From: Anadara kagoshimensis
Taxonomy: Eukaryota; Mollusca; Bivalvia; Arcoida; Arcidae
Assembly: GCA_021292105.1 (NCBI GenBank)
Contig: CM037870.1
Location: 9,831,558 to 9,895,557 of the forward strand
Direction: 5' to 3'
DNA length: 64,000 nt
Shown here: piece by piece, positions 1 through 64,000 of the stretch
Position numbering within the stretch: position 1 is the stretch's first letter
Layout of the letters: every line of letters begins with the position of its first letter
Notes under the pieces: generated by a model
What the model saw: the letters and a program-made list of their open reading frames with translations, nothing else
What the model was told of the DNA's origin: nothing
Database searches by the model: none
Position numbers and translations under genes: made by a program

Positions 1-920
1 TAATGACACCTGTCTATACAGTGAAACCTGCTATAGAGACATGACCCTACACTTACATTAAAGTTGATAAGCATTCCATCATAACCATCTACTGTCAGCT
101 TCTTCATCATGTCTAATACAGACATAATATAAAACTACATAATGACACCTGTCTATACAGTGAAACCTGCTATAGAGACATGACCCTACACTTACATTAA
201 AGTTGATAAGCATTCCATCATAACCATCTACTGTCAGCTTCTTCATCATGTCTAATACAGACATAATATAAAACTACATAAAGACCACCTGTTTATACAG
301 TGAAACCTGCTATAGAAACAAACTCTACATGACCCTACACTTACATTAAAATTGATAAGCATTCCATCATAACCATCTACTGTCAGCTTCTTCATCATGT
401 CTAATACAGACATAATATAAAACTACATAATGACACCTGTCTATACAGTGAAACCTGCTATAGAGACATGACCCTACACTTACATTAAAGTTGATAAGCA
501 TTCCATCATAACCATCTACTGTCAGCTTCTTCATCATGTCTAATACAGACATAATATAAAACTACATAAAGACCACCTGTTTATACAGTGAAACCTGCTA
601 TAGAAACAAACTCTACATGACCCTACACTTACATTAAAATTGATAAGCATTCCATCATAACCATCTACTGTCAGCTTCTTCATCATGTCTAATACAGACA
701 TAATATAAAACTACATAAAGACCACCTGTTTATACAGTGAAACCTGCTATAGAAACAAACTCTACATGACCCTACACTTACATTAAAATTGATAAGCATT
801 CCATCATAACCATCTACTGTCAGCTTCTTCATCATGTCTAATACAGACATAATATAAAACTACATAATGACACCTGTCTATACAGTGAAACCTGCTATAG
901 AGACATGACCCTATACTTAC
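1..920. repeat. Tandem exon-intron repeat, 139/148-bp unit
   Basis: Two unit types, 139 bp (TAATGACACCTGTC start) and 148 bp (TAAAGACCACCTGT start), alternate irregularly. Each holds one ankyrin-gene exon copy. The intervening intron (CCTGTCTATACAGTGAAACC) resembles the ends of the dispersed element at 19454-19636 and 52886-53072. Confidence 0.9.
57..859 (-). CDS. Six tandem copies of one 78-nt exon
   Basis: Exon copies lie at 782-859, 633-710, 484-561, 345-422, 196-273 and 57-134. Each is 26 codons, FYIMSVLDMMKKLTVDGYDG then MLINFN, bounded by TGTAG and GTAAGT, and all are in phase 0. They differ only silently (AACTTT or AATTTT in the second-last codons). Between them lie 61- or 70-nt introns. 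Any number could be spliced in without changing frame; whether all are used, or are alternatives, cannot be seen. Confidence 0.65.
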
Positions 921-3900
921 ATTAAAGTTGATAAGCATTCCATCGTAACCATCCACTGTCAGCTTCTTCATCATATCCATATCTGATCTTCTTATAATGT
1001 CAACATAAAACTAACAAAATAAAATAATATACAGTTTAACCTGCTATGTAAAGACAAATTGATGTATCACCTGCCACTCCTTTAATGTTCAGACACTGGC
1101 GGATCTCAAGGCACCAAAGCAGCATCACAGCAACTAATGTACTAGTGTCAGTGACGTCATTAAATGGCACAATTCAGGCTAGGTTTTCATTTTTTTTGTG
1201 TGAACTTCAAGCATGCCGGCCTTTGTCAGTACAGTGGGCGTGGCCGCCAATCCGTCAATTCTAAATTATGATCAACTGTCTATTACCACCAGTGTTTTAA
1301 GGCCTCTTAACTGTCTTATCTTCCAATTGCAACCAAAAATAACCTACATAAAGACCACCTGTCCAGAAAGACCAGTTTTAAACTTTTTTCGCTTCCTATT
1401 CCAAACAAAAATAACCCCTACCACCACTTATATTGAGGTTGTCTGTTCATGAATGGTGGAGGAAAGAAAACCAACAACCTTCAACAAGTCAACTGACAAC
1501 ATTTCTCTTACTTGGATGTGCTTGAGTGAGATTTGAACATAGGTGGATGACAGGTGCTCTGATCTTAAATGCATGCTTTTGGCCACTCTGTCCCCCTGGG
1601 GATAGGGGGTGTTTACAGTTATGTCTGTCTCCTGCATATGGATACAATAATTATGTAGGCCATACCTTATCAATGACTTCCAGAAGATCAATACGTCTGG
1701 CAAATCTAGCAACATCTCTTACTGTACTACCAGTCTACAATAGAAATATAACTGCTGGTAAAGAACATCTAAAGTATTATTTCTATCAATATATTTTATC
1801 AAGTTAAATAATGAATTTCTTCTCAATCAGATTTATCTCATTAGATTATAATATACATGTATATGCAATGGTGATGGATGTAAATATGCATCCCAAAAGG
1901 TTCAGTTGACAATATTAACATATCTAAATGCTTCAAAACAGAGTGGAGTAATGGTGTTCAACATCCCAGTCAAGATTTTATCACTTGGTTTTATCACTTA
2001 TATTAAGGCAATAAATTTTCTGATTGACCTTTATAGTTTTTTGGGGTTTTTTGGAGAGGGGGGGGGGGGCTGTTGTCACAAAAATTATTAAAACAACATT
2101 GTTATTACATTATCTCTATCTCCAATATAAGCTCCATTTTTCAGCATGTACTTAAAGAAGTCAATGGAAATTAAACCATTACATCTGTCAACAGCATAAA
2201 TCATCACATTTCTTCCTTTCTGAAAATTTAAAGAAGACAAATGTATATAACAAAACATTAATTCATTGCCACCAATTGTTCAATTGGATATTGGGTACAT
2301 ATAGAGAGAGACTTGTAAAGAAAAACATACAACAAATAGATTGGAAAATTTTCGCATCATATAATTTTTGTGTGAACGCACTTAAATATTTATTCGCATC
2401 TTTTAATTTTCGAGTGGTCGTGACTCTGTAGTTATAATTTTAATTACTGCTTATTTTTTTTCCGCGAATCTTTAATTTTCGTGACTCATTTCACTCACGA
2501 ATTTGCGCCAAAATAAAACGATCGCGAAAAATTTCCCAATTTACAGTTCTATAGCAATAAGTGAGGTTGCAAAGTTACTGAGGGCATTATATCCAAGTTT
2601 AGAGGTGACAAAGTTATCACAATTGTGAACTAAATCTTTAACTTAAAACTTTCAGAATTTATGTAATGCTGGGGTATTACATTCTCTTTTTGCTGTAATG
2701 GATGTGGAAACTTGAACAAAAGTATCACATTTGTAAACCAAAAACTTTCCGATTGGAAGTTAACCCTACAGGAATAATATCCCAAGAGGTATTATATAAG
2801 CTTTTTGTATTTTATTCAGTATATATAAATTAAAATGAATTTATTCTGTAATTACAAACCTCATCTTTTAAGCTGAAGTCTGCGTTGGACATCAGTATTT
2901 TCCATGTTATAATACTTGGTACGTCAGCACTGATAGCCTCAAAATAAAGTGGTCCCTATAATACACCAAAAATAAAGAATTTTAAAATTTGACTTAAAGT
3001 ACAATATTTGTAGAAATGTTTTGTGACTAATAGTCACCACAGAAAAAGTTAACTAACATACAATATAAAACAATCAGCCAATCAAAAACAATCAATTCTG
3101 GTCATTGACCAACAAATAAATAAACAACTAAACGATAAGCAAACAAACAAAGAAATAAACAATCTCACATGTTTATGCCTGGATAAACTACTCATTCAAA
3201 AAATGTTTTTTTGGGGTTTTTTTTTTGTTTTTAGAGATAAGTGAATATGGGTGTTTAACAAGAGCATTAATCAGCATAAAAACTCAAAACCAACACTGAA
3301 ATACCATATGTGTTTTTTAAAATGTCCTGCCTGATAAAGAACCAAAACTCTAGGTTTGTGTACATCAATAAACATTTTCTCTTGCCAATATAAATCATAA
3401 ACTCTCAAAATTCCATATATAAAATAAAATTCAATTTATCTACCAGTAAGTGGATATTATACAATTATAGCATTTCAGTGAGTGCGATATGATGTTTTAT
3501 CGGCAAAGAAAAGCAATATTGGCCGAGGCCGTAGGCCGAGGTCAATATTACTTTTCTTTGCCGATAAAACATCATATGGCACTCACTGAAATGCTATAAT
3601 TGTTTTATTACATGTAAATTATTTTAAAAATGAGAAGACAAGTGTTATTTTTTACTAATAAATATATTTTGCCTTTTATGTTCCGACACTGGCCGCCATC
3701 ACGGTACCAGAGTAGCGTCACGGCAACTAATGACGTTCTAGTGTCTGTGACGTCATTAAATGACGCAATTCATTATTTTTGTCTTCAATTCAAGTTTCTA
3801 ACGGTGGATTTGATTGGTTTAGTGCAATATGGTGTTTTATCATGTTCCAGAGTGCAATATGATGAAAAACGATGTTACGCGTGCAAGTAGTTTAACCAAT

Positions 3901-6900
3901 CAAAACAAAGATCTCAGAGTAAAATCATATCATAATGTAATAATATAAATTATTGGTCATTCAAATAATGCCTAAAGGTCAAAACTTGAAACTGCTCCTA
4001 GAAAAAACAATTAAATATGAAATATGTTTAATTATTCTAAGTATGGTAAATATAGTTTAAAACTGTCACTTATTGCTTGAAAACCTCAAGTAAAAACATT
4101 TCTGACTTTGAGATATCTTATACATCCTTAAAAAGTTTTCATCATCTAAAGAACAAAAAAAAAAAAAAACAACATTTTAAATTTTAAATTCCATTCCTAA
4201 TATCTCAACATGACTAACATAAAGTGAGCACATTGTACAATATCAATACATACATAAATACAATGTACTAAATAACATACATGCAATACTAGCAGAAATC
4301 AAAGTACTGAAATTACTGCATTCCTGCTGGATCTGAGAACGTCAACCAGATTGACAACATATACACATAACAAGCTCTAGATGTCATAAGAACAGTGTAT
4401 GGTAGCTCGCTTTCATGTCTTGATTATCAAACAAATTTAACCAACATTGTTTAAACAATGGACACCATTTCTTACGCTTACATCAGGGATTATATAAGCT
4501 CTGCTGTAATCTATGTAAGCAAGCTAAAAATAACTACACATTTGAATACAACACAACTCACATGCATGCAAATTAGTATTTTTTCTAACAATTATTTTTT
4601 AACAATACAAAATTTCACAAACAAAGGTATACAATAATAGTTAATGGGGAAATAAAACCTGAAGAGTCTAGAAACAGTTCTAATGACACATATTTATAAC
4701 ATACATACAGCATATAGGTCAAAGTCAAATAATTAGATGTAAGCCACAACACAATTTTACAATACACAACATGCATGATTAATTACAAAACATACATAAG
4801 AATAATTTCAATATGTTTAACAAGATCGACACAATGTAATGTGATGTCCCATACATATGTGGGCTCATGTAACTATATCAGTACTATAGAGAACATTCTC
4901 TGATCCTTAAACAAAGATTTAACAACATGCTATAGACTGGGAATAGATATGAAAATCTTCTATTTAATTTTGATGTCAGAGAATAAATGTTACTGTTGGT
5001 TACCATGGTTACATAAAAAACAAATTGTTCCATAATGTCATATAACATGGTTTCTAATCTTGCTGAATGTTCTTGTACCTGGATATTGTAAATTACTGCT
5101 GGTCAAATTGTATCAGGATATTGTACATAACCATTGGTCACATGACTAGACTTGGAGCTCATTAACAAAGAGAAATCCCAATTGAACTTTGAAAATATCA
5201 ACAATACTCCATGAAGTTGCTAAGTGTTCGACACTTTGCAGACTAGCTGTTATATGCCTGTAATATATATATCCTATATGTTCAGCCTGTAATCTCCTTC
5301 TAACATTATTATCATTTAAGTCATTGTGGTAGTATGTAGCACCACATCCATTACCAATGTGCAGCACAAATTATTGTAGTAATCAACCTTTCCACTAATA
5401 AAAACCAATTTTGTGCAAAGATATACATGTATAATATGCAAAATTCTGCAGGTGCATTTCATGTGCTTCACCACTGTCCTTCTGGCTTCACAAAATTGGC
5501 ATATAAAAATCAAAAACTTTGAAAACGTTCCTTAACTGAAGAGGACTTAACTACTTAAATCATTTGTACCAAATGCAAATTTAATTGGTTCTCATGATAT
5601 TTTGAATAAAATCCTTAATTAAATGCTGATAACATTGATACTTCTTCTGAAAATAAGACATCTAACATAAAAATATCCTATATTGCAATTTATTCTAATT
5701 TCATTTTTAATTGGATGCATGCAGTTAGAGTAAGCATTTAGTTATAAAACAGTAGCTACTTTGACACCACTGATTAATTTCCAGATTTGTGAATTTGTCA
5801 TTATTGGTTTATGAAATAAGGGAGATTGTTTTGATTTCAGAAAGTATTTATCAATTTACCATTCCTTTTGACTGTTTACACAATCTTGATAATTATAATG
5901 TAGTGTCTATCTGGAAACATAGTTTTACATTTTGTTAGGATGGGAGTAAGAAGACATAAGCAAGTCTATGGAGGTATACATGATTGCATTAAAATGTATT
6001 TTTTTTTACTTCCCAGTGATTCTGCATTTTAAAAGTGAATGTATATCTCAGTAATTATTTTTTATCATTTTGCTACATAACTTGACCAAAATGTAAACAG
6101 AAATTAATTAATTCATTGTAAATGTAAGTTGCATATATTTATGAATACAAAATTCTACATGTACAATGTTTGTAAGAATTCTGGATGTACTTTATCATTT
6201 GACAAATTAGTTATAAGGGATAACTTACACTAAAACTTTGATTTTTCATTTTACCTGGTTACTTTTGACTGTTTTTCTCGAGTTTTTGAAAGATGCTTTG
6301 ATGATGGCAAATAGTAACATTATACATGTGACAACATCCAGTCACACTGGTGTTATGATTTCAATATAGGATTTACTTTTTAACAAGCAATTGTGTGTCA
6401 ACCAGTTGTATTATTTTGTGTAGTTTCTTTCTTGTTATTTAAATTTTCATACATGTGACAACATCCAGTCACACATGTGTGTTAAGAATCAAAATACAGT
6501 TTTTTAACAAGCCAAGATGGCTATTTACTGTAACCTTTGTGTGTCAACCAGTTGTATTATACTGTGAAATGCCTTTGTTGTTATTTTCAATTATTTTAAT
6601 ATATCCACACATTTCAATCTATAATTCAATCCATTATAGCAAAATCTGTTGAATGATAAATTTTATGTCAGAAAAAATTAAGATTTTACCAATAAGAATA
6701 AATGTTCTTACATTTCATATAGCACCACCTCCTAAACTAAATAATATGTAGGTGATTAAAATGCATACACACATTTCAGGATGGTTCTAAGTTAATCTAA
6801 AATATGATTCAGGAACATCATAAAATATAAAATGTATTGCCTGACCAACAATGATGGAGATGTTTGACTTGGAGGTTATAACATGATGTGGACTCCTGAA

Positions 6901-9900
6901 TTTACAAGGTAGTATTCTTACCCTAGCCAGGCTAAGTAGGGTGCCTCTAAACAAGTCATTCTATCCTTCATTACTCCAGTGAATCCAGCTGTTAATACCT
7001 CAATTGAGTCATTCACTTTTATTGAGACTATCTGAGTGATGGTGAGGGAACTGTGTAGAGTAACTCTCCCCATCCCAAGTTACCACTGAATTTGTATAAG
7101 TGAACTGACAAACTTTCTCACATTAGGATATGCCATGAGTGTAGCTTGAACCTAGGTTGTTGTGAGAGGTACTGTGCTAAGTAAGCCAGTGCTTTAGTGA
7201 ATTTAACCAATGAGACCCAACGAGACCTATTAAGACTTATTTAAGAATCATTATAGTGTTTGCTGAAAAATAGGTCCATCAATTTACTTTGTGAACATTA
7301 TAGTAAATCAAAAGTAAAATATAACTGTTTAATTATAGTAGGACAAAGAAAAATTTTAAAAAATCAAAAAGGATTATCTACTAAAAATATGACCAAAACA
7401 ATTGTACAATGTATTACTATTTATATGTAACATCAAACTAGTCTAACGAGTTGACAGATGATACTAATTAGATCACAAATCATAAAACATTGACAACAAA
7501 TTTATATATCAACAGATTCTACTGATACTGTGTAAAACACCATTATAATGTTATCTGACGACAAAACTGTCCTTACCCAAACATTTATATCTGGCTGGAA
7601 ATGTAAATCAGTATAAAATCAAGATGAGCCCAAGACATTCATAAACTTATATAAAACACTATGATGGTACATCTTAGTAGTAACATAAAGTACTGCTACG
7701 AGACAGTACCGGTCTGTCTGTAAAACTAAGGTACTGCTACGAGACCGTACCTGTCTGTCTGTAGAACTAAGGTACTGATACGAGACCGTACCTGTCTGTC
7801 TGTAAAACTAAGGTACTGCTACGAGACCGTACCTGTCTGTCTGTAGAACTAAGGTACTGATACGAGACCGTACCTGTCTGTCTGTAAAACTAAGGTACTG
7901 CTACGAGACCGTACCTGTCTGTCTGTAGAACTAAGGTACTGATACGAGTCTGTCTGTAGAACTAAGGTGCTGATACGAGACCGTATCTGTCTGTCTGTAG
8001 AACTAAGGTACTGCTACGAGACCGTACCTGTCTGTCTGTAGAACTAAGGTACTGCTACGAGACCGTACCTGTCTGTCTGTAGAACTAAGGTACTGCTACG
8101 AGACCGTACCTGTCTGTCTGTAAAACTAAGGTACTGCTACGAGACCGTACCTGTCTGTCTGTAGAACTAAGGTACTGCTACGAGACCGTACCTGTCTGTC
8201 TGTAAAACTAAGGTACTGCTACGAGACCGTACCTGTCTGTCTGTAGAACTAAGGTACTGCTACGAGACCGTACCTGTCTGTCTGTAAAACTAAGGTACTG
8301 CTACGAGACCGTACCTGTCTGTCTGTAGAACTAAGGTACTGATACAAGACCGTATCTGTCTGTCTGTAGAACTAAGGTACTGATACGAGACCGTATCTGT
8401 CTGTCTGTAGAACTAAGGTACTGCTACAAGACCGTACCTGTCTGTCTGTAGTAACATAAGGTACTGCTACGAGACCAAACCTGTCTGTCTGTAGAACTAA
8501 GGTACTGCTACGAGACCGTACCTGTCTCTCTGTAGTAACATAAGGTACTGCTACAAGACCAAACCTGTCTGTCTGTAGTAACATAAGGTACTGCTACGAG
8601 ACCGTACCTGTCTGTCTGTAGAACTATCTATTACTATTACATGTATATATATTGCATAACGAGAAATACTCACAGGTAGAAACTTTCATGGTTTAACATT
8701 CAGAAACATGTTTGTGTGTACTTACTTCCTCGATTGACAAGCTGGTAGGTAAGACCATTTGTATTTTTTTAAAATGAGGTTGAGACTTGAGAATGAAAAT
8801 TGTGAATATTAATACAAAGTGAATGATTCTCGTTATACATTAGATTTAGTTATTTCTTTCAATGCAAATACATTGTCATTACCGTACAATATATATTTTT
8901 GCAGTCTGGATGTCTCAGTTGTCTTTAAATACAATAGATACAAGTTATCATCATGATCATATTGTAGCAAGCTGGGTGTTTTAGTTTGTATAGCACCTGT
9001 TGATTTTGAAGAAGGTCTAGGGATCAAGACTCAATCCAACCCAGCAGATTGTCTCTTTCCTGTTACAGTTTGGTGAGAAGTGTGGCTTCTTAGTAGTGGA
9101 CTCACAATTGTTGTTGTGCATGTATTAAGTTCATCAAAGGGAATTTGGGTGTTTCGTTTCCAAAGTGTAGGAAACTCAAGAAGGAATAATGCATCCTAGG
9201 TAGTAGAGTTGATAGACCTCTTGTCAATAGCATGTATATTATGGCAAGACCACAATTTGTGCCCCAGTCCATCATTGCAGGTTTTAACATCCTCTTACAA
9301 TATCAAATTTCTAGTGGAACAAATAATTTCAATAGGAAATCAGCAAATTAGATAAACAGTCTAATACAAAATATCCTAAAATGTTCCCTAATGCCTATTA
9401 TTTGATTTTGTTCTTTACACCTTTGGGTGATTAGTAGGTACAGTAATTGCTGTATGAGGAACCCCCTCACAAATTCAATTTTGTGTAAAAAGACTTGATT
9501 GCTTGAACAAATAGTACATCACATTATAAAAATCTATGTAGCCTTAAACATATCTGAAAATAAACTTTGTACAATTATAAAATATTTCTTTTAATTCATC
9601 AACTTTCGATCATGTTCAATCAATATACAAAGTTTGAAATGACTGTTGTTGAGACTTTTCCATAACCATGTTATTAAAAAACATACCAAAAAAACAAAAA
9701 CAAACACATACTGATACAAATATGACAAAGTATAAAAAGAAAGAAAGTTTTCAAAAATTTGAAAATCTGACAAATTAAAATTATGAAACAATACATAATA
9801 CATGAAATTTGAAAAAAAGTTTGGTGGGAATTTATTTTTTATCTGCCCACACATTTCAAAATTTATGAAAGGCTTATTAACAAAACATATATTTTGAATG

Positions 9901-12900
9901 AGAGAACTAGCCAATGTTTTGTGTCTTGGTATATATATGTATAATTTATAGATCCTCTGTAGAGTTTGAAACATAATAAGCTGCCCAGGGCTGCTACCTG
10001 TATACAGAAGATGGTTTATATTACAAGTGACAAAATATTAATGAAGGAGGAAAAGCTGTAAAATTTCCTCTTTGAAAAAATAACTTATTGAATAAAATCC
10101 AAAATTCCATCTCTTTGTGAACATTACTTTCTGATAAAAGAGGTTGGTTAGAGTGAAGTACATGTATAATGATTTTTACACCTAAATCAATCAAGAATAC
10201 TTGACTTATATAGAGGTGGTTAGTTCAGGAATGGAAGAGAAGACTGGAGTATACAGAGTAAATCACCTAAATTGTACAAGTAAATTGACAAAAATTCTAT
10301 TATGATCTGCCCAAGAAGGATACATGACCTAAATGATGAGAATCTATGATCTGATCCAAAAGGCAGTATTCTAGACAACTCTGGCTACAAGGTTAGAGGT
10401 GTTGTGAACTCTGCTTTTTAGACCACTCTCACTGTGAGGCATCTAGATATGTATGCAAAAGAACTGAAATGTGGAAAATAATATACAACAGATATAAAGA
10501 ATGTTTAACTGAAGCAATTTGATTTACCCTGAAATACTGTTTAACAAGGATGGATACATTGACGTCTGCTCCAGCATCACAGAGTAGTTGTACCATGTGA
10601 TAATCCTTCAGCTGTAAGGCATATTGTAAAATATGGCGCTTCTGGGATACCTAATGTGGCAAAATATAAATGTAAACATACATATTAGTATCGATCAGTA
10701 TGTCCAGTCAACTGTAAAATTCAATATCTATATCAAATATAAGATATCCCAAATACTTGGTCTAAGGCCAGAGAGCTATCAACAACAAAATGAAATAAAA
10801 AGTTCCAGTGACACTCAAGCAAAATAAAGGAAATCTTTTTTTTTTTTTTTTTAAAAAAAAGACTGATTTTAAACTCCTGATTTTAGACAGGCACTGTGCA
10901 TAACAATGAAATAGTGTCCAGTGATGTGGTTTAGATACTTTTTAGAAAAGCACACCAAACAATTGAAATGAAACATGGGACATTACATGTTCAATTTCCA
11001 AGAGAACAAAAAGTAAAATTTGTCTGTCTCCCTTATATGATTGGTAACAGACCAGACCACAAAACACCTAAACTGGAGCTAGGAAGTTACTGGTCAGCAC
11101 AGAGGGAATCATTAATAGCTGTTGATGGCTGAGAGTTAAAGATTAATACTTATACTTTTTATTTTAGATTACTTCATTATGTAATGTTATTGTGTGTCTT
11201 AATACATAAATTTTAACTCTAATGCAAACATTTTGTAAACAGAATTTTGATTGGACTCCGACCACAGGAAAATCTGTTTTACAGTTAAAGTTTAGATGTC
11301 ACATGCTCTCTTGGTTACGATTACATAATACATTCCTAGACACTGGTACATGTGCTTTTGTTTAGAAAACATAAAGAGGTCATTCTTTGTTATAAACAAA
11401 CATCTTGTTATTTCTAATTACTGATAGACATTTATTTGGCATCTGGTATGTATTTCAAACAACTAAATTATTAAATCAGTGCATTTTAATGTTTTAGTGA
11501 TAGAACTATATTTTTGGTGTAACGTTGATGAGTATGTACTCAATATAAATTCTAATTGGGACATTAGGAACCTTCATCAATTCAATCTATTTTTATAGTA
11601 CATGTATATTTTATTTGATTTGCATTAGAATGAAGATAAGCAATCATTGTCAGGTGGACCTTAATTTGTGATTGTAAAATCCATGTTTTATAGTCAGTAC
11701 TCTTCAAATACAAAACAGTTATCTAATTTTACTATAAATAAAGATATATTTTATATTGTAGTTACCGTATTCAGATAGTTGATGTTACATTTTGGTTTCT
11801 TGGCTACTTCTCTAACTTTTTCATGATTTACTTCTAAAACTCCATAAATAGCATCCTACAAAACAGGGCAAATTAAAATGTACATGTATTTGTAGAAAGG
11901 TAGAGATATACATGGTCAATTGATTAAGCCTAAGTTAAATTCCGAAATCTTCTTGTGGGACAATTAGTCACGTTACTTGCCAAAGGTTGGTTGTTTTCTC
12001 TAGCCACACATGGTTTCCTCAAACATCCCAGAATTGACTGCTTCAATATAAGTAAAAGAACCTTGACTGGGATGTAAAACAGCATAACTCTACTCTACCC
12101 CACTTGTGATGAGCTTAAACAGTGTGGCATGAAATAATAAACAAGACATGTGCCTTTTCAGAGATTTTGTTTGCTTAAATTTACTACCAAATAAAGGTAG
12201 TCTCCCCTAGGAAAAAATTACTAAAATTTCCCAATTTGTCCACTAAAATTCCCAAAACAAAATTGATGCACTGAAAAACTAAATTTATTTGTCCTTACCC
12301 ACAAAATATCATAGTACGACAATAAAGTGTCTTTGCAATGAACTCATTAGCTATTACCAGCATATCATAATGCAGTTTCCTAGATCTCAGAACTTCAATT
12401 TTCCCATTATTAAAGGCAGAATGTAGTTATCAAAATGTAAGAAAATCACTGCTGTTAATACTTATAATGATGTTTATTGTTGACTTACCATTGTTGGTTT
12501 GTGTTGATCTAGTATACCCACTATATCATGATATCTTAATGAAGCTGCATACTGTCTAATTGTCTGACGATTCTACAATTATCAAAGAAAATTAACTTCA
12601 CAAACCAAATTATTATAGTTACTGTATAAATAGTCAGAAGTTATTATAGAGAATGACTTACATAAACAGCAATCAAGATCACAAGCTTGAAATATCTTTC
12701 TTAAAATAGTATTTTAAAAATAACTAGAAAAACTGTTAGCCACAAGCTCACAAAAAATACCCCCGCTCCCCCCACATTGAACAGATCAAATTTTTAAATA
12801 GGAGGTGCACATCTACATTATAGCACAAAGATTGTGTAAAAGTTTCATGAAAATCCATTGAAGGGTTTAGGAGGAGTTGCGGATAAGAGATAGGTACCCT

Positions 12901-15900
12901 AAGGTGTAACGGAAGGACGGACACACGGACAGACACCCCTATCACTATATACCCCCCACTTTTTAAGCGGGGGTATAAAAATATAATTTTAAGTGATGTT
13001 ATGTTACAAACCATGTTATTTTAATTGAACATATATTTTCTAGAGTAAAATTAAACTTAGAATAACAAGATTCTCCTTTGAAGACATAACTGAATAACTC
13101 TCTTATTTTCATATTGCATTAATCAAAACATTGATATTTTAATATTTAAATTTTCTGCATGTTTTCCCAACTACCTCTGTAGTTATTCTAATTATAATTG
13201 ATTTGTCAGCTTTCAACGGCCAAGTGTAATGTACCGGTAAACAATACATCACACCACACTTATTTTTCAAGGAGAAAAATACTGGGTTGGACCGGAGATC
13301 AAACCCAGGACCTCCTGTACTATAGACGAGTGCTCTATCAACTCATCTACCCAGACTGTGACATTCCCTGTTATTTTTTCATTTCCAACTGTCCAATGGG
13401 AAAATCTCACCCAAATCCCCTTAGATGGACTTTAAATGGCCACAAAACTGCCAGTGCACCACTTCTAAACTTCCAAACTGTACCAGGAAGAAGAAAAATG
13501 CAGGGTTGGACTGAAAATTAACCAGGGACCTCACACATTACAGGCGAGTGCTCTACCAACTGAGCTACCCAGTTCGTTACAATTCATGAATGCCTCATGA
13601 TAATGTAGCCAAGCAACTTTATGAACAAAATGGCTGTTATATTTATTGGCATCACATAGCTTATCATGTTGTATATGGCAGGAATTTAATGTACCATAGT
13701 ACAACTATCTGTCTACCATTGTTCATGTTGTTTGTAAGGTGTTTTAAAGATGTAATTTCCACTACTAAATTCAGAATTAATTATATTGTCTTCTAACAAT
13801 TTGCCTTTTTACCTTCACAGAGTCTACTTTACACCAACAATGAAGTAATTCTAACACTCTCGTCACATCATGATTTTTAACAGCTTCAAATATACCAGGC
13901 TTAAAAAAAGAAAATAATACACTTTGAATTTTTTTCTAATATTGGTAAAAACATCATATCATTTGCTTTACTTAGGAGGGTATGGTAAATACATGTATAT
14001 AAAAACTCAAAATCACTAATGTTATATACAAGCTAAAACAAAAGTTGTAGGCAGGAACATTTTTGTTATAAATGTACATGTAGCATCTGTTAAATAGGAA
14101 TTAGTTTCAACACATCCTCTCTCTCTCTCTCTCTCTCTCTTTTCAATCTACAAATTTACATGCCCCTATATAAATGCTAGTTGTTCAATGTTTGAGAGGT
14201 TTAATCAATGATTACAATAATTAACAAATATTTAAAATATCAAAAAAAATCTAAATTAATAATCAGTATTCCAATCAGTATTGTAAAATCAAGTCTCACA
14301 GGTGGCCCATAGTTAGGTGGTTAAGCTCAAAGGCTAATGACTGGATCACTTAATCAATTTTATAGTACATAAATGAACAAAATTATGTATATTGTTACAA
14401 CTTCACATATACGTATAGTAAATCCTTGATTCATTGCCACTATTTATTAAGTGAAATTTTTGGCAATACTTAGAATAAAGAGATCTGGTGTTAAATTGAG
14501 AAATGCTCATAAGAAAAACAGAAGAAATAGATTTAAGGACTTGAATATAGTGTGATAAATAAGGTGGTAAAGTATCAAAGGAGTATAACAACACGGTTTT
14601 ACTGTACATATATACAAGTATTGCTATATATACCTTATAATGTTCATATACAGACTGCCAATACTTATTTCTAACACACATTTCCATTGGTGTTCTGTTA
14701 TCCTGTAAAATTAAAGTTTACAATTCTCAATTATAATGTTCATATACAGACTGCCAATACCTATTTCTAACACACATTTCCATTGGTGTTCTATTATCCT
14801 GTAAGATTAAAGTTTACAATTCTCAATTATAATGTTCATATACAGACTGCCAATACCTATTTCTAACACACATTTCCATTGGTGTTCTATTATCCTGTAA
14901 AATTAAAGTTTACAATTCTCAATTATAATGTTCATATACAGACTGCCAATACTTATTTCTAACACACATTTTCATTGGTGTTCTGTTATCCTGTAAGATT
15001 AAAGTTTACAATTCTCAATTATAATGTTCATATACAGACTGCCAATACTTATTTCTAACACACATTTTCATTGGTGTTCTGTTATCCTGTAAGATTAAAG
15101 TTTACAATTCTCAATTATAATGTTCATATACAGACTGCCAATACCTATTTCTAACACACATTTCCATTGGTGTTCTGTTATCCTGTAAGATTAAAATTTA
15201 CAATTCTCTATTACAATATTTATATAAATTATATTTTAGTTCACAAAAGTTTTGCAAAAAGGAGAATCAGTAAAATAAATATTCAATCGTCACTCATCTT
15301 CCAATGTTTTGGCTGCTAAGGCTTTCTTAAGTATTCACATGCATTAAAAGTCGCATTGTTTACAATGTTTATAATATTACATATCATTTATAATATTATA
15401 TTTTAGTTCACAAATAATTTTAAAAAAGGTGAATCAATAAAATAAATATTCAATTCTAACTCATCTTTGAAATTTTTGGCTGTTAAATCTTTATCAAGGA
15501 CTGACATACCTGTAAAGATAAAGGCTTAGCAATCAAAAACTTTGAAGATGAGTGAGAATTAAATATCTAAAATTACATTTGCAATTTTTTTAACAATGTT
15601 TAAAGGCATAAGTTACTCTTTCAAAAACAATAAAGTGAATGTTTGATATTATGAATCAATCCCCCGCAAGCCAGACATATCATAGTATGACAAATATGTC
15701 TATTTCCTTTTACAATGCACAATTTACACAAATTATCAACAAATTTTAAAAAAATCAATTAAGTTGTACATGTATTTTTAATACTTGGTTACCATATTTC
15801 TGACTTTGCAGTGTCAAGATTTTTTAAATATGATTTAAAATACTTTTAAAACACATATATATGTATGAAGAAAATATTTAGTTTTAAAAAATATAGCAAT

Positions 15901-18900
15901 ATTATCTCCACAACTTCACAAAATGAGTTGGCAATTTATGTTGCTAATGGGAAACAAAATTGTTTATGTTGTAATATTGTTTAACTTAACATTAGCAACC
16001 TTTTGGCTATTCATGACAAGAGAGTTGAGTTGAGTAATGGTGTTTAACATCCCAGTCAAGAATATTTCACTTATATCGAGAAGTCGCCAGCTATAGGCGA
16101 AGGTGCAGGAATTTTGCCTGTGTGTTGCGCTGATGGCATTATACAGCAGGGTTCTTTAACGTGCCAAGCCCACCGTGACACGGGACCTCGTTTATTTTAA
16201 GTTCCCATCCAAAAGAACCGTGACTTTCATTTCGTAATGCCGAGTGCTTGGCGAAAGAACAGTCACTACCCACTTTCAAGTCTTGGGTCAGACCCCGCCG
16301 GGGATCAAACCCACAACCTCCCACATATGGAGCGAGCACTCTACCAACTGAGCTACCGCAGTGGTTATATTCATGACAAGAGAAAATTCATTAATCTCTA
16401 TAAATTAATCTAAGAACAAGTTTGTGTATTTGTAGATATGGGAGTGTTTTGTGGTCTGTCTAGTACTAGTTCGGACTCAGTCGGCTTTAAGTGCACTAGT
16501 GATAGGACACAGCAGAACAGAAATACTTACACAAAACTTACACACCACATGATCTTGTGTTTATATTTATCCTTGAGATTAAGAAGTAAAAAATGTCTTG
16601 TAATAAATAGATGAAAAATTGCTGATGTGATGTAAAACAACATTCAACAAACCAAGCAGTTATTCCTTGAAAAAAATAAAGAATAGATGGACAAGAAAAT
16701 ATGTTCAGCTATACAGACTTTTCTTAAGGGCATTTTTATGCAATATAACTAGCAAATTGAATTAACAATATTTAGTTATGTTTACCCTAGTTTTCATATT
16801 TGGGTCAGCTCCACATACAAATAAATCTGCTACATGACAAGAGTTATCTTCCTTGGCTGCTGTCACATGTAATGGTGTATATCCATACTGAAAAGAATGA
16901 AACAGACATTTTTATTATTCCTCCATGTTTGTATATTTTATAAACATATAAGATAATGCAATGTACAATATTATATGGCTATCGAACTGATATCGTGAAA
17001 TATTGTCACGAGTTGACTTGAGATTTGCACAAGCTTGCAAGTGCAAATTTTCGAGTCAACAAGGGACAATATTTCACAATATCAGTTCAATAACCCTTTT
17101 ATAACTATAGCAAAATAAATTTTGTTTACTTCCATCAAGTATTTCATCTAAAATTGCATTTGTCATACAATATATAAATATTACACTAGTTCTTGATAAT
17201 GGATATAAGAACTAGTACAATATGACAACACGGCGATGACATCATCAGCCACGTTACAACAATTGTATGACGTCATAAACGATAGCATCATGTGACAAAG
17301 CATGCAGTTTAAAAAAATTGATTTGGTAAACCTCAGACTGTAACAAAGTTAGCGTGCAAATATTGATATTTATTGCAAGACCTCGGGATTTATCATTTAG
17401 TTTTTATGCAAGGCATATATTGCTATATAATAATAAAGATAAGTCCTGTTAAGTATAAAGATGTAATATTGTATGTTTATAATCATGATATTGTGGTGTT
17501 GTATGTTTATAATCATGATATTATGGTGTTGTCTGTTTATAATCATGATATTGTGGTGTTGTCTGTTCATAATCATGATATTGTGGTGTTGTCTGTTTAT
17601 AATCATGATATTGTGGTGTTGTCTGTTCATAATCATGATATTGTGGTGTTGTCTGTTCATAATCATGATATTGTGGTGTTGTCTGTTTATAATCATGATA
17701 TTGTGGTGTTGTCTGTTAATAAAGATGATATTGTGTTGTCTGTTCATAATCATGATATTGTGGTGTTGTCTGTTCATAATCATGATATTGTGGTGTTGTC
17801 TGTTCATAATCATGATATTGTGGTGTTGTCTGTTCATAATCATGATATTGTGGTGTTGTAATCATGATATTGTGGTGTTGTCTGTTCATAATCATGATAT
17901 TGTGGTGTTGACTGTTCATAATCATGATATTGTGGTGTTGTCTGTTCATAACCACGATATTGTGGTGTTGTCTGTTCATAATCATGATATTGTGGTGTTG
18001 TCTGTTCATAGATTAACTAACACTTTTCTGTCAGCTTTTTAAATTGTTGAACAGAGTGAATGAGTTAATGGAACTTGCCATAAATAGTGGCCATATTGAG
18101 AAGATGTCCAGAGTAAATTCAACTCATAGTAATAAAACTTGCCATTAATAGTGGCCATATTGAGAAGATGTCCAGAGTAAATACAAGTCATAGTAATAAA
18201 ACTTGCCATTAATAGTGGCCATATTGAGAAGATGTCCAGAGTAAATACATAGTTTACTGTAACAGCTTTCATTGTTTCATCACAGTTACTCATTAAGGTT
18301 AATCAGTAGGTTAAATTCCACTTTAATCTAAATTTATGTAGGAGCAGAGTAATGTTTTACATCCCCCCCTTTTAAAAATTTCATTTATTTTGAGGCCAAA
18401 GTGGCTGAGTTGTCTGATGTGCATGCTTCAAGATCCCAGTACCAATCACTGCCTAAGTTTGAATCCCACTCAGGCAGATCTTACCGTAGTAGCTTGTCAG
18501 TTTCCCTGCTGAAGGTTATTAATTTTCTCAAGTATTTTGGTATTTTATACCATCCTTGTGATCTATTATAAAAGTAAAATATTCAGACCGGGACATAAAA
18601 CTCCATGACATCACTCTAAAATTATTATTAAAATGACAAGCAAATTAGTAAAGGTACTTTTTGTGATTTGCACTTAGTTCAAAGGGCCATAACTCCCAGG
18701 AAATTGAGCAAACCAACTTCGATTAATGATATACACATCTTGTATCAATGTTAATGCTTTGCATTAAGTTATGTAAATTAGTGCTCCACAGATCTGTAGA
18801 ATTACTAAGTATTCTAGACAAGAAGTGTCTGGATGGACAGAAGGCACAGAGAAGTTTGAATTTAATATTGCCTGCCTTTTTTTAAGAAAAGACAGGGATA

Positions 18901-21900
18901 GCAAAGTTAATGTGCAAAATAAATTGAGACGGTATTGAAGTAAGTTCAAGTTAAGTACATGAGTACCTAGGCCTTCACAAGCATGTTAATCATGCACTGG
19001 TATCCAACAAAGAACACCTGTTATCCTGTTATTGAGTAATGTTTTTATAAGTATGTTTAACAAGAAGTAAGAACAGGTGTCTGGTACACAAGGTAAATAA
19101 ATAACAAACAAAACACATCAGGGCCAAGTTGTTTAAAGTTTGATTAGTAGTCAAAATTTGTTTTTTGCCTTATATCAAATATTTTGTGAATTTTTTGTTT
19201 AAATCACAAAAAATGAATAGAATTTCATCAAACTATTTTAAATTCTCACTAAATCACTGATTCAATTAGCCAAGCTTTGAACAACTCGGCCCAGGTCATG
19301 ATGGGATAATAATAAAATGATGTTTTTTGATTAACCTGTCCAGTCAGGGGGAATAAGTAACATTTAACCTTTAACTTTTATTAAATAATTAATGTTTATT
19401 TCTATCAAATAGTTTTATATTAATCCATTTAATGTTTTTCTATGGTTTGAAATACAGTCAAACCTGCCTATAAAGGCCGCCCAAGGGAACCAGAAAAAGT
19501 GGCCTTTATGGACAGGTAGCCTTTATATAAGGTTCAAATAACATGAAAAAAAAACCAATTGGGATACAATTCTACTGGCTTTATAAGCAGGTGGTCCTTA
19601 TATAGTGGTGGTCTTTAAGACAGGTTGGACTGTATATCAAAATATGTGTGAAATGTAAAAATAATTATGTTTTTTATTCTCCTCTAAAGTTATATGTCTT
19701 AAGTATATGATGTTAAATCTCATTATTTAAATAAACCATGAGTAAATTTACCTTATTCTGAATATTGACCTCAACCCCAGCTGCTATCAATATATAAAAT
19801 ATAAACGGCCGGTACATTGTACATACAAAATGGATATAATTGTTTCCTTTCTGTTAAAATAAAAAAATAAAAGATTTTAATTTAAAATTGATAATTAAGA
19901 AAGAAATTAATAACTACAGGAACAAAATACTTAATATGAAGAAATATATAAACAAGATCTACACTGTTTCTGCAACAAGTAGAAAATATTCTGTAAATGT
20001 ATTGACTTTAGCCTAATCTGTACAAATTTTAACAGAAATTAAAATTTTGGTGATTTGAGTAAATATGCATCATCTTAAATTTAAATTAAATAATTCTATC
20101 AGATCACCTTGAGTACTATGATGATACATTGTATTTAATTTTGTATTGGATTTAAATTAGTGCCACTTATCATTATCATTATTATGCGGAAATCTCTAAA
20201 ATTAGTACAAGTCTTAGTATGTCTCTAGTATCCCATAATGTAGTCCATTGTCAATATAAAGTATATATTAAATATATTCCATATTTCCCACCAAGCATTG
20301 CCTAACAATTGCTGTACTTAAATGCTTCCCGCTTTGTGGACTCATCTGATCTATATAATGTCAAAGCAACATCAAATAAATCCTGATACTGAACACAAAT
20401 ACTTTGACATTTACTTTACAACTCTACTGTGCTTTGTCAAAATCACCTAACAACCTTTTTTCTCTTAACGGTAATTTTTTTGCACATATGAAATGTGAAA
20501 TTATAATTAATTATTATGACAATAATAATTTAAACTACAGTAGTATTAAATCTTACCCAATCCTTAAAATGTACATTTTCACCACTAGCAATTAAAGATT
20601 TCAATTCTTTGATATCAGCAGCTATAATAGCCTGACCTATCTTGGTCTGTAAAACAACACAAAAGGCGATTAATATAAGTTAGCATTGCAGAATCTAAAA
20701 AAAACAACAATAAATGATTGCAAAAATAACTTAACTAGCAGGGAGAAAATATCTGGATCCAGTTGTCTTGTGTGTGGATGTGTCTTTTTGATAGATTGAT
20801 TCAATAAGATTTTATGTCCCAGTCAAGAACATTTCACTTATATTGAGACATCATCACCTATAGGCGAAGTGGCAGAAATTTTTACCTTTGCAGTGCACTC
20901 AGGGAAATGTGCAGGGAGGGTTTATTAACGTCCCACGCCAGCCGTGACACAAGGCATCAGATTTAAGGTCTCTTCCGTAGTAACCATGACTTTCATTTCT
21001 AAATGCCCAGTGCTTTGGTGAAAGAACAGTCACTACCTATATTCAAGTCTTGGTCAGGGCCCAGTCAGGGTTTGAACCCACTACCTTTCACAAATGAAGT
21101 GAGCACTTGATAGAGGATATCCCATACACTTAACATTATAATTATATGCTGATGGTGTTACAGGGGTAAAAAGTTATTGTTTATTTTGTTGAGACAAGCT
21201 AAAAATGATCATATACAAATAAAAAACAAAATTTGATCAAAACGTAAATTTTTTAGTCGCTTTCATACTTCAACATTTTTTAATATTTACAAATAAAAAA
21301 CACCATATTGTGTAATTTTGCAGCAAATATTAAAAATGTATACCGGTAACTATAAAATTAAAACAAATAAGGCTTTTAATGTTTAGGATCACACCCTCTG
21401 GCCAAGTGAGAGGCTAACCATGCCATTATTTTGCCATACCTGAGCCAGTTGTCTCATTTCTCCTGCCATGTTGAAGGTTATTTAAGTTTAGGCTCATACA
21501 CACACTGGTTGATATTAATCACCTGAAAATACAAAACAGTTAATGGTTATAACAAATACAATTTTTTTCATGAAGAAGGGTTATCTTTTAGTGGAATAGC
21601 TTAATACAGAATCTGCCACTTAATGAATCTGAACAACTGTCTTTGAATCCATGTTGGACAGGCTTTCAGTAGACCATAAAATTACCGTAAGTACACACAG
21701 ACATGTTTCTGAATGGTAATCCACAAAAGTTTCTACCCATCAATATTTATTTTATACTGTATATATAATAGTAATAGACAGTTTAAAAGACAGGTAGTAG
21801 TAGTGCAGTACATGTACTAAGACAGTGTCATTGTGCTTTATAGTTTGTGAATGTCATGGCTTTATCTTGATTTTATACATTTACATTTCCAGCCAGATTT

Positions 21901-22911
21901 TAATGTTTGGGTAAGGAAAGTTTTCAGTCAGATAACAGTATGGTAAGCCTTCTTCATAAGACAGCCTACTTTGTACACATCTAGAAGGTTTTTTTTACTC
22001 TGAGTAATAATACCTTCATCAGACACAGAAAAAGAATAAAATTGTTGTAGAACGTAAGAGATTATAGTCTAATAAATAGAAAAGTTTTGCTTTCTGGTCA
22101 CCAAAGGTGTAGATGAAGAACACTTTATAATGATCACCAGCGGTACACTTTCACCATTGTGCCATTCTTATTTCTGTAGCAGGGCTGAGCTAGACATGGT
22201 GTTGTAAATTTGGTATATAAACACAATTTAGAGTTATTTGAATCCTCTTTCATGAAACTTGTTGAGGAAGAAAAAAATGAAATGGAAAAGAATCCAACCA
22301 AAATTGGGTAACAATGAATCGAGAGGTCTGAATCATGGTTCACCATAATAACAATTTATCCTTTCGAAGATCACTCCTAATGTATAGTGTAATTTACAAC
22401 AGAATGGATCATATAATTTGACATTTAACTGCAAAATGGTCTTATTCAGAAATTTTCATTGAATACTACAAATATTTACTTTGGAAAACATCAGTAAATA
22501 CCACCTGATATGATGTACACAGTTAAACAAACAGGTGCATTTTCAGCCCAAATGATCCACATCCACCCAACCCCACATGCGAAATGCACACACGTGTGGG
22601 GTTGGTATGGATCAAATAAATGTTTAAAAAAATTAACATGAACATATTTTATAGAATTACAGGGTAGTGTCAAAAAATAGCATTATTGCAGTCATGATCA
22701 CAGAGGCAATGGGGAAAATATTCACGAGTTCATAACACCCTGATCAATGTACCAACAGCTTACAATCCTAGCCTCTATTCCTTGGTCTCAAGTTTTGATT
22801 CATGTATCTGACCTTAGACAAGTGTTGTCTATTCTTTAAACACGGCTGAAATATCATAAAACGCCTTCATTTATTTTGTAGTTTACCTGTATCCAAGTGG
22901 AAGCCAGCCAT
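57..22911 (-). CDS. Ankyrin-repeat protein gene (multi-exon, 3' end outside window)
   Basis: Spliced gene read on the minus strand. Coding starts at 21469 (MAGEMRQLAQ) and runs through exons 21440-21522 (coding to 21469), 20557-20646, 19752-19850, 16786-16887, 14634-14702, 13813-13899, 12489-12572, 11766-11855, 10528-10650, 2860-2955, 2109-2219, 1666-1734, 921-1010, then six tandem copies from 859 down to 57. Every internal exon has AG and GT borders, is a multiple of three, and joins in phase 0, which strongly supports the chain. Exon 16786-16887 (YGYTPLHVTAAKEDNS, then CGADPNMK) is a canonical ankyrin repeat and 10528-10650 (LLCDAGADVNVS) another; the rest are degenerate. Ankyrin repeats are protein-binding scaffolds; no other domain is visible, so the partner and role are unknown. 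The 7.6-kb gap between 10528 and 2955 may hide exons I could not see. The visible part codes for about 380 residues plus 26 per array copy. Confidence 0.8.
921..1010 (-). CDS. Ankyrin gene exon, divergent founder-like copy of the array
   Basis: 30 codons, FYVDIIRRSDMDMMKKLTVD then GYDGMLINFN, with acceptor TTGTTAG and donor GTAAGT. It shares MMKKLTVDGYDGMLINFN with the six 78-nt copies to its left. It has four extra codons near the start and silent differences, so it is the probable source of the array. Confidence 0.75.
1425..1620 (-). mobile_element. tRNA-headed SINE, Leu/Ser-like head
   Basis: On the minus strand an A-box-like GAGTGGCCAAAAGC and a B-box-like GTTCAAATCTC precede the body GTCAGTTGACTTGTTGAAGG and TTTCCTCCACC, shared in diverged form with 6990-7200, 10200-10450, 18390-18600 and 27105-27355. 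Confidence 0.55.
1666..1734 (-). CDS. Ankyrin gene exon
   Basis: 23 codons, TGSTVRDVARFARRIDLLEV then IDK, with acceptor TTGTAG and donor GTATGG. GSTVRDVARFARRIDLLEVID looks like the first helices of an ankyrin repeat. Confidence 0.75.
2109..2219 (-). CDS. Ankyrin gene exon
   Basis: 37 codons between acceptor TTTCAG and donor GTAATA. KGRNVMIYAVDRCNGLISID then FFKYMLKNGAYIGDRDN fits an ankyrin repeat (MIYAVDR, YMLKNGAYIGDRD). Confidence 0.78.
2335..2545. repeat. Dispersed TTTTCGCG-rich miniature element
   Basis: AT-rich block with repeated TTTTCGC/GCGAAAA words in both orientations, ending near TTTACAGT. The same type, with a clearer TACTGTAAAACAT inverted end, is at 61990-62232, and a fragment is near 57235-57305. 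Confidence 0.5.
2860..2955 (-). CDS. Ankyrin gene exon 11 (or later)
   Basis: 32 codons, GPLYFEAISADVPSIITWKI then LMSNADFSLKDE, with acceptor TTATAG and donor GTTTGT. Ankyrin-like: PLYFEAI, then NADFSLKD. The exon number is uncertain because of the long gap to 10528. Confidence 0.75.
3461..3603. repeat. Palindrome, fold-back family A
   Basis: Nearly perfect 143-bp hairpin. Arms start ACAATTATAGCATTTCAGTG and meet at CCGAGGCCGTAGGCCGAGG. Sister copies are at 60493-60615 and 60766-60904. Confidence 0.9.
3604..3955 (+). mobile_element. Tail of fold-back family A, with CRE-like site
   Basis: This 350-bp segment after the palindrome contains GTGACGTCATTAAATGACGC and GATTGGTTTAGTGCAATATG. It recurs after the palindrome at 60905-61242 and, inverted, at 60155-60492. 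A diverged piece is at 1086-1185. Open frames across it are shared by all copies and are repeat-derived. Confidence 0.8.
3960..7545. other. Intronic stretch without recognised exons
   Basis: AT-rich sequence in the large ankyrin-gene intron. Apart from a SINE fragment (6990-7200) and a short direct repeat (ACATGTGACAACATCCAGTC at about 6325 and 6453), I see nothing I can support. Exons of the ankyrin gene could be hidden here. Confidence 0.4.
6990..7200 (-). mobile_element. SINE fragment
   Basis: Minus-strand B-box-like GGTTCAAGCTA is followed by AAAGTTTGTCAGTTCACTTA, the same order as in the copies at 1425 and 18390. Old and diverged. Confidence 0.4.
7550..8726 (+). mobile_element. Dispersed element carrying a minisatellite core
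   Basis: Left flank (CCTTACCCAAACATTTATAT, CTGGCTGGAAATGTAAAT) and right flank (CATTCAGAAACATGTTTGTG, ending TGTGTACTTAC) match, in inverse orientation, the 270-bp copy at 21683-21955. Here about 940 bp of 41-bp repeats separate the flanks; there the flanks are almost joined. Bivalve pearl-type elements have the same plan (ends plus a tandem core); membership is an inference. Confidence 0.7.
7685..8625. repeat. 41-bp minisatellite, about 23 copies
   Basis: The unit begins GGTACTGCTACGAGACCGTA and continues CCTGTCTGTCTGTAGAACTAA. Variants alternate GTAAAAC/GTAGAAC and GCTACG/GATACG, suggesting higher-order duplication of two- and three-unit blocks. Confidence 0.95.
8730..10200. other. Intronic stretch, nothing recognised
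   Basis: AT-rich sequence; open frames here are short, biased and resemble no family I know. Confidence 0.4.
10200..10450. mobile_element. Old SINE fragment
   Basis: TATAGAGGTGGTTAGTTCAG and AAGTAAATTGACAAAAATTC resemble the 3' body of the SINE at 1425-1620; the head is unclear. Confidence 0.3.
10528..10650 (-). CDS. Ankyrin gene exon 10
   Basis: 41 codons between acceptor ATTAG and donor GTAAAT. RHILQYALQLKDYHMVQLLC followed by DAGADVNVSILVKQ is a recognisable ankyrin repeat. A second possible acceptor (CCCAG) nine bases downstream would drop VSQ. Confidence 0.8.
11766..11855 (-). CDS. Ankyrin gene exon 9
   Basis: 30 codons, DAIYGVLEVNHEKVREVAKK then PKCNINYLNT, with acceptor TTGTAG and donor GTAACT. 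Confidence 0.75.
11935..12095 (+). mobile_element. SINE 3' fragment
   Basis: TTGCCAAAGGTTGGTTGTTT, TTTCCTCAAACATCCC and ATATAAGTAAAAGAACCTTG then GACTGGGATGTAAAAC match the body and end of the SINE families in this window. Confidence 0.5.
12489..12572 (-). CDS. Ankyrin gene exon 8
   Basis: 28 codons, NRQTIRQYAASLRYHDIVGI then LDQHKPTM, with acceptor TTGTAG and donor GTAAGT. The sequence RQYAASLRYHDIVGILDQH is ankyrin-like but weak. Confidence 0.75.
12755..12978. mobile_element. Miniature element with ATACCCCCGC inverted ends
   Basis: Starts ATACCCCCGCTCCCCCCAC and ends CCCCCCACTTTTTAAGCGGG followed by GGTAT, so the ends are inverted. The interior has TTCATGAAAATCCATTGAAG and GGACGGACACACGGACAGAC. 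From memory, this type of repeat is common in marine invertebrate genomes. Confidence 0.6.
13285..13366 (-). mobile_element. tRNA-like SINE head, copy 1
   Basis: Minus strand GGGTAGATGAGTTGATAGAG (A box) and GGGTTTGATCTCC (B box). The fold is not tRNA-perfect and the 3' side continues into SINE-like sequence. Confidence 0.55.
13488..13578 (-). mobile_element. tRNA-like SINE head, copy 2
   Basis: Minus strand GGGTAGCTCAGTTGGTAGAG (A box) followed by a decayed B box (GGTTAATTTTC). Lies about 200 bp from copy 1 in the same orientation, suggesting a tandem or dimeric insertion. Confidence 0.5.
13813..13899 (-). CDS. Ankyrin gene exon 7
   Basis: 29 codons, PGIFEAVKNHDVTRVLELLH then CWCKVDSVK, with acceptor TTTAAG and donor GTAAAA. 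The FEAVKNHDVTRVLELL part matches an ankyrin helix pair. Confidence 0.8.
14110..14140. repeat. (CT)n microsatellite
   Basis: About 15 CT units followed by TTTT. Confidence 0.95.
14634..14702 (-). CDS. Ankyrin gene exon 6, left member of a six-copy array
   Basis: 23 codons DNRTPMEMCVRNKYWQSV then YEHYK, with acceptor TTACAG and donor GTATAT. Of six tandem copies (14634-15190) only this one has a donor at the exon end. The five upstream copies continue into an in-frame TGA. Confidence 0.75.
14634..15190 (-). repeat. Six-copy 96-bp exon-plus-acceptor array
   Basis: Units start at about 14634, 14731, 14826, 14921, 15017 and 15112. Each contains the acceptor, the 69-nt exon body and 27 nt of linker. 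In the five right-hand (upstream) copies the exon runs on into AAT TGA, so they are pseudo-exons that keep a good acceptor but lose the donor. Confidence 0.85.
16025..16368 (-). mobile_element. Full-length tRNA-derived SINE
   Basis: Minus strand head GCGGTAGCTCAGTTGGTAGA and GGGTTTGATCCCCGG (A and B boxes). The body has GTAGTGACTGTTCTTTCGCC, GTGTCACGGTGGGCTTGGCA and TCGATATAAGTGAAATATTC; the tail is GACTGGGATGTTAAACACCA. Sister copies: 20810-21110, 26075-26290, 29925-30210, 39220-39562. Confidence 0.8.
16786..16887 (-). CDS. Ankyrin gene exon 5, canonical ankyrin repeat
   Basis: 34 codons between acceptor TTTCAG and donor GTAAAC. YGYTPLHVTAAKEDNS carries the TPLH signature of helix 1; FVCGADPNMKTR matches the GADPN loop. 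This is the clearest family evidence in the gene. Confidence 0.9.
16981..17091. repeat. Palindrome, fold-back family B
   Basis: Arms ATCGAACTGATATCGTGAAA and inverse, meeting around CACAAGCTTGCAAGTG. A diverged sister is at 57325-57422. Confidence 0.85.
17092..17395 (+). mobile_element. Tail of fold-back family B, with CRE-like site
   Basis: Contains GTTACAACAATTGTATGACG then TCATAAACG. The same word, GTTACAACAATTGCATGACA, occurs near 57143, just upstream of the second family B palindrome. Confidence 0.55.
17470..18010. repeat. 30-bp minisatellite, about 18 copies
   Basis: The unit is TGTTCATAATCATGATATTG followed by TGGTGTTGTC. The period is a multiple of three, so open frames run through it on both strands; these are not genes. 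Each unit contains the self-complementary ATCATGAT. Confidence 0.95.
18065..18250. repeat. 60-bp tandem repeat, three copies
   Basis: Unit contains ACTTGCCATTAATAGTGGCC and ATATTGAGAAGATGTCCAGA, then GTAAATACAAGTCATAGTAA. Confidence 0.9.
18390..18600 (+). mobile_element. tRNA-headed SINE, Leu/Ser-like
   Basis: A-box-like AAAGTGGCTGAGTTGTCTGA, B-box-like AAGTTTGAATCCCACTC, then GCTTGTCAGTTTCCCTGCTG and AAGGTTATTAATTTTCTC, shared with 27105-27355. Confidence 0.65.
19454..19636. mobile_element. Miniature TIR element (mariner-type MITE)
   Basis: Ends TACAGTCAAACCTGCCTATA and, inverted, TACAGTCCAACCTGTCTTAA. The interior has CAATTGGGATACAATTCTAC. A second copy in opposite orientation is at 52886-53072. 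TA at the borders suggests Tc1/mariner-type mobilisation. Confidence 0.75.
19752..19850 (-). CDS. Ankyrin gene exon 4
   Basis: 33 codons, starting KGNNYIHFVCTMYRPFIFY and ending AAGVEVNIQNK, between acceptor TAACAG and donor GTAAAT. The ending matches the ankyrin loop pattern (AGVEVNIQNK). Confidence 0.8.
20557..20646 (-). CDS. Ankyrin gene exon 3
   Basis: 30 codons, TKIGQAIIAADIKELKSLIA then SGENVHFKDW, between acceptor TTACAG and donor GTAAGA. The pattern resembles the opening helix pair of an ankyrin domain (QAIIAADIKELKSLIASG). Confidence 0.8.
20810..21110 (-). mobile_element. tRNA-derived SINE, diverged
   Basis: Same order as 16025-16368 (TGTCCCAGTCAAGAACATTT, GTGACACAAGGCAT, AAGAACAGTCACTACC, GGGTTTGAACCCA read on plus). 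The head is truncated. Confidence 0.7.
21440..21522 (-). CDS. Ankyrin gene exon 2 with start codon
   Basis: Acceptor TTTCAG at 21523-21525 and donor GTATGG at 21434-21439. A TAA lies in frame upstream of the ATG at 21469. The ten codons MAGEMRQLAQ end in phase 0, matching the next exon. Confidence 0.7.
21683..21955 (-). mobile_element. Dispersed element, unexpanded copy
   Basis: Inverse copy of the flanks of 7550-8726 without the 41-bp array. At the point of the array it has only TTTAAAAGACAGGTAGTAGT followed by AGTGCAGTACATG. Confidence 0.7.
22555..22605. other. Short hairpin
   Basis: CCAACCCCACATG and CGTGTGGGGTTGG are inverted around a 10-nt loop. It lies in the first ankyrin-gene intron; no function can be assigned. 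Confidence 0.5.
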
Positions 22912-22960
22912 CTTCGGTTAAAAGTGAACCACTTCCGGTAAAACTAATTTCTAAAACGGA
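22887..22960 (-). promoter_or_regulatory. 5' non-coding first exon and likely promoter of the ankyrin gene
   Basis: Reading leftwards, ACTTCCGG-type (ETS-like) and CGAAGATGGCTGG (YY1-like) sequences precede a clean donor CAG|GTAAAC at 22887/22886. The ATG at 22911 opens MAGFHLDT and, after splicing to the acceptor at 21522, ends at once (G D stop). It is therefore a short upstream ORF across the first splice junction and not the main start. The right-hand limit of the exon is a guess. Confidence 0.55.
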
Positions 22961-23303
22961 TCAGTTACACAAACGCATATCGGCATTTAAATGTCATTGT
23001 AGATTTGAATGTTCTCGTATATTTAAGAACCGTTGACATTTATTTTTTTCTAAAAAGGCTGTTATTTATTAAAAATATTTTATTTGAACTATTTTATGCT
23101 TTACTTATAGAAAACTTTATCAAACATAGGGTTTAAATGTCTCTGATATAGTGTAATGAATTATGGACGTTTCCACTTATTTATATTTTGATATGTATAC
23201 TATAGTTTTACAGATATTCTATCTAGTTATGTTTTTGAATACTCGGGAAAAGTCCTTAGACTATTATTCAAGGTTGCTTAAACTTTATTTTTATGTTTAA
23301 ACA

Positions 23304-23304
<1 letters not shown>

Positions 23305-23335
<31 letters not shown>

Positions 23336-23336
23336 C
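23305..23336. repeat. (GA)n microsatellite
   Basis: AGAGAG run of about 30 bases. Confidence 0.95.
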
Positions 23337-23629
23337 ACACTGAAATTCACATTATGGTGGTTTTGTCTATTTCAGTGTTTTTATCCTCCGTCGTTTTGAC
23401 AATCTCTAATTCTACAACGTCGTATAGTTTGACCGGTTTTAGTGTTTGCAACTTTTTTTAATCTTTGGACCTGCATATTGTACATAATGCTACCTATTCA
23501 CCTAGAACGTCAGATGTCAAACGTCGCCGGTGGTCAGCTGGTGGTTACGGAGGCAATTGAATAATATGTAATAAAAACTATATTATTTCAAATGGCGTAC
23601 AGAAAAATGTTGACTGTTTCAACTATTCT

Positions 23630-23920
23630 ATTGATTGAATCGCTCGGTCAACATATATTGCGTTCGGACTTTATTTAGCAAATGACGTCATGGAGCAATG
23701 GGGGTCAATGTCTGTTATGTTAGACTTTCAAGAATATAGTCAAACATAACACATATTGACCGCAAACTCGGTCAATACCAATATGTGTATTTATTATACA
23801 ATCTACTCAATAATCCATGTAATACGGTCATACAATAAAAATCGTATTGAATGAGTATGACGTCATAAAAGCGTAAAAGTCATGATCATTCCAGAGTGAC
23901 GTCACATAATTGACCTAGTT
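23630..23920. mobile_element. Fold-back element E with CRE-like sites
   Basis: GGTCAATGTCTGTTATGTT and AACATAACACATATTGACC are inverted around GACTTTCAAGAATATAGTC, with CTCGGTCAA words at both sides. AATGACGTCATGG, TATGACGTCATAA and GTGACGTCACAT are within and after it. It lies between the divergent ankyrin and PEBP genes. Confidence 0.65.
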
Positions 23921-24179
23921 CACAATTGTTCTGTTTGTTGATTCTAATTAAGCTGATACTTTTCTTCTAAAAAGAAGATACATTGTATTTAAATTGAAAA
24001 TGTTTGTTTTGTTTTTGTATCTTGCGGACAGACTATTGTACTTACTTTTAATATTTCAGCAGGATTACGTTTGGCGCATGTACACAGTTACGTGAAATTG
24101 TTGTGTTTCGGTCAATCAGCTGTTTTCTTATAATGAGAAGACAAGTTTTAAACTTACGAAAAACCTGTTTTTATGGGAT

Positions 24180-24348
24180 TATATAATAAATAGAATCTTG
24201 CATTCGTGTTTATGCAATATTGAATTTATTAAAATCGTTGAATAATGTTTTATTCAACGAGCCTTGGCGAGTTGCATAAAACATTATTCAACGAGTTTAA
24301 TAAATTCAATATTACATAAACACTCATGCAAGATCCTCTATATATTGT
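24180..24348. repeat. Palindrome, fold-back family C
   Basis: Long hairpin: GAATCTTGCATTCGTGTTTA, TGCAATATTGAATTTATTAA and GAATAATGTTTTATTCAACG with their inverse. The centre is GAGCCTTGGCGAG. TATGACGTCATTTA follows at 24350. A decayed copy is at 56893-57035. Confidence 0.9.
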
Positions 24349-24477
24349 TTTATGACGTCATTTAGCGGTGTCTAATGGCATATATCCGAGAATTTGTCAC
24401 GTTGGTAACAAGCCGGAATTTACAGACCCCTAAATTGGCCCTAATAGGTGCACAGTCTCTATATGTATAAAAAAAAC

Positions 24478-24880
24478 AAACATATTAATCCATGTCAGAA
24501 TCACGATCCAAAAGCAAAGTAAAAACTTTAGAACTGACAAGTTAGGTTAGACACGTGAACTTCCACCAGGGAAATGAGGTCGGGTGCTCCGGATGGGTAA
24601 ATACCTCCTGTTTGGCTAGCTACACCCACCACGTGTTTAATCATAATTATGTAAAAGGAACATGGAACTGTGGGACGGCAAATATATCCAGGGCAATCCT
24701 GGACAGAGACACTAAACTTATTATCAACAATACTGTGATGACGGCCATAAAACTTTTTGAGGGCCTTGATAAGCCTAGGCCCGCAATATCCCTGAGTCAC
24801 CAATTTATTTGCAAGCAGCCCGTTTCGTTGTACAAAGTACCCGTAGTGGGAACAAGCTCTACCATAGCGTATTAATTAGG
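24478..24880 (+). mobile_element. Dispersed element R, most complete copy
   Basis: Starts ACAAACATATTAATCCATGT, then GACAAGTTAGGTTAGACACG, ACCTCCTGTTTGGCTAGCTA and CACGTGTTTAATCA. Related copies: 46203-46400 (+), 46985-47375 (-), 39720-39850 (-). The first 38 bp are the complement of the minisatellite unit at 39835-41735. The overlapping open frames are repeat-derived. I cannot assign a superfamily. Confidence 0.7.
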
Positions 24881-25196
24881 AAACAAAGAGGAGTAGATAT
24901 ATTGCTGCACAGAAAAGGAAAGTTGACAATAGAAAAATTGAAGTCATCACGTTTGTCATAAAGTTTCAAATGTTGCCTTTCGTGGGCGTCATAATTCATA
25001 TCTTATTTGACATATGTTAGAGTGAAATTAACTGACAGATCGATCCATACATAGGCATATTTCAACATCAATTTATTGATTGTGTTTCATCATTTTTACT
25101 GCATTTACGTCACATAATTTACAAGTACACACCGCATGGTCGATGTATAATGTCTTAGCTTTACACAGACTTTTGTCTATGTAATATTTTATCAAT

Positions 25197-25397
25197 ATGT
25201 TTGGTGTGTTAAAATTAGTCACGGCCCTCTTTTTTATTTACTATGTGCGTGCTGAATGCGTACCGGACATAGACTGCAACTTGGATGTTGTGGTGAAAAC
25301 TAAAGATGGAGGAAGTGTTACTTGTGGAGAAGAAAACAATGATGATGAATACGACTATGAAGACTCGCCAGAGATAAAATATACGAGTGCAGACAGG
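25197..25397 (+). CDS. PEBP1 exon 1
   Basis: 67 codons: signal peptide, Cys-containing N-terminus, acidic stretch, ending KYTSADR before donor AGG|GTAAGC. The reading frame continues into the intron to a stop at 25487 if unspliced. Confidence 0.85.
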
Positions 25398-28300
25398 GTA
25401 AGCTGTCCTATACTAGACCAAACTATCTGCCCATACGATGGTAAGGTACAGTTTAATTGTCTGTTGGTACATGAGGTATGGTGGTAGTTATGCAATTGAA
25501 TAAAGGCAGATAGCTCGGTCTGTCTACAATCAATCTCCCTCTTTCTCAATAGATTTGTCTTCGAATTTGAAATCAGTAGCATATGCTTTTATCTTGCATT
25601 GTTTTTCTTATTTCTGATTTATCTGTTGTCATTCTTGATTAATTTTTCGAAAATTACCAGACACACCGTTTCAGGCGCAAAACCTATACATTCCGTTGCC
25701 ATTAGGTTGTGTCCAGACCAGGTTCTGACACATTTGCGCTGTTTACCTAGGTATGCGTATTGCTATAATATGTCTGTGTTGGGACATCACAGGGTTGTCC
25801 AACACGAAATGATGGAAGGCAAAACACCCAACAAAACAACAAAAATACACTGACAAACACATACAAATCAACAAAAATACAATTAAAACACAGACACAAG
25901 TAAATACTATTTATGGTTATATCGGTTGTTTTACATAAACACAAGTGACATAATTGGGTAAGAATAACAATCAGTACAACAGCTGTTGTAAAACATCAAT
26001 ACCGGGATAAGATGTTTAGCTCACCCTCGATCAAGGCCCAGAACACTTTTCTGATCTAAAATCGATTGATTGATTGAAATTTTACGTCCAAGTCAAAAAT
26101 ATTTTACTTATATCGAGGCGTCACCATGTATAGATGAAGTGTTAGAAATCATTACCTTTGCAGTGCGTTCAGTGCAATGTGCAGTCATCGTTCTTTCAAA
26201 TAGCGCCCACAACTAGCACGACACATCATTGCACAGCAATCACTACCTATTTTTAAGTTTTCGGTAAAAGTCGATACTCGTCTCGCGTCTCGGGTCTATC
26301 CCTAACTTTTAGGGGATATGGAGATTTAGCTATAACTTGCCTTTGGTGACTAGTTTATATTTAAATCTGTAATTCCCGTTTCGGTAACAAATAAGATCTA
26401 ATGCGATTTTTAAAAATGTTTTAACTTTAATATTATGAGATTCCAGTGACCTGGTGAATATCTTTATATATTTCGAATAAAGAGGGTCCTCGCTGACTCC
26501 GGTTAGTCGACCATATTTGTTTTACACGTTATCTAGAATGTATAGACCAATGACACGGAATCAGGAAAATGTATATGCGTTTCTCTTATTTTCAGGCAAA
26601 GACATACACATTGTTTATGGTTGATCCTGATGCGCCAAATCCAGATAAGCTAACATCTAAATACTTCATACACTGGATAGTCAATGGTATACCCGTAAGT
26701 CCACATTAATATTATATACTCAACTATTTAAGAAAGACAGACACACACGCCAATACTATGTCATTACAACAAAAATATATGCATGTAACCTACGACTATT
26801 TATTTCTTTGTAATGTAAATCCACATAAATATATATTACATGTAACTATAAATAACGCCCAGGATTAAAAACCAGAGATAAAACTAAATAAGTCAAAAAC
26901 TCTGAAAAACCTTTGGGCTCTATGTTCCCAAATAAATAACAATAATGAAGAAAAATTGTCTTTCCAGTGTGAAGACCAAGGCTAGAATAACACGCACTTA
27001 AACAAACTTACTGCAACTCGCTTAAAACTTAGTCACGGCCCTTATTTTAAATATTAAAGAACCAAACAGACACCAATTTTCTTCTATACTACGTAACGTA
27101 CACATGACCTCGATGACTGAGTGGTGTAATAGAGCGACGGCTTACGGATCGCAGTATCTCGATCTTACTGCTTTGGTTCGAATACCTCTTGGGCAGACCC
27201 TAGTGTGAGAAACTGTCGGTTTGCTTGCCGAAGGTCAGTGGTTTTCTCCGGACAGTCCAGTTTTCGTCCGCCATCCTTGGAATGAAGGCGCTTGATATAA
27301 ATGAAAGAATATTCATGATTGTGTGTGATGTTAAACACTATTATTCCACTTGACTCTTAACGATACATAGATATTTAACAACGTTAACACATTAACGTTT
27401 TCAGAACAGATTTTTAGTATTCTTGGAACGTTAGTCAATGCAATTCTGTTGTTGTGATAACAAATATAATTTCAAAATTCTAAACAAATTTCATTAAAAA
27501 AAAGTTAAATTGTGTCTGCAATAATATCATATAACACATGTATGAGAATGTCTTATTGTGACAAAACTTGTTTATTTTCCTTGTGTACAGGGATCCGACT
27601 TGTTGAGTGGATGGACCACTAGCGATCAGTCTGGACATGTCCTTGTAGGTATGTATACTCCATATAATTACTTTATTATATTATTCTGTAGCCCCATTTC
27701 TCAAAATTTCGATAAATATAATATATTAAATGGTAAAATATATAATTGTAATAGAGGTGATGTTAAATCATTATAGATTATCAATTTGTCCAATGAAATG
27801 CTCTAAAATTACTTTTTTTAATTGATAAAAACTATCTTTCATAAAGAGAATTTCTGAAACAAACCAGGATGTTACTGATCAGAAAAGTGTAGTGACTTGT
27901 TCGTGCCATTTCGTCTTGCATCTTTCCTCGTGGCGGGTTTATTTTACTAAGTGAAAAGACAAGATTTTAAGGACAAAATACACATAGCACCAGACTAAGA
28001 ATTCCACTCGAAAAGACAAAATGACACATTGTAAATTTCATATTATACCCGTGTTAATATTACAATGTCATATACTTTTTTTTAAATTTAATCATAAAAT
28101 ACGAGGGTCGTTCAAAAAGTCTTGTCCCTTCCTGTAAACCGTAAATAAAACACCGCAATTTATTATATTGTCACTTGTCACGGGTGACTGAGTTCATTCC
28201 CAAACACGTGGAACATTTTTAGATTATATATGCAAAAGAATTAGTTTTTCTTGCCATATTTTCATCATAACACTCGTTACACTGCTTGGAAAATGACGGA

Positions 28301-29867
28301 CATGACAGGTAAAAACATTATTGAAATGAGAAGCTTCATGAAAGCCTGTGCAAAACTCGTTAAATCGCCCAAACAAACATTCATTGAAATGCAAGATGTT
28401 TTTGGTGAGCGAAAGCTGTCATATAGGTCCATCTCACGCTAGATACGTAAATTTAAAAATGGTGTTAACGACATTTCTGATAAGGCCCGTTCTGGAGGAC
28501 CAAAAACAGCATGCACCAAAGAAAACATTATAGGAATTCAAAAACTGGTCAATAGGGATGGAAGGTTGACTGTTAAACAGATAGCTGAAGTCGTTGATTT
28601 ATCATTGGGGGCCATACATTTCATTCTCAGAAAAAAAAACTAGTCATGAGAAAGATTTGTGCTAGATGGATCCCTCATTTGTTGTCAAAAGAGCAAAAGC
28701 TCACACGGGTCAAAATGGCTAAAATCTGCTGAAAATATATGGTAATTGTAACAGCAGGCATCTGGCTGATATAGTTACAGGTGACGAAACATGGGTATAT
28801 TACTTTTAGCCACATAGAAAGATAAATAATAAAATATGGCTAACCAGAAAAGGAAAACGACCTGAAATTGCAAGTCGCACTCAACGCACAAAGAAAGTTC
28901 TTTATGCTATATTTTTCAATAGTAACGACACAGTTGCCCAAATTCCCATCCTTAAAGGCCAGGGTATCACGGAAAACATTTATAAAAATAAAATTCTTAA
29001 GAAAATGAAAAAAAATTATGAAAAGAAAAGACCAAAGTCAGGAATTCGTGGTATTCGGTATCCATGACAATGCTCCTGCTCACATTTAAGTTGGTGACTG
29101 AATTTTTGTACAAGGAACGTGTTGTTGTTTTACCTCATCCACCTTATTCACCTGATCTTTCACCGTGTGACTTTTATCTCTTTCCTAAACTTAAGAAACA
29201 CCTTTCTGGTCGTCGATACAGATCTCGTTCATTGCTAGGTTCAGCAATTCATCAGTTTCTCAATGGTATATCCAAAAAAAAAATATGCAAATGTATTTAG
29301 AAAATGGATCCAGCGTCTTAAAAAGTGTGTAGCCGTTAAAAGTGATTATTTTGAAGGAATGAAAATAAAATATCATAAATAAAACGTCTTAATTTGTGTT
29401 TTTATTATGAAGGACAAGACTTTTTGAACGGCCCTCGTACATTCCAAAAATGGTATATATTGTCCTTTATCATTTTTGAATTTATTTTATGATTAAATTT
29501 AAAAATGGTATATATGACAACAGCACCAGAAGGACGATTCCTCATCAGTAGTGCTTTGACCGAAAGTTGTGAAACCAAAGTTTTTCCCGGGGGGTTGAAA
29601 TAATATCCAAAGGACTAAAATATATTTAACTAACTTCAGTTAAGGAAATAACGAAATGTATCTATTCTTTATTTACATTTAGATTACAACAAGCCAGCGC
29701 CACCTTTTGGTACCCACAGATATCAGTTTTATCTAGCTGAACAGAAACCAGAACAGACATTTGAAAAACCATCAAACAGACCCGGGTTCGATCTCAAGAC
29801 CTTCCTAATTGATAATAACATATGTTCTGTTGTTGCTAGTTACCAGTATAAAGTAACAAAGACATAA
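25197..29867 (+). CDS. Secreted PEBP-family protein 1
   Basis: Complete four-exon gene: 25197-25397, 26596-26694, 27591-27648, 29683-29867 (TAA), intron phases 0,0,1, about 180 residues, the usual PEBP length plus a leader. Residues 1-19 (MFGVLKLVTALFFIYYVRA) form a signal peptide, so the product is probably secreted. Exon 2 has the family core YTLFMVDPDAPNP with YFIHWIV; exon 4 has [17 protein letters not shown]. The DPD, H and HRY residues that line the PEBP anion pocket are present. Odd points: an acidic stretch EENNDDEYDYED at 46-57 before the core, and extra cysteines near the mature N-terminus. PEBP proteins bind phospholipid head groups or act as kinase or protease modulators; ligand and role here are not inferable. 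The last intron contains a mariner. Confidence 0.9.
26075..26290 (-). mobile_element. Truncated tRNA-derived SINE
   Basis: TTTTACGTCCAAGTCAAAAA, TATCGAGGCGTCACCATGTA and a decayed CACTACCTATTTTTAAGTTT match the 3' two thirds of 16025-16368. It lies in PEBP1 intron 1. Confidence 0.65.
26596..26694 (+). CDS. PEBP1 exon 2
   Basis: 33 codons, AKTYTLFMVDPDAPNPDKLT then SKYFIHWIVNGIP, between TTTTCAG and GTAAGT. Contains the DPDAP and HW signature residues. Confidence 0.92.
27105..27355 (+). mobile_element. tRNA-headed SINE, Leu/Ser-like
   Basis: CGATGACTGAGTGGTGTAAT (A-box region) and TTGGTTCGAATACC (B box) are spaced as in a long-variable-arm tRNA. Body TGCCGAAGGTCAGTGGTTTT is followed by a 3' end near TTAAACACTATTATTCCA. 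Best-preserved member of this family here. Confidence 0.75.
27591..27648 (+). CDS. PEBP1 exon 3
   Basis: 58 nt, GSDLLSGWTTSDQSGHVLV, between TGTACAG and GTATGT; ends in phase 1. It corresponds to the G..L..G segment between the two core motifs of the family. Confidence 0.85.
28100..29439 (+). mobile_element. Mariner transposon, degenerate
   Basis: About 1.34 kb between TA dinucleotides, with inverted ends CGAGGGTCGTTCAAAAAGTC and, at the right, CGAGGGCCGTTCAAAAAGTC (one mismatch over about 26 bp). It lies in the last intron of PEBP1, same strand. Confidence 0.93.
28293..29375 (+). pseudogene. Mariner transposase relic
   Basis: Pieces of a Tc1/mariner transposase in order: KSPKQTFIEMQDVFGERKLS (helix-turn-helix region), ISDKARSGGPKT, TVKQIAEVVDLSLGAIHFIL, TGDETWVYY (first catalytic Asp), HDNAPAH (second Asp) and HPPYSPDLSPCDFYLFPKL (third catalytic position). 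Stop codons (for example at 28440, in CCACAT-flanked TAG near 28809, and after IRGIRYP) and frame changes show it is inactive. The intact ends mean it could still be moved by a transposase in trans. Confidence 0.85.
29683..29867 (+). CDS. PEBP1 exon 4
   Basis: Starts in phase 1 after [27 protein letters not shown], then FDLKTFLIDNNICSVVASYQ and YKVTKT stop. GTHRY supplies ligand-pocket residues. Confidence 0.92.
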
Positions 29868-29924
29868 TAAGTATTTTGTCATAGTTTTAATTTTCTTCTA
29901 ATTATATATAGTACTACTACGGGC

Positions 29925-30210
29925 GCTCAGTGGCGGAGTGCTCCCTTCGTATTTGGGAGGTCGTTGGTTCAAACCCCTGTCGTGTCTGACCAAGACTCGA
30001 AAATAGGTAGTGACTTTTCGTCGGCATTTAGAAATTAAAGTTAAGTGGTTCTTCAGAAGATACTTTAAATACCGATACCCCTATGTCACGACAACCGTGC
30101 ACATTGCCGTTAACACACTACAAAGCCACTCTACATATAGCTGGTGACGTCTCGATATAAGTGCAATAGTCTTGACTGGGACGTAAAACCACATTCAATG
30201 AATCAATCAA
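29925..30210 (+). mobile_element. tRNA-derived SINE
   Basis: GGCGCTCAGTGGCGGAGTGC (A box) and GGTTCAAACCCC (B box), then GGTAGTGACTTTTCGTCGGC, ACGTCTCGATATAAGTGCAA and GACTGGGACGTAAAACCACA. Same family as 16025-16368, plus orientation, directly downstream of PEBP1. Confidence 0.75.
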
Positions 30211-30569
30211 ATTATATATTGATCAAGTGGATACGTTGCTGAGAGTTCGGCCACATTTTCTCTCAGCTGTAGGTTAAAACCACAGGGACGGATCCATTAT
30301 ACAGTTTAAAAAAAATAACATTGTAGCAATTACTATAAGGAATAAACAAGGTATTTCTAATCTATACTTTGATCGTTGGGTTCTAAAAATTAGCTTCCTT
30401 AACGACGGTAAGCTACTTTATAATATTTTATATCATCGTCTACCTTAGAATTTATAGTATGTTAATGAATAGATATAAATAGGTAGAAACAACATCACTG
30501 AAATGTCCAATCTTCATAAAACATCAAATCCGTTCTCCCTAATTTTACCCCCGCAGGCTTGATTGTTTT

Positions 30570-30640
30570 GAATGGGGGTTTTCGTTCCAGTCGAGAATAT
30601 TCCACTTGCATCGAGACGTCGCCAGCTTCAGGCTATAAGT
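30570..30640 (-). mobile_element. SINE 3' fragment
   Basis: GGGTTTTCGTTCCAGTCGAG and TCGAGACGTCGCCAGCTTCA only. Confidence 0.5.
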
Positions 30641-30810
30641 ATATACATGTATATAAGTATGCATAGAAATATACCCATGTCTGATGCAGAAAACCAAGGT
30701 ATGGCTAAGTACAAAAACCATGCGCTCGTTTCCTGTTTGTGATAAGCCAGGCCTTATATTTTATAAACATTCACGCCGTCACACGCTTTCTTGCATATAT
30801 ACAGGTATAA

Positions 30811-31560
30811 GGTAAACAACATTGACCTGTCCGCTTGACCTTTCATTACAATTATTCATATAGGACGATCCACTCAACTCATTGGTAGTATTAAGATTCA
30901 CAGTTAATACATATACACATTGCCCATGATTGGTGTTCACATCATATAGACGAAGTTTACACGCGTGATCCCTATTCTTAAATTATCTCGTCCATAATGA
31001 ATATTTAACTCAAAGGTCAAGCGGACAGGTCAATGTTGTTTGCCTATAGTTCACAATCAGACGACGGAGTTTTTATAAACAGAAGCGAGTCTAAACTATA
31101 GGCAAAAAGCCATGATTGACTTGTTCACTTGACCTTATTTGAAATATTTATTATGAACAAGTATATATATAGGGGCATGCGCGTTTATTTCGTCTACATA
31201 ATAAGAAACACAAGTATGAACTGAGAATCTTACTTCTATCCATGTATTGGACGAATTCTCCTATATGAATATTCCTAATGAAAGGTCAAGCGGACAGGTC
31301 AATGTTGTTTACCATACATTCAGGCCTTCTCACGTGATACTTTTTATAAACAACATTGACCTGTCCGCTTGACCTTTTCACTAGAAATGATCATATAGAA
31401 GGGTCAACCTAATGCAAGATTCACAGTTAATGATATTATATATCCAAGGCACAAGATTAGTGATCACAAGGCGAAATTAGTACGCGTAATCTCCATTCAT
31501 GAATGCAATTGTGCATAATAAATATTTGAAATAAAGTTCAAGCGGACAGGTCATTGTTAT
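30811..31560. repeat. Three tandem hairpin modules with AGGTCA pairs
   Basis: Inverted pairs flank each module: 30811-31055, 31100-31315 and 31345-31560. The repeated arm is AGGTCAAGCGGACAGGTCA followed by ATGTTGTTTGCC, seen six times in alternating orientation (one arm, at about 31105, is diverged). Middles of modules 1 and 3 are alike (AAGATTCACAGTTAAT). Confidence 0.85.
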
Positions 31561-31794
31561 TTGCCCATACAACAACCCTGATATTAAAATAGAGTGATTC
31601 TCACCAGATTATGGACGAGCTGTATTATACTGGTATTCACTGGCTTGGCTGTCTTAAAAATATTACAGGGAGGCTGTAGACAAAGGAATTAATGTGTTGT
31701 GAAATTACCTCTGCCACCCGTGCGTGAGGTAATAACAAACGTGAGTTTGCTTTGATGCGCCTAAATGTGAAAAAACAATTAACAAGATATCACA

Positions 31795-32925
31795 CATGTA
31801 CATACATCTCCCGCGTTGTCATGATACTTCACACCTACATTTAAATCTCTGTATAACATATCACACCTGTAGCTACATCCCCGTATCACATATCACACCT
31901 GTTACTACATCTCCATATCATACCTGCAACTTCATCTCTGTATCACATATCACGCCCGGAGCTATATATCAATATCACAAATCACACTTGCAACTACATC
32001 TCCATATACAATGTACCCGCAACTTGATCTTCGTATCATATATCACACTCGCAACTTCATATCTCTGTCACATATCATACCCACAACTTTATATTTGTAT
32101 CACATATCACACCCACAACTTCATCTCCATATCACATATAACACCCACAACTTCATATCCATATCACATATATCACCCACAACTTCATCTGCATATTTCA
32201 TATCCATAGCACACCCACAACTTCATCTCTGTATCACATATCACACCCACAACTTGATCTTCGTATCACATATCACACCCGCAACTTCATCTCTACATCG
32301 CATATCACATCAACAACTTCATCTCTGCATCGCATATCACACCAACAACTTCATCTCCGTATGACATATCACACCCGCAACTCCATCTCCATATCACATC
32401 ACACCCGCAACGTCATCTCCGAATCACATATCACACCCACAACCATCTCCATATAACAACCACAATTTCATATCCATATCACATATATCACCCACAACTT
32501 CATCTGCATATTTCATATCCATATCACACCCACAACTTCATCTCTGTATCACATATCACACCCGTAACTTCGTCTCTGCATCGCATATCACACCCACAAA
32601 TTCATCTCCGTATCACATATCACACCCGCACCTCCATCTCCGAATCACAAATCACACCCGCAACTTCATCTCTGTATCACATATCACACCCACAACTTCA
32701 TCTCTGTATCACATATCAAACCCACAACTTCATCTCTGTATCACATATCACACCCACAACTTCATCTCCATATCACATATCATACCCACAACTTCGTCTC
32801 TGTATCACATATCACACCTACAACTTTATCTCTATATCACATATCACACCCATAACTTCATCTCTGTATCACATATCACACCCGTAACCTCATCTCTGCA
32901 TCACATATCACATCCTTGTTTGGTT
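31795..32925. repeat. 32-bp minisatellite, about 35 copies
   Basis: Unit TTCATCTCTGTATCACATAT then CACACCCACAAC, with many point variants and some shortened units. Open frames over it are accidental. Confidence 0.93.
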
Positions 32926-33079
32926 TTTTTTAATATTGAATTCACACGAAGACAAAAGACAGGTCATTCACTTTCCTAATCCAGAATCTCGTTCATAAAA
33001 CCGAATATTTACAATATGACTGTACCTGTCTTCGATATAACATACAGAAGCAATGGTATTGCAATTTCCATGAAAGACA

Positions 33080-33195
33080 TGACCCTTGATGATGTGTATG
33101 AGTTTTCCTGCAATATAACGTCATGTTCTGCACAGGGGTCATGTGGTTATGTGAGATACGCCGATCTCACATGGCTTAAAATCCTATCTCACATT
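33080..33195. repeat. Fragment of fold-back family D
   Basis: ATGTGAGATACGCCGATCTC then ACAT is a hairpin also found near 33521-33545 (ATGTGAGATACGCATATCTC). No gene is visible around it. Confidence 0.5.
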
Positions 33196-33489
33196 CATGA
33201 GCAGGTATGGAAGAAATAGCGCCAAGGATTAAAACAAATAAAAATATTTATTAAAAGGAAGAATTGTAAATATAAGAAATGACATTTCGCCCTTCATTTT
33301 GAATTTGGCACGCACCACGCTATCTTCCATTAATTACCCCTTGAAATACCACGAGCAGAATGTCATTTCTTTATTAAGTACATACAAATAGCATACTTCT
33401 TAAAATAAACTGATATAGATCGAAATTTTACAGAAGTCGGTTTATTGTATAGAGCATTCGATTTTGTGAGTTCTTTACACTTTTCTTCC

Positions 33490-33620
33490 ATATCTGCTTA
33501 TGTAAGATAGGGTTTTTCCCTATGTGAGATACGCATATCTCACATGACCACGTGACCTTTAGTGACGTCACAATCAAAAGACAATTACATGACGTCATCA
33601 TATGGAGAACATAACGTCAT
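33490..33620. repeat. Family D palindrome fragment with CRE-like sites
   Basis: The GTGAGATACGCATATCTCAC hairpin is followed by CACGTGACC, AGTGACGTCACAA and CATGACGTCATCATA. Confidence 0.7.
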
Positions 33621-33884
33621 TTTGCGGGAAAATGACATCCAATTCTTCACAATTTAGAAATTTTGAGTGCGTTTCAAATGATAAATATTGGATTTTTTAA
33701 TGAACCACTTTGTTTTGTAGTTTATACATTTTGTATAAACCAAAATCCGGTACGATCTATCCAATGGTCATATTTATTTTAAAGTAAAATGTCAAATTAC
33801 AAAGTTAGATTTTACAAACATGGCGTCGATGTCTATGTTCATCGTACCTGAAGCCAAATATTGGCACTAAAATGGAAGAAAAAT

Positions 33885-34037
33885 AATCCATTATGAGTTG
33901 ATCCATGTAGGATAGGGAAATCTCACCCTCGGGGTTGAACATTTCTGGTCAGAGACTCGGCAAGCCTCGTCTCTGACTGAAATGTTCAACCCCTCGGGTG
34001 AGATTTCCCTATCCTACATGGATACTCATAATGGATT
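33885..34037. repeat. Palindrome, fold-back family D
   Basis: 153-bp, nearly perfect hairpin: AATCCATTATGAGTTGATCC, GTAGGATAGGGAAATCTCAC and inverse, with centre ACTCGGCAAGCCTCGT. Followed at 34078-34108 by GTGACGTAATCAATGACGTC. It lies about 360 bp upstream of the PEBP2 start codon. Confidence 0.92.
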
Positions 34038-34397
34038 CCTATAATCTCACAACTTTCCATGTGGTTGTCTATGGATAGTGACGTAATCAATGACGTCACC
34101 GTGTACTTTACTGCGTTAAATTTATAACGCTGGTATTTCTAGCATATACACACGGCTAAAGTCGGTCTTTTGAAACTGCAGTCTCTCTGGAAGTCTGGCA
34201 TTATATGGTAATTAGTGTACTGAATGATTTATGACGGAAAACATGTTACTGGTATTTGATATTTGTATCATATAATCACATTTTACTTATAATATAGGTA
34301 ATCACGGCAGTCAGAAATTAAATTACAGCCCGACATAACTTTTGTGAAGAAGTGATTTGTGCCATTTTATTTTATTTTTAGAATTTCTCCAACTAAG

Positions 34398-34622
34398 ATG
34401 TCGTGTGTGTTGTATTTGACAACGGTCGTGTATTTGTTTCACGGTGTTGCTGCCTTCTGTTTTAACCGTGGTGCCCTGGACATACAATGTAAAAGTCAGA
34501 GAAGTTATTCAGAACTTATGGTAAAGTTTGGAAATGACAGAAGTAAAGTCAAATGTGGACAGGAAGCCAGTGAACCTCAGTACAGAGCCGCGCCAATAAT
34601 ACAGTTCCCTTTTGCCGACAAG
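34398..34622 (+). CDS. PEBP2 exon 1
   Basis: 75 codons: signal peptide, then [20 protein letters not shown] and ending IIQFPFADK before donor GTAGGT. The C..D..C and VKCG cysteines parallel PEBP1. Confidence 0.85.
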
Positions 34623-37600
34623 GTAGGTATCGATAATATGAAGAGTTTGTTGCTTGCATGGACTATAGTGGAGTAATGGATATTTACGTTCCAATCCAAA
34701 TTATTTCACTTATATCGAGGTGGTCAGTTATGAGATGAAGACAACCGGAGTTCCCGAAGAAAACAATTATCCTTCTCTGTAAGCGAACTGTTAAACTAGG
34801 ATCTCTCCAAGTGGAATTCAAGAGGCGCTTTATTTTTAGACAACACAATGTATAAAATGTGTAAAATAATGGGGTTCGCCGCTGTACCACGTGATACCTT
34901 CTAATGTGTCTGTGAAACGCTTGTTTCCAATGGACATGGAATCGCACAATATGACGCTTTCTCGTAAAAACGACGTTATTCCGTGAATTTGTAACGTTGA
35001 CGTTTTCCAAAATCTTCCGCACAAACCTTAAGAGGTTTTGATCACGTGGTACGGCGGCGAACCCCATTATGTGGTGAAGATAGGTAAAGTTAGCTACTAG
35101 TAGCCAGTTACTTGTTAGAAAAGCAGTTGATTACTTTGAAAAAATATCATCTATTTACTACACATAAGTACCTACTAACGAATTAGATTTTATGGATCAA
35201 AACTTCCGCAAAACTACGAACAATTTCTTGTACCACGAATGTAGTCCCGATATTTTTGAATGTAAATAACATTCCAGACGAGTAACTGGGTATTTATTTT
35301 TAAGATATTCAAAATTCAAATATAACATGATGAAGTATATTCAATTCTGCATCCATTGATACCAAATATTCAAACATTCAAGCTTCAATACGCACAGATA
35401 AGCTTCCACAAACGGAACGAGGAGATGCAAAAACGGGTAGGTTCAAGTGTAATTTCCATGATTTTTCACATTCACGACGAGTAGCTGGGTATTTCTTTTT
35501 AAGATATTTTTAAAATTCAAGCATATCATAATGAAGTATATTCAATTCTGCATCCATCAATACCAAATATTCAAACAGTCAAGCTTTAATACGCTCAAAT
35601 ACGCTTCCACAAAGGAAGGGGGAGTGTACGGGTAGGTTCTAATGCAATTTCCATGATTTTTCACATTCAGGACGAGTAGCTGGGTATTTATTTTTAAGAT
35701 ATTCAAAATTCAAGCATATCATGATGAGGTATATTCAATTCTGCATCCATTGATACCAAATATTCAAACATTCAAGCTTCAATACGCACAGATACGCTTC
35801 CACAAACGGAACGAGGAGATGCAAAAACGGGTAGGTTCAAGTGTAATTTCCATGATTTTTCACATTCCAGACGAGTAGCTGGGTATTTATTTTTAAGATA
35901 TTTAAAATTCAAGCATATCATAATGAAGTATATTCAATTCTGCATCCATCAATACCAAATATTCAAACATTCAAGCTTTAATACGCTCAAATACGCTTCC
36001 ACAAAGGAAGGGGGGAGTGTACGGGTAGGTTCTAATGCAATTTCCATGATTTTTCACATTCAGGACGAGTAGCTGGGTATTTATTTTTAAGATATTCAAT
36101 CTTTAATACGCGTATTTGAGCGTATTAAATCTTGAATGTTTGAATATTTGGTATCAATGGATGCAGAATTGAATATACTTCATCATGTTATATTTGAATT
36201 TTGAATATCTTAAAAATAAATACCCAGCTACTCGTCTGGAATGTGAAAAACCATGGAAATTACACTTGAACCTACCCGTTTTTGCATCCCCCCGTCCCGT
36301 TTGTGGAAGCGTATCTGTGCGTATTGAAGCTTGAATGTTAGAATATTTGGTATCAATGGATGCAGAATTGAATATACTTCATCGTGTTATATTTGAATTT
36401 TGAATATCTTAAAAATTAATACCCAGCTACTCGTCTAGAATGTTATTTACATTCAAAAATATCGGGACTACATTCGTGGTACAAGAAATTGTTCGTAGTT
36501 TTGCGGAAGTTTTGATCCATAAAATCTAATTCGTTAGTAGGTACTTATGTGTAGTAAATAGATGATATTTTTACAAAGTAATCTACTGCTTTTCTAACAA
36601 GTAACTGGCTACTAGTAGCTAACTTTTCTTCCAGAAGTAACTGGCTACTAGTAGCTAACTTTTCTTCTACAAGTAGCCAGCTACTAGTAGCCAGTTACTA
36701 GTGGCTAACTTTACCTATCTATGTGGTGACCCGAAAATGTAAATCGTGGAATTTTGGCGTCAGTTAATTGTTGAGAATTGTCATTTCAATATACGGTGTA
36801 TTCTCGTAAACTGTTTTTATATTATTCGATTCGTCGGATAATGACCAATGTACATATGTAAATACAAGTGAAATATAGAAAATATTAAAGTTTTATATAT
36901 ATGTAAATACAAGTGAATTATAGAAAAAAATAAAGTTTTATATTATGTAAATACAAGTGAATTATAGAAAACAATTAAAGTTTTATATATATGTAAATAC
37001 AAGTGAATTATAGAAAAAAATTAAAGTTTTATATATATGTAAATACAAGTGAATTATAGAAAAAAATTAAAGTTTTATATATATGTAAATACAAGTGAAT
37101 TATAGAAAACAATTAAAGTTTTATATATATGTAAATACAAGTGAATTATAGAAAAAAATTAAAGTTTTATATATATGTAAATACAAGTGAATTATAGAAA
37201 AAAATTAAAGTTTTATATATATGTAAATACAAGTGAATTATAGAAAACAATTAAAGTTTTATATATATGTAAATACAAGTGAATTATAGAAAACAATTAA
37301 AGTTTTATATATATGTAAATACAAGTGAATTATAGAAAAAAATTAAAGTTTTATATATATGTAAATGCAAGTGAATTATAGAAAAAAAATAAAGTTTTAT
37401 ATATATGTAAATACAAGTGAATTATAGAAAAAATTAAAGTTTTATATATATGTAAATACAAGTGAATTATAGAAAAAAATTAAAGTTTTATATATATGTA
37501 AATGCAAGTGAATTATAGAAAAAAATTAAGTTTTATATAGCGTTTGTTACTTTCGTACGAAAGCCTATTAAGCTCATAAAAAAAAAAATTAAAAGGCGTA

Positions 37601-40600
37601 ATAACGCGAAATAAAGGCGTTATAATGCGAAAAAAGGCGTTATAACGCCTTTAGAAAGGCGTAATAACCCGAATTGAAAGGCGTTATAATGCGAAAAAAG
37701 GCGTTATAATGCCTTTAGAAAGGCGTAATAACGCGAATGGAAAGGCGTTATAACGCGAAGTAAAGATGCCTTCCATAATGATGTGGAGGTCCTGGGGTTT
37801 AATCTCCACCCCCACCCCCGCCCCCACACTTTACATACATATTAAAAGTGTGTGTGTGTGTGTGTGTATGTGTGTGTGTGTGTGTGTGTGTCCTGCACAA
37901 CTATATGTAATGTAATAAGCTGTTTTATATGTATTTATTCTATGAAAATTAAAAAAAACTGCACATCATCTGACCCTGCGCTGAAATGAACATACTATTT
38001 CAGTAAAACAGAAAGAAAGGTTTCTTTTCAATGTTAAAGTGTTGTTTTTTCATAAAGAGTATCATTTTATATATGGGGATGGAAATCTTTTAAGTAATCT
38101 GAAATATAAACATTGATAAACATTGGCAATGTACACATGGCTATTTTTAAAAAAGTTCCTGTCCAATTGTCAATCGCTAACTTTTAACAATGATTAAATG
38201 ACACCTGTGACATCTTAGTATGAATAGATCTACAGTTGCCTTAAGCTTTCAAACTAAAACCAATCTGTTTGTGGTGAGGGTTGTCACTCAGGGACTGCTC
38301 TCTATATAGACAAAAAGGCGTTATAATGCCTTTCGATTCGCGTTATTACGCCTTTATTTCGCGTTATAACGCCTTTCAATTCGCGTTATAACGCCTTTAT
38401 TTCGCGTTATAACGCCTTTCAATTCGCGTTATTACGCCTTTCTAAAGCGTTATAACGCCTTTATTCGCATTATAACGCCTTTATTTCGCGTTATTACGCC
38501 TTTTAATTTTTTTTATTCATGAGCTTAATAGGCTTTCGTACTTTCGCAAATTTACGCGATGACGAAAAAACGCGAATTTCTCACCATTTACAATATTTCA
38601 TGACTTTGCCATGTGCTACTTTTGATTTTATATAAAATAATACATTCAAAGTGGAATTGTCATATGATTTTCATAAAAATTCAGAAGTAGCACATGATCA
38701 CTTTGATAATTTAACTTCAGAGGTTTTTCAAACACTGTATACTATGGTGTTACTTTTAAAGAAAGTGGTGTAGCTAAGTAAGTACCACAGGCTCCCATTA
38801 CATAAAACAATCCAAGTACCGTCATTACATCTGGATGTTGACTAGCTCCCTGTTTATCTGTGATGGCGACGGTACAGCTCCGTTAAAATTCAATTTTTAT
38901 TTTCATATAAGTTAAATACTAGATGTATATTACTAGCGACATTTTGTATACAACAAAAGTAATGCTCTTCTTTTTTACTTTCCAGAGTAAGATTTACACC
39001 TTAATAATGGTTGACCCTGATGCACCAAGTCCAGAAAATCCAACATTAAAATATTTCCTACATTGGATAGTTATTGATATTCGAGTAAGTAGTCCTTTTG
39101 GTATCTTTTTAACATCTTGAAAAAAAATTTGGTTTCACAATTTTAGTCGAAGCACTACTAAGTAATTGTATTCCGAAACGACCGTTCATCAATCATTAGT
39201 ATTATAACCACAGCAATGAGAGTTGTGAGAGTAATGGTGTTTTTCGTCCTAGTCAAGAATATTTCTCTTACATCGAGACGTCGCCAGCTATAGGCGAAGG
39301 TGCAGAAATTTTGCCTGTGCGTTGCGCTTATAGCATTATACAACAGGGTTCTTTATCGTGTCAAGCCTACCGTGACACTGGACCTTGATTATTTAAGTTC
39401 CCATCCGAAAGAACCGTGACTCTATTTCGTAATGCTGAGTGCTTGTCGAAAGAACAGTCACTACCCATTTTCAAGTTTTAAGTCAGACCCTGTCTGGGTT
39501 TGAACCCACGCCCCCTCACTTACGGAGCAAACAATCTACCAAATAAGTTACCGCAGTGGTATAAACTCAAATGAGCGTCCAAAGACTGATGTTAACTATA
39601 ATCAGTGTCCCCAGTATGTGTGTTTTCCTTCCTGTTTGGTTGTTTCTTTTATTTTATTGGATTTGTGTTCTTGGTTAAGTCGACTGATCTTTTTTTACCC
39701 TCTCTCTTTTTCGATATTAATTAAGTGGAACTTACTTTTCCGGAGCACCAGATCTCACTTTCCTGATGGAAGTTCACGTGTTTAACTTAATTTGTCGGTT
39801 TCAAAGTGTTTACTTATCTTTGGGATTGTGATTTGGTCATGGATTATTATGTTTGTTTGGGGATTGTGATTTGGTCATGGATCGGTATGTTTGTTTTAGG
39901 ATTGTGATTTGGTCATGGATGATTATGTTTGTTTGGGGATTGTGATTTGGTCATGGATTGGTATGTTTGTTTTAGGATTGTGATTTGGTCATGGATTAAT
40001 ATGTTTGTTTGGGGATTGTGATTTGGTCATGGATTGGTATGTTTGTTTTAGGATTGTGATTTGGTCATGGATTGGTATGTTTGTTTTGGGATTGTGATTT
40101 GGTCATAGATTGGTATGTTTGGTTTGGGATTGTGATTTGGTCATGGATTGGTATGTTTGATTTTGGGATTGTGATTTGGTCATGGATTATTATGTTTGTT
40201 TTAGTATTGTGAATTGGTCATGGATTGGTATGTATGTTTTAGGATTGTGATTTAGACATGGATTGGTATATTTGGTTTTGGATTGTGATATGGTCATAAA
40301 TTTGTATGTTTGTGTTTGACGTTCGGATTGTTATTTGAACATGAATTGGTATGTTTGTTTTGGGATTGTGGTTTTGACATGGATTCATTGGTATGTTTGT
40401 TTTGGGATTGTGATTTGGACACGGATTGGTATGTTTGTTTTGGGATTGTGATTTGGTCATGGATTTGTATGTTTGTTTTTGGGATTGTTATTTGGACATG
40501 GATTGGTATTTTTGCTTTGGGATTGTGATATGGTCATAAATTTGTATGTTAGTGTTTGACTTTCGGATTGTTATTTGGACATGGATTGATATGTTTGGTT

Positions 40601-42037
40601 TGGGATTGTGATTTGGTCATGAAATTGTATGTTTGTGTTTGACTTTGGGATTGTTATTTGGACATGGATTGGTATGTTTGTTTTGGGATTGTGATTTGGT
40701 CATGGATTGGTACATTTGGTTTGGGATTGTGGTATGATCATAAATTTGTATGTTTGTGTTTGACTTTGGGATTGTTATTTGGACACGGATTGGTATGTTT
40801 GTTTTTGACTTTGGGATTGTTATTTGGACATGGATTGGTATGTTTGGTTTGGGATTGTGATTTGGTCATGGATTGGTATGTTTGGTTTGGGATTGTGATT
40901 TGGACATGGATTGGTATGTTTGGTTTGGGATTGTGATTTGGACATGGATTGGTATGTTTGTTTTGGGATTGTGATTTGGTCATGGATTGGTATGTTTGTG
41001 TTTGACTTTGGGATTGTGATTTGGTCATGGATTGGTATGTTTGTGTTTGACTTTTGGGATTGTTATTTCGACATGGATTGGTATGTTTTTGTTTGACTTT
41101 TGGGATTGTTATTTCGACATGGATTGGTATGTTTTTGTTTGACTTTTGGGATTGTTATTTCGACATGGATTGGTATGTTTGTGTTTGACTTTGGGATTGT
41201 GATTTGGTCATGGATTGGTATGTTTGTGTTTGACTTTGGGATTGTGATTTGGTCATGGATTGATATGTTTGGTTTGGGATTGTGATTTGGTCATGGATTG
41301 GTATGTTTGGTTTGGGATTGTGATTTGGACATGGATTGGTATGTTTGGTTTGGGATTGTGATTTGGTCATGGATTGGTATGTTTGGTTTGGGATTGTGAT
41401 TTGGTCATGGATTGGTATGTTTGGTTTGGGATTGTGATTTGGACATGGATTGGTATGTTTGGTTTGGGATTGTGATTTGGACATGGATTGGTATGGTTGG
41501 TTTGGGATTGTTATTTGGACATGGATTGGTATGTTTGTTTTGGGATTGTGATTTGGACATAGATTGGTATGTTTGTTTTGGGATTGTGATTTGGACATGG
41601 ATTGGTATGTTTGTGTTTGACTTTGGGATTGTTATTTGGACATGGATTGGTATGTTTGTTTTAGGATTGTGAATTGGACACAGATTGATATGTTTGTTTT
41701 GGGATTGTGATTTGGACACGGATTGGTATGTTTGGTTTTTATCAATAATAAAATATACAACGACATATCGCCAATAACCAATATTGTTAAAACTTAACTT
41801 TTAAACTTGTTTCCTAACATTAAAACCTGCCTATTTACTGGTTTTCCGTATTTGTTTCACCTTATTGTCAATTTCTATTACCTAGGGCAAATATTTGAAG
41901 AAAGGATACGACCTAGAAAAATATGGAAGACATAGTCATGTTCTTACTTGTACGTATGAATCCAACACACACACACAAACACACACACCCCCCCCCCGTC
42001 ACACACACACACACACACACACAGTCACACACACACC

Positions 42038-42106
<69 letters not shown>

Positions 42107-42472
42107 TTTCCATTGGTATTGCTCCAGCTGTAAAATACAGGCCTGTCGAAAGCTTAACACTGAACTGACGAATTGAGTACAAATCGGTAAAAATCGGTAA
42201 AATTAACACTAGTATAATATGTAATTCGCTGTCTTTATACAATATTTTGTTTATTTATGTATTCTTTTTAAGCTTATGTTGCACCACGACCACCTTTTGG
42301 AACACACAGATATCAGTTTTTTCTGGTTGAACAAGATCCACACAATCATGTCATATTGCAAGGACCAAAAGACAGACCGAACTTTGACTTGGAATCGTTT
42401 CTCCAGAAACACAGATTATGTAGTATAGTAGCCACTTATGAGTACACTGTAACCTCGAAAACGTCACCCTAA
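34398..42472 (+). CDS. Secreted PEBP-family protein 2
   Basis: Complete four-exon gene: 34398-34622, 38986-39084, 41886-41949, 42273-42472 (TAA), intron phases 0,0,1 as in PEBP1, about 195 residues. The ATG at 34398 is chosen because it opens a clean signal peptide ([19 protein letters not shown]) just after a likely acceptor (TTTTTAG at 34380). An upstream in-frame ATG at 34359 would put 13 residues before it. Core motifs are [13 protein letters not shown] with FLHWIV, and [16 protein letters not shown]; pocket residues are present. Exon 3 is weakly conserved against PEBP1, and its donor (GTACGT at 41950) is chosen to keep frame with TYR-VAPRPP. It is a tandem paralogue of PEBP1. Introns 1 and 2 are swollen by fold-back elements and minisatellites. 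Confidence 0.88.
35078..36720. mobile_element. 1.64-kb fold-back transposon with 9-bp target duplication
   Basis: Perfect direct repeats ATGTGGTGA lie at 35069-35077 and 36721-36729. Inside, ends AGATAGGTAAAGTTAGC are inverted, followed by CTACTAGTAGCCAGTTAC motifs and a TIR of more than 200 bp (for example ATCGGGACTACATTCGTGGT in the right arm). The middle holds about 210-bp tandem blocks (GACGAGTAGCTGGGTATTTA) in both arms. No transposase is visible. The 9-bp duplication fits Mutator-like or P/Galileo-like fold-back elements. It sits in PEBP2 intron 1. Confidence 0.88.
36860..37540. repeat. 46-bp AT-rich minisatellite, about 14 copies
   Basis: Unit ATATATGTAAATACAAGTGA then ATTATAGAAAAAAATTAAAG and TTTT. 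Copies are almost identical, so it is recent. Its right end abuts the next fold-back element. Confidence 0.95.
37545..38560. mobile_element. Fold-back element with GGCGTTATAACGCC motif arrays
   Basis: Inverted ends share CGAAAGCCTATTAAGCTCAT then a poly(A)/ATTAAAAGGCGTAATAACGC stretch. Both arms carry 8-10 copies of GGCGTTATAACGC variants spaced by GAAATAAA or GAATTGAAA (37600-37765 and 38310-38500). A 550-bp loop has (TG)n at 37848-37892 and no open frame. Confidence 0.8.
38986..39084 (+). CDS. PEBP2 exon 2
   Basis: 33 codons, [20 protein letters not shown] then [13 protein letters not shown], between TTTCCAG and GTAAGT. Same length and phases as PEBP1 exon 2. Confidence 0.92.
39105..39190 (-). 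mobile_element. Dispersed repeat F fragment
   Basis: ACATCTTGAAAAAAAATTTG and GTATTCCGAAACGACCG are the inverse of the F repeat at 44220-44300. Confidence 0.55.
39220..39562 (-). mobile_element. Full-length tRNA-derived SINE
   Basis: On plus it reads ATGGTGTTTTTCGTCCTAGT, TCGAGACGTCGCCAGCTATA, GGTTCTTTATCGTGTCAAGC, GAACAGTCACTACC and GGGTTTGAACCCACG, then TACCAAATAAGTTACCGCAG. It closely matches 16025-16368. PEBP2 intron 2. Confidence 0.78.
39720..39850 (-). mobile_element. Element R end, flanking the minisatellite
   Basis: CCGGAGCACCAGATCTCACT, GATGGAAGTTCACGTGTTTA and ACTTAATTTGTCGGTTTCAA are the inverse of 24510-24595. It runs directly into the 38-bp array. Confidence 0.75.
39835..41735. 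repeat. 38-bp minisatellite, about 50 copies
   Basis: Unit GGGATTGTGATTTGGTCATG then GATTGGTATGTTTGTTTT, some with an added GTGTTTGACTT. It matches the terminal 38 bp of element R. Long open frames on both strands ([15 protein letters not shown] and [13 protein letters not shown]) are repeat artefacts. A stray single unit is at 43383-43425. Confidence 0.95.
41886..41949 (+). CDS. PEBP2 exon 3
   Basis: 64 nt, [20 protein letters not shown] then T, after acceptor ACCTAG. Donor GTACGT is the only nearby one that keeps the frame of exon 4; a competing GTATGA lies 4 nt on. A (CA)n/(CT)n tract starts 17 nt after the exon. Confidence 0.7.
41965..42105. repeat. Compound (CA)n-(CT)n-(CA)n microsatellite
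   Basis: CACACA runs interrupted by C9 and GTCACA, a (TC)15 stretch, then (AC)16. It starts close behind the donor of PEBP2 exon 3. Confidence 0.95.
42273..42472 (+). CDS. PEBP2 exon 4
   Basis: Phase 1 start after [28 protein letters not shown], then [20 protein letters not shown] and YTVTSKTSP stop. An ATTAAA poly(A)-like signal is near 42510. Confidence 0.9.
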
Positions 42473-42474
42473 AC

Positions 42475-43865
42475 ATAGATATTTTGTTTCATTCTTCAGG
42501 GCTCTTGGATTAAAGCATATTAGTATCTTTTTGATCGATGATATTTTTTAAAGTTAACATCGATAATTTGACATTAAACAAAACTCTCTGATTTTTCTCC
42601 AAAATTTGTCCCATATGCTTTTGTGGAGCTGTTGTTGTATTAATTACCTTGTAAATTAAAAGATAGAAGAATGAACAAGTATTCTTTAAGAATGGTCAAA
42701 TATAGAAGTAAAAGATAGTTCAATTATACATGTTTCTGTGTTGTTTTTGAAATATAAACACATGCGCTATGTTTTCCATTCACAGTTGGGGTTTCCTATT
42801 TCATTAAAAATAAAGACTACTTGTGTCATTCTCTGGTTTTGTTCTGTGACATCTAGCAATAGATCTATATTCATTCTAAGTGGATGTTTAAACTACTACC
42901 ATGGAAGGGAAATTAACATCAGACGGACAGGAAAGGCCAGAAATGAGAAACTATGGGAAATCATTAATCAAATGTCATACTTTTGATTTTTTATATGCAT
43001 TCAAAAGTAGCACATAAAATTATTTATCATAATTTTCATACGAAAAATTCAAAAATGTATAATATGACACAAGGTCCAATTGTGACCCTTAAACAGGAGT
43101 TGGATAGGTCAAACCTATAAGATATAACACGTATAACAAGGCAGGTCCTAAGTTGGAACTGGGAGATCGGAGGATCGAACCTAGGACTCGAGTGGCGCTG
43201 TTTTCGGCGCTTTATTCCATTCGGTCGTTCAGTTCCCTACTGAAAAACTACTTGTATTGTATATAATGATAGATCTTTAATGTACAAAAAAAATATGCGG
43301 ACATTGTCTCTAGACATTTTCACTGGGATAAATTTGGCTACAAAATAGAAGAAGCTTGACAATACTAAATCAAAAACAAACATTTTGGGATTATGATTTG
43401 AACATGGGTTGGTATTATTGTTTTCGACCGATTATTACAGACTATAAATTTCAGCAAAATCTGTTACTTTAAACGTACTGTTGGCTTCGCTGCAGCAAAA
43501 GTTGTGCCCAAGACAGCCATGCTACCCTGCATTATATGGATAAATCTATATTCAGTATTTTTCATTAATTTCTAGAAAGATGTAAGACTTACAGCGATGG
43601 TGCAAATGGCGGAAATCAAATTGAACAAACAGAAAATATTACTACAACGTCAGAGAATGACTTGGCTGTATTAGTTTAATTAATGCAAAATAATATTGTC
43701 CAAATGCATTCTCTATGAGATAGCTTGTTACTGAATATTGCTTAGATATATTTTTCCAACAAATTCAACTTTTTGGCACAATTTCATGTTTACGCTTAAG
43801 CGTTTAGTTCCTGTATGAAAGTAACGCACATATGTATTTGTGATTTATTTATTTCCTCTGATAAA
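42475..43865. other. Region downstream of PEBP2
   Basis: No gene seen. It holds a minus-strand tRNA-like head (43150-43245) and one stray minisatellite unit (43383-43425). Confidence 0.4.
43150..43245 (-). mobile_element. tRNA-like SINE head or tRNA pseudogene
   Basis: Minus strand TAGGTTCGATCCTCC (B box) preceded by GAACGACCGAATGGAATAAA. Acceptor-stem pairing is not convincing, so it is not called a tRNA gene. Confidence 0.4.
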
Positions 43866-44035
43866 ATTACATATTATACCAGTTTTAATTTTACAGCACT
43901 AGACGGACGTTTCGGAAAACAATTCCTTATCAGTAGCGCTTGGACCAAAATTATGAAACCAAAATTATTTTGAATATGTTGAAAAGCTACCCAAAGGACC
44001 AAAATATATTTTACCAAATTAAGCTAAGGAAATAC
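43865..44035 (+). mobile_element. Dispersed repeat F, copy
   Basis: ACATATTATACCAGTTTTAA, CAGCACTAGACGGACGTTTC, CAATTCCTTATCAGTAGCGC and CCCAAAGGACCAAAATATAT. Confidence 0.7.
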
Positions 44036-44204
44036 TTTGCATGAGGAAGTATATCTCAGTTTTTGAGAAATTTCAAATTTTAACTTAGAAATTTAGACAG
44101 TTATAGTATATTTCTGACAATAATAAGATATTATTACCTACTGAGTTTGTGATTTCCTCGGGGCACCAGCCACCAGCAGATATATCGGCTCAGGGGTTAA
44201 AATT

Positions 44205-44315
44205 ACATATTATACCAGTTTTAATTTTACAGCACTAGACGGCCGTTTCGGAATACAATTCCTCATCAGTAGTGCTTGGACCAAAATTATGAAACCAAAA
44301 TTAAAACATATATTT
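44205..44315 (+). mobile_element. Dispersed repeat F, second copy
   Basis: Same start as 43865 (ACATATTATACCAGTTTTAA) with CAGCACTAGACGGCCGTTTC, in the same orientation about 340 bp downstream. Confidence 0.7.
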
Positions 44316-44476
44316 TAGCCTGAACAGATAGATGAGAATGTGTAGGCCCTACAGCTACAGTAACAGAAAATGTACCGTAATGTGTTAGATATATACGGAC
44401 TATAAGAGTTGGATATGTAGGCCTTCTTGGTGTTATTTGTTATGACAATATTCACATAATGACAAATCAGTTATAT

Positions 44477-44717
44477 GTACTCAACAAAAAAGCTAAGGAC
44501 CACATCAATTTGTAGAACGTAAATCATATAATTTCATATTCACACTTCTCATAATTTCATGGAGATTTAATTTCATAAACAAAACATGTTACTTCATAGC
44601 ACCATTTGAAACAAGACAAGAATCGAAACAAATCGCAGATTGATGTTACATTTTTCAGGTTTTTTAAATTTTTATTTCAAATTCCACGACGGTCCGTAAC
44701 TTTTTTGTTTAGTATAT
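44477..44717. mobile_element. Miniature TIR element
   Basis: Left TACTCAACAAAAAAGCTAAG then GACC; right GGTCCGTAACTTTTTTGTTT then AGTA. About 24-bp inverted ends, 240 bp long, no open frame. Confidence 0.65.
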
Positions 44718-45699
44718 TATTAAACTATGTTTAGAAATAGGACAATAGAAAAATATTTGGAGAAACGAACAATACAACACTTTCTGAAATAGAATTATTG
44801 GCGACTACTGTATTTCTATAAATGGAGTACATATGGTTTTTTTTATTATTTATTTATTTTAATTGTAAACGTTTCCATTAAACTGTCAATGAAACGCATT
44901 TAAAATGTACCGAACTAACTACTGTGCATAAAGGCTATTTTGAACATGCATATATGGCGATTATTTTTTTATTTATAATTTTTTGTTAACATCTTTATTA
45001 TATTTCAGCACAGAAAAGGGAGACCTAAGTGGAAAAATAACGTTTTCGTTTAAATCAGTCTATGTGAGTGGATACATACGATAACTTTTGCCATTTTTTT
45101 CAAGAAAATCAAAATGGTAAAGTATAAATACTCCTATTAGGTACCTCATTATCGTTTAGTCATATGTAGGTCGTCCACGTGTGAATTGTCTTGAGTCAAT
45201 CACGCAGGTGAAAGGGTAAATTTTTACCCAACATTCATTTGTAATTTGGGATCCAAATGGTTAGCTAGAATACATATTTGCTGTCACAAATGTAATTTGT
45301 TCTATATGCAGACGTTAACTAAAACATGCAGCTTTGACAAAAATATACATTTTGGTTAGGTCTCTGAATAATGAATAAATATGCAATGTTAATTTTCCAA
45401 GCAATACTTTAATTAAATTAAACATAATTTACAATATTCCATGTTCAAAATAGCCTTTATGTACAGTAAATTATCTTCTTAAATGAAAACATGATTATTC
45501 AGTTTTCCTGTACATAGAGACATTTTGGGATTTTTTTTAAATTAGTATATTATATCTAAATGTTTTGTATACTGATGAAATGCATGTTGTAATTTTTATA
45601 ATTTTGTAATTTTTATAATTTAATTTTTATAATTTTGTAATTTTTATAATTTTGTAGGCATACTCGTTTGCGTATATATATATTTACCTTAACACTTAA

Positions 45700-46018
45700 T
45701 GTGGATTGTGGGAAGGTGAATTTTCCTTGTGAAAGTGAATATTCCTTGCCCTTGGCCTTTACTGATTCGCCTGGTATCAGTATAATGGACTGGGGGAGTG
45801 GTACGCTTGTCTGTGGCGTACTGACTCTGTGAGCTAGCACGTTAAAGTCGCCCTGAGTGCGCGCTAGTACAAGGCAGACCATACAACACACTCGCACTTC
45901 ACGTGCATACACAAAATTGTTCATAGATTAATTCATAGAAATTAATAAAATAGTTCTCGTCGCGAATAGCTGAAACATTGCTGATGCGACGTTAAGCAAC
46001 ATTCAACCAACCAACCAC
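45700..46018 (+). mobile_element. SINE-like repeat, 3' end
   Basis: Ends GCGAATAGCTGAAACATTGC, TGATGCGACGTTAAGCAACA, TTCAACCAACCAACCAC; a related end is at about 16615-16660 (AAATTGCTGATGTGATGTAA, AACAACATTCAACAAACCAA). The minus-strand open frame here is not a gene. Confidence 0.55.
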
Positions 46019-46202
46019 TTAATGTGGATTAACCAAATAAGGTTAATTGTTATTGTCATTGCAATCATATGCATATAAATACTCAAATATTGTTATATGA
46101 AAAGGTTAAAGCATATATGTGTAGCTTATCAAACTGAAATCTGTGAAATCATACTTAATGACGTTACCAACATTATTATCACCAAAAAACTAGGGTGGTA
46201 AT

Positions 46203-46400
46203 CAAAAACAAACATACTAATCCATGTCCGAATCACAATCCAGAAGCAAAGTAAAATCTTTGGAACTGACAAGTTAGGTTAGACACGTGAACTACCACCA
46301 GGGAAGTGAGGCCTGGTGCTCCGGAAGGGTAAGCACCTCCTGTTTAGCTAGCTACACCCGCCACGTGTTAAATCAAAATTGTGTGAAAGGAACATGGAAC
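46203..46400 (+). mobile_element. Element R, partial copy
   Basis: ACAAACATACTAATCCATGT, ACAAGTTAGGTTAGACACGT, CACCTCCTGTTTAGCTAGCT; stops at GGAACATGGAACTATGAG where the 24478 copy continues. Confidence 0.75.
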
Positions 46401-46984
46401 TATGAGTTATATTGAGACAAAAATTATGTTAATTGACACGGTTATTGTACTAAAAAGATGAAAACAGCGATCAATTGCAAATTGGAAGCAACCGGTATCG
46501 AAAGTTAGAAACTCTCATCATATACCGTTATTTCAGTTTGGAATGACAAATATATCAGATCATTATCTTAGTACTCATCTGCTTTTTCTGTAAATATGTG
46601 TTTGTCAGCTTCAGAGTTGTCAAAACGTTTTATAACATCTAAAATTTAAAATAATTATTATTAATGGTACCCTGGCAGTAAACAAGGATATGTCAAATTG
46701 TGTCTGTAATACCAAGTAAAAATTATGTTATAATTTATGTAATAAACAATTACATGTACAAAAAATGTATACAATAAATATAACGTTGTTTTTAATTCAA
46801 CATTTACATTTGAGTTATTTTCATTTATTTATTTATCTATTTATTTATCCCTGGAAAGCGAAATACTGGAAATTATTAATCAAACATAGCATTGAATTGA
46901 TGACTTGGATTTTTCTATTGTTAACTTTCCTTTTCTATGCAGCAATATACTAGCTTCTCCTGTTTACGGTGTATTTGTTTCACA

Positions 46985-47375
46985 GTTGATTGTTGAGCTT
47001 GTTTCCATTATGGGAACTTCACACAACGAAGAAAGCTGTATACAAATAAATTGTTGACGCAAGGATATTACCGGTCTAGGATAATCAAGGCCTTCAAAAA
47101 GTTTTTTGACACGGTCATCACAATATGTTGATAAATATTATGCTTCGGTATCCAAACTTACCCTGGATATTTGTACGTCCCATGCATAGTCAGCCCTTTT
47201 ATTCATATTTTTGATTACACTTGTGGCAGGTGCAACTAGCTAAACAGGAGGTGCCTACCCTTCCTGGACACCTGAGCTCACTTCCCTGGTGGAAGTTTCA
47301 CGTGTTTAACCTAATTTGTCAGCTTCAAAGCGTTTGTTTTGCTTTTAGACGTGGATTAGTATGTTTTTATAACAC
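46985..47375 (-). mobile_element. Element R, inverse copy
   Basis: On plus: CAAGGCCTTCAAAAAGTTTT, TAGCTAAACAGGAGGTGCCT, GGTGGAAGTTTCACGTGTTT and GACGTGGATTAGTATGTTTT. It is about 400 bp, matching the full length of 24478-24880. Confidence 0.7.
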
Positions 47376-48689
47376 GTTTTATGATTGTTAAAAAGATGTA
47401 TTTAGATGTATTTAAAGCCATGGGTAAATTGGTTCGAAGCTTGGACAGTTTAATCAATGATTAACACAAATTCAAAACATTAATAAAAATCAACATTTGA
47501 TTAATTAATCGATAGCTTTATAACAATGTGCTTTAGTTTGATGGGAGTTTATTTATTTTCTACATTTATAACATTAGTTTAAACAATATTTATTTGAAAA
47601 TCAAATCAATAACGTAATGAAACAATTTTACCAATCAGGATCCTGGAACAAGAGTAAAACTCTTATATTAACCAGTTTCCTGTGCATCTAACACATATAT
47701 ATAAGAACTTATACAACATGACATTATATACAAGCAATGTAAGAACACTTCAGCATTTTTCGCTGGTGTATTAGTGATCTATCTCCATGTAACAATGTAC
47801 AATTACAATACGTACAATAAAATTATAACAGCAATTCAAGGTTCCTATAGTACGACGTCGAATAACATGATACAAAGGGCAGTGTAATAAAGATGTATTT
47901 GTTCAATACGATTGCCAATGTTAAAGTAGGATGGGATCTGTGATTCATTATTGAGGAATGTTTTTAACATTAATATATCTGAAATTGTTCAAAATTGATT
48001 AAACTTATCAAGCTTTAAACAAATGATCCAAAATTTATACATAGTTTTAGAAGTACGTCGAGTTATTTAAGAAAGGAAGATAGAATCACGAAATTGGAAC
48101 TGCATGTATATGACAAATATATGTGTGTATGTGTGTGTATATACATTATAAAACAATTCAAACGTCAATAATTCCATAAGGTGATGTGTTGGACCACGCC
48201 TAACGTATGGATGGTTATCTATGAAGATGCCATTGCAAAAAAAAAGTACAAAGACGCGCGTCCAAATTAATGACGCCTATAAAAAAGAACAACACTCTTA
48301 AAAATCTGAGTATACCGAAGACTATGATCAAACATTCTACAGCTGATAAAAGTACAGACATAGACTTAGTACTCTTAATACTTCCACCCTCACTAACAGC
48401 AAGAGGTCACAAAAGCAAACTTCAACAGACAATCACGCACAAATATTCGAAAATGTAATTTCACACAACGTATAGTCAATCCTTAAAATGTTCTCCAAGA
48501 TAGAGCCATAAGCAGCAAGACATTGAACTCTTCCAAAAACAGTCTTAATAAACACTGGAATGATTTAGACGTTACAATTTCTGTCAGACTGGTATTCCCA
48601 GAGACCGAAAAACCATAGTATGAGAAACAAAGATTTAATAGTGGCCATGGAGACAACAGCCTAATTCAAGACCATCAATGGGTAACAGG

Positions 48690-48965
48690 TCCCAGTTTTA
48701 GAGTGGAAGTAGATTCATCAATGACACAGTACTGGGCTTTATATTGCAGTCTCATGTGCCACCTTATCAAAGGCTTTAGATAAATCCAGAAGATCTGTTA
48801 ACCTAGATCCATATTCTTCGTTAGGTCCTAGACAGTCTGAATATGCTGAATCTCACATGAACTTTTCCTAAATCTTGGTTGGGTATCTGTAAGCTTTGCG
48901 TTTTGATCCAGATCTTAACAGATACCAGCGCTCAGTGACATAGGATGCGATCTAGAATTATGCAA
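48690..48965 (-). pseudogene. Non-LTR retrotransposon reverse-transcriptase relic
   Basis: Minus strand reads PRFRKSSCE (as in the Q.GFR..RSCE region), IQHIQTV stop DLTKNM, then after a frame change LLDLSKAFDKVAHE, the conserved RT motif with the first catalytic Asp. This fits CR1/L2/Jockey-group LINEs. Stops and frame changes show it is dead. The flank 48180-48690 may be further LINE sequence but is too decayed to show it. Confidence 0.75.
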
Positions 48966-48999
48966 GCAGCTAGCACTGACTACTGTTGGTAACACCACA

Positions 49000-49088
49000 G
49001 GGGCCAGTTTCATAATATCTTTTTTTTTCTTAAAATACCCATTACTTTTTTAGATACTTATTGGTATTTTTATTATGAAACTGGCCAC
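49000..49088. mobile_element. Small hairpin element
   Basis: GGCCAGTTTCATAATA and TATTATGAAACTGGCCA are inverted around an AT-rich 55-bp loop. Confidence 0.7.
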
Positions 49089-49089
49089 C

Positions 49090-52000
49090 GGTGGGTAACA
49101 CAGGTCTGTAATTTGACGCTTTTGATCTATCACCTTTCTTATAAACATCATCATGTGTTGTATATGCTTTTTCCAGACAGTGTTTTGTTGATGGTATCGG
49201 ATCTCAGTTTAATATGCCCCGTGTCTTGTTGTCGTATTCAAACAGGTAGGATACTTCATGCTTTCGTTATATATAAGTGTGCCCGTGTGTGAACTAGGGC
49301 CCAAAGTTGTATGTGGTGATCACGGTATCCGATTTCCGTAAAAAATCATATTTTATTGTCATATAAGTAAAACACAAAATGTATAAACAGGTTTGAATTT
49401 TTTTACCTTCATGAGACTTTCTTAACAAACTAAGATCCAAGTTTCTTAATAATACTTTTTTAAATTATTAATTTCTTGAAATTATCATTTTTTGACGATA
49501 TGATGAAAATGAACGACGATATAAATAAATAAATAAATAAATTTTCCTTTTATGAAAATAATCTGACTTGGTTTAAAAAAGTTATTCTAAACATTTCAAT
49601 GGCAGATGATCTATTTTTGAATGCAAAGTGTTAGCGAGTACTGGTAGTAGGGCGACACAGTTCCGGTTTTACGTTTTCCGTTTCAGCTTTTACTATCGAG
49701 TACATACTTCCGTTTTATGGGGGCTTTGTGACTAGTTCATCTTACTTTCTTTCATTATGCGACAAATTTGTGAAAAATATACCTTTTGCAAGCGCAGATC
49801 ACAGTCAAAGCTAATTTTAAAATAACCATAAAAAGGTAACAACACTTAATGAAGCAACACAATAAGGAAAAGATGACATTTTATATGCCGAGACTTTTTT
49901 GCTCTGCATGAAGTCCTTCCCCGAGTTCAACAACAGGTCAAATTACAGTTCGTTATCCTCTCCCTTACTTATGACAAACTGAAGGTCTTGGATAAGTTTT
50001 GCCTTTCTTTAGAAATACGATATTACCCGATCTAAATATTTAGGCAATAACAATTTAGGGATTATGTCTCCCTGTTTAATTGCAGTCCATTCCCAAGGAG
50101 TAATTGAAGTATAACCTGGAGAGGATCTAAACATGATAATCGGTCATTTGGCATTTATATTACTAATTCTAAACGTTTTTGGCAAAACGACGCGAATCCA
50201 ATGACTTACTAGATTTTCTCTGCCAATTTCATATTGGTCAATTACTTTTTTTCTGCCAATTTTCAATCATTTCAATTATCCATTTTGAAAGCAGTTTCAC
50301 TTGACAAATTATTTACCTTTTTTTTAAGTAAGTTGCAGACTTTAAATAAAATTACTTTCACAACAGCTCATTGTCAAATACAGGATCTAACCATATGACA
50401 GCATAGAGTCGGGGTTAACTTTGTAACCAGCTTGTATGATCTGAATTTTGATCCAAAAATCTTCTCATCTGTGTCTTTCAAATTGATTCATGCAAAAATT
50501 ATTCCCTTTCACCAAAATACTCATATGAAACCTTTCCATAAAGATTGGGATTGACAACATTTGTGAAGCCTGAAGCTAACCCTACAGGAAACATCAAAGA
50601 GTGTTTGTGTGAAAGAACTCTTGTAAGTCGGAAATGCATTTGTTAATGGTTGTAAACCAGATAATTCGTTGATGAATCAAATACACTGTAAATGGTATAT
50701 GGGCTGTACAAAAACACACCCATGCCAAAATTTACCCTACCAGACCGTACCCACATATTTACCAAATTTATATACCCATACCATTGGCATTATTACCTGC
50801 CAGCTAGAACATACATGCAAAGTAAAAACATGAAAGTGTGAGTGTTTGTCATGCTTCATCGTTAGTTATGGAATAATTGATTCCCTTGAAAATGTTTTCA
50901 CATTATATTTTAGGATCACAAAGAATCTGTAACAATAATAAGCCAACCAACTCATAACTGAATGAGTATTTCAGAAATATGGTAAGGTGCTAAGATTGAT
51001 TGCTAGTTTGTATATTTCTATTTGATAGTTTGAAAGAACAACATTGAAGTATATAGTGACTGTCACAACACGAACATTACTGTAGTGTGCTAAAGTCTTA
51101 AATCCAAAACTGTTGAACAAACAGACAACATGCCATAACAAGTATCAGAAGGACTATATATTATATAAAATGGTAAGTTCCAAGACAAAAGTGTTATTCA
51201 AATACATGTATAGGTAAAGTCTTTAAATATTTAAAGATTTAAAATTGTAGTGAGTGACTGTGAGACATGTATTGGTTCTTTGGGTATTTTTTCAACATCT
51301 TGAAAAAAATTATTTGGTGTCACAATTTTGGTCCAAGCACTACTGATGAGAGATTGTATTCTGAAACAGTCATCTAGTGCTTTAAAATTAAAACTGGTAT
51401 AATATGTAATAAATACAATATTCCGTAAGCCCCAAGTAAACTAGACCTAGAATTACAATCAAATTCAGGGCTATAATGGTGAGATTATGGGATTACTTAA
51501 AATAAACACAGATCTTGCAATTAATTTGAAATTACTTAACCACCATCATCTTATTCCAAAAATATAAATACGTGTAAACTGTTTCTTTTCAGCTGTTTGT
51601 ACTGTTTAAAGTTTTCATTTCTCTGTGACTGAGTGACTTTTTGTGTTTTTTTTATAGATAAGTCTTTTACTATAATAAGTTTACAATAAGATTATTCTTG
51701 AATTAATTTTACTTTTAAATTGTTAATGTATTAATTTTAGCATGTACAAATTTGAGCACAAGTTATGATTTGAGTAAATTTGTGTGGACCTGAACCAATG
51801 TGAAACTCATAGCTCATTTTGTTCACAGTGACTATTCAATTTAGTGGTAGATTTGTATTGGCTATACTGTATCACTGAAGAAATTGTTAAAATTAGAAAC
51901 TGCTAAAATTAATATGTTAAAAGTATTCATATTTATAGAATGAAGTCCAAAATCTAAATATTCCATTTTTGCAATCATTCCTTAACCAAGTTCTTCCTAC

Positions 52001-52885
52001 ACTTAAAATAAGAAAAAGTGATAATAATAATATTACAAACAATACAACTTTTACAAATAAGTATTAATTTAATGGTTAAATCATATTTACATGTATAATG
52101 AAATAGTAAAAAAAAGCTATGGTACTTATTTCACAAAAATTGTCAATTTTTCTTGTGTTAAGTGCAGGGAAATCTTGGTTAAGATATGTGTAAGAATTTG
52201 ATAAAAAATGGTCAGATATTTGTCACTAGGATAGCTTATTTTTATTTGTGTATGTTAATAAATATACTGGAAGTAACATATTCAGGATACCACATAAAAT
52301 ATAATATTACTTATATATGTACACAGTACATGTCTATGATTCTATTCCAGATGATCAAAATTGCAATTGGCTACTAATTTCTGAGAAATTCTTAAAAATC
52401 AACATATTTTAGCTAGGTTTCCATAAATTTAAAATAATTAGTAGCCAAATTTCCAAAATTTGTAAAAATATAGTCCTTTTTAAAGTATTTTTCCACAAAT
52501 TTGCTAAAATAGGTAACTTTTTGAAAGAATTCCTCAGAAATTAGTAGCCAATGGCGATTTTGGCTACCAGGAATGGAAACATAGTTTTAGAAAATTTGTG
52601 AAAAATGCCTTTATAGGGACTACCAATATATTTTGACAATTTTTGGAAATTTCACTACTAATAATTTTCATCTTGTGAAAATCCTAGATATGTTATTTTG
52701 GTCAGTAATAGAAAAAAACCATGTCAGTCAATTTATATCTGGACACAATAGCTTTGAAAGAGATCATCTTTAAAGTCATCAATTTTGAAAAAAGAAATAA
52801 AAAAAAAATATTTTTATGTGTTTAATTTTATGGGTCCCTTAACAATTTTATATTTTAAAGTGGGCATGTACATGTTTTGTCCAGT
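49090..52885. other. Gene-free stretch upstream of zinc-finger gene 1
   Basis: AT-rich; no coding region recognised. It holds an inverse F repeat (51285-51415) and a decayed inverted-repeat element (about 52345-52585, TTGGCTACTAATTTCTGAGA and inverse). ACTTCCG-bearing sequence near 49660-49735 could be a promoter or first exon of the zinc-finger gene; this is a guess. Confidence 0.35.
51285..51415 (-). mobile_element. Dispersed repeat F, inverse copy
   Basis: CAACATCTTGAAAAAAATTA, CAAGCACTACTGATGAGAGA and TAAAATTAAAACTGGTATAA. Confidence 0.65.
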
Positions 52886-53072
52886 ATACTGTCCAACTTG
52901 ACTTAAAGACCACCTCTATATAAGGGCCACCTGCTTACAAAGGCCAGTAGAATTGTATCCCAATTGTTCTTTATTCATGTTATTTGAACCTGTATATAAA
53001 GACCACCTACCAACAAAGACCAGTATAACTGGTTCACTTGGGTGACCTTTATAGACAGGTTTGACTGTACAT
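52886..53072. mobile_element. Miniature TIR element, second copy
   Basis: Starts TACTGTCCAACTTGACTTAA and ends TAGACAGGTTTGACTGTA; inverse of 19454-19636, with CAGTAGAATTGTATCCCAAT shared. Confidence 0.75.
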
Positions 53073-53205
53073 GAACAAAACTTGTATTAATATTATTGTA
53101 TTTGTAATCATGTTTATTATTCAGAAAAAATAAATAATTTAACCATTTTAAAAAAGGGTAAATTGTCAAATAAAAAGCAACACTCGAAGTTATTTTCAAT
53201 TTCAG

Positions 53206-53257
53206 AAGAATCTGGAAAAATTCCATTTCAAAAACGTGAGACGAGAATACTAAAAAA
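53206..53257 (+). other. 5' leader of zinc-finger gene 1 after a likely splice acceptor
   Basis: TATTTTCAATTTCAG at 53191-53205 looks like an acceptor; the exon then leads into ATG at 53258. Confidence 0.45.
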
Positions 53258-56200
53258 ATGAGTGATTTGGAGGTGCGACCACTTGAAGACACATTAATGA
53301 AGGTAACTGTAGCTGGCACAGAGCCTGTAATGTCGGACCAGGAAGACACATTAGTGAATGTAACTGTAGCTGGTACAGGGCCTGTATGTCAGACCATGAA
53401 GAGGAGGAAAGTCTAGACATGACAAACGAATCTGGGGTCGGATCAGAATACGATAATGAAGATAATCCAGAGAAAGAAAAATTAGAAGCTGTTATAAACA
53501 GTGCTTTGGATGGATTGAATAAAGAAAGACTTGTTAAAATGAATTTTGGAGGTATTCCAAAGTTGTCCCTAAAGTCTTATATATGTATAGAATGTGGAAA
53601 AGAATTCAAGAAGAAAAGTCGGTTAGATAGACACATGATAACACATTCATCAGACAGGCCATATGTATGTCAGGAATGTGGTAAAGCTTTCTCTTATAAA
53701 GATAGCTTAAAGAAGCACATGTTACTACACACGGGTAGCATGCCTGTCGAGTGTCCTATATGTCAAAAACAGTTTCCAGTTCAGAGTAAACTAAAGTCGC
53801 ACATGTGGTCACATTCAGAGGAAAAACGGCCTAAAAGGCATGTATGTACGTACTGTGAAGAGATTTACGGACAGAAAAGATTTAAATTGTCATATCAGAA
53901 CTCATACAGGAGAGAAACCACATGAATGTGAGACTTGTGGTAAAAGATTTTCTCAGATGAGTAATTTACGGCGACATAGAGCGGTTCATTTAGGATTACG
54001 ACCACACGAGTGTTCATTATGTGGATCTAAGTTTACAGAGAGAGGTAGTTTGAAGTCACACATGTTGATTCATACTGGAGAAAAACCTTATAAATGTGAC
54101 TTCTGTGACAAGTGTTTCCGTAAATCCAGCGCTCTATCAGCTCATAAATATATACACTTAGGTTATAAACCCTATGTTTGTGGTATTTGTGGGAAACAAT
54201 ATCGGGAGAAATATTTGTTAAATCAACATATCCTAATTCACTCGGGAGAAAAACCATTCAAATGTACTGTGTGTAACAAAGACTTCTTGTTGAAATGTAC
54301 TCTGAAAAAACACATGCTCTGTCACGAGACTATAAAACCATATAAATGTGAGATCTGTGGCAGAGAGTTCACCTTAAGATACCGACTGGAAAAACACATG
54401 AATATCCATGGCAACTTCAAACCTTTTGAATGTGCTGTATGTAAGAAGACATTTTCATTGGAAGAAAGTCTACAATATCATATGGCTTCTCATGCCGGAA
54501 GTGACATGTATATGTGTAGAGTTTGTGATATGCCATTTTCAAGTCGGCAAAGTTACGAAGCACATCTACAAACTCATTTAAATGACCCTGAAGATGAAAC
54601 AGACATGAAGGAAAGAGAAATTGTTAGTAGCATACTTGATTTTTCTAACAATAATGAATTTTTAATGCAGCTAAATGAGTATAATGATACCAATAGTGAT
54701 GCCAGTGAATCCACATCTCAGGAAAACTCGTACATAGATGGGGCTAGAAAGTTTGCTGGTTCCGACAAAACTGATGCTCAGTTTTCAACAAGTAAAACCA
54801 AAGAAAATATCAAACATAATGAGTTGAAGACTACAATTATAAAAAGTAGTGGTTCTTATAAAATCAAAAAACCTGCAAAGGCTTCATTGTTAGATATTGT
54901 TAGTAAACTTAAGGAAAATAAACAAAAAGATGATTCTGAAAAAGAAGACAATTTACCGGGTAATGATCAGTCGACGGATGATGACCAAATGTCAGAGGAT
55001 GTTACCCAGCACATGTATATACAGGTATTAGATAAGACTCCGTCTATAGAAAGTGACATGTCTCATAATCAGTCGTCATCAGAAATGAACGGCACTGGAA
55101 CAGATGTTAAAATAGAAAATGGTATGAATAGTAAAACAAAGCAACAAGGTAAAAAATGTGACGATGAGATAGAATCATTTATAAAAAGCAAATTATTGAG
55201 CATGTATAACTTTCAAAATCAAGGTAACCATGGTAATAGTTTGAAATCACACGGTCAGGTCAACACAGACAGGACAGAGAAAAATTTCAGTAATGAACAT
55301 GGATATGAAAATAAAATGAACTCAAAGGGGTTGAAAAATTGTGAGGGGGTAAAACAAGAAAATCATGTAACTATGCCGACAGAAATGTACATTACTGGGG
55401 ATTATGGGGGGGACACTGATGATGAGTATAATAATGTAGGTGATGAAAGGTTTAATAATCTGGCTGAAAATCAAAACAATTCTGAGGACCACGGGACAAA
55501 CATGAATGATTCCAGTGGTAAGATGATAAATATGGGAAAAATGGAGAACCATGTGACAAGAAATACAAAGAGTAATGACATGATTACAAATAAGTATGGG
55601 GATCAAATCCGAGAAAGTGGTGGTTATGATAACCACAATAAAAATTATTCCAAACATGACAAGATAAAAGGTGAAAATAACATTGAAACAGATACAACAA
55701 TGATGGTTCACAATGAATATATTGATGATGCAACAGTGTTTAACATGACAAATGGCGGCAATCAGAATGAGTATGTTGATGAAGATAAGGACGAAGCCCT
55801 TCACAGGTGTGGAATATGTAATAAGAAGTTTAAATTGCTAAAGTATCTGATAACTCATATGTCCACACACACAGGCGAAAAGGCACATCAGTGTGGTGTG
55901 TGTGATAAAAGTTTTCACATGTAGAGTATCTGAAGAAACACATGGTGCTTCATAGAGAAAAATCTCATAAATGTGAAGTGTGTGGTAAAATGTTCTCGAG
56001 TAATAGTTTACTAAAAAGACACTCCTGGACCCATTCAGATGTGAAGCCACCTCAAAAAGTCAAAGAAAAGACCCATTTATGTGGTGTTTGTGGCAAAATA
56101 TTCTCTCAGAGCCGATATTTAAAAGATCATGTGCTGATTCATTCGGGAGAAATGCCTTACCAGTGTCGTGTCTGTGAACGTCGTTTTAGAACAGCGAGTT

Positions 56201-56847
56201 GTCTCAAACGGCACATGATCATTCATGCAGATAAAACAAGTGAAAATGTTCATAAATGTGAAATTTGTTCCAAAGAATTTTCCAGAAAGGGTATCTTGGA
56301 AGCTCATCTGAAAGTACATGCAGGTCTTAGTCCCTATCTTTGTCGTTTTTGTGGTAAACAGTTTACTACTTCTTACAATTTACGTTGCCATATTGTCTCA
56401 CATACAGGCGAGAAAGAACACAAGTGTGATTTTTGTGGCAAACATTTTGGAACTAAGTGTGTCCTGAAACGCCATCAGCTGACTCATACTGGCATCAAGA
56501 AACATCATTGTCATATCTGTCAGAAAAACTTTACACAGAGATACACTCTAAATAAACATATGAAGACACATTTCAAAACAAAAATCGCAGATCCAGAATT
56601 TCACTCAGAAATTTTAGATTCAGGTTCTCATCAGTTAGAACCATATCAGTCACATAAAGTTTCGTTGGAAGCATTTCAACCTGAGGAACATGAGTCAGAT
56701 GTTGAGAATTCTAGGTCAGACTTACAATCAGAACCTCAGTATTCAGATGAACCAGCTTCAGGAGAATTGGATTTAGACTCTCCTCCTAACGATTTCTTCA
56801 AACCAGATCTGCTGTTACCAGTACCTCTTCAATCAGATAGTCACTAA
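53258..56847 (+). pseudogene. C2H2 zinc-finger protein 1, three frame breaks
   Basis: One long exon with about 21 C2H2 fingers: 12 between 53574 and 54580, an acidic Asn/Ser/Lys-rich linker of about 400 residues with no fingers, then 9 between 55800 and 56570, and a Ser/Glu-rich tail ending 56847. Linkers such as HTGEKPHEC and HTGEKPYKC are typical of DNA-binding arrays. The frame breaks three times: one base lost near 53384 (second copy of a 57-bp duplication), two lost near 53860-53867 (inside finger 4), and one lost near 55922 (inside finger 14). Pieces: 53386-53925, 53840-55924, 55942-56847. It could be a recent pseudogene or could reflect consensus indels; the breaks are not in long homopolymers. 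If functional, the product would be a nuclear DNA-binding regulator. Paralogue of the gene at 63030. Confidence 0.75.
53286..53403 (+). repeat. 57-bp direct duplication at the zinc-finger gene 1 N-terminus
   Basis: GAAGACACATTAATGAAGGT to GTCGGACCAG is repeated as GAAGACACATTAGTGAATGT to GTCAGACCATG. The second copy has lost one A (GTAATG to GTATG), which closes the frame from ATG 53258 at a TAG near 53411. Confidence 0.8.
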
Positions 56848-56892
56848 ATGGTATGATGATATGTTTGCAGTTAGGCATTTACATTGAAATAT

Positions 56893-57035
56893 ATAGAGGA
56901 TCTTGCATGAGTGACTATGTAATATTGAATGTATTTTAAATACAAGTTAAAAAAAATTATGCAACAAGCCTTGCAAGTTAATAAATTCAATATTATATAA
57001 ACACTAATGCAATATTCGATTTATTGTATTATATA
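56893..57035. repeat. Decayed palindrome, fold-back family C
   Basis: AGAGGATCTTGCATGAGTGA, ATTATGCAACAAGCCTTGCA and TAAATTCAATATTATATAAA match 24180-24348. The tail has AATATGACGTCATATT at about 57128. Confidence 0.7.
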
Positions 57036-57324
57036 AGAAAACTCAATTTTTGTATCGGTAAAGTTGTTTGCTAGATATTTCGGACCAGCCCAATGGCTAC
57101 AAAACAACAAGTCATACAGGCTTAAATATGACGTCATATTATGTTACAACAATTGCATGACATCATCAACCAAGGCTATATGGGTGTAATATGATTTTTA
57201 TTACGTAAAACCATTTTCGGAAAGATATTTAGGATGATTAACTTTCGCGATTATTTTGTCCTAGCTAAACATGCGAAATTTAATCGCATGCGAATAAAAG
57301 TTGGTTCACACTAATAAAAGGATT

Positions 57325-57422
57325 ATTGAACTGATATTGTGAAATATTATCCCTCGTTGACTTGAAAAGCATGTGCAAATGTTCGAGCCATCTTTTGAAA
57401 CATTTTGCAATATCAGTTCAGT
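57325..57422. repeat. Decayed palindrome, fold-back family B
   Basis: ATTGAACTGATATTGTGAAA and TTTGCAATATCAGTTCAGT are inverted arms as in 16981-17091. Confidence 0.75.
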
Positions 57423-57687
57423 AACCCTGTAATGTTGTTTTGTAGTCTAGATATGATATAGATATTTCAATATTTCTGGTAAATTTATTTTTTAATGGTT
57501 TTATGATATTTTTTAAAACCTCGGACAATGTATCTAATTGTGTCTTCGATATATTGATCTTGTAAACTAACATCTACTTGCATTGTTACGCACCCTTAGC
57601 TTAATTTTCATATTTGGCATGTTCACACAATCAAAATTTCAAGATAAACCTGATCCTTGACCTGCTTTTATCTCTCTTTGAATTAGC

Positions 57688-57942
57688 AGGTCCTAGTTTC
57701 ACTATCATTATTTTACTAAGATTTTCTTAACTCAAATTTTGCTAGGTTTGGTAACCTTTTTTTGGAACTACTAATAAAAATTGTTGACAAAATTAAATTA
57801 TAACATTGGAAGCTAGAGACTGATTATCAAAACAACACCTTAAATTCCTGAATATCTTAAAAATTAACAAATATTTGAAATTTTGTCAGATTTTAAGTTA
57901 AGAAAAATCTTAGTTAAGGAATGATTGTGAAACTAGGACCAG
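57688..57942. mobile_element. Miniature inverted-repeat element
   Basis: GGTCCTAGTTTCACTATCAT at the left and, inverted, GGTCCTAGTTTCACAATCAT at the right, each followed by AGATTTTCTTAACT-like sequence. 255 bp, no open frame. Confidence 0.75.
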
Positions 57943-57952
57943 CACTACATAG

Positions 57953-58098
57953 TGTTTATATACACTGCCATCACTAAATTGTTATAGATGTTTAAAACCG
58001 GTTATATACACTGCCATCACTAAATTGTTATAGATGTTTAAAACCGGTTATATACACTGCCATCACTAAATTGTTATAGATGTTTAAAACCGGTTATA
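57953..58098. repeat. 46-bp tandem repeat, three copies
   Basis: Unit TATACACTGCCATCACTAAA then TTGTTATAGATGTTTAAAAC and CGGTTA. Confidence 0.92.
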
Positions 58099-58579
58099 TT
58101 AATTAAAGGCTGAAAATCTTCAAAAAAATTAAATTGTTTTCAGCAAAAATTGCGTTTTTATCTTGAAAAATATATTTTTACCTTATTTCAACATTCCCCC
58201 AAAATTTATAAAAATCCAAGAAATTGTTTCTTGAAAACCAATTTTGTTGCATACATTTAGATCATTACGTTAAGAAACCAGTTTCATATACATAATATTT
58301 GAATTATACCAATGAAATTTTACATGGTGATTATAATATATTTACATTTGTGATGTTTTAATGTATAAAACTTTGTTTAAGACCAGATGGCAGTTATAAG
58401 AGTATAAATGCCATTGCTAATGTGACGTTACTCATCTCTTTCTTGTGGCTATACGTGTGACGTCATTGATTGGCTGTTCCAGCGATTGGAAATACATGTT
58501 GTACATGACAGTGTTTTAAATTTTTTTTTAGAATTAAAATACCAAAATAAGATTTTCAAAAAATGGGAAATGTAAATAT

Positions 58580-58738
58580 AACCATTGAACTGTCTAAAAA
58601 TGGTGTTTATAGTGCTATAACTGCCATTGCCATGCAAAGCAAACTGAAAAATGTGCGTAGTGCATTATTATTAGTTTACTTCCCACGGCAATGGCAGTTA
58701 TAGCACTATAAATGCCATTTCTAGACAGTTCAGTGGTT
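58580..58738. mobile_element. Hairpin element
   Basis: AACCATTGAACTGTCTAAAA and TTATAGTGCTATAACTGCCA with their inverse; arms about 65 bp. A related piece, ATGGCAGTTATAAGAGTATA, is at 58388. Confidence 0.85.
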
Positions 58739-60029
58739 AAATAAACCTATGGCAGAGTTATATTTGGATGGCAGTGTATTTTTTAACATGTCATATACAT
58801 GAGTTATAAATCAAATGAATTACTGGTAAGTTAGATTTAAGTCAGTCAGTTCCTTTCTTGTGATCATAATGTCAGATTTTGTTGTATATGGTAACATTGG
58901 TAAATGTATAAATTCAACTGTGTATGGATTTAAGCTATGTTTCCATACCTGTTATCCAAAATGGCCAATGTCTACTAATTTTTGAGAAGTTCTTTTAAAA
59001 AGTAACCTATTTTAGCAAATATGTAAAAGAAAAATTTAAAAAATACCTCAAAAAGCACTATATTTTCACAAAGTTTGGAAATATGGCTACAAATGAATTT
59101 AAATTTGCTGAAACTTAAGCCTTAACTTAAAGTCTAAGTTATAATTTCATGTGAACTAGATTTTGCATAAATCTCATGGATCACAATTGCACTATGATTG
59201 TATATTAAATTTGACTGCATATTTCAATTACCTGTTCCCCAATTGTGTCATCACGGAAAATTATGAAAATTATTACACAGTTAAAATTGAATTAATACAG
59301 TTACAGTGTTTTCAAAATGTTTACTGTATCAATTTATACAGAAACATAATAATTGTCTGTAGCACTATGAAGCAGAACTTTGGATGAACCTGGTACACAC
59401 TGATTTTAACGGTGTATGTTATTGTGTTGACATAGTTTCTGTATTAACAATATTAGTGTGTTGATTTAAGACGGATTTACCCTGTGCATTGACAGTTTTT
59501 GAATCTGGACAGACTAACACTTTAGATGGAAAAACCTTGTATGTGAACAGGATAAGTCCATCAAAATGTTTAGTTTGTCAAAATGCTGTACATTCACAGG
59601 GTTAGTCTGAATAAGAGTGTTTAACTAGAAGGTAAACCAACACAATAATATATATTAAAATCAATGTGTACTAAAGGGTTCTGTGCTAATCTGTAGTTGT
59701 TGATATATATTTAAGTTCATCTGATAGATTCCAGAGCATTAGATTACAGTCTTTTTATACAAGTTTATTCAAAATGATATTTTTGCAATTATTCAATAAT
59801 TAAAAAAGTAACAATCAAAGGGTTTTTGAACCTACAACTAAATGACCATTTTTCAGTGATGAGAGTTACTTCCCTTTGTTTTAGCACTTCCTGTCATCTT
59901 CTATCTAACATTTGGTCACACAAATCCTATATTTGATGTCCATAATGAAAAATAAAATCTTAAAATGTATGGCGTGGATTAACAACTAAATATATCTCCT
60001 TCAACTGTATGTATACTTGATTGCCTAGA

Positions 60030-60152
60030 ATATTTAGTTGGATATTAAAATTCAATATTACATGTAGTTAGGTATTGAAATTCAATATTACATGTAGTTA
60101 AGTATTGAAATTCAATATTACATGTAGTTAGGTATCAAAATTCAATATTACG
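60030..60152. repeat. 30-bp satellite, left block
   Basis: Four units of AGTTAGGTATTGAAATTCAA then TATTACATGT. Contains the palindrome ATTGAAATTCAAT. Confidence 0.92.
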
Positions 60153-60154
60153 TG

Positions 60155-60615
60155 TTATTACATTATGATATGATTTTACTCCGAGACCTTTGTTTTGATT
60201 GGTTAAACTACTTGCACGCGCAAAGCCATTTTTCATCATATTGCACTCTGGAACATGATAAAACACCATATTGCACTAAGCCAATCAAATCCATCGTTTG
60301 AAACTTGGATTGAACGCAAAAAGAATGAATTGCACCATATAATGACGTCACAGACACTAATACGTCATTAGTTGCCGTGACGCTGCTCTGGTACTTGATG
60401 GCGGCCATTGTAGGAACATAAAAGGCAAAAGATATTTATAAGTAAAATATAACACCTGTCTTCTCGTTTTAACATAGTTTACATGTAATAAAACAATTAT
60501 AGCATTTAAGTGAATGCAATATGATGTTTTATCGGCAAAGAAAAGTAATATTGACCTCGGCCTACGGCTTTGCCAATAAAACATCATATCGCACTCACTG
60601 AAATGCTATAATTGT
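60155..60615 (-). mobile_element. Fold-back element A, inverse copy
   Basis: The tail (60155-60492) with AATGACGTCACAGAC is followed by the hairpin (60493-60615). It is the inverse of 3461-3955 and 60766-61242. Confidence 0.85.
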
Positions 60616-60765
60616 ATATAGTTAGGCATTGAAATTCAATATTACGTGTAGTTAGGTATTGAAATTCAATATTACGTGTAGTTAGGTATTGAAATTCAAT
60701 ATTACATGTAGTTAGGTATTGAAATTCAATATTACATGTATATAGGTATTGAAATTCAATATTAT
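60616..60765. repeat. 30-bp satellite, middle block
   Basis: Five units of the same 30-bp repeat between two oppositely oriented family A elements. Confidence 0.92.
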
Positions 60766-61242
60766 ACAATTATAGCATTTCAGTGAGTGCGATATGATGT
60801 TTTATCGGCTAAGAAAAGTAATATTGGTCGAGGCCGTAGGCCGAGGTCAATATTACTTTTGCCGATAAAACATCATGTTGCACTCACTGAAATGCTATAA
60901 TTGTTTTATTACATGTAAATTATTTTGAAATGAGAAGACAAGTGTTATATTGTACTAATAAGTATCTTTTGCCTTTTATGTTCCAACATTGGCCGCCATC
61001 ACAGTACCAGAGTAGCGTCACTGCAACTAATGACGTACTAGTGTCTGTGACGTCATTAAATGACGCAATTCATTCTTTTTGAGTTCAATTCAAGTTTCCA
61101 ACGGTGGATTTGATTGGCTTAGTGCAATATGGTGTTTTATCATGTTCCAGAGTACAATATGATGAAAAACGATGTTACGTGTGCAAGTAGTTTAACCAAT
61201 CAAAACAAAGATATCAGAGTAAAATCATATCATAATGTAATA
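60766..61242 (+). mobile_element. Fold-back element A, direct copy
   Basis: Hairpin 60766-60904 with centre CCGAGGCCGTAGGCCGAGG, then a tail with GTGACGTCATTAAATGACGC. Confidence 0.88.
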
Positions 61243-61335
61243 ATACATGTAGTTAGGTATTGAAATTCAATATTACCTGTAGTTAGGTATTGAAATTCAA
61301 TATTACATGTAGTTAGGTATTGCAATTCAATATTA
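61243..61335. repeat. 30-bp satellite, right block
   Basis: Three further units, the last one degenerate (TATTGCAATTCAATATTACA). Confidence 0.9.
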
Positions 61336-61989
61336 CACGCAGAAAGGAGCTGAGTGACTCGAAACACTGACAAAATTGACTTTGCTGAAAGGGGGAGGCT
61401 TGGTTACCTGACAACAAAAAGTTAAAACCAGAGGTAGAAAAATAGAAGCTTGATGAAATTGAGATGTAGAGTTAATTTGTGTAAAAAACCTGGGGGTGTT
61501 GAGGGGGATTTGGTTCAAGAGACATGGAGTGCTCTAGTTTATTAAGGGAACCAATGTCTAAGTTTGAATTAAAAATGATAAGTACCGGTATGTATGTACA
61601 TGTATAACCAAAATTAATACATTCCATTAGCTAGAAGTTACTTATTGTGTAAGAACCAATAGATTTCCTTATGTACTAAAGGATTATGGGTAGTTGCAGA
61701 ATTACCAGTTGAATGGAGGTATGGTCTTCACTGAAAATTATGGTCGTCAAAAATGACAGGGAAATCCCACACTTGTCTTATAGGCAGAGTAGCCTTATAG
61801 TCGGGGATTTACGGTATATTATAACCAGTACAGTAAAACAACAACTCCTTGCCACCATTTTTTCAGTCAATTAATTTAAACCCTCTTGCTGCTAAACAGA
61901 CAAATGTGTCTTTTAATGGCTACCTACCTCACTGACACTTCTGTCCTCTCAATGGAATTGACAACTCTTGATTAAAGACTAATAGATAC

Positions 61990-62232
61990 TGTAAAACATT
62001 ATATTTTCGCGGCATGATATTTTCGCAATATTTGTATCAAAGTCATTTCGCGGCATGAAATTTACGCGATATCCCGTTGTGAGCCCGATCCCATGGTGAG
62101 CCCCTCACGTAAAAGTCCATTCATATTTATTTGATCAAATTTTTTTTCGCACATATTATTTTCGTGATTATTTATGAACTCGCGAATTACGCAAAAATAA
62201 CATGCACATGAAAATTTCATGTTTTACAGTAC
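61990..62232. mobile_element. Miniature TIR element, TTTTCGCG type
   Basis: Ends TACTGTAAAACAT and ATGTTTTACAGTA; interior rich in TTTCGCG/CGCGA words. Followed at 62353 by TTGACGTCATATC. Confidence 0.7.
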
Positions 62233-62710
62233 TGATAATCTTTTGAAAAGTAAACAAAAATGTAAAATGCTAACTATTGAGATTAAATCTACCACTACCT
62301 AATGATATCATATGACTACAAATGCTTATGATGATGCCATGACCTAATTGTTGACGTCATATCAATTTGCATTGTGAAAATCCATTTGGCACTGTCAATG
62401 TTGTGATTAAAATTAATTTGGCAGCAAGAGGGTTAAATTGGGTTTTCCAATAATTTGGTAGGTTAACATTGTAGAAATGGATTTTTGGGACTTGGAAATA
62501 GTTTGGTGATAAATGGGATGGCAAAGTTAATGAGAGACATTAGAACTACCGTAGGTTTTACTGTATTTCTTCTTTATCAATCCTGTTAAAAAACATTTTT
62601 GTATATTGCACTGATAACTGATATTGCTTCCACTTCAATTATGACAAAATCCTATTTTATCAATTTGTAAACAAATTAAAGTAAATTTCTTTTCTTTTTT
62701 TTGTCCACAG

Positions 62711-63029
62711 TTTGTAAAGCAATGGAAGTGACAAGTACATACAGATGGTGTGTGACAACTCCACAAAGACATAAACAGCAATGGTGCTTAAGTTACGTAC
62801 AGATGGTGTGTGACAACAACAGCAATGGTGCTTAAGTTAAATATGGATGGAACTAATAGTTTAATATATCTTTATAAATCATGCTAATTCTGCATTATAT
62901 AAGACCAGGAGGAATGATACTAAGTTACTATTGTAGTGCAATGTGTTGAGATGATACCACTTTAGAGGACAACCTTTGTGAAAGTATCTAGTATTTGGTG
63001 CAGAAATCTTTGTGAACGACTCATAAACC
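62711..63029 (+). other. Likely 5' leader exon of zinc-finger gene 2
   Basis: TTTTTTTTGTCCACAG ends at 62710 as an acceptor. The leader contains a duplicated ACAGATGGTGTGTGACAAC and several short upstream ATGs. TAA lies in frame two codons before the ATG at 63030. Confidence 0.45.
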
Positions 63030-64000
63030 ATGGCTGAATCAAGCATTGCCATGATAAAGTCAGAGGAAGATTTCTCTATGAAAATGACTGAATCTAGATT
63101 CACTACAAAAAATTCAGATGATTTCTCCATAAAAACATCTGAATCAGGTGTTACGTCAGAAATGTCGGACTCCGAGGATGTCACTGACAAGATGACTGCA
63201 TCACATATCACAGGAGTACCAGCAGAGCGGGAGGAAGTCTCCATGATGATGACCGAGTCTGGTGTCGTACTTGTAGAAAGTGATGAGGAAGATCAAGTAG
63301 ATATACCTGAATCGGACACATCTCTGATAGATCAGGACAATAGTTATATAAATAGAACTGATGATGAACTACATACTGTGATGAATGATGCTTTACAAGG
63401 TCTAGATAGAGAAGGATTAATCAAATTTAATTTTCAAGAAAATCATAAATTACCGGTACCTACAAAACCAAAACCACATATTTGTACTGAATGTGGCCGA
63501 GGATTCGACAAGAAGTCCCGCCTAGAACGTCATATGGTAACACACTCATCTGAAAAACCATTTGCTTGTGATGAATGTGGTAAAGCTTTTGGGTATAAAG
63601 ACAGTTTAAGAAAGCACATGCTGCAGCACACAGGAAGCCTACCTTATAGCTGTACTCTCTGTAATAAAAAGTTCCCCTATCAGAGTAAACTTACTGCACA
63701 CATGTGGACACATTCAGAGGAAAAACGACCAAAGAAACACGTCTGTACGTATTGTTTTAAAATGTTTACAGACAGAAAAGATTTAAATTGTCATATCAGA
63801 ACTCATACAGGAGAGAAACCACATGAATGTGAGACTTGTGGTAAAAGATTTTCTCAGATGAGTAATTTACGGCGACATAGAGCGGTTCATTTAGGATTAC
63901 GACCACACGAGTGTTCGTTATGTGGATCTAAGTTTACAGAGAGAGGTAGTTTGAAGTCACACATGTTGATTCATACAGGAGAAAAACCTTATAAATGTGA
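63030..64000 (+). CDS. C2H2 zinc-finger protein 2 (cut by window end)
   Basis: Open from ATG 63030 (sequence ACCATGG, in-frame TAA just upstream) to the right edge without a break. Residues 1-145 are acidic and Ser/Thr/Met-rich with loosely repeated KMTES, KTSES and MMTES words, followed by VMNDALQGLDREGLIKFNF, a segment shared with gene 1 (VINSALDGLNKERLVKMNF). Then fingers: HICTECGRGFDKKSRLERHM, FACDECGKAFGYKDSLRKHM, YSCTLCNKKFPYQSKLTAHM, HVCTYCFKMFTDRKDLNCHI, HECETCGKRFSQMSNLRRHR, HECSLCGSKFTERGSLKSHM, and the start of a seventh. Linkers HTGEKPHEC and HTGEKPYKC are present. Probably a nuclear DNA-binding protein; target unknown. From 63771 on it is almost identical to gene 1, while upstream fingers are much more diverged. 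Confidence 0.9.
   Translation, partial: MAESSIAMIKSEEDFSMKMTESRFTTKNSDDFSIKTSESGVTSEMSDSEDVTDKMTASHITGVPAEREEVSMMMTESGVVLVESDEEDQVDIPESDTSLIDQDNSYINRTDDELHTVMNDALQGLDREGLIKFNFQENHKLPVPTKPKPHICTECGRGFDKKSRLERHMVTHSSEKPFACDECGKAFGYKDSLRKHMLQHTGSLPYSCTLCNKKFPYQSKLTAHMWTHSEEKRPKKHVCTYCFKMFTDRKDLNCHIRTHTGEKPHECETCGKRFSQMSNLRRHRAVHLGLRPHECSLCGSKFTERGSLKSHMLIHTGEKPYKC

Follow-up and report, generated by a model that had tools for sequence, protein, structure and literature searches.

The tandem array at the start of the window (the whole 64,000-nt stretch of Anadara kagoshimensis DNA analysed here) is quite probably a recent minisatellite that lies across an exon-intron boundary of an ankyrin-repeat gene and is neutralised by exon definition, with use of the 90-nt exon alone and a single block spliced into the protein. 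The copies that make up the array are most likely intronic by-products ignored by splicing rather than usable protein blocks, because each has kept its donor and none has a convincing acceptor. On the minus strand the 90-nt exon 13 is followed by six copies, the last 78 nt of each preceding GTAAGT.

921..1010, minus strand: exon 13, the intact 90-nt parent (FYVDIIRRSDMDMMKKLTVDGYDGMLINFN), phase 0, acceptor ttttgttag, donor GTAAGT; block aligned in 36/36 retained homologues
860..920, minus strand: spacer after exon 13, 61 nt
782..859, minus strand: copy c1, class AAT, 24 nt of non-exon sequence and the 54-nt tail of exon 13, then the donor
633..710, minus strand: copy c2, class AAT
484..561, minus strand: copy c3, class AAC
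345..422, minus strand: copy c4, class AAT
196..273, minus strand: copy c5, class AAC
57..134, minus strand: copy c6, class AAC; the repeat unit continues beyond the window start
711-781 (71 nt), 562-632 (71 nt), 423-483 (61 nt), 274-344 (71 nt), 135-195 (61 nt) and 1-56 (cut), minus strand: the other spacers
1..974, minus strand: whole tandem array across the exon 13/intron 13 boundary, unit 139 or 149 bp (Tandem Repeats Finder)

An earlier description made from the letters of the DNA (the sequence-only reading) had proposed a tandem array of a 90-nt exon and six protein-identical 78-nt copies, and coordinates, translations and Tandem Repeats Finder all agree with it. The translation FYIMSVLDMMKKLTVDGYDGMLINFN is common to 6/6 copies, the shared donor GTAAGT is present in all seven, as is the AAT-GTAAGT junction, and the scores returned by Tandem Repeats Finder (1370, 1628 and 1809 at three periods) mean that the array is not a product of chance. 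The introns of 61 or 70 nt given in that reading correspond to spacers of 61 nt, as stated, and of 71 nt rather than 70. Each unit of 139 or 149 bp comprises the last 54 nt of exon 13, the donor and 85 or 95 nt of intron, and the units lie head to tail across the exon-intron boundary, gap-free and at high identity, as in a minisatellite or internal tandem repeat. As the window start falls inside the array, and cuts the last spacer to 56 nt, the copy number is a minimum of at least six extra copies. The six copies form two sequence classes, A (AAC with 61 nt; c3, c5 and c6) and B (AAT with 71 nt; c1, c2 and c4), in the order B B A B A A along the gene from c1 to c6. Copies of one class are identical throughout the 78 nt and for 56 nt into the spacer, and since the copies fall in two classes the array holds just two independent sequences, which differ by a single silent change in the 78 nt.

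Extent, origin and variation of the repeat unit

What had been described as full 78-nt exon copies matches exon 13 over 54 of the 78 nt. In a BLAST search of exon 13 against the window, the copies align to nt 37-90 only, at 94-96% identity, and their first 24 nt show no detectable similarity to the first 36 nt of exon 13 (p = 0.31). Apart from a shared motif, the upstream flank, with the acceptor and the initial third of the exon, is no more similar than expected by chance (p = 0.48 for class A and 0.67 for class B). Whole-exon copies with a homologous acceptor and donor, as expected of a usable tandem exon duplication, were not found. The shared motif is a 20-nt stretch around AGCAGGTTnnACTGTATA upstream of the 54 nt, 90% identical between the units and intron 12; 16 nt of it also occur at 19452-19467. 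With this motif included, the parent upstream region beats shuffles when compared with the unit (p = 0.001 for class A and 0.002 for class B), and the joint alignment scores 35 against a shuffle mean of 17.9 (p = 0.001), an excess due mostly to the motif, which partly recurs elsewhere. An older whole-exon duplication whose first part was then lost is possible, and the simplest unit would be 54 nt of exon with 85 nt of intron (95 nt in class B). A dispersed element was rejected as the source of the whole unit, matches outside the array being just 16-20 nt or shorter: the motif CAGT[TGC][AT]AACCTG lies outside the array at 1032, 19455 and 53067, and the longest other match to the spacer there is 19 nt, at 1344-1362.

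We infer that the array began as a tandem duplication of a 139-bp segment running from the final 54 nt of exon 13 through the donor to nt 85 of intron 13, that a 149-bp variant of the unit was then acquired, and that unequal exchange or conversion spread the unit until intron 13 contained six or more additional copies. All copies have a perfect donor, and none has a true acceptor of its own. In splicing, the strong exon 13 acceptor would find its partner in the donor nearest to it across the exon, at a distance of 90 nt, and the array would leave inside one intron, so that exon 14 (in relatives YRDSFIY...) would follow directly on a single block.

Within the 54 nt common to the copies and exon 13 there are three variable sites, each of them silent (p = 0.026 with transitions only and 0.006 with all changes equally likely), a pattern that speaks for constraint somewhere. 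One of these sites varies among the copies and two further ones separate exon 13 from every copy; as two of the three divide exon 13 from all copies, the silent changes may have arisen in the functional exon 13. The recent expansion put forward in the sequence-only reading is supported by these data. Its statement that only silent differences have accumulated is true of the sites seen, yet these comprise just one among the copies and two more against exon 13. Selection on the protein of the copies, which it also raised, was rejected as a conclusion, the comparison between the two classes amounting to a single silent site. In a second array of the gene (described below), whose upstream copies offer no uninterrupted translation, there are three variable codon positions ahead of the junction, and two of them alter the amino acid (E/K, R/K).

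The host gene and its homologues

Exons 1-12 of the host gene (1666..21469) were placed by eye from splice sites and reading frame, and homologues found afterwards align along the translation.

21440-21469, minus strand: exon 1, from the ATG
20557-20646, minus strand: exon 2
19752-19850, minus strand: exon 3
16786-16887, minus strand: exon 4
14634-14702, minus strand: exon 5
13813-13899, minus strand: exon 6
12489-12572, minus strand: exon 7
11766-11855, minus strand: exon 8
10528-10650, minus strand: exon 9
2860-2955, minus strand: exon 10
2109-2219, minus strand: exon 11
1666-1734, minus strand: exon 12

The lengths of all placed exons are multiples of 3, and the other 12 introns of the gene measure 374-7572 nt. 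The translation contains Pfam Ank_2 (9.3e-20, 71.4 bits against a cut-off of 27.3), which identifies an ankyrin-repeat host. Its closest proteins are Tegillarca granosa KUTeg_002160 (P0001, E 3e-182) and KUTeg_002164 (P0005), each 94% identical to the translation in the multiple alignment. BLAST gives 77% identity over the whole query for P0001 and 89% over 32% of the query for P0005, low values in identity or coverage that arise because the gene models skip some exons. P0001 and P0005 come from two near-identical genes that share a contig, and each model leaves out several exons present in the ankyrin gene of the window; they are possibly a tandem pair with imperfect annotation.

In the predicted model of the homologue P0008 (mean pLDDT 87.2) the first helix of the repeat spans residues 63-78 and the second residues 82-90. 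Exon 13 corresponds to residues 72-101 by our residue count; the first helix therefore begins in exon 12, and a copy holds just a part of it. If the gap is set where the DNA alignment has it, residues 357, 359 and 360 are substituted or missing in the copies, and the turn is lost; among the homologues, R357 is conserved in 35/36, S359 in 34/36 and D360 in 30/36. A chain of copies would probably not form complete repeats.

The 36 homologues retained comprise 8 of 70 from a first search and 28 of the 30 new ones among 36 from a second, in which scoring covered the 7,991 candidates with the most words in common. Those dropped were 62 weaker ankyrin matches (E 1.5e-21 or worse, many unnamed or bacterial) together with P0099 and P0100. 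Most of the 36 are gene models. The alignment places a single block at the position of exon 13 in all 36, and a strict regular expression finds one block in 21/36, none in 15/36 and two in 0/36. The block joins the next exon directly ([YHCSG]RD) in 33/36, the three exceptions being P0073, P0004 and P0092. Six homologues (P0008, P0074, P0077, P0079, P0080 and P0085) are short contigs of 1800-3271 bp with 427-710 residues in one frame, presumably transcripts, and the direct junction is present in each of them; P0008 is 98% identical to T. granosa P0001, and the homologues are not known to be from Anadara kagoshimensis. The longer matches are mostly molluscan 'RF_0381-like' ankyrin proteins, with some from a brachiopod and annelids. 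The molluscan genes annotated as 'putative ankyrin repeat protein RF_0381' are relatives of the host gene, 43-98% identical to a query containing part of P0008, and none of those retained has a repeated exon-13 block, unlike the array in the window. A query made of one parent and two copy blocks, for which proteins 0.55-1.75 times the query length were eligible, returned P0101 alone, with a single block. In P0101 an open stretch of 42 codons lies between the block and YRDSYIY, which suggests that intron 13 may be short, about 126 nt, in some relatives.

The three exceptions each have features of their own. P0073 (Ylistrum balloti) has four extra residues after the block, VSVG, that match read-through of GTAAGTGTAGGG, the spacer start in the copies, and a conserved alternative donor is possible. 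In P0004 (Dreissena polymorpha) YRDTFIYA, the eight residues with which the next exon opens, occurs twice with a gap of seven residues, which looks like a partial exon duplication on the acceptor side of the neighbouring boundary, or else a gene-model error. P0092 (Mactra antiquata) has low-complexity read-through at the same intron position, a long D/N/V/A-rich stretch suggesting that its intron there may also hold a tandem repeat.

Splice-site choice and competing readings

Acceptors were scored with a matrix built from the 12 acceptors of the host gene alone, placed by eye and homology. The TAG said to be kept as an acceptor in each copy ranks below all 12, scoring -5.6 in class A and -9.7 in class B, and a site 22 nt downstream, which would define a 56-nt exon, scores 6.4, inside their range. 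With exon 13 left out of the matrix the values are -7.2 (A), -11.3 (B) and 6.8 against a leave-one-out range of -3.2 to 13.9, and with a larger pseudocount -1.6, -3.9 and 7.4 against 0.8 to 12.2 for the placed acceptors. The 56-nt acceptor is preferred in 98% of bootstrap resamples over class A and in 99.8% over class B. The 78-nt acceptor has 6-7 pyrimidines in 15 positions and an AG inside the tract; the placed acceptors have 9-13, with such an AG in 1/12, and the 56-nt acceptor has 10. The donor of the copies agrees with that of exon 13 in all nine bases and scores 8.28 leave-one-out, the 13 donors spanning 1.0-10.95. The 78-nt reading is in phase 0 with 26 open codons, as the sequence-only reading had it. 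This phase is weak evidence for real exons because an open phase-0 AG is common by chance, its frequency being 84% and 77% in shuffled units and 42% in 85-nt slices taken at random. The further claim that any subset of copies can be spliced without loss of frame is not supported, since the acceptor it requires is the weaker one and the better, 56-nt site shifts the frame after exon 13 and runs at once into ACA TGA. The premature stop of a poison exon is found with the 56-nt acceptor only.

These scores bear directly on how the copies might be used. Poison exons, in which the better acceptor (TCTGTATTAG) yields 56-nt exons whose ACA TGA leads to nonsense-mediated decay and so lowers or tunes output, would account for a site that scores 6.4-7.4 by matrix, within the placed range and with 10/15 pyrimidines, and that is followed immediately by a stop codon. 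We nevertheless consider this unlikely: of 3,031 AGs scored on the minus strand about 2.7% equal or beat the 56-nt acceptor, such that a site of this type is not rare, and no conservation of it was shown. It is very unlikely that the 78-nt copies are cassette exons, spliced in frame in variable number to give proteins with 1-7 or more blocks. Such use fits the open phase-0 frame of the copies within a gene whose placed exon lengths are all divisible by 3, a donor shared base for base with exon 13, and exon differences that are silent as far as observed. Against it, the acceptor required falls below every one placed in the gene, open phase is expected by chance in 42-84% of cases, conserved R357, S359 and D360 are replaced or lost, and each block would be without the helix start that exon 12 encodes. 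Repeated blocks also occur in 0/36 retained homologues, and the query with two copy blocks retrieved only the single-block P0101. Mutually exclusive exons were rejected, as the copies are protein-identical and differ from exon 13 in its first third only; the choice between alternative exons envisaged in the sequence-only reading would, among the copies, be between identical residues. A broader version, in which a hypervariable in-frame array sets protein length, individuals with arrays of different length making proteins with different numbers of a 26-residue insert, or in which tandem decoy donors and poison exons tune output, is very unlikely. Such a protein-diversity device would be striking if true, but the sequence evidence points to an ordinary minisatellite. 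Also very unlikely is an assembly artefact, with copy number inflated from a shorter locus or from two haplotypes represented by classes A and B. Only two near-identical classes exist, as this would predict, but they are interleaved (B B A B A A) as in an ordinary array, and the window holds other arrays of different units.

For the minisatellite reading, we infer the splicing outcome in Anadara kagoshimensis from splice-site scores, orthologues and the proximity rule, under which the splice sites closest across the exon pair in exon definition (PMC9225289). The long introns of this gene (374-7572 nt) are a setting for exon definition. Three observations stand against this reading, namely the joint upstream alignment that beats shuffles, the three silent exon-13 differences and the short intron of P0101. 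Were the whole of intron 13 short, intron definition would favour the last donor; the array itself makes intron 13 at least 920 nt here.

A second array and related systems

A mirror-image array lies at exon 5 of the same gene.

14635..15226, minus strand: six 96-bp copies of the acceptor and exon 5 (Tandem Repeats Finder)

Only the last copy (14634-14702) has a donor, and the five upstream copies run into an in-frame TGA (...AAT TGA). Acceptor scores in this array range from 3.6 to 8.0, the top value being that of the used acceptor and also of one upstream copy. Whereas the array at exon 13 multiplies donors, that at exon 5 multiplies acceptors. In both, leaving single 78-nt inclusions aside, no tested pair other than the one closest across the exon gives an open frame, in agreement with the proximity rule for exon definition. 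As the exon-5 array shows, the gene tolerates partial exon arrays with dead copies. In this one gene a single acceptor is followed by seven or more donors identical in nine bases, and a single donor is preceded by six near-identical acceptors, which makes the gene a natural experiment on splice-site choice, asking whether proximity across the exon governs pairing.

That arrays target exons was considered and rejected, since array density alone predicts about two exons touched. With 21 arrays of period about 30 or more, merged by hand from 47 rows and with short-period arrays omitted, the expected number of exons touched, of 13, has a mean of 2.06 with P(>=2) = 0.62 over the window, and 2.08 with 0.68 over the gene span. 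Two of 13 exons touched is ordinary because 14% of the window lies in tandem arrays. The Pacific oyster assembly has been described as full of satellite-like tandem repeats (PMC7492417).

Gene structures altered by repeats at exon-intron boundaries have been described in human paralogues (De Grassi and Ciccarelli 2009, PMC2812944). The minisatellites of that account resemble the present array in having a tandem unit at the boundary, an altered gene structure and a recent expansion. They concern segmental-duplication paralogues with RNA evidence, whereas the case here is a bivalve gene with two opposite one-sided arrays, analysed at the DNA level. Tandem exon-like copies beside a parent exon also occur in two well-known systems, tandem exon duplications and mutually exclusive exons (PMC9013439, PMC9741552). 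Unlike in those systems, the copies here are partial (54/90 nt), have no convincing acceptor and are identical in protein, so that swapping them would change nothing. Pseudogenic, or decaying, exons (PMC2718932) are, like the copies here, duplicated exon pieces disabled within a gene. The copies at exon 13, however, are intact in their 54 nt with one splice side missing, and those at exon 5, which read into stops, fit better. Among the matches listed from the literature there was no bivalve counterpart of an exon-edge array.

Elsewhere in the window, palindromic stretches recognised by eye at about 3480-3600 and 17000-17100 resemble small inverted-repeat elements in introns of the ankyrin gene. 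On the plus strand, three overlapping C2H2 zinc-finger reading frames occupy 53287-56844 and another at 63027-63998 shares a finger segment with them; these are apparently neighbouring paralogues.
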